Shown: positions 1-45,216 of the stretch, piece after piece
How the letters are laid out: every line of letters begins with the position of its first letter
Position numbering within the stretch: position 1 is the stretch's first letter
Source: Rhodospirillaceae bacterium Spongia-Bin9
Lineage (GTDB): Bacteria > Pseudomonadota > Alphaproteobacteria > Bin65
NCBI GenBank assembly: GCA_900197615.1
Contig: FZLR01000015.1
Span: forward strand, 1 to 45,216
DNA length: 45,216 nucleotides
Direction of reading: 5' to 3'
Notes under the pieces: model-generated
What the model saw: the letters and a program-made list of their open reading frames with translations, nothing else
What the model was told of the DNA's origin: nothing
The model's database searches: none
Program-made: the position numbers and the translations under genes

Positions 1-438
1 GTCGTTGGCCGTTTCGCAGAGCGATCGGTATGGGCATTGGGATTTTTTGTAGAAATTATGCATTTTTCTTGATATTTTTTCTTGATTTTGTGGATTTTCG
101 TGCCTATGTTCCTTTTACCAACACCACAAGTGCGCCTGCAGTGCGTCTGGCCGAAGGGACGCGCCGCCCGTCGGATTGCCGGCAGGGCGCCCCCGATGCG
201 CCCTCGGCCGGGTCGGCCGATCTAAGGAATTAATCCTATATAGGACACTTTTGTGTCACTGGAATCCGCTAGAATGGCGCATTTCTGCGGTTTTTCGATT
301 TTGGAAACGATTTTTTTCAAAAGATATACCGGTCTGTCCAATTTGACGGCCCGGCCTCGTTTCGCGACCTTGAATTCCGGCCTTGCATCCCGTCCGGACG
401 GGCCAATGTAACCTCGACCGAGAAACCCCTGCGAACCG
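1..438. other. AT-rich leader region without a convincing gene
   Basis: No open frame here looks like a protein. The first part (about 40–125) is T-rich, with a TTTTTCTTGAT-type direct repeat near 63–86, in strong contrast to the GC-rich surroundings. At 234–245 there is a perfect 12-bp palindrome, TCCTATATAGGA, followed at once by the small hairpin GACAC-TTTT-GTGTC (244–257). At 295–317 a weak imperfect hairpin is followed by seven T. I read this as a promoter/operator region for the LON-domain gene or for a gene beyond the left edge. No function is assigned. Confidence 0.5.
234..257. promoter_or_regulatory. Adjacent palindrome and hairpin, candidate operator
   Basis: TCCTATATAGGA (234–245) is a perfect 12-bp palindrome. 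It runs into GACAC-TTTT-GTGTC (244–257), a 5-bp inverted repeat with a T4 loop. Two symmetric elements back to back in an AT-rich gap suggest a regulator binding site. No known consensus was recognised. Confidence 0.3.
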
Positions 439-1095
439 ATGCCCCGACCCTCGACCGTTGCCGAAATGCCCGCGCCGATCCCGGTGTTCCCGCTGCAGGG
501 CGCCCTGTTGTTGCCCGGCGCGCGGCTGCCGCTCAATATTTTCGAGCCGCGCTACCTGGCGATGGTCGACAACGCCCTGGCCGGCCACCGGACCATCGGC
601 ATGATCCAGCCGAAGGTGCCCGAGCAGACCGAGCCGGACGACAGCCCGCCCTTGTACGATCTCGGCTGCGCCGGCCGCATCGTCTCGTTCGAGGAGACCG
701 GCGACGGCCGCTACCTGATCGGCCTGCGCGGCCTGTGCCGTTTCGACGTGGCCGAGGAACTGGCGCTGCACAACGGCTACCGGCGGGTCCGGCCCGACTA
801 CGGCCCGTGGGCCGGCGATTTCGGCTCCCAGGACAGCGCCGCGATCGACCGCGATGAGCTCGCCGGCGCCCTGAAAGCCTATCTGGCGGCCCGGCAACTC
901 GGCGTCGACTGGGACGCCATCGACAAGACCTCGACCGACGAACTGGTCTCCATCGTTGCGATGGTCTGCCCGTTTTCGCCGCTGGAGAAGCAGGCGCTGC
1001 TGCAGAGCCGCACATTGACCGAGCGGGCCGAAACGATCATTTCCCTGCTGACCATGGATAGCGCCGGCGCGCCGGCGCCGGACGGGATCAACTGA
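439..1095 (+). CDS. LON substrate-binding-domain protein (stand-alone)
   Basis: 218 residues. From about residue 14 to the end it matches the N-terminal substrate-recognition domain of Lon protease: FPLQGALLLPG, then LPLNIFEPRYLAMV, then IVSFEETGDGRYLIGLRG. The AAA+ and serine protease domains of Lon are absent, so it is not a protease itself. Such stand-alone proteins are common in alphaproteobacteria and have no firm role; an adaptor or substrate-binding job is inferred. ATG at 439 is used; a second ATG at 466 would remove nine weakly conserved residues and is possible, since neither start has a clear ribosome site. It is followed on the same strand by the Trm112-like and DUF971 genes, probably one operon. 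Confidence 0.9.
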   Translation: MPRPSTVAEMPAPIPVFPLQGALLLPGARLPLNIFEPRYLAMVDNALAGHRTIGMIQPKVPEQTEPDDSPPLYDLGCAGRIVSFEETGDGRYLIGLRGLCRFDVAEELALHNGYRRVRPDYGPWAGDFGSQDSAAIDRDELAGALKAYLAARQLGVDWDAIDKTSTDELVSIVAMVCPFSPLEKQALLQSRTLTERAETIISLLTMDSAGAPAPDGIN

Positions 1096-1131
1096 GCCGA
1101 CGATCCCGGGGCCGCGAAGGGAGCGCAGAGG

Positions 1132-1338
1132 ATGACCGAACCGGCCGCCGGAGAGAGCCCGAAAGTGGATCCCAAGCTGCTGGAAATCCTGGTCTGCCCG
1201 GTCACGCGCCAGCCATTGAAATACGATGCCGCGGCCCAGGAGCTGATCTCGGAAGCGGCCGGCCTCGCCTATCCGATCCGCGACGGCATCCCGATCATGC
1301 TGCAGGACGAGGCGCGCGCCCTGTCGGTCGAGGAATGA
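1132..1338 (+). CDS. Trm112/YcaR family small protein
   Basis: 68 residues, the usual size for the bacterial UPF0434/Trm112 family. The core [16 protein letters not shown], followed by [14 protein letters not shown], is diagnostic. Eukaryotic and archaeal Trm112 activates several methyltransferases; the bacterial short form is assigned by family only. Only one cysteine of the zinc-ribbon pairs remains (in CPV), which is normal for bacterial members. An AAGGGAG-like ribosome site lies just upstream. Its stop codon overlaps the start of the next gene (ATGA), so translation is probably coupled. Confidence 0.92.
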
Positions 1339-1715
1339 GCGGCGCCCCGACTTTCGGCACCCGGGTCTGGCCGACGGAAATCGATCTGAACCGGGCCGGG
1401 AAGCGCCTGACCGTCACCTTCGAGGACGGCGAGACCTTTACCTATCCGGCCGAACTCCTGCGCGTCGAGAGCCCGTCCGCCGAGGTCCGGGGCCACGGCG
1501 CCGACGAGAAGAAGATCGTCCCCGGCCGCCGGCATGTCGGCATCCTGAACATCGAGGCGGTCGGCAACTACGCGATCCGGATCGAGTTCGACGACCTGCA
1601 CGACACCGGCATCTTCAGCTGGACCTACCTGTACGGCCTGGGCCGCAACAAGGACGCCATCTGGCAGCGCTATCTCGATGCGCTCGAACGACAGGGCCTC
1701 AGCCGCGATCCCTGA
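1335..1715 (+). CDS. DUF971 domain protein
   Basis: 126 residues carrying the DUF971 / gamma-butyrobetaine-hydroxylase-like N-terminal fold across nearly the whole length: [21 protein letters not shown] at the front, and [10 protein letters not shown] near the C-terminus, where the conserved W–Y–L lies. In dioxygenases this domain is N-terminal to the catalytic part; here it stands alone, as in many proteobacteria, where it often lies near Fe–S or ubiquinone genes. The ATG overlaps the preceding stop by 4 bp. It ends 15 bp before the convergent ubiquinone-hydroxylase gene. Precise function is unknown. Confidence 0.88.
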
Positions 1716-1730
1716 TTTTTCGGGGCCCGA

Positions 1731-3605
<1,875 letters not shown>

Positions 3606-3619
3606 AAATCGGGGGACCA

Positions 3620-4999
3620 ATGACCGTATCCAAACCGACCCGGGGCTGGCGCCGGATGGCGCTGGCGCTCGGCATCGCTGCGCCGGTCGCGGCGTTCGCA
3701 CCGCCCGCGCTGGCCGAGGTCTCGGCCGAATCGCAGTATATCTTCAACACCTTTTCCTTCCTCATCCACGGCGTGCTGGTGATGTTCATGGCCGCCGGTT
3801 TCGCCATGCTGGAATCCGGCCTGGTCAGGAAGAAGAACACGGCGGCGATCTGCCTGAAGAATATCGCGCTGTACTCGCTTGCCGGGCTGATGTTCTACCT
3901 GATCGGCTACACGATCATGTATCCCGGCGACGGGGGCTGGATCGTCAACGGCATCTTCGGCAATCTGGACTTGTTCTACGATCCTTCCGCGGCGGAAACC
4001 GCACTGATCGCCGCCGGCGACAAGGCGACGCCGGAACAACTCAAGGCGGTCGTCGACAGCGGCTATTCCGTCCCGTCGGACTGGTTCTTCCAGATGGTCT
4101 TCGTCGCGACGGCGGCGTCGATCGTCTCGGGTACGGTGGCCGAGCGCATCAAGATCTGGCCGTTCCTGATCTTCGTCGTCGTTCTGACGGCAATAATCTA
4201 TCCGATCCAGGCTTCCTGGGTGTGGGGCGGCGGCTGGCTCGACGCCATGGGCTTCAGCGATTTTGCCGGTTCCACGCTGGTGCACTCGACCGGCGGCTGG
4301 GCGGCGCTGGCCGGCGCGATCCTGCTCGGTTCGCGCAAGGGCAAGTATACGGCCGACGGCAAGGTGACCCCGATGCCCGGCGCCAACCTGCCGCTCGCAA
4401 CCCTGGGCACCTTCATCCTGTGGTTCGGCTGGTTCGGCTTCAACGGCGGTTCGCAGCTTGCCCTGGGCAGCGCCGCCGACGCGGCGGCCATGTCCATCGT
4501 CTACGTCAATACCAACGTAGCGGCAGCGGCCGGCGTGGTTATCGCCATGCTGGTCACCCAGATGCGTTACGGCAAAATCGACCTCACCATGGCGCTGAAC
4601 GGCGCGATCGGCGGCCTGGTGGCGATCACCGCCGGCCCCGATGTGGACGCCCACTGGAAAGCCATCGTCGTCGGCGGCATCGGCGGCGGCCTCGTGGTCT
4701 TTGCGGTGCCGATGTTCGACAAGTTCAGGATCGACGACGTTGTCGGCGCGCTCTCCGCCCATCTCGTAGCAGGGATATGGGGCACGCTGGCCGTCGGCAT
4801 TTTCGGCGGCGGCAGTTTCTTCACGCAGCTGATCGGCGCGGTCGCAATCGGCATATTCGTTTTCGTCGCCAGCTTCATCGTCTGGTACATCCTGAAAGCC
4901 ACCGTCGGCATACGGGCCGACGAGGAATCCGAAATGAACGGCCTCGATATCGCCGAGGTCGGCATGGAAGCCTATCCGGAGTTCGGCCAGGCATCCTGA
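3620..4999 (+). CDS. amtB: Ammonium transporter (first copy)
   Basis: 459 residues with a cleavable signal peptide (about residues 1–32, ending APPALA) and eleven expected membrane helices. The pore histidines are present: one in LVHSTGGWAALAG and one in GALSAHLVAGIWG. The cytoplasmic tail GIRADEESEMNGLDIAEVGMEAY is the conserved region that couples to GlnK. Compared with classic AmtB there is an extra loop of roughly 50 residues after the third helix (GNLDLFYDPSAAE onward). A GGGGGA ribosome site precedes the ATG. It is cotranscribed with glnK and followed by a hairpin at 5024–5053. Confidence 0.96.
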   Translation: MTVSKPTRGWRRMALALGIAAPVAAFAPPALAEVSAESQYIFNTFSFLIHGVLVMFMAAGFAMLESGLVRKKNTAAICLKNIALYSLAGLMFYLIGYTIMYPGDGGWIVNGIFGNLDLFYDPSAAETALIAAGDKATPEQLKAVVDSGYSVPSDWFFQMVFVATAASIVSGTVAERIKIWPFLIFVVVLTAIIYPIQASWVWGGGWLDAMGFSDFAGSTLVHSTGGWAALAGAILLGSRKGKYTADGKVTPMPGANLPLATLGTFILWFGWFGFNGGSQLALGSAADAAAMSIVYVNTNVAAAAGVVIAMLVTQMRYGKIDLTMALNGAIGGLVAITAGPDVDAHWKAIVVGGIGGGLVVFAVPMFDKFRIDDVVGALSAHLVAGIWGTLAVGIFGGGSFFTQLIGAVAIGIFVFVASFIVWYILKATVGIRADEESEMNGLDIAEVGMEAYPEFGQAS

Positions 5000-5023
5000 C
5001 CGCACCCGGCAAATGCCCGAGCG

Positions 5024-5053
5024 GCGGCGCCCTCCTTTGCGGATGGGCGCCGC
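5024..5053 (+). terminator. GC-rich hairpin after amtB
   Basis: A perfect 9-bp stem, GCGGCGCCC / GGGCGCCGC, with a 12-base loop lies 25 bp after the amtB stop. No T-run follows, so it may act as an mRNA 3' end stabiliser or an inefficient terminator between the two P-II/amt pairs. Confidence 0.55.
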
Positions 5054-5067
5054 TTCCTATCGACAGA

Positions 5068-5091
5068 ATGCAGAACATGCAGTGACTGCAT
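5068..5091. promoter_or_regulatory. ATGCAG repeats upstream of the second P-II gene
   Basis: ATGCAG occurs at 5068–5073 and 5077–5082, followed by the inverted copy CTGCAT at 5086–5091. This gives a 9-bp-spaced direct repeat and a 6-3-6 palindrome, about 47 bp before the start codon. No sigma-54 motif is visible in this gap, so this is the best candidate operator for the second pair. Confidence 0.35.
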
Positions 5092-5123
5092 CCTTCGTTC
5101 AGGGCGTTGAGCGGCATTTTTGG

Positions 5124-5130
5124 AAAGGAG
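5124..5130 (+). promoter_or_regulatory. Ribosome binding site that fixes the TTG start of the second P-II gene
   Basis: AAAGGAG ends 7 bases before the TTG at 5138. A second in-frame TTG at 5120 precedes this site and would place the site inside the coding region, so 5138 is preferred. Confidence 0.8.
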
Positions 5131-5137
5131 TCACCCT

Positions 5138-5476
5138 TTGAAATTTATCGTTGCCATCGTCAAACCATCCAAGCTGGATGCGGTGCGCGAAGCGCTCCAG
5201 GGCATGGGCGTCGCTGGCATGACCGTCACCGAAGTGCGTGGTTTCGGGCGACAGGGAGGCCACAAGGAAATCTATCGCGGCGCCGAGTATGAGGTGCATT
5301 TCGTGCCGAAGATCCGGATCGAGATCGCCGTCGGCGCCGATATCGCCGACCGAGCCATCGAGGCGATCCGCGATTCGGCCGGCGACGGACGGATCGGCGA
5401 TGGCAAGGTCTTCGTCCTCGATCTGGAACAGGCAGTCCGCATCCGCACGGGCGAAGCGAGCGCAGGCGCGCTTTAG
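5138..5476 (+). CDS. P-II nitrogen regulatory protein (second copy)
   Basis: 112 residues from TTG at 5138, exactly the P-II length, with a near-perfect AAAGGAG seven bases upstream. It is clearly homologous to the first copy over its whole length and keeps Tyr51 in the RGAEY T-loop. It differs at several T-loop-adjacent positions (GRQGGHKEI instead of GRQKGHTEI), so partner choice may differ. Directly followed by a second, different ammonium transporter, suggesting a dedicated GlnK/Amt pair. GlnB, GlnK or GlnJ cannot be separated without a tree, so no symbol is given. Confidence 0.94.
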   Translation: MKFIVAIVKPSKLDAVREALQGMGVAGMTVTEVRGFGRQGGHKEIYRGAEYEVHFVPKIRIEIAVGADIADRAIEAIRDSAGDGRIGDGKVFVLDLEQAVRIRTGEASAGAL

Positions 5477-5564
5477 GCCGCCGCGCCGTTAACGGGCGTT
5501 TTCCGAGACCCGTCGAGACACTCTTCCAGACAATCGAACGATACAGGAAAAAGGGGAATTTCCC

Positions 5565-6794
5565 ATGGAGGCTTTCAAGTCCGGGGGCGACGTTCTGTTC
5601 GTCCTGATGGGCGCGGTCATGGTGCTTGCCATGCATGCCGGCTTCGCGTTTCTCGAAGTCGGCACGGTCCGCCGCAAGAACCAGGTCAATGCGCTGGTGA
5701 AGCTGTTTGCCGACTTCTGCGTGTCGACCGTGGTGTATTTTTTCATCGGCTACACGGTCGCCTATGGCGTGAACTTCCTGGCCAATGCCGCAATGCTGAC
5801 CGGCGCGGCCGAAGGCAGCCCGTTCGCCAGGAGCGGCTACGACCTGGTGAAGTTCTTCTTCCTGCTGACCTTCGCCGCCGCCATTCCGGCCATTATCTCC
5901 GGCGGCATCGCGGAGCGCGCGCGCTTCTGGCCGCAGGTCGTGGCTTCGGCAATCCTGGTCGGCCTGTTCTATCCGCTGTTCGAAGGCATCGTGTGGAACG
6001 GCAATTTCGGCATCCAGGGCTGGCTCGAAAGCAGCTTCGGCGCGCCGTTCAACGATTTCGCCGGCTCGATCGTCGTCCATGCCGTGGGCGGCTGGATGGC
6101 GCTGGCGGCGGTGCTCCTGCTCGGCGCGCGCCGCGGCCGCTACCGCAGCGACGGCAGCGCGATCCCGATCCCGCCGTCCAATATTCCGTTCCTGGCGCTG
6201 GGCAGCTGGATCCTGTCGGTCGGCTGGTTCGGCTTCAACGTGATGAGCGCCCAGAAGCTCGCCGACGTAACCGGACTGGTCGCCCTCAACTCGGTCATGG
6301 CGATGGCCGGCGGCCTGCTCGCCGCCACAATCGTCGGCCGGCGCGATCCGGGCTTTGTGCATAACGGCGCGCTGGCCGGCCTGGTCGCGGTGTGTGCGGG
6401 TTCCAACCTGATGCATCCTATCGGCGCGCTCGCAACCGGCGCGGTCGCCGGCGTCCTGTTCGTCGTCACCTTCACCCTGTGCCAGAACCGCTGGAAAATC
6501 GACGATGTTCTCGGCGTCTGGCCGCTGCACGGCCTGTGCGGCCTGTGGGGCGGTATCGCCTGCGGTATCTTCGGGCTGACAGCCCTGGGCGGCCTGGGCG
6601 GCGTCTCCTTCCTTTCGCAGTTGGTCGGCTCTTCGGTCGGCGCAGGATATGCGCTGGCTGCCGGTGCGATTGCCTATGGCGTTGTTAAATTAGCGATAGG
6701 GATTCGCTTGACGGACGAAGAGGAAGATAGAGGCGCCGATCTGGCGATTCACAATATCGGCGCCTATCCCGAAGAAGAGCTTATAAAACGATAA
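5565..6794 (+). CDS. amt: Ammonium transporter (second, divergent copy)
   Basis: 409 residues, shorter than the first copy and without a signal peptide; it begins directly with a helix after MEAFKSGGD. Pore histidines are present in IVVHAVGGWMALA and VWPLHGLCGLWGG. The tail GIRLTDEEEDRGADLAIHNIGAYPEE is shorter and lacks the usual GLDIAEHGE sequence, so GlnK interaction may differ. AAAAAGGGGAA lies before the ATG. The two transporters differ throughout, so this is not a recent tandem duplication. A strong terminator follows at 6818. Confidence 0.94.
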   Translation: MEAFKSGGDVLFVLMGAVMVLAMHAGFAFLEVGTVRRKNQVNALVKLFADFCVSTVVYFFIGYTVAYGVNFLANAAMLTGAAEGSPFARSGYDLVKFFFLLTFAAAIPAIISGGIAERARFWPQVVASAILVGLFYPLFEGIVWNGNFGIQGWLESSFGAPFNDFAGSIVVHAVGGWMALAAVLLLGARRGRYRSDGSAIPIPPSNIPFLALGSWILSVGWFGFNVMSAQKLADVTGLVALNSVMAMAGGLLAATIVGRRDPGFVHNGALAGLVAVCAGSNLMHPIGALATGAVAGVLFVVTFTLCQNRWKIDDVLGVWPLHGLCGLWGGIACGIFGLTALGGLGGVSFLSQLVGSSVGAGYALAAGAIAYGVVKLAIGIRLTDEEEDRGADLAIHNIGAYPEEELIKR

Positions 6795-6817
6795 ACGCTT
6801 GTCTTCTTGAAATTACA

Positions 6818-6845
6818 GGGGCGCTTCGAGCGCCCCATTTTTATT
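6818..6845 (+). terminator. Rho-independent terminator after the second amt
   Basis: GGGGCGCT-TCG-AGCGCCCC is a perfect 8-bp GC-rich stem with a three-base loop, followed by ATTTTTATTT. It closes the P-II/amt region 23 bp after the stop codon. Confidence 0.9.
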
Positions 6846-6848
6846 TGT

Positions 6849-6866
6849 AGTATATTGTTGTATACT
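6849..6866. promoter_or_regulatory. Inverted repeat / candidate promoter before ftsK
   Basis: AGTATA-TTGTTG-TATACT is a 6-6-6 inverted repeat in an AT-rich patch directly after the terminator. TATACT (6861–6866) is also a good -10 element. It probably contains the ftsK promoter and may be an operator. Confidence 0.4.
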
Positions 6867-6973
6867 TAAGCTGATCGGAGCGTGTCCGCAGGGACAGGCT
6901 CCCTGGGTCGGACGTAACGAATTGCCGGGCAGCACCGAGCGTACGCTGCAGTCCGGCGCAATCGGGAGGAGCC

Positions 6974-9538
6974 ATGGCGCGCGCCGCCACCCTTTCCGGC
7001 AAAAGCGACTCCTCGTCCCGGCGGCTCAAGAAACAGCCTGCCGGCACGTCGTCTGGCGCCCGCGCCCGGCGGGGAGCAAAGCCGGCCTTCCTGCCGCCGG
7101 AGATGAAAGCCCTGCTCAAGCGCAGCTGGCGCCGCACCTGCGGCGGCGTGCTGACATTGGTCGCCGGCGCTTTCTTCCTGGCGCTGGTGTCCTATACGCC
7201 ATCCGATTCGTCCTGGAACACGGTATCCGATGCACCGGTCCGGAATCTGATGGGGCTTGGCGGTTCCTGGGTCGCCGACGCCGTGATGCAAACGATCGGA
7301 CTGGGCGGCTATATCGTCGCGCTGGCGCTCGCCGCCTGGGCCGGGCGGCTGATCGGCGGCGTACCGCTGGACGCCTTCGGTTGGCGATTGTTGTTGTTGC
7401 CCGTGGCCCTCCTCTTTCTCGTCGCCGCCTTTGCCGGTATGCCCGGAGCGCAGGGTTGGCCGGTCCATGCCGGGCCGGGCGGCGCGGTCGGACGCGCCTT
7501 GGCGATAGCAGCGCGCGATATGCTCGGAAGCGCGACACAAGGCTGGCCCGCAGTTCTTGCCGCACTGGGGCTGGGTATCGTTTTCCTGTTGCCGGTTCTG
7601 GGGCTGACACTGCGCGAATGGCGCTGGATCGGAGCGCTGCTAATCTGGCCGTTCCGCTTTCTGTTCGGGCGGCGCGCCCGAACCGAATCGCGGGTGGAGC
7701 GCCCGGCGCGGGCGGAGCCCGATTTCGCTCCGGCCGAAGACCGGGATCTCAGCCCGGCAGCCGAGATCGCTGCGCGACCGCTCGCGTCCAAGATAAAGCG
7801 GGAGCAGGCCAGGGCGGGCGATGCGGAGCCGCCCGACCGGAAACGAGGCAAGCGCGAGCCGGAAGCCGCGCCGGCGCCGAAGCGCGGAACGAAAAAAGCG
7901 GCGGCCGCGGGGCGTGCTGCGAAACGGGCCGGCGCGCGCGCGAAACCGTTCCTCAAAAAACGCGCCAGACTGATTGCGGATAAAGCGAAACCGCCGGCTC
8001 AGGGAGACCGGGCGCGCGAAGCCCGCGAACCGAAGCTGGACCTGGATCCGGGCCAATACAAGACCCCGGCGCTCAGCCTGCTGCAGGAACCGCCGCCCGG
8101 ATCGGGCAACAATCTGGACACGACCGCCCTCGAGCAGAATGCGCGCTATCTCGAAACCGTCCTGGCCGATTTCGGGATCAAGGGGCGGATCGTCAAGGTC
8201 AGGCCGGGGCCGGTCGTCACCCTCTACGAGCTGGAGCCGGCGCCGGGCGTGAAATCGTCCCGGGTGATCAATCTGGCCGACGATATTGCCCGGTCGATGA
8301 GCGCCATGTCGGTCCGTGTCGCCGTTGTGCCCGGCCGCAACGTGATCGGGATCGAGCTGCCGAACCAGAACCGGGAGACGGTATTCCTGCGCGAGATGAT
8401 GGCGGCGCGCAGCTTCGAAAGGTCGGTCCACAAGCTCGCGCTGGCGCTGGGCAAGGATATCGGCGGCGCACCGGTGCTGGCCGATCTCGCGAAAATGCCC
8501 CACCTGCTGATCGCCGGCACGACCGGCTCCGGCAAGTCGGTGGCGGTCAACACGATGATCCTGTCGCTGCTTTACCGGCTGCCCCCGGACCGGTGCAAAT
8601 TCATCATGATCGACCCCAAAATGCTGGAGTTGTCGATCTACGACGATATCCCCCAGCTGCTGACGCCGGTGGTGACCGATCCGAAGAAGGCGGTGGTCGC
8701 CCTGCGCTGGGCGGTCCGGGAGATGGAAAACCGCTACCGGGCCATGTCCAAGATGGGCGTGCGCAACATCGACGGCTACAACCAGCGCCTCGCCGACGCC
8801 CGCAAGAACGGGGAAACGATTACGGAGAATGTCCGGGTCGGCACCGACGATAACGGCCAGCCGGTCATGGAAGAGCGGGAAATGTCCCTCGACCCGCTGC
8901 CCTATATCGTCGTGATCGTCGACGAGATGGCCGACCTCATGCTCGTCGCGGGCAAGGATATCGAAGGCGCGGTCCAGCGCCTCGCACAGATGGCGCGCGC
9001 CGCCGGCATCCACCTCATCATGGCGACGCAGCGCCCGTCGGTCGATGTCATCACCGGAACTATCAAGGCGAACTTCCCGACGCGCGTTTCCTTCCAGGTC
9101 ACGACCAAGATCGACAGCCGCACCATCCTCGGCGAGCAGGGCGCCGAGCAATTGCTCGGCCAGGGCGATATGCTCTACATGGCGGGCGGCGGGCGTATTA
9201 CCCGGGTCCACGGCCCCTTCGTCAGCGACGAAGAGGTCGAAGACGTGGTGGCATTCCTGCGCACGCAGGGCGAGCCGGTCTATCTCGACCGGATTACCGA
9301 GGAAGAGGAAGAGGACGGACTTTCCGGTGCGGCCGGCGGCGAGAGCGGCGGCGACGATCTCTACACCAAAGCGGTGGACATCGTCATGACGGAGGGAAAA
9401 TGCTCGACATCCTTCATTCAGCGCCGGTTGCAGATCGGCTATAACCGGGCGGCGCGGCTCGTGGAGCAGATGGAGCAGCGCGGAGTCGTGAGCCCGGCCA
9501 ATCATGCCGGCAAGCGGGAAATCCTGATCGGCGCCTGA
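6974..9538 (+). CDS. ftsK: DNA translocase FtsK
   Basis: 854 residues. After a basic N-terminus come membrane helices (about residues 55–225), then a long Lys/Arg/Ala-rich linker to about residue 345, then the RecA-like motor: Walker A GTTGSGKS near 515 and Walker [12 protein letters not shown] near 645. The C-terminal gamma winged-helix domain ([26 protein letters not shown]) reads KOPS sequences. It pumps chromosome termini through the closing septum and activates XerCD at dif. GGGAGG precedes the ATG. The linker is low in sequence complexity, as usual. It lies upstream of lolA, a common order in this class. Confidence 0.97.
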
Positions 9539-9586
9539 CGCGACCGGCCCTAATGGGCCTCTCGCCGGGCTGTTTTCGAGGTCGCC

Positions 9587-10240
9587 ATGAAGCTGTTGCG
9601 CGCGTTTCCGGGACTGGCCGGAGCCGGCATCGCCGCACTCGTCCTGGCGGCCGGCGCAGCCGCGCAAACGCAGGATCCCGACCGGCTGAGCGCGGAAGAT
9701 CGCGCCGATCTCAAGCGGATCGAAACGAAGGTGAACGGTTTCCGCACACTGCGCACCCGGTTCCGGCAAATCTCGCCGGGCGGCAAGGTCGACCGGGGCG
9801 ACATCTTCATCCAGCGGCCGGGCCTGATGCGGATCCAGTTCGACCGGCGGGACCTGTTGCTTCTCACCTCAAGCCTGTGGCTGATCGTGCTTCAGGGCAA
9901 GCACGGCGAGCCGCAGCATTTTCCGCTGAATTCGACGCCCGCCGGCATTCTCGTCCGGAACAAGATAAGGTTTGACCGCGACATTCGCGTGACACGGATA
10001 CACCGGACCGGCGGGCAAATTTTCATCACCGTCGTTCGGCGGGGATCGTCGCGCCAGGGCCGAATGACCCTGACCTTCAACCGGGAAACGCTCGACCTGT
10101 CCGGTTGGACCGTCGTCGACGCCCAGGGGCAGTTGACGCAGGTGCTCTTGTCCGAGACGAAGCTCGACGTCGCGCTGGCGCCGTCGCTGTTCGAGTTGCC
10201 GGCCGGCCGGCTGCCGCAGGGCCCCGGCATCGATCGATAG
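9587..10240 (+). CDS. lolA: Outer-membrane lipoprotein carrier LolA family protein
   Basis: 217 residues with a signal peptide (about 1–27, ending AGAAAQ), then the LolA-like half-barrel: LKRIETKVNGFRTLRTRFRQISPGG, GDIFIQRPGLMRIQFD, and NRETLDLSGWTVVDAQGQLTQVLLSE. The family ferries lipoproteins across the periplasm from LolCDE to the outer membrane. The ftsK–lolA–xth order is frequent in alphaproteobacteria and supports the call. Here a hydrolase gene is inserted between lolA and xth. A GAGGT-like ribosome site precedes the ATG. Confidence 0.9.
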   Translation: MKLLRAFPGLAGAGIAALVLAAGAAAQTQDPDRLSAEDRADLKRIETKVNGFRTLRTRFRQISPGGKVDRGDIFIQRPGLMRIQFDRRDLLLLTSSLWLIVLQGKHGEPQHFPLNSTPAGILVRNKIRFDRDIRVTRIHRTGGQIFITVVRRGSSRQGRMTLTFNRETLDLSGWTVVDAQGQLTQVLLSETKLDVALAPSLFELPAGRLPQGPGIDR

Positions 10241-10253
10241 GTCGAAGAAGCAT

Positions 10254-10281
10254 TTTACCCGGCCGCGCGTATGCCTATAGT
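10254..10281 (+). promoter_or_regulatory. Promoter giving a probable leaderless mRNA
   Basis: TTTACC (10254–10259) and TATAGT (10276–10281) are separated by 16 bp and resemble a sigma-70 promoter. Transcription would begin about 7–8 bp later, at or next to the A of the ATG at 10289. This predicts a leaderless transcript and argues against the ATG at 10271, which lies between the two elements. Confidence 0.5.
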
Positions 10282-10288
10282 GCGCGCC

Positions 10289-11089
10289 ATGACTGTTTCC
10301 TCTCCGGTCCCGATCGTCGGCGTCTCGGCCTGCCGGCGGACCCACGAAAATGTCTTCGTCGTCCACTGGGTGATGCAGCGCAACCTGGAAGCCATCATCG
10401 AGGCTTCCGGCTGTGTGCCCCTGGCAATTCCTGCGATGGCGCGACATTTTCCAGCCGGGGGGATCGACAGCATCCTGGACCGGCTGGACGGCCTGTTACT
10501 GACCGGCAGCCCGTCGAATGTCGAGCCGCATCACTATGGCGGCGAGCCGTTCGAAGGCGACCTGAACGATCCGGACCGGGACGCAACGACCCTGCCGCTG
10601 ATCCGCGGCGCGGTCCGGCGCGGCATCCCGGTCTTTGCGATCTGCCGCGGCATACAGGAACTGAATGTCGCCATGGGCGGCAGCCTCTACGGCAAACTGC
10701 ACGAAGCGCCGGGCCACCGGGACCACCGGTCGGACAAGACCCGGCCGAGGGGTGTGCGGACCGCACGCCAGCATCCGATTGCCATCGCCGGGCAAGGTCT
10801 GCTGCGGCGGATTCTCGGCGCCGATTCGGCGGTCGTGAATACGCTGCATGCGCAAGGCATCCGGGAACCGGCGCCGGGCGCCCGGGTCAATGCCGTAACG
10901 GAAGACGGGGTTGTCGAGGCGATCGATTTTCCCGACAGCCCCGGCTTCGCCCTCGGCGTCCAATGGCATCCGGAAATCACCTATGACACAGACGCCAACA
11001 GCCGCGCCCTGTTCGAAGCGTTCGGCGCGGCGGTCCGGGCTTATGCAGGGGTGGATACGGCGGGCGGCCTGTTGACCGCGGCCGAATAG
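10289..11089 (+). CDS. Gamma-glutamyl-gamma-aminobutyrate hydrolase-like class I amidotransferase (peptidase C26)
   Basis: 266 residues. The nucleophile elbow FAICRGIQELNV places Cys119; the partner residues lie in GVQWHPE (His227, Glu229), giving a complete Cys-His-Glu triad. The pattern matches PuuD-type peptidase C26, which cleaves gamma-glutamyl amides such as gamma-glutamyl-GABA in putrescine breakdown. No other putrescine gene is near, so the true substrate is open. Start at 10289 is chosen because a promoter with -10 TATAGT ends just before it; the ATG at 10271 would add six unconserved residues. It interrupts the usual lolA–xth neighbourhood. Confidence 0.88.
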   Translation: MTVSSPVPIVGVSACRRTHENVFVVHWVMQRNLEAIIEASGCVPLAIPAMARHFPAGGIDSILDRLDGLLLTGSPSNVEPHHYGGEPFEGDLNDPDRDATTLPLIRGAVRRGIPVFAICRGIQELNVAMGGSLYGKLHEAPGHRDHRSDKTRPRGVRTARQHPIAIAGQGLLRRILGADSAVVNTLHAQGIREPAPGARVNAVTEDGVVEAIDFPDSPGFALGVQWHPEITYDTDANSRALFEAFGAAVRAYAGVDTAGGLLTAAE

Positions 11090-11122
11090 GCATTGCACCC
11101 ATCCCGATCCGGCGCCGCGAGC

Positions 11123-11911
11123 ATGAAACTCATCACCTGGAACATCAATTCCATCCGCCCCCGTCTTCACCTGATCGAGCGGATGGTTGCGGCCGAAAAC
11201 CCCGACCTGATCTGCCTGCAGGAAACCAAGGTCGAGGACGGCAAATTCCCGCTGGAGCCCCTGCGCGCGCTCGGCTTCGCGCATATCGAACTGTTCGGTA
11301 TGAAGGCATATCACGGCGTGGCAATCCTCTCGCGCGTGCCGTTGGCGAACCATGCCAGACACTATTGGTGCGACATCGACGATGCGCGGCACCAGTCGGT
11401 GACCCTGCCGGGCGGCATCGAACTGCACAATGTCTACCTGCCCTCGGGCGGCGACGAGCCGGACCCTGAAATCAACCCGAAATTCGCACACAAGCTGCGA
11501 TTTATGACCGAACAGGCCGCGTGGTGGGCGACTCAGGATCCGGCCAGGCTGCGCATCCTGGTCGGCGATCTCAATGTCGCACCGCTCGAAACCGACGTCT
11601 GGTCCCACAAGCAACTATTGAAAGTGGTGAGCCACACGCCTATCGAGGTCGAACATTTCGGGCGGATGCAGGCCGCCCACCGGTGGGTGGACGCGGTCCG
11701 CGCCAGGATCGATCCGGCCGAGCCCCTGTTCACCTGGTGGAGCTACCGCGCGCGGGACTGGCGCGCCTCGAACCGGGGCCGGCGCCTCGACCATATCTGG
11801 ATCACGCCGCCGCTGGCGCCGAAAGTGACCGACGCCCGGGTGCTCGCGGACGCACGCGATTGGGAAAAGGCTTCGGATCACGCGCCGGTGGCGATCGAGC
11901 TCGACGCCTGA
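11123..11911 (+). CDS. xth: Exodeoxyribonuclease III
   Basis: 262 residues, normal for ExoIII/AP endonuclease 1. MKLITWNINSIRPR opens the protein, catalytic Glu34 lies in CLQETK, and the remaining motifs are present: NVYLPSGG, VGDLNVAP, RLDHIW and the terminal SDHAPV with the catalytic His. It cuts at abasic sites and degrades 3' ends in base excision repair. The open frame begins at 11093, but ATG 11123 matches family N-termini. It ends 10 bp from the convergent methyltransferase gene with no obvious terminator between them. Confidence 0.96.
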   Translation: MKLITWNINSIRPRLHLIERMVAAENPDLICLQETKVEDGKFPLEPLRALGFAHIELFGMKAYHGVAILSRVPLANHARHYWCDIDDARHQSVTLPGGIELHNVYLPSGGDEPDPEINPKFAHKLRFMTEQAAWWATQDPARLRILVGDLNVAPLETDVWSHKQLLKVVSHTPIEVEHFGRMQAAHRWVDAVRARIDPAEPLFTWWSYRARDWRASNRGRRLDHIWITPPLAPKVTDARVLADARDWEKASDHAPVAIELDA

Positions 11912-11921
11912 TTCGCCAACC

Positions 11922-12443
11922 TCAGCCGCTCCGGTACAGAAAGTAGGGCCAAGCGGCGATCCGGTCGGGCAACGCCACGGCCGGCGTTTCCAGCCGGGTC
12001 AAGCCGGCGCAGTCCATATCCCGGTCGCCCAGCAGAATGCCGCCCGGTGCCAGCCGCTGCGCAATCGCGCCGCCGACGAAACGGGCGAGTACAGCGTCGG
12101 CCTTGCAGCTTTCCGTGCCGATATCGGCGTGAACGAGCGCTGGAGGCGCCCCGATTTCAGCCCAGCAGGTCAGGAGCGACTCGCGAAAGTCGCCGAGGAG
12201 AATCCGGCTAACGGGCGGGCGGCTGTGCGCCGGGGCGTGCACTTCGAAATCGAACGCCCAGATTTCCCGATCCGGAAACAACCGACGCAGATGCGAATAG
12301 GTCCGGCCTTTGCCGAGCCCGATTTCCAGGACGGGGCCGTCGATGCTCGCGACCAGCGACGCAGCCGCGTCGAGCACGGCCCGTTGGGTCGCGAGCCGGG
12401 CGATCATGCGCTCCAGCCGGCTCTGCTCCGCAGCTTGCGCCAT
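11922..12443 (-). CDS. Small SAM-dependent methyltransferase
   Basis: 173 residues. A SAM-binding glycine motif VLEIGLGKGRTYSHLRRLFP lies about 40 residues in, followed by an acidic strand end (IWAFDFE) and HADIGTE. It resembles the short bacterial S-adenosylmethionine methyltransferase family (Methyltransf_17 type). The substrate is unknown. It is the last gene of a leftward group with the cyclic-nucleotide-binding protein (19 bp gap) and the ABC protein, so it may modify a product of that locus; this is inference. Confidence 0.75.
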   Translation of the reverse strand: MAQAAEQSRLERMIARLATQRAVLDAAASLVASIDGPVLEIGLGKGRTYSHLRRLFPDREIWAFDFEVHAPAHSRPPVSRILLGDFRESLLTCWAEIGAPPALVHADIGTESCKADAVLARFVGGAIAQRLAPGGILLGDRDMDCAGLTRLETPAVALPDRIAAWPYFLYRSG

Positions 12444-12462
12444 CGGACTGCGCGGCTCGTCG

Positions 12463-12909
12463 TCAGGCCGCGGTCAATTCCCGAATTCGGGCGTTGGTGG
12501 CCTCCAGGCGTTTGGCCAGTTCGCGCATGATTTCGACTCCGATCTGCGGAAATTCCATGACCAGCCGGAAAAACAGCTCTTTTGAAACCACCATCGTATC
12601 GAGCCGGGTCGTCGCTTGCACGGTTGCCGTACGCGGGACATCCGTGAGGATGGCGATCTCGCCGATCAGTGCGTTCCTCCGGAAATGCGCCACGGTCAGC
12701 GGCCCCTCGTCCGTATCGATGATCACGTCTGCTTCGCCGTCGACAATGATATAGGCGCTGTCGCCCTCGTCGCCCTGGCGAAACAGGAATTCGCCCTCGC
12801 CGTAGGTGTGCCGTTCGCTGGTGAACGCCAGGAGCTTCAGTTTCGACGATTCGATATTCGCGAACATCGGGATGTTGCGCAGAATTTCAACTTCTTCGTT
12901 CAGACTCAC
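12463..12909 (-). CDS. Single-domain cyclic-nucleotide-binding protein
   Basis: 148 residues, almost entirely a CAP/PKA-type cyclic-nucleotide-binding domain (about 12–130). It has the beta-roll start (FLFRQGDEGDSAYIIVDGEADV) and a phosphate-binding cassette, LIGEIAILTDVPRTATVQA, with the conserved Glu and Arg that contact the ribose-phosphate. There is no DNA-binding helix-turn-helix, so it is not a Crp-type regulator. The start is GTG with GGAGG seven bases upstream. It lies 72 bp downstream of the ABC protein gene on the same strand and probably senses cAMP or cGMP for that system (inference). Confidence 0.88.
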   Translation of the reverse strand: MSLNEEVEILRNIPMFANIESSKLKLLAFTSERHTYGEGEFLFRQGDEGDSAYIIVDGEADVIIDTDEGPLTVAHFRRNALIGEIAILTDVPRTATVQATTRLDTMVVSKELFFRLVMEFPQIGVEIMRELAKRLEATNARIRELTAA

Positions 12910-12981
12910 GTTACGTCCTCCGGTCCCTCGAGCGGGAACCCTTTTGCAGCCGGTCGCAGGCCGGCAGGCCTTAGCCTCGGT

Positions 12982-15711
12982 CTATTCGGACTCCAGAAGT
13001 TCCCGCAGCACCGAACCTTCCTTGTCGAGCTCGGCGAAACTGCCCTGTTCGACGGCCCGGCCGCCTTTCAGCACGACGATATGGTCGAAGTTCCGGGCGA
13101 ATCCCGGCCGGTGCAACGACCAGATGACACCCCGACCCTTCATTTCGCCCAGGAAGGCGTCGAGCACCCGGCGCTGGGCGGCGCCGTCCAGATTGCTGAT
13201 GCCTTCGTTGACGATGAAGAGTTCCGGCCGCTTGATCAGGCCGCGAGCCATGTTGACCTTCTGGCGCTGCGCCGCCGACAGCCGCGCGCCGCCGACGCCC
13301 ACCGAATGCGCAAGGCCTGCCACCATCACGGCATCGCGCAGCGACAGAGAATCGAGCACTTCGCCGATCAGGGTGCTGAGCTTGCCGTCAGCGTTGGCTT
13401 CGCCATAGGAGACCTTGCCGAACAGGATGTTGTCCTGCAGGGTCGCCGCCCGGTTGTAGCGGTTCGGATCGAAAAACTCGACTTCGCCGCGCAGCATGTC
13501 CGGCAAGGTTTCGGCGAATATTTCCCGCGCTTTCAGCGCCTTGGCCTGGATGCCCTCGGTCAGCAGTCCCAGCCGGTGGCGTGCGGGGATCAGCTTGAAT
13601 GGCAGCGATCGCAGCCGGAACCGGTCCTCTTCCCGCATCTCGTCGGGAGACTGTCCGGCCGTTCTTGCCAGCAGTTGCTGATATTCCGGCATCTCTTCGG
13701 AGCCGAAGAAGCTAAACTGATCGAAGAAGGCGTGGCCCGGCGGCAGGTCGGCAAAAATCTCGACCATCGTTTCGGTGAGCTGCCGTCCGACTTCGAGCAA
13801 CGGATCGGCAAGATCGGACTCGTGTATGACCTGCCGGACGAAGGGATGCTCGGCCAGGCGGTCGATATCGAAGGCGCCGCCGGCCGGTGTGCCGAACAGC
13901 AGGTTTTCGGCAAGCGTTGCGTTGGTGTTGTAGCGCGCCCGGTCGAAGGGCTCGACCAGCGCCGACTGACGCGATTCGTCGAGCCTGCTGCGCAGGGCTG
14001 CCCGCGCGGTCAACATCGCTTCTGCCAGGTCCGGCCGCTCGTCCGGATCGATCGTCCCGCGCAGGCCGAACCGGTACAGGTCGTCGCCCAGATCGAGCAG
14101 CCGCAGCATGTCGACGCATTTCCGGTCGAGCGCCGTGCGGTCGGCAACGCCGGCGGCTTCGTAGTCCACCCAGTCCGCCGCCGGGTCGGCATCGATATTC
14201 GCCGCCGCGTGCGCGTCCCGGATATAGCGGTCGAGCCGCGTTCGGTCGGAGGCCGGGTCAGCCGCTGTGCGAAGGGGCCTATGGCGCAGGCCATAGTCCA
14301 GATTATCGCGCAGGTTTGTCGAGAAGAGGTGCGGCGTCGGGCCGGCGAAAGACATCCTGCGCCCGGTAAAGGGTTCGGGCAGATCGTCGAGGCGCTGGCC
14401 GCCGAGTTCGATCCGGCCGCCGGTGCCTTTCAGAAGGCGGGCCAGCAGCAACGCCAGATCGTCGCGTCCGCTGCTGCCGCTGCCGACGATGGCTGTGTGC
14501 CTGTCCAGATCGATCGAGAAATTGGCGCCGTCGACGGTCTTGGACTGGCCGTCCTCGGAATAGGCCAGGCCGGAGGCATCGAGCGTGTTGCCCACCGACT
14601 CCGGCCCGGCATCGTCGGTCAACTGCAGAGCCTCGTCGAACAGTCCGGGCGGATCGAACTGCTCGATCACCGATTCGTACTTCACCTTGATGTCGGCCTG
14701 GAGCTGGTAATAGTTCAGCAATTCCTTCCAGGGCGAGCTGAGGTCCTTGTAGGCCGCCAAGACAGCGGTCAGCGCCCCGATCGTCATGTCGCCGGCAATC
14801 ACAAGATAACCACCGATGGCGTAAAAGAAGAACGGCGTGAGTTGCGCCATGAAGCTGTTCAGAAACTTGATGGCAAACTTCCGGCGGAAAATCTCGTAGC
14901 GGATGGTGTAGATGCGGTCGAGGCGCCGGGCGATGCCGGCACGCTCGTAGACCGATGCGTCGTTGGCATGGATTTCGGCGATGCCGGCGATCGATTCGCC
15001 GATGTTTTCGGCCAGGCCGCGCACCTCCCTCACCCGCGCCTTGCCAAGCGCGATAACCCGCTTCTGCAATTTCGGAATGACGTAGATCTGCAGCGGATAA
15101 AGCGCCGTTGCGGCGAGGCCGAGAAAGACATCCTGGGCGAAAATAAAGCCGAGATAGACGAGCAGTAGACCGCCGAAATACAGCGGCGTGGACGTCGCTG
15201 TGCCAATATAGCCGCCGACCGGCTCGACCTCGGCGGTAATCATCGGGATGATCTCGCCCTGGGAGACCTTCTTGAAATGGGGCAGCGGGAAGCGAAGGAT
15301 GCGCGAATAGAGCATGTAGCGCAGCCGGCGCAGCATCTGTTCGCCCAACCGGCCGGCATAGACGTTCAGCACATATTTCACGCCGCCGCTGAGGATCACG
15401 AAAAACAGGAAGCCGAAGCTGAGCGCCATCAGGAAGGCGATCTGCTCCATTTCGGCGCCGAGAACGTCGCGCGCCCAGCCGCCATTCGCCCCGATAGCCT
15501 GATCGATGATCGCCTTGGGCAGCTCCAGCGTCAGGTAGATGATCGGCCAGGAGACGAAGGTCAGTCCGAGCACAACAAGCTGCTGGCGCTTGCTGTATTT
15601 CATGATGAAGCGGAAAATGCTTCGCTCCAGAGGCACGTTCGGCCGATAGCCGGGTGTCTCGGCCCCCGGCAGCCGGCCGGGGTGCTCGCCTTCCGCTCGG
15701 GCTTCAGGCAT
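12982..15711 (-). CDS. ABC exporter-like protein with expanded, degenerate ATPase domain
   Basis: 909 residues from the chosen ATG. Residues about 30–335 form a type-I exporter membrane domain (six helices). The nucleotide-binding domain follows but is abnormal: Walker A reads GSGSSGRD (410–417; the Lys and Ser/Thr are replaced), the signature reads LSAAQ (811–815) and Walker B reads LFIVNE (831–836; Asp changed to Asn). An H-loop His (867) remains. Walker A and signature are about 400 residues apart, against about 100 normally. Three copies of the post-Q-loop segment occur: LRDNLDYG (467–474), RYNTNATLAENLLFG (593–607) and RYNRAATLQDNILFG (751–765). ATP hydrolysis is doubtful. Start uncertain (up to 15804). 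Divergent from the glycosyltransferase run. Confidence 0.85.
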   Translation of the reverse strand: MPEARAEGEHPGRLPGAETPGYRPNVPLERSIFRFIMKYSKRQQLVVLGLTFVSWPIIYLTLELPKAIIDQAIGANGGWARDVLGAEMEQIAFLMALSFGFLFFVILSGGVKYVLNVYAGRLGEQMLRRLRYMLYSRILRFPLPHFKKVSQGEIIPMITAEVEPVGGYIGTATSTPLYFGGLLLVYLGFIFAQDVFLGLAATALYPLQIYVIPKLQKRVIALGKARVREVRGLAENIGESIAGIAEIHANDASVYERAGIARRLDRIYTIRYEIFRRKFAIKFLNSFMAQLTPFFFYAIGGYLVIAGDMTIGALTAVLAAYKDLSSPWKELLNYYQLQADIKVKYESVIEQFDPPGLFDEALQLTDDAGPESVGNTLDASGLAYSEDGQSKTVDGANFSIDLDRHTAIVGSGSSGRDDLALLLARLLKGTGGRIELGGQRLDDLPEPFTGRRMSFAGPTPHLFSTNLRDNLDYGLRHRPLRTAADPASDRTRLDRYIRDAHAAANIDADPAADWVDYEAAGVADRTALDRKCVDMLRLLDLGDDLYRFGLRGTIDPDERPDLAEAMLTARAALRSRLDESRQSALVEPFDRARYNTNATLAENLLFGTPAGGAFDIDRLAEHPFVRQVIHESDLADPLLEVGRQLTETMVEIFADLPPGHAFFDQFSFFGSEEMPEYQQLLARTAGQSPDEMREEDRFRLRSLPFKLIPARHRLGLLTEGIQAKALKAREIFAETLPDMLRGEVEFFDPNRYNRAATLQDNILFGKVSYGEANADGKLSTLIGEVLDSLSLRDAVMVAGLAHSVGVGGARLSAAQRQKVNMARGLIKRPELFIVNEGISNLDGAAQRRVLDAFLGEMKGRGVIWSLHRPGFARNFDHIVVLKGGRAVEQGSFAELDKEGSVLRELLESE

Positions 15712-15905
15712 CAGGCAGAGTCGGCGGCGGCAGGAGCCGCGGCAGGGCTGGCAAAATTGTGCATGGATACCGACATTGAACGTTAGGCCCGGTTCTGACA
15801 CCATAAATCAAGGCGTTGCGGACTGGCGATACGGAATTCAGCGCGCCGGCGCAAGCGGCGGGAGCGCGCCGGCAGGGACTTGCAGCGCGGCGGATCGGAG
15901 TGACA

Positions 15906-17198
15906 ATGGCGACAGACAAGGCAGCGCGAGTCCAGGCCGAGGCGGTCCTGCGGGGCGCAGGCGACGGTGAGTTCCTCCCGGCCGATGCGCTGGGCGACGG
16001 CTTCCGCATCCTGATCTACAGCCACGATAGCTTCGGACTCGGGCACCTGCGTCGCTGCCGCGCCATCGCCCACGCGCTGGTCGAGCATCGCAGCAACCTT
16101 TCGGTGTTGATCCTCTCCGGTTCGCCGATCATCGGCAGTTTCGATTTCCGCTCGCGGGTCGATTTCGTGCGCGTTCCCGGCGTCATCAAGCTACGCAACG
16201 GCGAATATACCGCACTGAACCTGCACATCGGCCTGCAACAGACGCTGGCCATCCGCGCGTCGATCATCCGGCATACCGCCGAGGTATTCGCGCCGCACCT
16301 GTTCCTGGTCGACAAGGAACCGCTGGGCCTGCGCGGCGAGATCGAGGACACGCTGGCGTTCCTCAAGGAGCGGCGGACGCCCCTGGTGCTCGGCCTGCGC
16401 GATGTAATCGACGAGCCCGAGCTGCTGCTGCCGGAATGGGAACGCAAGAACGCCGTGCCGGCGCTGTCGAAATATTACGATTCTATCTGGGTCTACGGTC
16501 TGCCGCAGATCTGCGACCCGCTTGCCGGAATGCGCGTACCGAAATCGGTGCGGCGCAAGATGGTCTATACCGGATACCTGCGGCGGGACCTCCCGGCCAG
16601 CGGACCGGCCGACCCGGTTCCGCTCGACAATCCCTATATTCTGGTCACGCCCGGCGGCGGCGGGGACGGCGAGGCGCTGGTCGACTGGGTGCTGCGCGTC
16701 TACGAACAGCGCCGCAACATGCCGCTGCGCGCCGTCATCGTGACCGGTCCCTTCATGCAACAGGAGAAACAGGCTGAGTTCCAGCAGCGGGCTGCGGCGC
16801 TGCACGATGTCAGCGTGACGACATTCGATGCGACGCTGGAATATCTGATCTCTGGCGCCGAAGCGATCGTCGCCATGGGCGGATACAATACATTTTGCGA
16901 AGTTCTTTCCTTCGATAAGCGCGCCCTGCTTGTGCCCCGGACCGAACCGCGACGCGAACAGTTCATCCGCGCCCGCCAGGCCCAGGAGGCCGGCCTGCTG
17001 ACCGTGCTGGAAGACGACGGAATTCGCGATGTCAAACCGATGGCGACGGCGCTGCGGCAACTCCCGCAGCAGAACAGGCCGTCGGATATCGTTGTGCCGG
17101 GATTGCTCGACGGGCTGGATAACGTCAACCGGCTGGTCGGGCGGATCATGGATCGCCGGCGGGCAAGGGCCCTGCCAGGCACCGTAAAGGCCGTCTGA
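15906..17198 (+). CDS. MurG-like glycosyltransferase (first)
   Basis: 430 residues, GT-B fold. After about 30 unconserved residues comes FRILIYSHDSFGLGHLRRCRAIAHAL, whose GHLRR (46–50) matches the acceptor-site GHxxR of MurG-like enzymes. The C-terminal half has a donor-site glycine loop (LVTPGGGGDG) and AMGGYNTFCEVLSF with the Glu expected to bind a sugar nucleotide. The sugar and acceptor are unknown. ATG 15906 is chosen for the GGAG five bases upstream; the frame opens at 15816 without support. First gene of a rightward run through 22180, divergent from the ABC protein. Similar in layout to the gene at 20283. Confidence 0.88.
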   Translation: MATDKAARVQAEAVLRGAGDGEFLPADALGDGFRILIYSHDSFGLGHLRRCRAIAHALVEHRSNLSVLILSGSPIIGSFDFRSRVDFVRVPGVIKLRNGEYTALNLHIGLQQTLAIRASIIRHTAEVFAPHLFLVDKEPLGLRGEIEDTLAFLKERRTPLVLGLRDVIDEPELLLPEWERKNAVPALSKYYDSIWVYGLPQICDPLAGMRVPKSVRRKMVYTGYLRRDLPASGPADPVPLDNPYILVTPGGGGDGEALVDWVLRVYEQRRNMPLRAVIVTGPFMQQEKQAEFQQRAAALHDVSVTTFDATLEYLISGAEAIVAMGGYNTFCEVLSFDKRALLVPRTEPRREQFIRARQAQEAGLLTVLEDDGIRDVKPMATALRQLPQQNRPSDIVVPGLLDGLDNVNRLVGRIMDRRRARALPGTVKAV

Positions 17199-17202
17199 GA
17201 CG

Positions 17203-18504
17203 TTGGCGGAACGGCACAGGCCGCCGCACCGGCCGCAGGGCGCGCCGCGACCGCCCGGACCGATCGCCTTTGTCTTGAAGGGCTATCCGCGCCTGTCCGA
17301 AACTTTCATCGCACAGGAAATTCTGGCGCTCGAGAAACTGGGGCTGGATATACGCCTGTTCTCCCTGCGCCACCCGACAGACTCCCGGCGCCACCCGATC
17401 CATGACGAAATTGCGGCGGCGGTAACCTATCTGCCCGAATATCTGCATCGCGAGCCGGGCCGCGTCGGGTCGGCCTGGCGGCGGGCGCGGCGCTTACCGG
17501 GCTACAGGGACGCCTTGCGGATATGGTGGCGCGATCTGCGCCGCGACAGGACCCGCAACCGCATCCGCCGCTTCGGTCAGGCCATGGTGCTGGCGGCGGA
17601 GCTGCCGGCCGGATCCGTGCGGCTTCACGCCCATTTCCTTCACACGCCGTCGTCGGTTGCGCGCTACGCCGCTATCATGACCGGACTGCCCTGGAGCGCC
17701 GCGGCACACGCCAAGGATATCTGGACGATTCCGGAGTGGGAGAAGCGGGAAAAGCTGGCCGACTTGGACTGGCTGGTCGCCTGCACCCAGTATGCTTGTG
17801 CGCACCTTCGCGGCCTCGCGCCGTGTCCGGACAAAGTAGGCCTCGTCTATCACGGGCTCGACTTGCGGCGATTTTGCCCGACCGATGCAGCCGCGTCGCG
17901 GCGGGACGGATCCGACCCGGCGGAACCGGTCCGTCTCCTGTCGGTCGGGCGCGCCGTCGAGAAAAAGGGGTTTCGGGTTCTGATTGAAGCGCTGGCGTTA
18001 CTGCCCGGAACGATGCACTGGCGCTGGACCCTGATCGGCGCCGGCCCCCAGCTGGCCGAACTCCGGCGGCTGGCCGCGCAACGGGGCATCGCCGAACGGA
18101 TCGACTGGCGTGGCGCCCTGAATCAGGAGGCGGTGCTGTCTGCCTACCGCGCGGCGGACCTGTTCGTCCTGCCCTGCCTTGTCGGCGAAGACGGCGACCG
18201 GGACGGGCTGCCCAACGTCCTGATGGAAGCGCAGAGCCAAGGCCTGTGCTGCCTTTCGACCCGGACGTCGGGAATTCCGGAACTGATCGACCATTTGAAA
18301 ACAGGCGTCCTCGTCGAGCCGGGCGAAGTCGACCCCTTGAAAGGTGCGCTGACGCACCTGATCGCCGATCCGGAGCGGCGTCGGAATTTCGGCGCGGGCG
18401 GCAAGGCGCGGGTCTGCGCGGGTTTCGATGCTTCGGTCACCGTTCGGGCGCTCCACGACCGGTTCGCCGGCTGTAGCCTGCATCCGGCTGCGGGTGCCCT
18501 GTGA
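17203..18504 (+). CDS. GT4-family glycosyltransferase (first)
   Basis: 433 residues. The N-terminal domain shows IAFVLKGYPRLSETFIAQEI, a start typical of GT4 capsule and exopolysaccharide enzymes, then LHAHFLHTPSSVARYAA. The C-terminal domain shows the E-x7-E-like donor region in LPNVLMEAQSQGL, followed by STRTSGIPELI. A retaining transferase using a nucleotide-sugar is expected; acceptor unknown. Translation appears to begin at TTG 17203, four bases after the previous stop, since no ATG or GTG precedes the conserved region. Its last four bases overlap the next gene. Confidence 0.88.
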   Translation: MAERHRPPHRPQGAPRPPGPIAFVLKGYPRLSETFIAQEILALEKLGLDIRLFSLRHPTDSRRHPIHDEIAAAVTYLPEYLHREPGRVGSAWRRARRLPGYRDALRIWWRDLRRDRTRNRIRRFGQAMVLAAELPAGSVRLHAHFLHTPSSVARYAAIMTGLPWSAAAHAKDIWTIPEWEKREKLADLDWLVACTQYACAHLRGLAPCPDKVGLVYHGLDLRRFCPTDAAASRRDGSDPAEPVRLLSVGRAVEKKGFRVLIEALALLPGTMHWRWTLIGAGPQLAELRRLAAQRGIAERIDWRGALNQEAVLSAYRAADLFVLPCLVGEDGDRDGLPNVLMEAQSQGLCCLSTRTSGIPELIDHLKTGVLVEPGEVDPLKGALTHLIADPERRRNFGAGGKARVCAGFDASVTVRALHDRFAGCSLHPAAGAL

Positions 18505-19676
18505 AGATCGCATTTTACGCGCCGATGAAACCGCCGGATGCGCCGCGGCCTTCCGGCGATCGTACGATCGCCCGTCTGCTGCTGCGGGCGATGGCTATTG
18601 CCGGCCACGAGGCGACGGTCGCCTCCGCCGTGCGCAGCTACATGGCGGCCCCGACAGACCGGGATTGCCTGAAGCAAATCGAGCGGCAGGCGGGCGACGA
18701 TGCCCGTCGGCTGACGGAAACGCTGCGCCGCGACCCGCCCGATCTCTGGTTCACCTATCATCTTTTCCACAAGGCGCCGGACCTGGTCGGGCCGCCGGTC
18801 TGCCGGGCGCTCGGCTTGCCCTATGCGATCGCCGAAGCCAGCTTCGCGCCGAAGCGGGCGGGCGGGCCGTGGGCTGTCCGGCACGCTCAGGTGCGCGACG
18901 CCCTCGGCCTGGCCGACCACATTTTCTTTCTGAACCCGGGGGACGAAGCCTGCGTGCTGCCGGAGATGAAGACCGGCGCGACCCATTCGCGTTTGCCCGC
19001 TCTGGTGACTGTGCCGGCGGACCGCGAACCGGAGAGACGCGATGTATACAGGCGGCAATTGGCGCACAGATGGCGGCTGCCCGAACAAGCGGTCTGGGTT
19101 CTCGCAGTCGGCATGATGCGGCCCGGCGACAAGCTGGATTCCTATACCTTGTTGGCAGAAAGTTGGGAAAAATGTGCCGATCTGCCGGCGCATCTGCTGA
19201 TCGCCGGCGATGGCCCGGCCGGCGCCGAGGCCCGGCAGCGATTTGCGTCGAGCGCAGACCGGGTCAGCTTTCTCGGAACATTGGAGCCGGGCGATTTGGA
19301 TTCTGTATACAAGACAGCCGATTTATTCGTTTGGCCGGGTGTGAACGAGGCTGTTGGGATAGCATTGCTGGAAGCCATGGCCGCCGGACTGCCGGCGGTG
19401 TCCGGCTTCTGGGGGTCGGTTGCGCAGGAGATCGAGCCGGGCGCCACCGGACTTGTCGCCCGGACCGATCGCGATTTCGCAAAGGCAATCGGCAGCCTGG
19501 TCGCCGATCCGGACTTGCGGCTAACCTTGGGCGCAGCGGCCCGGGAGCATGTCCTTCGGCAGCACAGCTTGTCGGCTGCCGCGATTTCGTTGACCGAAGC
19601 CTTCGATGACGTAGCCAGCCGAACCGGAGCGGGACGCACCGGGACATGCCGCGCCGGCGCGGGCCGCACCGCATGA
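18501..19676 (+). CDS. GT4-family glycosyltransferase (second)
   Basis: 391 residues starting at GTG 18501 (GTGA overlap with the previous stop). It opens with KIAFYAPMKPPDAPRPSGDRTIARLL, a GT4 N-terminus, and carries LFVWPGVNEAVGIALLEAMAAGLPAV, with the two donor-binding glutamates near residue 285–293. Mid-protein LLIAGDGPAG is also typical. The last 20 residues are a Gly/Arg/Thr-rich tail that runs into the next gene and is probably unstructured. Tight coupling on both sides indicates one polycistronic glycan pathway. Confidence 0.87.
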   Translation: MKIAFYAPMKPPDAPRPSGDRTIARLLLRAMAIAGHEATVASAVRSYMAAPTDRDCLKQIERQAGDDARRLTETLRRDPPDLWFTYHLFHKAPDLVGPPVCRALGLPYAIAEASFAPKRAGGPWAVRHAQVRDALGLADHIFFLNPGDEACVLPEMKTGATHSRLPALVTVPADREPERRDVYRRQLAHRWRLPEQAVWVLAVGMMRPGDKLDSYTLLAESWEKCADLPAHLLIAGDGPAGAEARQRFASSADRVSFLGTLEPGDLDSVYKTADLFVWPGVNEAVGIALLEAMAAGLPAVSGFWGSVAQEIEPGATGLVARTDRDFAKAIGSLVADPDLRLTLGAAAREHVLRQHSLSAAAISLTEAFDDVASRTGAGRTGTCRAGAGRTA

Positions 19677-20293
19677 CCGGAATCCTGTTTCTCCGGCACG
19701 GGCCGACCGACTGGAACGCCGAAGGGCGCGTTCAGGGTCAGACGGATGTGCCCCTGAACGATACCGGCCGGCAATCCGTCCGCGGCTGGCAGTTGCCGCG
19801 CTACACAGCCGGATGGGAGTGGCATTCCAGTCCGCTCCGCCGGGCTGTGGAAACGGCGACGCTTCTCGGCGCCGATCCTGCCCGCCTGCATCTCGACGAT
19901 CGCCTGAAGGAGGTCAACTGGGGCGACTGGGAAGGGGCGATTCTCAAGAAGCTACGCGCCGAGCAGGGCGAAGTTATGCGGCGGATCGAGGCCCGTGGCC
20001 TCGATATGGCCGCGCCCAATGGCGAAACCCAGCGCCAGTTGACCGAACGGCTGGCGGGGTGGCTCGCCGAGGCCGCCGGCCGGAACCGCGATATCTGCGC
20101 GGTCTGTCATGCTGGCGTTCTGCGCGCCGCATACACAATCGCCACCGGCTGGGATATGCACCGCGCCGCGCCGCTCGAAAGTGGCCACGCCTGGGCGCAT
20201 CTTTACCACCTGGGCGAGGACGGCACCCTGACGCCCGAGACGCTCAACATCCGCCTCGCCGACAGCGAGCCGCCGTCCGGCTATGACCGATAG
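19673..20293 (+). CDS. Histidine phosphatase superfamily protein
   Basis: 206 residues from ATG 19673, overlapping the previous stop by 4 bp. Phosphohistidine motif ILFLRHGPTDWN at the start, SSPLRRAVETA for phosphate contact, and the second histidine in VCHAGVLRAAY. The broad family includes phosphoglycerate mutases and sugar- or nucleoside-phosphate phosphatases (CobC/GpmB type). In this setting it may dephosphorylate a sugar phosphate or glycan intermediate such as a phosphoglycerate-linked sugar (inference). The frame extends to 19646 but has no support there. Confidence 0.88.
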   Translation: MTGILFLRHGPTDWNAEGRVQGQTDVPLNDTGRQSVRGWQLPRYTAGWEWHSSPLRRAVETATLLGADPARLHLDDRLKEVNWGDWEGAILKKLRAEQGEVMRRIEARGLDMAAPNGETQRQLTERLAGWLAEAAGRNRDICAVCHAGVLRAAYTIATGWDMHRAAPLESGHAWAHLYHLGEDGTLTPETLNIRLADSEPPSGYDR

Positions 20294-21434
20294 GACATCG
20301 CCCCCGGCGATCCTGTTCTGGGTCCAGCATCTTCTCGGCGTCGGCCATCTTGCCCGGACGGTCGCACTCGCCAGAAGCGCCGCAGCCCACGGCTATGCCG
20401 CCCATATCGCAAGCGGCGGCGGGCACGTTCCGGGCATCTGCACCGGCGCTGCGAGGCTCCACCTGCTTCCCGCACTGCGCGCGGCCGACGATTCGTTCGG
20501 CGGCCCGGTCAACGAGCACGGCGCTCCGGTTGGCGACGCAGACTGGCAAGCGCGCCGCGACCGGATCGCGTCCGTGCTTCGCGACGTCCGGCCGCAGCTT
20601 TTCGTTCTGGAACATTTTCCGTTCGGCCGCCGCGCGTTCCGGGAGGAAATCTCAGACTGTCTCGATCTCGCGCGGGCCTTGGGCGATACCAAAGTCGCCG
20701 TTTCTGTGCGGGATATCCTTGTCGAACGGAAGCCGGCGCGGTGGGCCGAAACCGCCGGTTTCGTCGAGCGTGAGGTCGACCGTGTGTTCGTTCACGGCGA
20801 TCCTGCCTTCGTCGCCCTGGACGATACCTTTCCGTTGGCCGCCAGGATTGCCCCGAAACTTCACTATACCGGGTATGTCGACCTGCTGCCCGCCGAGGCG
20901 AAAATGCCGGCGCAGGCGGAACCGGAAATCCTGGTCAGCAGTGGCGGCGGCGGCGTGGGGTCGGCTTTGCGGGAGGCTGCCGTCGCGCTGGGCGTGGGAC
21001 CGAACGGCGAGCCGATCCGGGTGCGCGCCGGGCAGGCCGTCCCAGCCGCGGACCTCGAAGGCTTGCGGGCTTCTGCCGGTCCGCGAGTCGTCGTAGAGCG
21101 AAATCGCCCGGATTTCCGTGCGCGGCTGGCCACCTGTGCCTGCTCGGTCTCCCAGGCAGGTTACAATACCGTCGTCGACCTCCTGAAGACCGGAGCCCCT
21201 TCGGTGCTCGTCCCGTTCGACGCCGCCGGCGAAACCGAACAGATGCGCCGGGCGCGCCGGTTGGAAGCGATGGAACGGGCGGTGGTTCTGCCGGAAGCCT
21301 CATTGACGGCTGAACGGCTCAAAGGAGCGATCGCTGCAGCGCAGGCGCTGCAGCGCCGGCCTGTCCCGGTGCGGCTGGATGGCGCCGAATCGTTTGTCGC
21401 GGCCGCACGCGACCTGATCGGAGCGTCGGCATGA
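20283..21434 (+). CDS. MurG-like glycosyltransferase (second)
   Basis: 383 residues, overlapping the phosphatase gene by 11 bp. AILFWVQHLLGVGHLARTVALA carries the GHLAR acceptor motif at residues 21–25. The donor domain has a glycine-rich loop (VSSGGGGVGSALREA) and SQAGYNTVVDLLKTGAPSVLVPF, as in GT28 C-terminal domains. It matches the layout of the gene at 15906 (GHxxR, GGGG loop, GYNT), so the locus has two divergent enzymes of this type. The expected pocket Glu of GYNTxxE is Asp here. Sugar unknown. Confidence 0.86.
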   Translation: MTDRTSPPAILFWVQHLLGVGHLARTVALARSAAAHGYAAHIASGGGHVPGICTGAARLHLLPALRAADDSFGGPVNEHGAPVGDADWQARRDRIASVLRDVRPQLFVLEHFPFGRRAFREEISDCLDLARALGDTKVAVSVRDILVERKPARWAETAGFVEREVDRVFVHGDPAFVALDDTFPLAARIAPKLHYTGYVDLLPAEAKMPAQAEPEILVSSGGGGVGSALREAAVALGVGPNGEPIRVRAGQAVPAADLEGLRASAGPRVVVERNRPDFRARLATCACSVSQAGYNTVVDLLKTGAPSVLVPFDAAGETEQMRRARRLEAMERAVVLPEASLTAERLKGAIAAAQALQRRPVPVRLDGAESFVAAARDLIGASA

Positions 21435-22180
21435 CGTGCTGGAGCGATCTGCGACGCGAGCTCGATCTTTGGGCGCGGCAGGGCGAAACCCCGACCCTGT
21501 GGTGGCGCGACGACGACGCAGTCGAGCCCTCGGCGGCTCTCGACCGGGCGCTGGCGCTCGCCGGCGCGTTCGCCGCCCCACTCGCGCTGGCGGTCATACC
21601 CGCGCAGAACCGGCTGACCGAGGCAGACCTGGCCGGCCCGGTCACGCCGGTCCAGCACGGCTATGCCCACCGCAACCATGCCGGTCCGGATGCAAGGAAA
21701 TGCGAACTCGGCCCGGAACGCCGCGCCGATCACGTAATCGCCGAACTGATGACCGGCCGCGACGCGCTGGAAAAGGCGTTCGGCGGCATGTTCCGGCCGG
21801 TTCTGGTTCCGCCCTGGAATCGTCTGGGCGCTCATTTGCCGCCGATGTTGCCGGAATTGGGCTACGCCGGCCTCAGCCGATTCGGTGCGCGCGATCGCCC
21901 GGCGATCGGCGCCATGCGGATGGTCAACGCCCATGTCGACATTGTCGACTGGAAAGGCGGGCGCGGATTCATAGGCGCCGAACCGGCGCTTGCGCAGGTA
22001 ATCGGCCATCTGCGATCGCGCCGGGAGGGCGCGGCCGATCCGGCGGAAGCGACCGGGCTGCTGACCCATCATCGGGTGCATGACGCGGCCTGCTGGACGT
22101 TCCTCGAAAAACTGTTCGCGGTTACAGCCGAAAAGGGCATTGCCGAGTGGCGCAGCGTGGCGTCGTTATTCTACGCTTGA
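21431..22180 (+). CDS. Polysaccharide-deacetylase-like protein
   Basis: 249 residues, overlapping the previous gene by 4 bp (ATGA). It has a carbohydrate-esterase-4-like pattern: an acidic metal/base motif in LWWRDDDA (Asp27–Asp29), HGYAHRNH (His76, His80, His83) for the metal, RPVLVPPWNR, and a late histidine in LTHHRVHD. No signal peptide is visible, so it may act on a cytoplasmic or lipid-linked acetylated sugar rather than exported polymer. It is the last gene of the glycosyltransferase run. Confidence 0.8.
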   Translation: MTCWSDLRRELDLWARQGETPTLWWRDDDAVEPSAALDRALALAGAFAAPLALAVIPAQNRLTEADLAGPVTPVQHGYAHRNHAGPDARKCELGPERRADHVIAELMTGRDALEKAFGGMFRPVLVPPWNRLGAHLPPMLPELGYAGLSRFGARDRPAIGAMRMVNAHVDIVDWKGGRGFIGAEPALAQVIGHLRSRREGAADPAEATGLLTHHRVHDAACWTFLEKLFAVTAEKGIAEWRSVASLFYA

Positions 22181-22183
22181 GTC

Positions 22184-22696
22184 ATGACCGTGCAGCGCTA
22201 TCCGCGCACGACCCTGCGCAACGATTATGTCCGCGCCGCTGTTGGCGTGGCTCTGTGCGTGCCGTTGGCGGCGGTTTCGCGGGGAAGCTCGTTCGGTTTC
22301 TGGCTGTTTATTGGCCTGACCTTGCTGTTTGCCGTCTTCGCCGCGCGGACCTGGCTGCGCGGGCGCGCGGAATACAGATTGACCGAAGCGGGACTCCTGC
22401 GCACAAATGCCGCGCTCAAAGGGCAGGCGCCAACCGGGATCGCATGGTCCGAACTGTCGGGCCTGACGCTGCGCTTCTATCCCCTGCGCCGCGACAGGTC
22501 CGACGGGTGGATGCAATTGACCGTGCGTGCGGCCGGCGCGCGCCTGTCCATCGATTCTACACTTGAGGATTTCGACGCCATCGCCGAAGCGGCGCTGGCG
22601 GCCGGACTGCGCAACGACCTGCCGATGACCCAGACCACATTGGCGAATTTCCGGGCCCTGGGTTTCTCGCCCGAGAAACCTGTAGACTCCGGCTGA
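22184..22696 (+). CDS. Small membrane protein with PH-like C-terminal part
   Basis: 170 residues, no specific family recognised. Two hydrophobic helices lie at about 18–34 and 37–54, followed by EYRLTEAGLLRTNAALKGQAPTGIAWSELSGLTLRFY, a pattern of beta strands resembling bacterial PH-like (bPH) domains attached to membrane hairpins. It starts 3 bases after the deacetylase stop and ends 18 bp before the peptide-transporter ATPase, so it may belong to either unit. Function unknown. Confidence 0.7.
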   Translation: MTVQRYPRTTLRNDYVRAAVGVALCVPLAAVSRGSSFGFWLFIGLTLLFAVFAARTWLRGRAEYRLTEAGLLRTNAALKGQAPTGIAWSELSGLTLRFYPLRRDRSDGWMQLTVRAAGARLSIDSTLEDFDAIAEAALAAGLRNDLPMTQTTLANFRALGFSPEKPVDSG

Positions 22697-22714
22697 CCGT
22701 CAGGCGGTAAAAAC

Positions 22715-24613
22715 GTGACCGGACCGCTGATCGATATCCGCAACCTGCATGTGTCCTTCGCGGTGCATGGCGGCGAAGTCCCGGCGGTGCGCGGCGCCTC
22801 GTTCCGGATTCCGGCCGGCGGCACGGTAGCGCTCGTCGGCGAGAGCGGCAGCGGCAAGACCGTAATCTCCCAGACCCTGATGGGCATCCTGCCCAACAAC
22901 GCAATAATCGGACAGGGCGAGGTTCTGTTCCGGGATCCGGAAGGGGACGGCGGCACGATCGACCTGGCGGCGGAAGACCCTGACGACACGCGCATGCGCG
23001 CGATCCGCGGCGGGCGTATATCGATCGTCTTTCAGGAACCGATGACCTCGCTGTCGCCGCTGCACACCATCGGCGACCAGATCGGCGAAGCGCTGAGCCT
23101 GCATCGTGCGGTCGGCGCCAAGGAGCGGGACGAAGCGGTAACCGACATGCTCCGCCATGTTGGGTTCCCCGATCCGCAGCGCGCGCTAAGGACCTATCCG
23201 TTCGAGCTTTCCGGCGGACTACGTCAGCGCGCCATGATCGCCATGGCGCTGGTGTGCCGCCCAGCGCTGCTGGTCGCCGACGAGCCGACGACGGCGCTCG
23301 ACGTGACCATTCAAGCGCAGATCCTGAAACTGATCCGCGACTTGCAGGCCGAATTCCATATGGCGGTGCTGATGATCACCCACGATCTGGGCGTGGTTGC
23401 CAACGTCGCCGAAGAGGTCGTCGTGATGTACCACGGCGAGGTCATGGAAGTCGGCACAACCGAACAGATCTACCGCGATCCCCGCCACCCCTATCTCAAG
23501 GCGCTGATGAAGGCGGTGCCGCGCTTCGACATGAGCCGCGGCGAGCGCCTGACCCCGCTGCGCGAAATCGAGGCGGATTCCGGACATCTTATGGCCGAAC
23601 GTGCGCCCTGGCCGGACGACGCGGATCGAGCGGGCCCGCTGTTACGGGTCGAAAACCTGGTCAAGAGCTACCGAATCCGCAAAGGCGGAGCCGCCGCCGC
23701 GGTGCGGGCCGTCGACAATGTCAGTTTCGATATCCACCGCGGCGAGTGCCTGGGCCTGGTCGGCGAGAGCGGCTGCGGCAAGACGACCCTCAGCAAGACG
23801 ATCATGCGCGCCCTGACGCCGGATTCGGGCCGGATCGTCTACAACAAGCGCGGCGACCTGCGGGATGTGCTGGCCCTGAAGGGCGAGACGCTGAACGAAT
23901 ACCGCCGGGACGTGCAGTTCATCTTCCAGGACCCGTTCAGTTCGCTCAATCCGCGCATGACGGTGTTCGATATCGTCAGCGAGCCCTTGAAGATTCACGA
24001 AATCGGCGATGCCGCGCACCGCCGGGAGATGATTGCGGAACTGCTACGCCGGGTCGGCCTCGATCCCCGTTTCCTGAACCGCTATCCCCATTCCTTCTCG
24101 GGTGGCCAGCGCCAGCGCATCGGTATTGCGCGCGCGCTCGCCCTCAAGCCCGACCTTCTGATCTGCGACGAGCCGGTATCGGCGCTCGACGTCTCGATCC
24201 AGGCGCAGATCCTGAACCTGCTGCGCGATCTGCAGAAGGATTTGGGACTCACCTACCTGTTCGTTTCGCACAATCTGGCGGTCGTGAACTATGTTGCCGA
24301 CCGGATCGCCGTGATGTGCGCCGGGCGCATCGTCGAGGTCGCCCGTGGCGAGACGCTGTTCCGCAACCCGGTCCATCCCTATACCAAGGCGCTGGTCGCG
24401 GCCGTGCCGGAGCCGGACCTGAGCCACAAGCTGAACTTCGCCGCCCTGATGGAGGGCAAGGCCTCCTCTCCCGAAGCCTGGCCGGAGCCGTTCGCCCTGC
24501 GCGGGCCGGAACAGGCGGAGGCCTTCCACGATGTCGGCGGCGGCCACCTGGTGCGCGCCTGGGAGGACGCCGTGCTCGACGGCGCGCCGGGCCGGACGGA
24601 GGCAGGACCGTGA
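22715..24613 (+). CDS. Peptide-type ABC importer, double ATPase subunit
   Basis: 632 residues made of two complete ABC domains. First half: Walker A GESGSGKT, signature LSGGLRQR, Walker B LLVADEP. Second half: GESGCGKT, FSGGQRQR, LLICDEP. Each half is followed by the oligopeptide-transporter C-terminal pattern (HPYLKALMKAVP; HPYTKALVAAVPEP). This fused layout is that of YejF / GsiA-type importers of peptides. GTG at 22715 follows AGGCGG. The stop overlaps the GTG start of the binding protein. Order ATPase–binding protein–permease–permease makes a complete importer. Confidence 0.94.
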   Translation: MTGPLIDIRNLHVSFAVHGGEVPAVRGASFRIPAGGTVALVGESGSGKTVISQTLMGILPNNAIIGQGEVLFRDPEGDGGTIDLAAEDPDDTRMRAIRGGRISIVFQEPMTSLSPLHTIGDQIGEALSLHRAVGAKERDEAVTDMLRHVGFPDPQRALRTYPFELSGGLRQRAMIAMALVCRPALLVADEPTTALDVTIQAQILKLIRDLQAEFHMAVLMITHDLGVVANVAEEVVVMYHGEVMEVGTTEQIYRDPRHPYLKALMKAVPRFDMSRGERLTPLREIEADSGHLMAERAPWPDDADRAGPLLRVENLVKSYRIRKGGAAAAVRAVDNVSFDIHRGECLGLVGESGCGKTTLSKTIMRALTPDSGRIVYNKRGDLRDVLALKGETLNEYRRDVQFIFQDPFSSLNPRMTVFDIVSEPLKIHEIGDAAHRREMIAELLRRVGLDPRFLNRYPHSFSGGQRQRIGIARALALKPDLLICDEPVSALDVSIQAQILNLLRDLQKDLGLTYLFVSHNLAVVNYVADRIAVMCAGRIVEVARGETLFRNPVHPYTKALVAAVPEPDLSHKLNFAALMEGKASSPEAWPEPFALRGPEQAEAFHDVGGGHLVRAWEDAVLDGAPGRTEAGP

Positions 24614-26544
24614 TCGCCCGGAAGCTGCTCATTGCCGCAATTGCCGCATCTGCCGTGTATCGTGCGGGCGGAAGCGAAGCGGCGCAGGCAGCCTCTTATA
24701 TCGAGCCACCGTGGTTCGATCCGAAGATTGCAACCGGCGTCCTACCGCCGGTCGCACTGCGGCTGCCGGAGATTCCGTCCGTCGTTTCCTTTGTCGGCAG
24801 CACCAAGAAACCGGGGCGATACGGCGGTTCGCTGACCATGCTGATGGCGCGGGCCAAGGATACCCGGATGGCCGTGGTCTACGGCTATGCCCGGCTCGTG
24901 GCCTACGATACCCGCTACCGGCTCAGGCCCGATATCCTGGAGCGATTCGAGGTCGAGGAAGGTCGGATTTTCACCTTCACCCTGCGCAAGGGCCATCGCT
25001 GGTCCGACGGCGCGCCTTTCACCACCGACGATTTCCGCTATTGGTGGGAGGCTGTGGTGCACAACAAGGTACTGTCCCGCTTCGGCGTGCCCCAGGCGCT
25101 GCTGGTCGACGGCCGAATCCCGAGAGTCGAGTTCATCGACCGCTACACCGTCCGTTACAGCTGGGACAAGCCGAACCCCTATTTTCTGCCGGCGCTGGCC
25201 GGGCCGCGGCCGCTCTACCTGTATATGCCGCGCCACTATATGAAGCGCTTCCACATCGATCATGCGGAGAAGAAACTGCTCCGAAAGATGACGAAGAAGG
25301 GCAAGAAGCCGGACGGCTGGGCAAAGTTCCATCGCAAGCGCGGACGGATGTACCGCTTCCAGAACCCCGCGCTGCCGACATTGCAGCCCTGGATACCGAC
25401 CACGGCGCCGCCGGCAGACCGCTATGTTTTCGTCCGCAACCCGTATTTCCACCGGGTCGACCGGAACGGACGCCAGCTGCCCTATATCGACCGGCTGGTC
25501 TTCATTATCGCCGACAGCAAGATCGTCGCCGCCAAGGCCGGCGTCGGCGAGACCGACCTGCAGGGTCGCTACCTGCGCTTTACCGATTTCACCTTTCTCA
25601 AGCGCGGCGAAGAGAGGGGCAAGCACAAGGTTTATCAGTGGCAGACCGCCGTCGGCGCCCAGATCGCGCTCTATCCGAACCTGAACCACAAGGATCCGGT
25701 GTGGCGCCGGCTGTTCGGCGACGTCCGCTTCCGGCGCGCGCTCTCCCTGGGCATCGACCGGCGCGAAATCAACCAGGTCATGTATTACGGACTGGCCACC
25801 GAGGGCGGCAATACGGTCCTGCCGGGCAGCCCTCTGTTCCGGCCGGAATACCGCAATGCCTGGGCGCGCTTCGACCCTGCAAAGGCGAATGCCCTGCTGG
25901 ACGGGATCGGCCTGCGCAAACGCGACAGCGAAGGCTACCGCCTGTTACCCGACGGACGGCCGCTGGAGATCATCGTCGAGGCGGCCTCGGAAGGCAGCGA
26001 ATACACGGACGCCATGCGCCTGATCAAGGATTCCTGGCGCGAAATCGGCATTCGCCTGTTCCAGAAAAACACCCGGCGCGAGATGTTCCGCCGCCGGGTC
26101 TATGCCGGGCTGACCCATATCGCGATGTGGTCCGGCATCGACTATGCCAATGTCCGGGCAGAGAGCCCGCCGCTGGCCCTGGCGCCGACGGATCAGGTAC
26201 AGCTTCAATGGTCGCAATGGGGCCTGTACCATGCGAGCAAAGGCCGGTCGGGCCGGAAACCGACCGATCCGGGCGCAATACGGCTGATCGAATTGCTGCG
26301 CCGCTGGGAGGCGGCAGGGTCGACCGCGCAACGCCGGCAGATCTGGCACCGGATGCTGCAAATCTCGGCCGACCGGGTCTATTCGATCGGCATTGTCGGC
26401 GGCGTCATCCAGCCGGTTGTTGTCAACGTGCGGCTGCGCAACGTGCCGAAGACCGGGGTATGGGCCTGGAATCCCGGTGCTCATCTGGGAGTTTACCGGC
26501 CGGATACCTTCTGGTTCGAGAAGGCGGCCGGGACGACCCGCTGA
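24610..26544 (+). CDS. Extracellular solute-binding protein, peptide type (family 5)
   Basis: 644 residues from GTG 24610 (GTGA overlap). A signal peptide covers about 1–31 with no lipobox, so it is a free periplasmic protein. The family-5 pattern is clear: FTLRKGHRWSDGAPFTTDDFRYWWEAV, ERFEVEEG before it, and RRALSLGIDRREINQVMYYG. Length is close to YejA-type proteins (about 600) rather than DppA/OppA (about 540). A very basic stretch near residue 215–250 (KKLLRKMTKKGKK) is unusual for a periplasmic binding lobe and may favour anionic ligands. The frame is open far upstream to 23254, overlapping the ATPase gene, and that part is not real. Confidence 0.93.
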   Translation: MIARKLLIAAIAASAVYRAGGSEAAQAASYIEPPWFDPKIATGVLPPVALRLPEIPSVVSFVGSTKKPGRYGGSLTMLMARAKDTRMAVVYGYARLVAYDTRYRLRPDILERFEVEEGRIFTFTLRKGHRWSDGAPFTTDDFRYWWEAVVHNKVLSRFGVPQALLVDGRIPRVEFIDRYTVRYSWDKPNPYFLPALAGPRPLYLYMPRHYMKRFHIDHAEKKLLRKMTKKGKKPDGWAKFHRKRGRMYRFQNPALPTLQPWIPTTAPPADRYVFVRNPYFHRVDRNGRQLPYIDRLVFIIADSKIVAAKAGVGETDLQGRYLRFTDFTFLKRGEERGKHKVYQWQTAVGAQIALYPNLNHKDPVWRRLFGDVRFRRALSLGIDRREINQVMYYGLATEGGNTVLPGSPLFRPEYRNAWARFDPAKANALLDGIGLRKRDSEGYRLLPDGRPLEIIVEAASEGSEYTDAMRLIKDSWREIGIRLFQKNTRREMFRRRVYAGLTHIAMWSGIDYANVRAESPPLALAPTDQVQLQWSQWGLYHASKGRSGRKPTDPGAIRLIELLRRWEAAGSTAQRRQIWHRMLQISADRVYSIGIVGGVIQPVVVNVRLRNVPKTGVWAWNPGAHLGVYRPDTFWFEKAAGTTR

Positions 26545-26590
26545 AGATGCCGCGCCGCCGCCCTCCCACGCGTGCTAACCGGCCCGGCCG

Positions 26591-27589
26591 ATGATCCGCT
26601 ACATCGCCCATCGCCTGTTGATCATGGTGCCGACGCTGATCGCGATCAGCTTTATCGTGTTCGTCGTCATCCAGCTGCCGCCCGGCGACTATCTGACAAC
26701 GCTGATCGAGGAACTCCGGGAGCTGGGCGAACCGGCCGACCTGAAGCAGATCGAGGCGTTGCGCGAGGAATACGGCCTCGATCGACCTTTCCTGATCCAG
26801 TATGCCGGATGGGTCGCCGGGCTGGTCCAGGGCGATCTCGGCTATTCCTTCGAATACGAGCAGCCGGTGGCCGACGTGGTCGGCGACCGGCTTTGGCTCT
26901 CCTTCATCGTCTCCGTCGCGACCATCGTCTTCACCTGGATCGTCGCCTTCCCGATCGGCGTCTATTCGGCGACGCACCAGTACAGCTGGGCCGACAATTC
27001 ACTCACCTTCCTGGGCTTCCTGGGGCTGGCGACGCCGAACTTCCTGCTCGCGCTGGTCATGGTCTACTTCGCCAATGTCTGGTTCGGCACCGAGATCGGC
27101 GGCCTGATGGACGAGCGGTATATCGGCCAGCCGTGGAACTGGGGGAAGATCGTCTCGGTCCTCGAGCATCTGTGGATTCCGGTGATCGTGATCGGCACCT
27201 CGGGAACCGCCGGCATGATCCGCCGCCTGCGCGCCAACCTGCTGGACGAGCTGCAAAAGCAATATGTCGTGACCGGGCGGGCCAAGGGCCTGCCGCCGTT
27301 CCGGTTGTTGGTCAAATACCCGCTGCGGATGTCGCTCAACCCGTTCATATCCGATATCGGCGACCTGCTGCCCCAGGTGATTTCCGGCGCGGTCATCGTG
27401 TCGGTGGTGCTCAACCTGCCGACGACCGGCAAGATGCTTTACGAGGCGCTGCTCAGCCAGGACATGTATCTGGCGGGCTCCTTCCTGATGTTCCTCGCCC
27501 TGCTGACCGTGCTCGGCGTGCTGGTCTCCGATCTGGCGCTGGCGCTGCTCGATCCGCGGATCCGGCTTCAGGGACGGGCGGCGAAATGA
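26591..27589 (+). CDS. Peptide ABC importer permease, first subunit
   Basis: 332 residues of the DppB/YejB type. It begins MIRYIAHRLLIMVPTLIAISFIVFVVIQLPPGDY (first helix), and has the EAA cytoplasmic loop around RAKGLPPFRLLVKYPLRMSLNP that docks on the ATPase. Six helices are expected. It begins 46 bp after the binding-protein stop and overlaps the next permease by 4 bp. Length and the loop QPWNWGKIVSVLEHLW are usual for this family. Confidence 0.94.
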   Translation: MIRYIAHRLLIMVPTLIAISFIVFVVIQLPPGDYLTTLIEELRELGEPADLKQIEALREEYGLDRPFLIQYAGWVAGLVQGDLGYSFEYEQPVADVVGDRLWLSFIVSVATIVFTWIVAFPIGVYSATHQYSWADNSLTFLGFLGLATPNFLLALVMVYFANVWFGTEIGGLMDERYIGQPWNWGKIVSVLEHLWIPVIVIGTSGTAGMIRRLRANLLDELQKQYVVTGRAKGLPPFRLLVKYPLRMSLNPFISDIGDLLPQVISGAVIVSVVLNLPTTGKMLYEALLSQDMYLAGSFLMFLALLTVLGVLVSDLALALLDPRIRLQGRAAK

Positions 27590-28785
27590 CCGGGCGAGCG
27601 GCATCCCCGCCCGGCGGCGGCGATCCGCCGGCCGGGCCGGCCAACGAACGCTTCGTTTCCCAGGCGCCGTTCGATCCGCATTCCATCGAAGCGCTGACGC
27701 CGGAGCAGGAGCGCTACTACCTGGCCGGCCAGTGGAAGCTAATGTGGTGGAAACTGCGGCGCCACAAGGTCGCGGTGTTCTGCGGCGGATTGCTGGTCTT
27801 CATGTATGTGTGCGCCATGCTGGCGGAGCTTCTGGTCCCCTACAATATGGCGGCGCGGCACACCGGCTTCATCTATGCGCCGCCGCAGGCGGTTCGGCTC
27901 TTCCACGAGGGGCGTTTTGTCGGCCCGTTTGTCTACGGCCTGAACTACAAGCTGGATCGCAATACCCTGCAGAGAACATATACGGTCGACCGTTCAAAAA
28001 TACACCGCGTCCGTTTCCTGTGCCGGGGCGATTCGTACCGTTTTTGGGGGCTGGTCTCCCTGGAAATACGCCTGTTCTGCCCCGCGAGGGATGGCACACT
28101 ATTCCTCCTCGGCACCGACCGGATGGGGCGGGACATGTTCTCCCGGCTCGTCATCGGATCGCGAATCTCGCTCACCATCGGCTTTATCGGCGTTACGATC
28201 AGCTTCCTCTTGGGCATCGTGATCGGGGGGCTCGCCGGCTACTACGGCGGCTGGGTCGATGCGATCGTCCAGCGCATCATCGAGGTGTTGCGGTCTTTCC
28301 CGGTGCTACCGCTGTGGATGGCGCTGTCCGCCGCCCTGCCGGTTACCTGGTCGCCGCTCTGGATCTATTTCGGCATTACCCTGATCCTCGGCCTGCTCGA
28401 CTGGACCGGCCTGGCGCGGGCCGTGCGGTCCAAGCTGTTCGCGTTGCGGGAGGAGGATTTCGCGACGGCCGCCCAATTGATGGGCGCCAGCCCGCGCCGG
28501 ATCATCGGCCGGCATCTGCTGCCCAGCTTCACCAGCCACCTGATCGCCTCGGCGACCCTTTCCATCCCGGCGATGATCCTGGGCGAAACGGCGCTGAGCT
28601 TTCTGGGCCTCGGCCTGAAACCGCCGATTACGAGCTGGGGCGTACTGCTGTCGGAAGCGCAGAATATCAACGTCGTGGCGCTCTATCCCTGGCTGATGCT
28701 GCCGGTGGTGCCGGTGATCGTTACCGTGCTAACTTTCAATTTCCTCGGCGACGGTCTGCGCGACGCCGCGGATCCGTACAAGTGA
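27586..28785 (+). CDS. Peptide ABC importer permease, second subunit
   Basis: 399 residues of the DppC/YejE type. An N-terminal cytoplasmic stretch of about 60 residues precedes the first helix (KVAVFCGGLLVFMYVCAML). A large periplasmic insert of about 85 residues follows before LGTDRMGRDMFSRLVIGSRISL, typical of YejE-like subunits. The EAA loop is ATAAQLMGASPRRIIGRHLLP, and ILGETALSFLGLGLKPP closes the family pattern. ATG 27586 overlaps the previous stop. It ends 16 bp before the convergent cyclase gene. Confidence 0.94.
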   Translation: MTGRAASPPGGGDPPAGPANERFVSQAPFDPHSIEALTPEQERYYLAGQWKLMWWKLRRHKVAVFCGGLLVFMYVCAMLAELLVPYNMAARHTGFIYAPPQAVRLFHEGRFVGPFVYGLNYKLDRNTLQRTYTVDRSKIHRVRFLCRGDSYRFWGLVSLEIRLFCPARDGTLFLLGTDRMGRDMFSRLVIGSRISLTIGFIGVTISFLLGIVIGGLAGYYGGWVDAIVQRIIEVLRSFPVLPLWMALSAALPVTWSPLWIYFGITLILGLLDWTGLARAVRSKLFALREEDFATAAQLMGASPRRIIGRHLLPSFTSHLIASATLSIPAMILGETALSFLGLGLKPPITSWGVLLSEAQNINVVALYPWLMLPVVPVIVTVLTFNFLGDGLRDAADPYK

Positions 28786-28801
28786 GGCGATTCGGGCGCC
28801 C

Positions 28802-30190
28802 TCAGCGAGCGGTAACGTAGGCCAGATCGACCGGCTCCGAGACATCGTCTATATCCGAAGCGACCGTTCGCTCGTATTTTAATGATGGCTCAAATTTTTG
28901 ACCGACTGCGCGGTCCAGGGTTTCTGCCGTCGTCATGATTTGCGCATTCAGGCCCTTGCCGTGCTTGTCCAGCTTGGCGGCCAGGTTCACCGGATCTCCG
29001 ATGACGGTGTATTCGAGGCGGCTCTCGTCGCCGATCGCACCGAAGACCAGCGGACCGGCAGTGACCGCGACCGCTACGCGGAGCACCGGCTTCCCTGCCG
29101 CCTGCCGCGCCTCGGCCCATCGATCCGCTGCTAAAGCAATGGCTTCCGCAGCGCGCAACGCATCGGCCGCACAAGTCGGCGACGGCACCGCGGCCCCGAA
29201 GGTCGCGAGAATGCCGTCGCCCAGGAATTTGTCGATCGATCCGCCGTTTTCCTGGATCGCGGGCACCAGCCGGGCCTGATACTCGGTCAGGATTTCGATA
29301 ACTTCGTTCGCCGGCAAGGCGGCGGCGCGGCGCGTAAAGCCTCGAATATCGGTCATCAGGATGGCGGCGTCGCGCTGTTGGCCTTCGCCGGCGTGGATCT
29401 CTTCCTTGGCCCGAGTGATCTGGTCTGCGATTTCGGGGCTGAAAAACCGCGACAGCGCCACGGCGGCGGCATGTTCTTCGGCGCCGCGCACCAGTGTCTT
29501 GCGCGCGCGCATGATCGCGACCGCCAGGATTGCCGTGACCAGCGCGATCGTGATGATCTTGTCGAATTCGGCGCCCAACAGGATCCGGTTCGCGGTCAGG
29601 TACTCGACATAGTCGCGCGTTACCGCCGCCATGCCACCGTCGTAGACGATGGCGTAGCCGATCATCGCCAGCCAGCCGACGGCGGCGGCACAGCCGGCCA
29701 GCACGACATAGCGCGAATCGAAGCGGAGCGCCCGGATCGAGATGAAGAGGAACACGTAAAGCAGCGTCGGCGCCTTCAGATAGAAGGCCGGCGGCTGGCC
29801 GTAGTCGATGTGAAACGACCAGATGATGCCCAGGAGGAGGAGCATGTCTGCCACGACGGAAAGAGCGAGGAACCAGGCCGGCAGGCTGATCCGGTAGGAC
29901 AGTGCGAGCCGCAACAGGGTGAAGAGGAAGTAGGCGAGCAGCGCCCAGCCGATCGGCCGCGCAAAAACAGCGGTTTCGTGAGTTTTGGGCGACAGCAGGA
30001 ACAGCACCCCAAGCCCGACGATCACGGAAAGCTGTATCCAGCCGATCAGCCGTTCGCTGGCGTCGCGCTGCCGATCGATTGCCTCCCGGATTCGCGGCGC
30101 AACATCGGCTTCGTCCCGGCCCCGGAGCTGCGAAACCGCTGATCCGATTGCGGCGAAACCCAGAAATGCGGGATTCTTCGGCGCGCTCAT
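28802..30190 (-). CDS. Membrane-bound class III adenylate/guanylate cyclase
   Basis: 462 residues from ATG 30190 (an ATG at 30211 is also in frame). About six helices at 50–225 form a membrane anchor, followed by a cyclase domain from about 275. The metal aspartates are present (Asp281 in MTDIRGFT, Asp325 in KFLGDGILATFG). GDPVNLAAKLDKHGKG supplies an adenine-selecting Asp and catalytic Asn; the usual Arg of N-x3-R is Lys here. Product is probably cAMP. It lies downstream of a metallo-hydrolase gene on the same strand, a possible synthesis/removal pair. Confidence 0.9.
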   Translation of the reverse strand: MSAPKNPAFLGFAAIGSAVSQLRGRDEADVAPRIREAIDRQRDASERLIGWIQLSVIVGLGVLFLLSPKTHETAVFARPIGWALLAYFLFTLLRLALSYRISLPAWFLALSVVADMLLLLGIIWSFHIDYGQPPAFYLKAPTLLYVFLFISIRALRFDSRYVVLAGCAAAVGWLAMIGYAIVYDGGMAAVTRDYVEYLTANRILLGAEFDKIITIALVTAILAVAIMRARKTLVRGAEEHAAAVALSRFFSPEIADQITRAKEEIHAGEGQQRDAAILMTDIRGFTRRAAALPANEVIEILTEYQARLVPAIQENGGSIDKFLGDGILATFGAAVPSPTCAADALRAAEAIALAADRWAEARQAAGKPVLRVAVAVTAGPLVFGAIGDESRLEYTVIGDPVNLAAKLDKHGKGLNAQIMTTAETLDRAVGQKFEPSLKYERTVASDIDDVSEPVDLAYVTAR

Positions 30191-30362
30191 GGGTTCCCGT
30201 GAATGCTGCATACGCGTTGAATCCAGTATGCCGTCAAGTTTGGATGATGGATACAATCCATGTCCGGTCCGTCCGGATCGGTCGGCGGGGCCGCCACCCC
30301 GGTCATCCTGTATGTCGCGATCGATTCCGGATCGCTTGGCCCTGTTTCGGTGCGCCGCCGCC

Positions 30363-31229
30363 TCACGGTCGCAGAACGAGTCCTTCGCGGGCGACGGTCG
30401 TCGATGCGAAGACGCTCTGCGCCCGGTCGGCGATCCGGTCCATATCGTCGTCGGTATGTTCCGGCGCATGATGGAAAATGACGTAGCGGCCAACGCCGCC
30501 ACGTTCGGCAAGCTCGGCGCCAGCCTCCCAGGTCGAATGGCCCCATCCCCTGAAAGCCGGATACTCTTCCGCCGTATAGGTGGCGTCGTAAATGAAAATG
30601 TCGGTCCCCTCAATCAGCCCGAGTATGTTGGCGTCAACCTCACCCTCGACATGCTCGGTATCCGTCACATAGCAAATCGACCGGCCGCCCCACTCGATCC
30701 GGTAGCCGGTCGCGCCGTTCGGGTGGTTGAGCGGCGCGGTACGGATCGCAACGCCTTGCTGCAGCTCGAGCGTATCGCCGGCGCGAAACTCCTCGAAGCC
30801 GATCTCCGCACCGACCGCTCCCAGCGGCACCGGGAAGATCGGCGCTTCGATCAGGCGTTGGAATACGTCGCGCAGCCTGACATCGTTGTCCCACAGATGG
30901 CCAGCGTGGATGCGCAGCCGGTTACCCGATTTGAACAGCGGAACAAAAAAGGGCATCCCAACGATGTGATCGATATGGGTGTGGGTCAGCAGAATATCGG
31001 TATCGACCGGCCCCGCAGCGTCCAGTTCCGCTCCCAGAACACGCATGCCGGTGCCGGCGTCGAAAATGAACAGATGGCCGGCGCAGCGCACCTCAAGGCA
31101 CGAAGTGTTACCGCCATAGCGGGCGTAGTCTATGCCGGGACAGGCGACCGTGCCGCGGACACCCCGGAAGCGGACGAAAAAGTCCTCGCTGAGTGCCGTG
31201 CTGGCGTGTGTCGTGCTGGCGGCGGTCAT
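30363..31229 (-). CDS. Metallo-beta-lactamase-fold hydrolase
   Basis: 288 residues. The metal motif THTHIDHI gives His83, His85, Asp87 and His88; further ligands are likely in LNHPNGATGYR, CYVTDTEHVEG and FHHAPEHTDDD. The open RFRGVRGTVACPG N-terminus and YGGNTSCLEV are typical of RNase Z / phosphodiesterase-like members. The substrate is not known; placement upstream of a class III cyclase suggests a cyclic-nucleotide phosphodiesterase, but this is inference. 172 bp separate it from the cyclase start, so separate promoters are possible. Confidence 0.87.
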   Translation of the reverse strand: MTAASTTHASTALSEDFFVRFRGVRGTVACPGIDYARYGGNTSCLEVRCAGHLFIFDAGTGMRVLGAELDAAGPVDTDILLTHTHIDHIVGMPFFVPLFKSGNRLRIHAGHLWDNDVRLRDVFQRLIEAPIFPVPLGAVGAEIGFEEFRAGDTLELQQGVAIRTAPLNHPNGATGYRIEWGGRSICYVTDTEHVEGEVDANILGLIEGTDIFIYDATYTAEEYPAFRGWGHSTWEAGAELAERGGVGRYVIFHHAPEHTDDDMDRIADRAQSVFASTTVAREGLVLRP

Positions 31230-31276
31230 CGCGGCGGGCGGGTTACTCCGGGCCGGCGGCGGTTACGGCCGGCCGG

Positions 31277-31981
31277 TTAAGGCGCCAGCCGGTAACCGCC
31301 CGGCTCCGTCACCAGAATTTCGGCCTGGCTCGGATTTTTCTCGATCTTCTGGCGCAGCCGGTACACATGGGTCTCCAGTGTATGGGTCGTGACGTTGGCG
31401 TTGTAGCCCCAGACATCGGTCAGCAGCGTTTCGCGCGAGACGGTTTCGCCGTTCGCGCGGTAGAGGAACTTGAGGATCGCCGTTTCCTTTTCGGTCAGCC
31501 GGACCTTCTGTCCCGTCTCGTCGGCGACGAGCAGTTTCATCGCTGGCCGAAAGGTGTAGTGACCGATGGTAAAGACCGCGTCCTCGCTCGCCTCGTGCTG
31601 CCGAACGTGGGCGCGGAGCCGGGCGAGCAGCACGCCGAGCCGGAACGGTTTGGTGACATAGTCGTTGGCGCCGGCGTCCAGGCCTAGGATGGCGTCGGCG
31701 TCGCTATCGGCACCGGTCAACATGATGATTGGCGCCTTGACCCCGTTCCGCCGCAGCAGGCGGCATAGTTCCCGACCGTCCATGTCCGGCAGGCGGACGT
31801 CCAGCAGCACCGCATCGTAGCGCGCTTCCTTGACCTTGTTCAGCGCGTCCGCCGCGGTTATCGCAACATCCGTCGCAAATTCTTCGTGCAACCGGAACTG
31901 TTCGACCAGCGATTCCCGAAAATCGGTATCGTCGTCGACCAGAAGGAGTTGCTTTCCGGGGCCGGGCGGGCGTTTGTTCAC
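31277..31981 (-). CDS. OmpR-family response regulator (orphan)
   Basis: 234 residues from GTG 31981 (a TTG at 31996 would add five residues). Receiver domain: acidic pocket LLLVDDDTD, phosphorylated Asp61 in LLDVRLPDMDG, Lys111 in VTKPFR. C-terminal winged helix: RLTEKETAILKFLYRANGETVSRETLLTDVWGY, then THTLETHVYRLRQKIE, with the GGYRL end. No histidine kinase gene lies nearby, so the partner is elsewhere. It may control neighbouring genes; targets are unknown. Confidence 0.93.
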   Translation of the reverse strand: MNKRPPGPGKQLLLVDDDTDFRESLVEQFRLHEEFATDVAITAADALNKVKEARYDAVLLDVRLPDMDGRELCRLLRRNGVKAPIIMLTGADSDADAILGLDAGANDYVTKPFRLGVLLARLRAHVRQHEASEDAVFTIGHYTFRPAMKLLVADETGQKVRLTEKETAILKFLYRANGETVSRETLLTDVWGYNANVTTHTLETHVYRLRQKIEKNPSQAEILVTEPGGYRLAP

Positions 31982-32055
31982 TGACTGGGCCTGCAAACTT
32001 TTTCTTGAAGATAAAGCGCGGTCGGCCGCCGCCGCGCCAGCGAATATCAGCTAAC

Positions 32056-32085
32056 AAGATAGGCTCGGAACCCCCTTTAGCACAA
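32056..32085 (-). promoter_or_regulatory. Possible promoter of the response regulator gene
   Basis: On the minus strand TTGTGC (32085–32080) and TATCTT (32061–32056) are spaced by 18 bp, about 75 bp before the start codon. It is a reasonable but unproven sigma-70 match in the 143-bp gap after the YggS gene. Confidence 0.3.
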
Positions 32086-32139
32086 TCGTTTCCGGTGATG
32101 ATCCGGGCGGACTTCCAAAGGCTTTTTCTATAGGCCCCG

Positions 32140-32823
32140 CTAACCGGATTCCGGTGCGCGCGGTGCGTTTCTCGGACCGAAAATGGCAGTGCCAAGGCGA
32201 ACATAGGTCGCACCCTGTTCGATCGCGGCGGCGTAGTCGGCGCTCATGCCCATGCTGAGATGGTGCAATTCCCGATCTCGGGCCAATTTGGCCAGAAAGG
32301 CGAAATGGGGCGTCGGCTCCTGGTCGGCGGGCGGGATGCACATCAGGCCGGTCACGGCAAGGCCGAGGCTGCGGCAGTGCCGGACAAACGATGCCGTTTC
32401 GGCCGGCGCGATACCGCTTTTTTGCGGTTCTTCGCCGGTATTAACCTGGATGAAACAGTCGACCTGACGGCCTTGCCGCTCCTGTTCCCGGGCGATCGCG
32501 GCGGCGAGTTTCGGCCGGTCGACCGTTTCGATCGCATCGAAGAGGGCCACGGCGTCGGCGGTCTTGTTGGTTTGCAGATGGCCGATCAGATGCACCCGGA
32601 TATCCGGGTGCAGGGCTTTCAGCTTCGGCCATTTTCCTTGCGCTTCCTGAACCCGGTTCTCGCCGTACAGCCGATGGCCGGCGTCCAAGACGGGCCGGAT
32701 GGCCTCCGGGGACCAGGACTTCGTCACGGCGACCAGCGACGCCGCATCCTCCGGACGCCCGGCCTGTCGGCACGCTCGGCGGATCGAACCCAGAACGCGG
32801 TCGAGATTATCGCGAATATCCAT
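32140..32823 (-). CDS. YggS/PLPBP family pyridoxal-phosphate-binding protein
   Basis: 227 residues, the usual length. The PLP lysine is Lys35 in LVAVTKSWSPEAI. Further family marks: YGENRVQEAQGKW, HLIGHLQTNK, VNTGEEPQKSGI, LMCIPP, and the phosphate loop LSMGMSADYAAAIEQGATYVRLGTAIFG. These proteins have no enzyme activity known; they buffer PLP and affect amino-acid balance. Divergent from the DUF3576 gene, with a 175-bp shared upstream region. Confidence 0.95.
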   Translation of the reverse strand: MDIRDNLDRVLGSIRRACRQAGRPEDAASLVAVTKSWSPEAIRPVLDAGHRLYGENRVQEAQGKWPKLKALHPDIRVHLIGHLQTNKTADAVALFDAIETVDRPKLAAAIAREQERQGRQVDCFIQVNTGEEPQKSGIAPAETASFVRHCRSLGLAVTGLMCIPPADQEPTPHFAFLAKLARDRELHHLSMGMSADYAAAIEQGATYVRLGTAIFGPRNAPRAPESG

Positions 32824-32998
32824 CGTCCGGTTAGCTTGAAACGGCCGGCGCCATAGTCAAGCATCCGCGACCGACGCTTCGGCGCACAGGACGGCCCGCA
32901 CTTGGCCGCGGACATGAATATCGGATATATCGAATTCGCCGCTGTCCTGGAAACGGGCCGGCGGCGCAACAGATCGATCCCGTTGGAACGAGTGCGCC

Positions 32999-33508
32999 AT
33001 GAGCGAAACAGCCGGCCCGGCCGATCCGGACCATGTCTTCAGCCCGAATCCGTTATGTCTGCGCCACCGGTATCGGGCAGCTGCGATTGCGTTCCTCTGC
33101 GTCGCAGCGCTTCTCGGCGGATGTACCAAAGAGGAGACCCAGCCCGGCACTGCCGTAAACATTTTTGAGCGATTCGCGCAGGCACGGGCGGTCCGGCCCA
33201 ACCCGGACCTTTGGGTTGCAGCAGGCAACAATCTCGATTTTGCCCGCAAGAGAATGTCCGATCCGTTCGGCGGGGTGCTGGCGACGGATTGGTACCGGCC
33301 GAAGAATGTGCCCGGCGAGCGGCTGCGTGTGACCATCAATGTCGTGGGCCCGGAGCTCGAGGCGAGGAATTTGCGCATCGCCGTATTCCGACAGGTGCGA
33401 CGCGGCGGGGTCTGGCGTAACGGGCCAGTCAGCGCGTCCACTGTCGCCACCTTGCATACGAGAATTTTGCGCGCTGCCCGTCACCGCGCCGCCGCACGGG
33501 GCGCCTGA
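32999..33508 (+). CDS. DUF3576 lipoprotein
   Basis: 169 residues. A hydrophobic helix ends in a lipobox, ALLGGC (Cys about 42), preceded by an unusually long polar N-terminus, so the true start may be downstream, although no better start codon was found. DUF3576 features follow: [34 protein letters not shown] and [26 protein letters not shown]. The gene commonly precedes leuS in alphaproteobacteria, as here. The C-terminal 40 residues are Arg/Ala-rich. An outer-membrane or periplasmic role is inferred from the lipobox; function unknown. Confidence 0.85.
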
Positions 33509-33578
33509 TCCGAGCGACGTCGCTGCGGCGCCCCGAATCAGCGCCTGCCGGAAACCGATAAACGGAGCTTCGCCACCG

Positions 33579-36164
33579 ATGGCGCGTTACAGTTTTCGAG
33601 AGGCGGAACCGAAATGGCAGAAGGCCTGGAACGAGGCTGGCTGTTTTGCAGCCGAAGTCGATCCCGGCCGGCCGAAATACTACGTAATGGAAATGTTTCC
33701 CTACCCGTCGGGCAAGATCCATATGGGTCATGTCCGCAATTATACGCTGGGGGACGCCGTGGCCCGCTACCGCCGGGCGCGCGGCTACAACGTGATCCAT
33801 CCCATGGGGTGGGATGCTTTCGGCCTGCCGGCGGAAAACGCCGCGATCGAACGCGGCGTCCATCCGGGCGACTGGACCTACGACAATATCGCGACGATGC
33901 GGCGCCAGTTGAAGCGGATGGGACTTTCGCTGAACTGGGACCGGGAAATAGCCTCCTGTCATCCGGGCTATTACGTCCATCAGCAGCACATCTTCCTGGA
34001 TTTTCTGGAAAGGGATCTCGCCTACCGCAAGGAGTTCTGGGTCAACTGGGATCCGAAGGACGGAACTGTCCTGGCCAATGAGCAGGTCATTGACGGCAAG
34101 GGTTGGCGCTCCGGTGCGGTTGTCGAGCGGCGCAGGCTCTCGCAATGGTTCTTCCGCATCACCCGTTATGCGGACGATCTGCTGGACGCGCTGAAGTCGA
34201 TGGAACGCTGGCCGGAAAAGGTCCGGACCATGCAGGAAAACTGGATCGGCCGGTCGGAAGGCGCCCGGGTCCGGTTCCCGATCGCCGGTCGGGAGGACGA
34301 GGCGCTGGAGGTCTTTACCACGCGGCCGGACACCCTGTTCGGGGCCTCATTCTGCGCGCTGGCGCCCAACCACCCCCTGAGCGAAGAGCTGGCGCGTGAC
34401 GATCCCGCGCTCCGGGCGTTCATTGCGGAATGCCAGCGCATCGGCACCAGCGAAGCTGCGATAGAGGCCGCGGAGAAATTGGGCTACCGCACTACGGTGG
34501 AGGTTGCGCACCCCTTTGTCGAGGGCATGACCCTGCCGGTCTTTGTCGCCAATTTCGTCCTGATGGAATACGGCTCGGGCGCGATATTCGGTTGTCCGGC
34601 CCACGACCAGCGCGACCTGGAATTCGCCCGAAAATACGATCTGCCGGTGCTGCCGGTCGTAGCGCCGCTCGTCGAAGGCGAGGCGCAACCCATTGAAATC
34701 GGCGATGAAGCCTATCTCCGCAAGGATAGCGGCGCCGTAGCGGTCAATTCGGAATTTCTGAACGGCCTCGATGTGCCGGCTGCCATCCGGGCGGCCATCG
34801 ACCGGCTGGAAGCCGACGGCAGCGGCGTCGGCACAATCCAGTTCCGTCTGCGCGACTGGCTGATATCCCGTCAGCGCTACTGGGGCTGCCCGATCCCGGC
34901 GATCCATTGCGATGGATGTGGAATTGTGGCGGTGCCGCGCGAGCAGCTGCCGGTGACGCTGCCCGAAGACGTGACGTTCGACAAACCCGGCAATCCGCTG
35001 GACCGCCACCCGACGTGGAAGCATGTCGATTGTCCGCAATGCGGCCGGCCGGCGCTGCGCGATACCGACACCATGGACACTTTCGTCGATTCGTCCTGGT
35101 ATTTCGCGCGCTATTGCTCGCCGCGCGAGGAAAGCGCGCCGGTCGACAAGGCGGCGACAGACTATTGGCTGCCGGTGGACCAATATATCGGCGGCGTCGA
35201 GCATGCGATCCTGCACCTGCTCTATTCGCGCTTCTATGTCCGCGCCATGTCGGACACCGGATCGCTGAGCGGGCTCGAGGAGCCATTTGCCGGGCTCTAC
35301 ACCCAGGGCATGGTCTGCCACGAAACCTACCGCGACAAGGCGGGCAACTGGCTGTATCCGGACCAGGTCGTCAAGGACGGCGATGCGGCGCGCCTCATCG
35401 ACACGGGTGAGCCGGCGATGATCGGCCGGTCCGAATCGATGAGCAAGTCGAAGCGGAATACCGTCGATCCGGAGGCGATCATCGAGACCTACGGGGCCGA
35501 TACCGCGCGCCTCTTCATGCTGTCGGACACTCCGCCCGACCGGGACATGGACTGGACCGAGGCCGGCATCGACGGCGCGTGGCGCTATGTGAACCGGCTT
35601 TTCCGGATGGTCGTCGATCCGCCCGTCGCGACGCCGGCGCCCGGCACGCCGCCGCCGGCCGCCTGGAGCGATGCCGCGCTGGCGCTGCGCCGGGCGACGC
35701 ATAGAACCATCGCCGGAGTCTCGGAGGATTTCGAGCGGTTTCATTTCAACCGGGCGGTCGCCCGGATCCGCGAATTGACCAACACGCTGGCCGAAACCGA
35801 AGCGGCCGATGCCGCCGACATCGCCTGGGCAATGCGCGAAGGGTTGGAAACTGCGGTTCGTTTGATTGCACCCATGACCCCGCATGTCGGGGAAGAATTG
35901 TGGCGAGCTTTGGGCCATGAGAGTCTGCTGGCCGCTGTGTCCTGGCCCGATTGCGACCCGGCGCTCACGGTCGACGACACGGTCACCATCGCGGTCCAGG
36001 TCAAAGGCAAGCTGCGCGGCACGATCGATCAGCCGGCCGGCGCCGACCGGATGTCGGTCGAGGCGGCCGCGCTGGCGTTGCCGGCGGTCGCCCGCCAGGT
36101 CGCAGGGCGGGACATTCGCAAGATCGTCGTTGTGCCGGACAGGATTGTGAATATCGTGGTCTGA
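33579..36164 (+). CDS. leuS: Leucyl-tRNA synthetase
   Basis: 861 residues, normal for bacterial LeuRS. The class I HIGH motif appears as HMGH in [14 protein letters not shown], the editing domain follows ([21 protein letters not shown]), then [11 protein letters not shown], and the second motif is SMSKSKRN: its first Lys of KMSKS is Ser, while the second, catalytic Lys is kept. The C-terminal [11 protein letters not shown] is also typical. It charges tRNA-Leu and edits non-leucine products. CGGAG precedes the ATG. The frame is open upstream to 33339 but there it overlaps DUF3576. Confidence 0.97.
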
Positions 36165-36209
36165 CGCCCGGGCGAGGACTTTGTCCGGACTGTCGACGCC
36201 AAACAGGGA

Positions 36210-36752
36210 ATGGGTGAGACGATTTTGGGGATAGCGCGCAGCTTCGCCGCCGGCATCGTTGTAGTTCTGGCGTTCGGTGTGTCGGGATGCGGATTCCGTC
36301 CGTTGTATGCCGACAGGTCGGCGGGCAGCGTCGCCGGGGTTGTCGCGACGATACGCGTTGCGCCGATTCGAGACCGGAAGGGACAGGTGTTGCGCAACGA
36401 GTTGATCGACCGCCTGAATCCTTCGGGGGAGCCCGCCGACCCACGCTATTCCCTGGAAGTGCGCCTTGCGGTCGCCAAACATGAGCTGGGCATTCGCAAG
36501 GACGAAACGGCGACCCGGACGACCATGCGCTTTCGGTCGACCTTCCGGCTGCGCGACACCGATTCCGGCGCCATCGTCTATGCCAGCCGGGCGGCGGCCA
36601 TCACCTCCTACAACATCGTCGACAGCGAATATGCCACGATCGCTTCGGAACGTGCGGCGCGTCGGCGCGGGCTGATCCTGGTTGCGGATAGCATCGCAAT
36701 GCGGCTGGCGGCCTATTTCAACCGACTTCGGTCGCTGCGCCGGCAAAATTAG
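36210..36752 (+). CDS. lptE: LPS-assembly lipoprotein LptE
   Basis: 180 residues. Signal peptide with lipobox FGVSGCGFRPLY; the CGFRPLY start after the lipid cysteine is the hallmark of alphaproteobacterial LptE. It then shows IRVAPIRDRKGQVLRNELIDRLNP and a late region TSYNIVDSEYATIASERAARRRGL typical of the family. It plugs and supports LptD, the outer-membrane LPS translocon. leuS–lptE–holA is a conserved order, so the assignment is firm despite low sequence conservation of the family. Confidence 0.93.
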   Translation: MGETILGIARSFAAGIVVVLAFGVSGCGFRPLYADRSAGSVAGVVATIRVAPIRDRKGQVLRNELIDRLNPSGEPADPRYSLEVRLAVAKHELGIRKDETATRTTMRFRSTFRLRDTDSGAIVYASRAAAITSYNIVDSEYATIASERAARRRGLILVADSIAMRLAAYFNRLRSLRRQN

Positions 36753-36772
36753 CGATCGGCGGAGCGGCGGAT

Positions 36773-37807
36773 ATGGAAGTCAAGCCTGGCGGCGCAAAGG
36801 GTTTCATCGCAAGACCGCCGTCCGATATTCGCGTTTTCGTGCTGTTCGGGCCAGACGAGGGGCTGGTTCGGGAACGGGCCGACACGCTTGAGCGCCAGGT
36901 CGTTCCGGATCCGAAAGACCCGTTCCGCCTTGCCGATCTGGACGGCGCTTCAGTCAATGCCGACGCCGCGCAGTTGTACGATGAAGCGACCGCGCTTGCC
37001 TTTGGCGGCGGGCAAAGGGCGGTCAGGGTCCGGAGGCTGGCCGGCAGGATTGCCGATGGGGTGATCGACATGGTCCGCAATCCGGTCGGCGAAGCGCGGA
37101 TCATTCTTGAGGCGCCGGGCGCAAACAAGGGCAGCGCCATCGTTACTGCCGCCATCGGGTGTACTGCGGCGGCGGCCGTGCCCTGTTACCACGACGAGAG
37201 CCGGACCTTGCGGGACCTGGTTGCGGAGATCATGGCGGAAGCCGGGCTGCGTCCCGGCCCCGGCGTCGTCGACTTTGTCGCGGACCGTGCCGGCGGGGAC
37301 AGGGCGTTGACCCGCCTGGAGATCGAGAAATTGGCGTTGTTCGTCGGCGCCGGGCCCGAACGGGGGCAGAAGCCGGTCGATCTGGAGCAGGCGCAGGCCG
37401 TGGTCGGCGACACGGCCTTGCTGACCCTGGACTCGCTCGTGGACGCGGTTTTCGAGGGGCGTGTGGCGGACGTCGAGCGGATTTTGCAGCGCGTCCGGCA
37501 TGAGGGCATTGCCTCCGGAACCATACTCCGGGCGATGGCGGCTCATGCCGCGCGGCTGATGCGGTTTCGCAGCTTGGTGCAAGGCGGCCTCGATCCGGCG
37601 ACGGCCGCCAAGCGGGTCAAGCCGCCGATACATTTTTCCCGGCGGCGGAATGCGGAGCGCCAGGCCCGCATGTCATCGAATGCCCTGTCGGGGATCGTAT
37701 CCCGCCTCGCCGAGGGGGAACGTCTGACTCGTCTGTCGGCGGCGCCGGACGAGTCCGTTTGCGACCGGGCCCTGACCGGCGTGGCGGCGACCGCCCGCCG
37801 GCGCTGA
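36773..37807 (+). CDS. holA: DNA polymerase III subunit delta
   Basis: 344 residues. VFVLFGPDEGLVRERADTLERQV matches the delta N-terminal domain, which resembles an AAA+ clamp-loader module without a functional Walker A. ALTRLEIEKLALF and TLDSLVDAVFEGRVADVERIL follow the usual pattern, and HAARLMRFRSLVQGG lies in the C-terminal collar domain. It opens the beta clamp within the clamp loader. GGAG precedes the ATG; start 20 bp after lptE. Convergent with parB (18 bp gap). Confidence 0.95.
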   Translation: MEVKPGGAKGFIARPPSDIRVFVLFGPDEGLVRERADTLERQVVPDPKDPFRLADLDGASVNADAAQLYDEATALAFGGGQRAVRVRRLAGRIADGVIDMVRNPVGEARIILEAPGANKGSAIVTAAIGCTAAAAVPCYHDESRTLRDLVAEIMAEAGLRPGPGVVDFVADRAGGDRALTRLEIEKLALFVGAGPERGQKPVDLEQAQAVVGDTALLTLDSLVDAVFEGRVADVERILQRVRHEGIASGTILRAMAAHAARLMRFRSLVQGGLDPATAAKRVKPPIHFSRRRNAERQARMSSNALSGIVSRLAEGERLTRLSAAPDESVCDRALTGVAATARRR

Positions 37808-37825
37808 CCCGGCTTGGCGATCGAT

Positions 37826-38746
37826 TTATCGGGATTTTTCGAGCAGCCGGGCAAGCAGGTCGTCGAGCTGTTCGAGGGTATTGTAGCGGATCGAGACCTG
37901 ACCGCCCTTGTCCCTGTGATCGATCGCGACTTTCAGGCCCAAGCGTTCTTCCAGAGTACGTTCCAGAGCCACCGTATCGGCGTCTTTTTCGGCGCGGCGG
38001 GCGCCATGGACGGTAACGGAGCCCGATCTTCCCTTTCCGCCTCCTTGCGCCAGCTTTTCGGCCTGGCGAACCGACAGGCCGTCCCTGACGATTTTCGCAG
38101 CGAGATCGTCGGGGTTTGCAGCTGTCAACAGGGCCCGGCCGTGACCGGCGCTCAGCGTACCGGCTTCGAGCAGTTGCCTGGCGCCGTCGCTCAGATTTAA
38201 CAGCCGCAACATGTTTGCGACATGGCTGCGGCTCTTGCCGACGATTTTCGCCAGCGCCTCCTGGGTATAGCCGAATTCTTCGACCAGCCGGTTGTAGCCT
38301 TCGGCTTCCTCCAGCGGATTCAGATCCGCACGCTGGACGTTTTCGACGATGCCGGCCTCGAGCGTCTCGCGGTCGGACAAATCATGAACAACGGCCGGTA
38401 TCGCGTCGAGCCGGGCGCGCTGCGCCGCCAGCCAGCGCCGTTCGCCGGCGATCACCTCCCAGCAATCCGCCTCGTCCGGGTGCCGGCGGACAAGAATTGG
38501 CTGCAGGATGCCTTTTTCCTCGATCGATGCGGTTAGTGCCTGGAGCGCTTCTTCGTCGAACAGGCGCCGCGGCTGGAATTTTCCGGGCCGGATGTCGCCG
38601 ATCGGCAGCCAGCGGATACCGCCGTCTGCCGGCCGGCCGGCGTCGGGTGCGTTTCGATCCGCCGCGTCTGAGAAATCGTCGCCGCCACCCAGCAGCGCAT
38701 CGAGGCCGCGGCCCAGGCCCCGGCGTTTTCCGCCGTTCTCATTCAT
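37826..38746 (-). CDS. parB: Chromosome-partitioning protein ParB
   Basis: 306 residues from ATG 38746, whose ATGA overlaps the parA stop. GRGLDALLGG near the N-terminus is the conserved ParA-contact segment; IRPGKFQPRRLFDEEAL begins the nuclease-like CTP-binding domain; the CTP box reads GERRWLA (usually GERRxRA, so one Arg is Leu). VENVQRADLNPLEEAEGY and a helix-turn-helix TQEALAKIVGKSRSHVANMLRLLNL read parS, and the C-terminus mediates dimerisation. It loads on the parS sites in this same window (40181 and 42251) and slides as a clamp. Confidence 0.97.
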   Translation of the reverse strand: MNENGGKRRGLGRGLDALLGGGDDFSDAADRNAPDAGRPADGGIRWLPIGDIRPGKFQPRRLFDEEALQALTASIEEKGILQPILVRRHPDEADCWEVIAGERRWLAAQRARLDAIPAVVHDLSDRETLEAGIVENVQRADLNPLEEAEGYNRLVEEFGYTQEALAKIVGKSRSHVANMLRLLNLSDGARQLLEAGTLSAGHGRALLTAANPDDLAAKIVRDGLSVRQAEKLAQGGGKGRSGSVTVHGARRAEKDADTVALERTLEERLGLKVAIDHRDKGGQVSIRYNTLEQLDDLLARLLEKSR

Positions 38747-39615
38747 TGATGAATACTCATACCGATTATTTCGCTTTCGCGCAAAATTACCTCGCGAGCC
38801 AAGCGCGCGTAGGCCATCGCACCGGCGCAACGCAGATCGTAGAGCAGGACCGGCTTGCCGTGCGACGGCGCTTCGGATACCCGGACATTTCGTGGTATGA
38901 TTGTTTCATAAACCTTGGAACCGAAGCATTTCCGGGCATCTTCGGCCACCATACCGCATAGTCTGTTGCGCTTGTCGTGCATGGTCAGGACGATGCCCTG
39001 GATATCGAGGTTTTTATTGAATGAGGATTTGACCCGTTTCACCGTCCGAACGAGATGGCTGATCCCTTCCAGGGCATAATACTCGCATTGCAGCGGCACC
39101 AGGACGCCGTCTGCGGCGACCAGCGCGTTGAGGGTGAGCAAGCCCAGCGCCGGCGGACAGTCGACCAGCACATAGTCGTATCCGCCCGCCTGCTCCCTGA
39201 GAGCGTCGGCCAACCGGTATTCCCGGCGCGGCGCCCGAACCAGCTCGATCTCGGCGCCGGAGAGGTGCATCGAGGTCGGCGCGACATGGAGGTCCGGCAC
39301 CTCGGTTTCGACGACGACCTCGGCGAGCGTCGCATCGCCGATGATGAGGTCGTAGGCGATCGGGTCGTGCGGCCCGGGCACGATCCCGAGCCCGGTGGTG
39401 GCGTTCGCCTGGGGATCCAGATCGAGGATGAGCACCCGCGACCCGACCGCCGCCAGCGCCGTGCCGAGATTGATCGCCGTGGTGGTTTTGCCGACGCCGC
39501 CTTTCTGATTGGCGACCGCGAGGATTCGCGGCGGCCGGTCCGAACTGCCGCTGAGCCGGCCCCAGGCTTTTTGAATTTTCGATCCATTTTCCGGTGTGGC
39601 GTCAGATTTTAACAC
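38743..39615 (-). CDS. parA: Chromosome-partitioning ATPase ParA
   Basis: 290 residues from GTG 39615. Deviant Walker A KGGVGKTTTAINLG (two lysines, as in the ParA/MinD group), then LILDLDPQANATTGLG and VLVDCPPALGLLTLNAL. C-terminal ALEGISHLVRTVKRVKS and RNVRVSEAPSHGKPVLLYD fit ParA/Soj. The start is decided by AAAGGA six bases before the GTG; the more distant TTG at 39630 would overlap that site. It overlaps rsmG by 14 bp. Works with ParB to separate origins. Confidence 0.97.
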   Translation of the reverse strand: MLKSDATPENGSKIQKAWGRLSGSSDRPPRILAVANQKGGVGKTTTAINLGTALAAVGSRVLILDLDPQANATTGLGIVPGPHDPIAYDLIIGDATLAEVVVETEVPDLHVAPTSMHLSGAEIELVRAPRREYRLADALREQAGGYDYVLVDCPPALGLLTLNALVAADGVLVPLQCEYYALEGISHLVRTVKRVKSSFNKNLDIQGIVLTMHDKRNRLCGMVAEDARKCFGSKVYETIIPRNVRVSEAPSHGKPVLLYDLRCAGAMAYARLAREVILRESEIIGMSIHQ

Positions 39616-40249
39616 GGGCGATCCTTTCAATGTTCAGCAGACATCCTTCCGGATGGGTCGCGCTGTCGATCTGCCGGACCGTCATATTCCAACATTTTGT
39701 GGCTGAAATCAATTCACTCTCAACATTTTGTCCCTTCAGAAGCAAATATTGCGGGTTATCCACAGACCAGCCGCTCGCCAGCTCCAGCAAGGCGGGCAGC
39801 GGCGCGAGGGCCCGTGCGGTTACGATGTCGGCCCGCGGCCGGCCAGGGCCGTTCGCGACATCCTCGATACGCCCGGCGATTACCGCGACCTTGGCCGGGA
39901 GCATTGCCGCGGTTGCCGTGAGAAAGGCGGCTTTTCGTTTGTCTGCCTCGATCAGGTGAACCTCCAGGTCCGGCCGCAGCAATTTCAGCACCAGCCCGGG
40001 AAACCCGGCGCCGCTGCCGAGATCGACCAGGCTTCGGGCATCGGCCCGGAGATGCGCCGCGAGTTGGGCGCTGTCCGCGAAGTGCCGCCGCCACACATCG
40101 TCGAGCGTCGACGGGCCGACGAGATTGATGCGGCGTTGCCATTGCCTCAGCGCCTTTTCGTATTCGATGAGCCGGCCGCATGTTTCACGTGAAACCCCGA
40201 ACTGGGTTGCAAATTCCTCCGGTCCGTATTTCCCGTTTCCCGTGTGCAT
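39602..40249 (-). CDS. rsmG: 16S rRNA (guanine-527 N7) methyltransferase RsmG
   Basis: 215 residues, from ATG 40249. SAM motif LVDLGSGAGFPGLVLKLL, then HLIEADKRKAAFL and VTARALAPLPALLELA. It modifies G527 of 16S rRNA. The N-terminal GVSRET codons are also the first parS site, so the DNA has a second job. Towards the 3' end the gene has two direct repeats (39690–39700 and 39721–39731) and an exact DnaA box (39756–39764), and may hold the parAB promoter. Placement between mnmG and parA is classic. Confidence 0.95.
   Translation of the reverse strand: MHTGNGKYGPEEFATQFGVSRETCGRLIEYEKALRQWQRRINLVGPSTLDDVWRRHFADSAQLAAHLRADARSLVDLGSGAGFPGLVLKLLRPDLEVHLIEADKRKAAFLTATAAMLPAKVAVIAGRIEDVANGPGRPRADIVTARALAPLPALLELASGWSVDNPQYLLLKGQNVESELISATKCWNMTVRQIDSATHPEGCLLNIERIARVKI
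39622..39627 (-). promoter_or_regulatory. Ribosome binding site of parA
   Basis: AAAGGA on the minus strand, six bases before the GTG at 39615. It supports the GTG start and lies inside the rsmG 3' end, so translation of the two genes is likely coupled. Confidence 0.7.
39690..39731. repeat. Direct repeats CAACATTTTGT in the rsmG 3' end
   Basis: CAACATTTTGT occurs at 39690–39700 and 39721–39731, start to start 31 bp, in an AT-rich patch unusual for this region. It is within rsmG coding sequence, about 75–115 bp upstream of parA. A weak promoter (TTGATT, 17 bp, GAATAT) can be read on the minus strand across it. Candidate parAB control region. Confidence 0.4.
39756..39764 (+). promoter_or_regulatory. 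Consensus DnaA box in rsmG
   Basis: TTATCCACA is an exact match to the strict DnaA box. It lies in rsmG coding sequence (codons for Val-Asp-Asn), 25 bp from the direct repeats. No cluster of boxes was seen, so this is not an origin by itself, but a single perfect box next to the par region could serve DnaA-dependent control. Confidence 0.4.
40181..40196. promoter_or_regulatory. parS site 1 (within rsmG)
   Basis: TGTTTCACGTGAAACC matches the 16-bp parS palindrome TGTTTCACGTGAAACA at 15 of 16 positions. It lies in the first codons of rsmG, about 1.4 kb upstream of the parB start. ParB should load here. Confidence 0.92.
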
Positions 40250-40285
40250 CGACCGATGCCGCCCGCCGCACAACAGGGACCGTAA

Positions 40286-42169
40286 TCAGGCGGCGCGGCG
40301 GCGTTCGACGACCTGCAGCAGTGCCGTCAGGGCCGCCGGCGTCACCCCGGAGATCCGCGCCGCGGCGGCGAGAGTCGCCGGCCGCGCCGCGCTCAGCTTC
40401 TGCCGGACTTCGTTCGAGAGTCCGCCGATCGACCGATAGTCCAGATCGGCCGGCAGTTTCAGGGCCTCGTCGTTGCGGAATGCCGCGATATCCGCCACCT
40501 GGCGATCCAGATAGCCGGCATACCGGCCGTCGATCTCGATCTGCTCTGCCACGTCTCTGTCGAATGCGCCCAAGTCCGGCCATATAGCCGTCAGGCGCTC
40601 AATATCGATTTCCGGATAGCGCAGCAGATCGAGGACCGAGCGCCGGACGCCGTCCCGATTGACCGCGATGCCGCGCGCCGCCAGGGCATTCGGCGTCATC
40701 GTCATCCGTTCCGCGACGGCGCGCGCCTTCCGGAGCCGGTCGACCTTGTCAGCGAACCGCCCGGCCCGTTCCGAAGACACGACGCTCCGGTCGATTCCTT
40801 TCTGCGTCAGCCGCAAATCGGCATTGTCGGCGCGCAGCAGCAGACGGTATTCGGCGCGCGAGGTGAACATGCGATAGGGCTCGCTCGTGCCGAGGGTCAC
40901 CAGATCGTCGATCATCACGCCGATATAGGCGTCGGCCCGGTCCAACACGAATTCCGCCCCGCCCGACGCCGCGAAGGCCGCATTGAGCCCGGCGACCAGG
41001 CCCTGGCCGGCCGCTTCTTCATAGCCTGTCGTACCGTTGATCTGGCCGGCCAGATACAATCCCGGCACCGTACGGCATTCCAGGGTCGGCTGGAGCGCCC
41101 GCGGGTCGACGAAGTCGTATTCGATGGCATAGCCGGGCTGGAGGATTTTCGCCTTTTCCAGCCCGCGGATCGCATGGACCATCCGATGCTGCACGTCTTC
41201 CGGCAGCGAGGTCGAAATGCCGTTCGGATAGACGGTGTCATCGTCGAGGCCTTCGGGTTCGAGGAAAATCTGGTGGCTGCGGCGCTCCGGGAAGCGAACC
41301 ACCTTGTCCTCGATCGACGGGCAATAACGCGGGCCGACGCCCTCGATCTGGCCGGAAAAGAGCGGCGCCCGGCCGATGTTGGCCTGGATCTCCGCGTGGG
41401 CCCCGGCATTGGTGTGGGTGATGTGGCAGACCGTCTGCGGGACGTCGATCCGCCCGGTCATAAAGGAGAACGGCGTCGGCGGATCGTCGCCTTCCTGAAC
41501 CTCCAGGCATCCCCAGTCGATGGTCCGACCGTCGAGGCGCGGCGGCGTGCCGGTCTTGAGTCGGCCGAGCGGCAGGCCGAAACGGTCGAGGGTTGCGGCC
41601 AGGCGCGTCGAGGGCGGCGCATCGATCCGGCCCGCCGGCCAGGTCTTTTCGCCCAGATGGACGATGCCGCGCAGAAAGGTGCCCGTCGTGATGACCGTGG
41701 CGCCGGCGCGGATTGTCCGGCCGTCCTCGAGAACGACCCCCGCGCAACGGCCGTGCAAATCGACGCTCAGATCGCCGGCCGCACCTTCGACGATGTCGAG
41801 ACCGGATTGTCCGGCCAGAATCTCCTGCATGGCCTGGCGATACAGTGTGCGGTCGGCCTGGGCGCGCGGGCCGCGGACCGCCGGTCCCTTGCTGCGGTTC
41901 AGGATGCGGAACTGGATGCCGGCCCGGTCGATCGCCCGCCCCATGACGCCGTCCAGGGCGTCGATCTCGCGCACCAGATGCCCCTTGGCCAGGCCGCCGA
42001 TCGCCGGATTGCACGACATGACGCCGATGGTCGCGCGGTTGTGGGTCAGCAGCACGGTGCGCGCACCGGCGCGCGCCGCGGCCGACGCGGCCTCGCAGCC
42101 GGCATGGCCGCCGCCGATAACGACGACATCCGCGTCCGGGGTATCCAGGGCCTTCATAAGCGCAGACAT
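40286..42169 (-). CDS. mnmG: tRNA uridine-5-carboxymethylaminomethyl modification enzyme MnmG
   Basis: 627 residues from ATG 42169 (ATG 42157, four codons later, is equally possible; neither has a strong ribosome site). FAD-binding [17 protein letters not shown], then [31 protein letters not shown] and the C-terminal helical domain ([40 protein letters not shown]) that binds MnmE. With MnmE it makes cmnm5U34 in tRNAs. Unlike most relatives, it is separated from mnmE by a terminase-like gene. The gene lies between the two parS sites. Confidence 0.97.
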
Positions 42170-42250
42170 TGCACGGCCGGCCGCGGAGTCAAGAACGGCG
42201 GCCAGGATGACGGCCCGCCGCCGGCCGGGCCGGGCCATCGTCTGCCGCCC

Positions 42251-42266
42251 TGTTTCACGTGAAACA
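42251..42266. promoter_or_regulatory. parS site 2 (perfect)
   Basis: TGTTTCACGTGAAACA is a perfect 16-bp parS palindrome in the gap upstream of mnmG, 2.07 kb from site 1. Together they make a small parS cluster that marks the origin-proximal domain. Confidence 0.95.
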
Positions 42267-42299
42267 CGGTCCGGCAGCGCTCTTCGGCCCCATCGAAAA

Positions 42300-42324
42300 T
42301 GTCAGGAAATGTCATGTTTTGTCA
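42300..42324. repeat. Three helically phased TGTCA repeats
   Basis: TGTCA begins at 42300, 42310 and 42320, exactly 10 bp apart (last two extended to TGTCATG). On the minus strand this is three TGACA elements on one helix face, about 130–155 bp upstream of mnmG. A cooperative regulator binding site is likely; no named consensus was recognised. Confidence 0.45.
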
Positions 42325-42430
42325 TGATCTCTCGCGATCGGCCATCCGCTTCGCTCCATCCGGCACGACACGACTGAAGCGGTCGCGATGACGGGTGCGG
42401 GCGGCTGGGCTAGTGAGCCGCCGGGACGGA

Positions 42431-43675
42431 TTACAAGCCGGCGGCCGCCGCCGGGTCGCCCGAGGGCACGGACGGCAAACGACCGATGCCACACACGGGC
42501 ACGCGGTCCATCGTTCCGGTGTCGGCCTGTGCGGCGGCAAACCAGTCGTCCCCGGGCGCCGCCGGTGTTTCGCCTGTCGGGTCGCCTGTCGGGTCGCCTG
42601 TCGGGTCGCCTGTCGGGTCGCCTGCCGGGTCGTCTGTCGGATCGCGCGCCGGCTCTTCCAGCAACGCCTCTTCCCGCGCCGGCCCGGCCGCCCCGGATCG
42701 CCGCCCGGACGGCAATTCGGCGCGGCGCGCCTCGGCCTCGATTTCCTCGTCGAACGCCAGCTGGGCCTCGCTCCACAGGTCGGTCGGCCGGACGCCCGCG
42801 CGTATTTCCTGCATCCAGAGGCTCTCGGACGTGTCGACTTCCGCATCGTCGCCAGGCTGGAGGTCCGGGCCGGTCCGCGGCACCGGCAGCCCGCCGCGCG
42901 CGTACCGCTCTTCCGGCGGATCGTCGGCCACCGCCCCGGCCCTGTCTTCCGAAGCGTCGTCCGGAGCGGCGTCCGCCACAGCATGCAATACCGTCGGTCT
43001 CGGGGCATGAACGGCCGCACGTCCAAGCCATCGGCGGTCTTCGATGGCGCCCTCGAGCGTCCGGCCGGCTTCCGCCTCGAGTCCTGCGCCGGCGCAAGGC
43101 GCGCGCAACGCCGGCCCGGCCGCGGCCCGGCGCCGGGCGAGCGCCCGCTCCGCACGGTCCTGCTCCATGCGCACCGCGCCGGCCAGCGGACCGTCCGGCA
43201 GGCCGATCTCCGCGGTGGCGTCGAAGTCGAACTCCGGCAGGCCCAGTGCGCCGAACTCGTCCTCGCCGGGCACCGGCCACAGCGCGCCCCGGTTCGCCTC
43301 GCCCGCGCCGGCCAGGCCCGAAAGCGCCTCCTGTTTCCGGATCACCAGATACATGAGCCATGCCGAACCCCGGTCGACCGCCGCGTCCCAGGCCTGTTCG
43401 AGGCGCGCAAGCAGGATCCGCGCCTCGGCCCGTTCCGATTCGCGCCAGAGAAGGCGGATCTGGCGCACCCGCTCGACGATATGGGGCCGCTGCAGCAGCG
43501 CGTGGCCGGTCTGCCGCGCCGAGGCCGGGGCATAGCCGGACTGGCGCGCCGAAGCGGCGGCGTTGCCGTTCGCCACAAAATGCCGGCAGAAGGCCTCCTG
43601 CCGGCTCGACAGGACGGGAATGCGTTCCGCCACCGGATCCGTCTCAAACACTGGGTCGGGGTGCACCACGATCAT
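42431..43675 (-). CDS. Terminase-small-subunit-like protein with acidic repeat tail
   Basis: 414 residues from ATG 43675 (GTG 43669 and TTG 43735 also possible). The N-terminal 70 residues, LSSRQEAFCRHFVANGNAAASARQSGYAPASARQTGHALLQRPHIVERVRQI, match the helix-turn-helix part of the phage terminase small subunit. The rest (about 110–414) is Asp/Glu/Pro/Ala-rich, with no recognised fold, and includes a GDPT tandem repeat near 360–380 encoded by 12-bp DNA repeats. No large terminase, portal or integrase is nearby. It is inserted between mnmE and mnmG on their strand. Possibly a domesticated DNA-binding protein; function unknown. Confidence 0.7.
   Translation of the reverse strand: MIVVHPDPVFETDPVAERIPVLSSRQEAFCRHFVANGNAAASARQSGYAPASARQTGHALLQRPHIVERVRQIRLLWRESERAEARILLARLEQAWDAAVDRGSAWLMYLVIRKQEALSGLAGAGEANRGALWPVPGEDEFGALGLPEFDFDATAEIGLPDGPLAGAVRMEQDRAERALARRRAAAGPALRAPCAGAGLEAEAGRTLEGAIEDRRWLGRAAVHAPRPTVLHAVADAAPDDASEDRAGAVADDPPEERYARGGLPVPRTGPDLQPGDDAEVDTSESLWMQEIRAGVRPTDLWSEAQLAFDEEIEAEARRAELPSGRRSGAAGPAREEALLEEPARDPTDDPAGDPTGDPTGDPTGDPTGETPAAPGDDWFAAAQADTGTMDRVPVCGIGRLPSVPSGDPAAAAGL
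42576..42647. repeat. 12-bp tandem repeat in the terminase-like gene
   Basis: Four perfect copies of GTCGGGTCGCCT (42576–42623) are followed by two degenerate copies (42624–42647). They encode (GDPT)n on the minus strand. The period is a multiple of three, so copy-number change keeps the frame; a slippage-prone variable repeat is likely. Confidence 0.9.
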
Positions 43676-43766
43676 TCTCCGATATTCGCTGTTTGTTCGT
43701 CCTCGCCAATCTAGAAACAATTCCTGTTCTGTCAAGCATAATTTCTTCGCGACGGCAACCCCGCGC

Positions 43767-45086
43767 CTACTTCCCGATGCAGAAATCCCGGAAGATCAGG
43801 TCGAGCAGGTCTTCGACGTCGGTCCGGCCGATCAGCCGGTCCATCGCACGCAGGGCAAGGCGCAGGTCTTCGGCGGTGAGCTCCGCCTCCGTCGCGTCCA
43901 TCGCGCGCGACAGCGCCGCCGCGGCGTCCTCCAGGCATTGCCGGTGGCGCAGCCGGGTCAGGGCCGGATGTTCGCCTGTGCCCATCGCCGCCGTCACCCG
44001 CCCTTCGATCTCCGCCAGCAGCCGGCCGATGCCGTTCCCCGTGCGGGCGCTGAGCGCGAATCCCGCGCCGGCCGGCGGCGGCGCCAGATCGGTCTTGTTG
44101 GCGACGATGAGAAGGCGCGCCGGATTGTCCCCGGGCATTGCGTCGGGAAACGCCGGGGCCGACGCGTCGACGACGTGCAGCACCAGATCGGCGTTTTCGG
44201 CCTGGAAGCGGGCGCGCGCCATGCCCTCCCGCTCGATCGCGCCGGCGTCGCCAGCGTCGCGCAGTCCGGCGGTATCCACGAAAATCGCGGGATAACCGGC
44301 AAGATCGGCGCGAACCTCGATTGTGTCCCGGGTCGTGCCGGCTGTTTCCGCAACGATGGCGGCGTCGCGCTGCGCGATCCGGTTGAGCAGCGAGGATTTG
44401 CCGACATTCGGCGCGCCGACGATGGCCACGCGGAACCCCTCCCGCACCACCCGGCGGGTATCCGGCGCCGCGAGCCAATCGGCCAGACCGGCGGCGACCC
44501 CCTTGACCGCCGGGCGGACCTGCGACGCCAGATCTTCGGGCAGCGCCTCGTCGGGAAAATCGATCGCCGCCTCAAGCCAGGCGAGGCTGCGGCGCAGCCT
44601 TCGGCCCCATTCCGCGCAGTGTTCCGCGAAAACGCCGTCCATCTGGCGCTGCGCCTGGACGCGCTGCGCCTCGGTCTCGGCGTCGATCAGGTCGGCCAGG
44701 CCCTCGGCTTCGGACAGGTCCATCCTGCCGTTCTCGAAGGCGCGTCGGGTGAATTCGCCGGGCTCGGCCAGCCGTACCCCATCGAGCCTGCACAGGACGG
44801 AAAGCAGCTTGCCGACAACCGCCGGGCTGCCGTGGACCTGGAATTCGGCGACATCCTCGCCGGTCGCCGATCCCGGCCCCGGTAACCACAGCACCAGGCC
44901 CCGGTCTATCGCCGGTTGCAACGCGCCGTCGCACAGCGCCCGCAGCGCGGCACGGCGCGGCGGCACATCGCCGCCGGCCAGATGCCGGATGCTGCCCGCA
45001 GCGCCCGGCCCCGACGCCCGGATCACCGCGACGCCGGCCTTCCCCGCGCCGGACGACAGGGCGACGATGGTGTCGCGGTCGGTCAT
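43767..45086 (-). CDS. mnmE: tRNA modification GTPase MnmE
   Basis: 439 residues. The N-terminal THF-binding domain opens DTIVALSSGAGKAGVAVIRASGP, then EFQVHGSPAVV and FTRRAFENGRMDLSEAEGLADLIDAET. G domain: GAPNVGKSS (G1), DTAGLRDAG (G3), NKTD (G4). The C-terminal FCIGK carries the conserved cysteine. With MnmG it modifies U34 of certain tRNAs. ATG 45086 fits the family start. It is first in the leftward block leading to parAB. Confidence 0.97.
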   Translation of the reverse strand: MTDRDTIVALSSGAGKAGVAVIRASGPGAAGSIRHLAGGDVPPRRAALRALCDGALQPAIDRGLVLWLPGPGSATGEDVAEFQVHGSPAVVGKLLSVLCRLDGVRLAEPGEFTRRAFENGRMDLSEAEGLADLIDAETEAQRVQAQRQMDGVFAEHCAEWGRRLRRSLAWLEAAIDFPDEALPEDLASQVRPAVKGVAAGLADWLAAPDTRRVVREGFRVAIVGAPNVGKSSLLNRIAQRDAAIVAETAGTTRDTIEVRADLAGYPAIFVDTAGLRDAGDAGAIEREGMARARFQAENADLVLHVVDASAPAFPDAMPGDNPARLLIVANKTDLAPPPAGAGFALSARTGNGIGRLLAEIEGRVTAAMGTGEHPALTRLRHRQCLEDAAAALSRAMDATEAELTAEDLRLALRAMDRLIGRTDVEDLLDLIFRDFCIGK

Positions 45087-45216
45087 GGCGGGGGCCTCAT
45101 TGGCGCGAATGAACGGCCTGCGCCCGATGCCGAACTGCCGGTTGCCGTCACGCTCTTCTCCGTCCAGCCCATCCCGTCATTTCGACAGCAGGAACGCGAC
45201 CGGGGCACCCGGGCGA
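45087..45216. other. Right edge, upstream of mnmE
   Basis: No RNA gene or clear promoter is seen. On the minus strand, 45216–45177 reads RPGAPVAFLLSK followed by a stop, which could be the last residues of a leftward gene beyond the window. It is too short to assign to a family. Confidence 0.25.

Follow-up and report, generated by a model that had tools for sequence, protein, structure and literature searches.

What does an ABC exporter do once its ATP site has been taken apart and its ATPase domain enlarged? This question is raised by a gene (12982..15711, - strand) in the window, by which we mean the whole 45,216-nucleotide stretch of DNA analyzed here. In its 909-residue product, an earlier note, made from the letters alone, had recognized an exporter-type membrane domain, a degenerate ATP site and repeats of a normally single segment, and had proposed a signal-gated channel, flippase or scaffold. 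The answer that we favor, though tentatively, is a pseudo-ATPase exporter scaffold that would be controlled by a cyclic nucleotide and serve a surface-glycan pathway.

Pfam analysis of the protein returned an exporter transmembrane domain (TMD; PF00664, 4.5e-18, exceeding the gathering score) together with a weak ABC domain that is split (PF00005, 1e-8, 36.3 bits against a cut-off of 25). The type IV exporter TMD spans residues 28-355 (14647..15630, -) and is the most conserved part of the protein; a predicted model of the whole chain matched type IV exporters with Z of about 29. Walker A reads GSGSSGRD (residues 410-417; 14461..14484, -) and departs from GxxGxGK[ST], with Arg replacing Lys and Asp replacing Ser/Thr. 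Walker B reads LFIVNE (residues 831-836; 13204..13221, -), with Asn for Asp and the Glu retained, and the signature reads LSAAQ (residues 811-815; 13267..13281, -), so that the combination of an LSGGQ signature and a Walker B Asp-Glu found in type IV exporters is missing. The Q-loop Gln is also missing, and the switch His is retained at residue 867. Walker A and the signature lie 401 residues apart, versus about 105 in a canonical exporter of the same genome (L213). The earlier note had been accurate on each of these points: the absent Walker A Lys and Ser/Thr, the Asn in Walker B, and a spacing of roughly 400 residues.

This added length contains repeats. ENxLFG-like segments had been placed at residues 467-474, 593-607 and 751-765, with the last two 158 residues apart; all three were found there, and the distance is correct. 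We defined three units: (i) U1, residues 446-580 (13972..14376, -), with the Q-loop strand, the first ENxLFG copy, helices, an AR helix and an extra W514 loop; (ii) U2, residues 581-737 (13501..13971, -), with the second copy; and (iii) U3, residues 738-830 (13222..13500, -), with the third copy and the recognizable signature. Non-overlapping profiles of the units were cut from 66 aligned family members and compared by hhalign with each other and with a canonical profile built from exporters of related genomes, using 200 column shuffles as controls for each of the six comparisons. U2 and U3 matched with a score of 73.0 (probability 98%; shuffle maximum 22.2), U1 and U2 with 34.5 (73%; 23.0), and U1 and U3 with 27.5 (45%; 19.4). 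Scores against the canonical exporter profile were 61.2 for U1, 28.6 for U2 and 88.6 for U3 (shuffle maxima 22.1, 20.4 and 25.5, respectively). The observed score was reached by 0 of 200 shuffles in every comparison, and all three units align in one Q-loop/TIxxNIxxG register of the canonical profile. Judged by these profiles, copies 2 and 3 are clearly homologous; copy 1 matches them more weakly, through short alignments of modest probability, yet it outscores every one of the 200 shuffles.

The repeat extends beyond the ENxLFG motif and starts at the strand preceding the Q-loop. A similar helix, bearing an invariant Arg (R570 and R729), precedes each of U2 and U3, and the stretch common to both runs from this helix through FD-x-x-x-YN and ENxLFG into the next helices. 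Because a third invariant Arg, R823, sits in the helix after the signature, the unit may begin at the Q-loop strand and extend as far as the signature helix. The additional loop of U1 bears an invariant Trp, W514, and U2 contains about 60 additional residues. Taken as sequence evidence, these comparisons support an ATPase domain in which the Q-loop/helical-subdomain block occurs three times in tandem.

The predicted structure is compatible with this arrangement. The full-length model had a mean pLDDT of 81, with most of the ATPase part above 85, and its nucleotide-binding domain (NBD) aligned with the entire ComA NBD (239 residues) at 1.9 A. The insert modeled alone (residues 500-770) reached a pLDDT of 91, and the strand-loop-helix-strand pattern around ENxLFG recurs in the confident model. 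A fold search with the insert alone gave weak matches, led by residues 737-806 of the ABC exporter IrtAB (Z 3.8, 70 aligned, 2.6 A), which are the Q-loop/helical region of that exporter; two further ABC NBDs stood lower in the list (VIA, all Z values low). Foldseek with the insert alone returned no match below E 0.001, and a new fold does not follow from the lack of a strong match. Because these matches are weak, the duplication rests on the sequence profiles. The earlier proposal of an internal duplication of the helical subdomain thus gains from the block comparisons, and the model agrees with it without being decisive.

The gene is a member of a widespread, uncharacterized family rather than an isolated degenerate gene. 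It was found in 11 of 11 genomes of the window's order, and a profile of the insert matched 131 of 385 sampled alphaproteobacterial genomes (about a third), including those of the model organisms Sinorhizobium meliloti and Rhizobium leguminosarum. The same profile matched 31 of 398 sampled Pseudomonadota genomes, all 31 in the window's class; an insert-bearing protein also occurs in a few assemblies labeled gammaproteobacterial. Matches were obtained in 262 plasmid records, mostly from Rhizobium and Sinorhizobium and with pSymB among them. Phage records gave no match, which ruled out a phage origin. A sequencing or assembly artefact was ruled out as well, since independent genomes carry an uninterrupted gene (30-91% identity) whose insert hardly varies in length. 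The window's own genome has no second copy, which excludes an own-genome paralogue. Some other genomes carry two or three divergent insert-bearing copies (G163, three places; G338; G052, two places). At one locus (L014, 1-4230), the ABC frame is about 1410 aa long and opens roughly 500 residues before the usual start, which reflects either a fusion or merely an open upstream frame.

Loss of ATP-site motifs runs through the whole family. The insert is present in all 128 collected sequences and the complete set of ATP-site motifs in none: the Walker A Lys is kept in 45, the Walker A Ser/Thr in 10, the Walker B Asp in 22, and an LSGGQ-like signature in 3. No relative with intact Walker A and B and without the repeats was found among them. 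Mean pairwise identity across the family is 0.54 for the TMD versus 0.26-0.42 in other regions, and within the same taxonomic family of genomes it is 0.83 for the TMD versus 0.67-0.74 for the NBD. Two ordinary exporters of related genomes gave TMD/NBD values of 0.69/0.82 and 0.38/0.61. Conservation is therefore inverted relative to ordinary exporters, with the membrane domain more constrained than the ATPase domain.

The most constant companion of the family is a cyclic-nucleotide-binding (cNMP) domain. In the window it is a stand-alone protein of 148 aa (12463..12909, -; PF00027, 3.5e-18) that keeps GEIAILTDVPRTA and in which no other domain was found. A cNMP domain was fused to the ABC protein or encoded adjacent to it in 64 of 64 loci assessed, a linkage to an exporter of the HetC type (see below), and was present in 22 of 23 long regions. 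It was fused at the ABC C-terminus in 31 of 65 loci and lay next door on the same strand in the other assessed loci; two loci scored as fused automatically are adjacent genes in an overlapping frame. At least three fusion/fission changes are needed on the TMD tree. Most fused domains retain the phosphate-binding cassette pattern GELAL...R. The window genome (4.06 Mb) has four cNMP domains in total, one of them inside the window. In one locus (L035), a GGDEF (diguanylate cyclase) domain follows the cNMP domain of the ABC protein, and L038 is similar in length and tail. Family members are annotated merely as ABC transporters. The stand-alone partner, in which no DNA-binding domain was found, is sometimes labeled a Crp/Fnr regulator. 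One such case is the 154-residue partner in S. meliloti (CP130050.1 462738-463202; L235 20739-21203), which bears the name Crp/Fnr family transcriptional regulator although a cNMP domain was the only one found in it. Because the cNMP domain is paired with the ABC protein in every locus assessed, the signal-gated role suggested for a channel, flippase or scaffold in the earlier note now appears more likely.

Downstream of the ABC-cNMP pair lies a small SAM methyltransferase (PF12692; 11922..12443, -), a frequent neighbor. On the other side, divergent from the ABC gene, are a GT28-like glycosyltransferase (15912..17198, +), two GT4 glycosyltransferases (17203..18504, + and 18501..19676, +), a histidine phosphatase (19646..20293, +), a second GT28-like glycosyltransferase (20283..21434, +), a polysaccharide-deacetylase-like protein (21431..22180, +; named after an annotated Azospirillum homologue, with no Pfam match here) and a small protein conserved in the cluster whose family is unassigned (22184..22696, +). 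This cluster facing the ABC-cNMP pair ends with a four-gene peptide importer, composed of an OppDF-type ATPase with two ordinary NBDs (22715..24613, +), the peptide-binding protein SBP_bac_5 (24619..26541, +), permease 1 (26591..27589, +) and permease 2 (OppC_N; 27601..28782, +). In the window it is followed by a membrane class III nucleotide cyclase (28802..30613, -; PF00211, 2.3e-11), the true start of which is probably downstream of the ORF start. About half of 20 long genome regions show the glycosyltransferase/importer order, complete or almost complete, in a scan that is reliable for genes other than SBP_bac_5 and importer permease 2. A modified form of the glycosyltransferase cluster occurs in Sinorhizobium, Rhizobium and Azospirillum, and the cluster is missing from many lineages. 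Shimia is one of these; there, a predicted ketoacyl synthase and a MaoC-like dehydratase, both of fatty-acid type, adjoin the gene. A small acyl-carrier-like protein is also often adjacent in Shimia (L054 2988-5456 and other loci).

Class III cyclases are a further, less regular element of these neighborhoods. Homologues of the window cyclase occur in the same cluster of other genomes, and in several lineages cyclases of various subtypes are encoded next to the ABC gene or close to it. The window genome has five class III cyclase domains in total, one inside the window. A class III cyclase turned up within the flanks in only 7 of the 65 short regions and in 8 of the 23 long ones, where two of the hits are weak; it is thus not an obligate neighbor. 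The window cyclase has the sequence VNLAAKL, its Lys standing where Arg is usual in class III enzymes, and its activity is uncertain.

How might these elements work together? Several of them can be read directly from sequence, namely the architecture, the family-wide loss of motifs, the homology of the three blocks, the cNMP pairing and the recurring cluster; from these we infer the absence of ATP hydrolysis, a homodimeric state, a cyclic nucleotide as gating ligand, and the substrate. In the mechanism we propose, a type IV ABC-exporter scaffold, which is probably homodimeric, would have had its ATP site dismantled and its helical-subdomain block duplicated twice. Cyclic AMP or GMP from class III cyclases, often encoded nearby, would bind the partner or fused cNMP domain, and this binding would take the place of ATP binding as the conformational input to the membrane domain. 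The duplicated helical blocks could provide a docking or relay surface, and the membrane domain could form a gated flippase or export path or act as a membrane regulator. The cargo or target would be a glycan or glycolipid made by the neighboring glycosyltransferases. That a cyclic nucleotide may replace ATP as input is suggested by three observations in combination: the TMD is the most constrained part, the ATP site has been eroded step by step, and the conserved partner is a domain of the type that receives nucleotide second messengers. The more specific version, a bacterial cyclic-nucleotide-gated ABC protein with a dedicated cNMP subunit and with duplicated helical subdomains for docking or relay, is possible but doubtful.

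Other readings of the same data have to be weighed. The protein might still be an ATP-powered exporter with an unorthodox site that binds and slowly hydrolyzes ATP, with the cNMP domain serving only as a modulator. The NBD fold is retained, many members keep a GSGK/R[D/E] loop and an acidic residue (Glu or Asp) following Walker B, and the window protein retains the Glu and the His. Some gammaproteobacterial members keep the Walker B Asp-Glu and His, L029 with the Walker A Lys in addition, and L115 and L116 retain Lys, Ser, Asp and Glu together, having lost the signature and the His; because of such members, some of the family might bind or turn over ATP weakly. We nevertheless regard a slow ATPase as rather unlikely: the residues that coordinate Mg (Walker A Ser/Thr, Walker B Asp and Q-loop Gln) are replaced in most members, Rhizobium and Sinorhizobium members have Ala or Gly at the Lys position, and conservation is lower in the NBD than in the TMD, the opposite of ordinary exporters.

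The protein could alternatively be a non-transporting, SUR-like membrane regulator or scaffold that senses cyclic nucleotide through the cNMP subunit and organizes or switches the glycosyltransferases or another membrane partner. Pseudo-ATPase motifs together with a conserved accessory insert would suit such a role, as would the linkage to differing gene sets and the invariant W514, R570 and R729, which suggest a binding surface; the TMD, however, is the most conserved region and suggests a role in the membrane path itself, and we consider a pure regulator unlikely. A third possibility starts from the fact that one degenerate site is common in heterodimeric exporters, so that the protein could be the degenerate half of such an exporter, paired with a competent ABC exporter encoded elsewhere. 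Other exporters are indeed present in the genome, but no recurring exporter partner gene appears in the neighborhoods examined and the adjoining ABC genes are peptide importers, which makes this possibility very unlikely. If our preferred reading, the cyclic-nucleotide-controlled exporter scaffold, were confirmed, an ATP-driven machine would be convertible to second-messenger control, and some alphaproteobacterial cyclases would gain a non-transcriptional target.

We compared the family with known systems. A search of the open-licence literature, outside which most subscription journals lie, for cNMP-linked pseudo-ABC exporters and for duplication of the helical subdomain returned no paper on this family. 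The nearest published analogue found is HetC of Nostoc, a peptidase-containing ABC exporter that cannot function without its cNMP domain (PMC10986499). The cNMP domain is N-terminal in HetC, whereas in the window family it is C-terminal or encoded by a separate gene; HetC has a C39 peptidase and requires its catalytic Glu, whereas no N-terminal peptidase was found in the window protein, for which Pfam gave only PF00664 and PF00005. The cNMP domain of HetC binds ppGpp (PMC10986499), and the domain in our family thus need not bind cyclic nucleotides. MsbA2 of S. meliloti (SMb21191), a pSymB exporter-type protein, is a proposed exporter of an unspecified polysaccharide (PMC3687685, PMC12239276). 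It resembles the window family in adjoining glycosyltransferases, but identity with MsbA2 was rejected on map position: its operon lies near 938 kb of pSymB and the family member near 842 kb (strain 2011). TIGR03896 (cyc_nuc_ocin) likewise describes a cNMP protein associated with a transport system, and the window cNMP protein scores 47.8 against its cut-off of 161. SUR and CFTR put the ABC-exporter scaffold to non-pump use and retain functional nucleotide sites; the analogy with them lies in that use, and the homology we claim is that of the ABC fold only. MsbA and related type IV exporters share the TMD fold, the NBD core fold and the domain order with the window protein, which scores 148.5 of 602 bits in the MsbA model (TIGR02203), far under the equivalog cut-off. 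From that common plan, the window protein differs in having lost the ATP-site motifs, in carrying about 290 extra NBD residues and in its cNMP partner.
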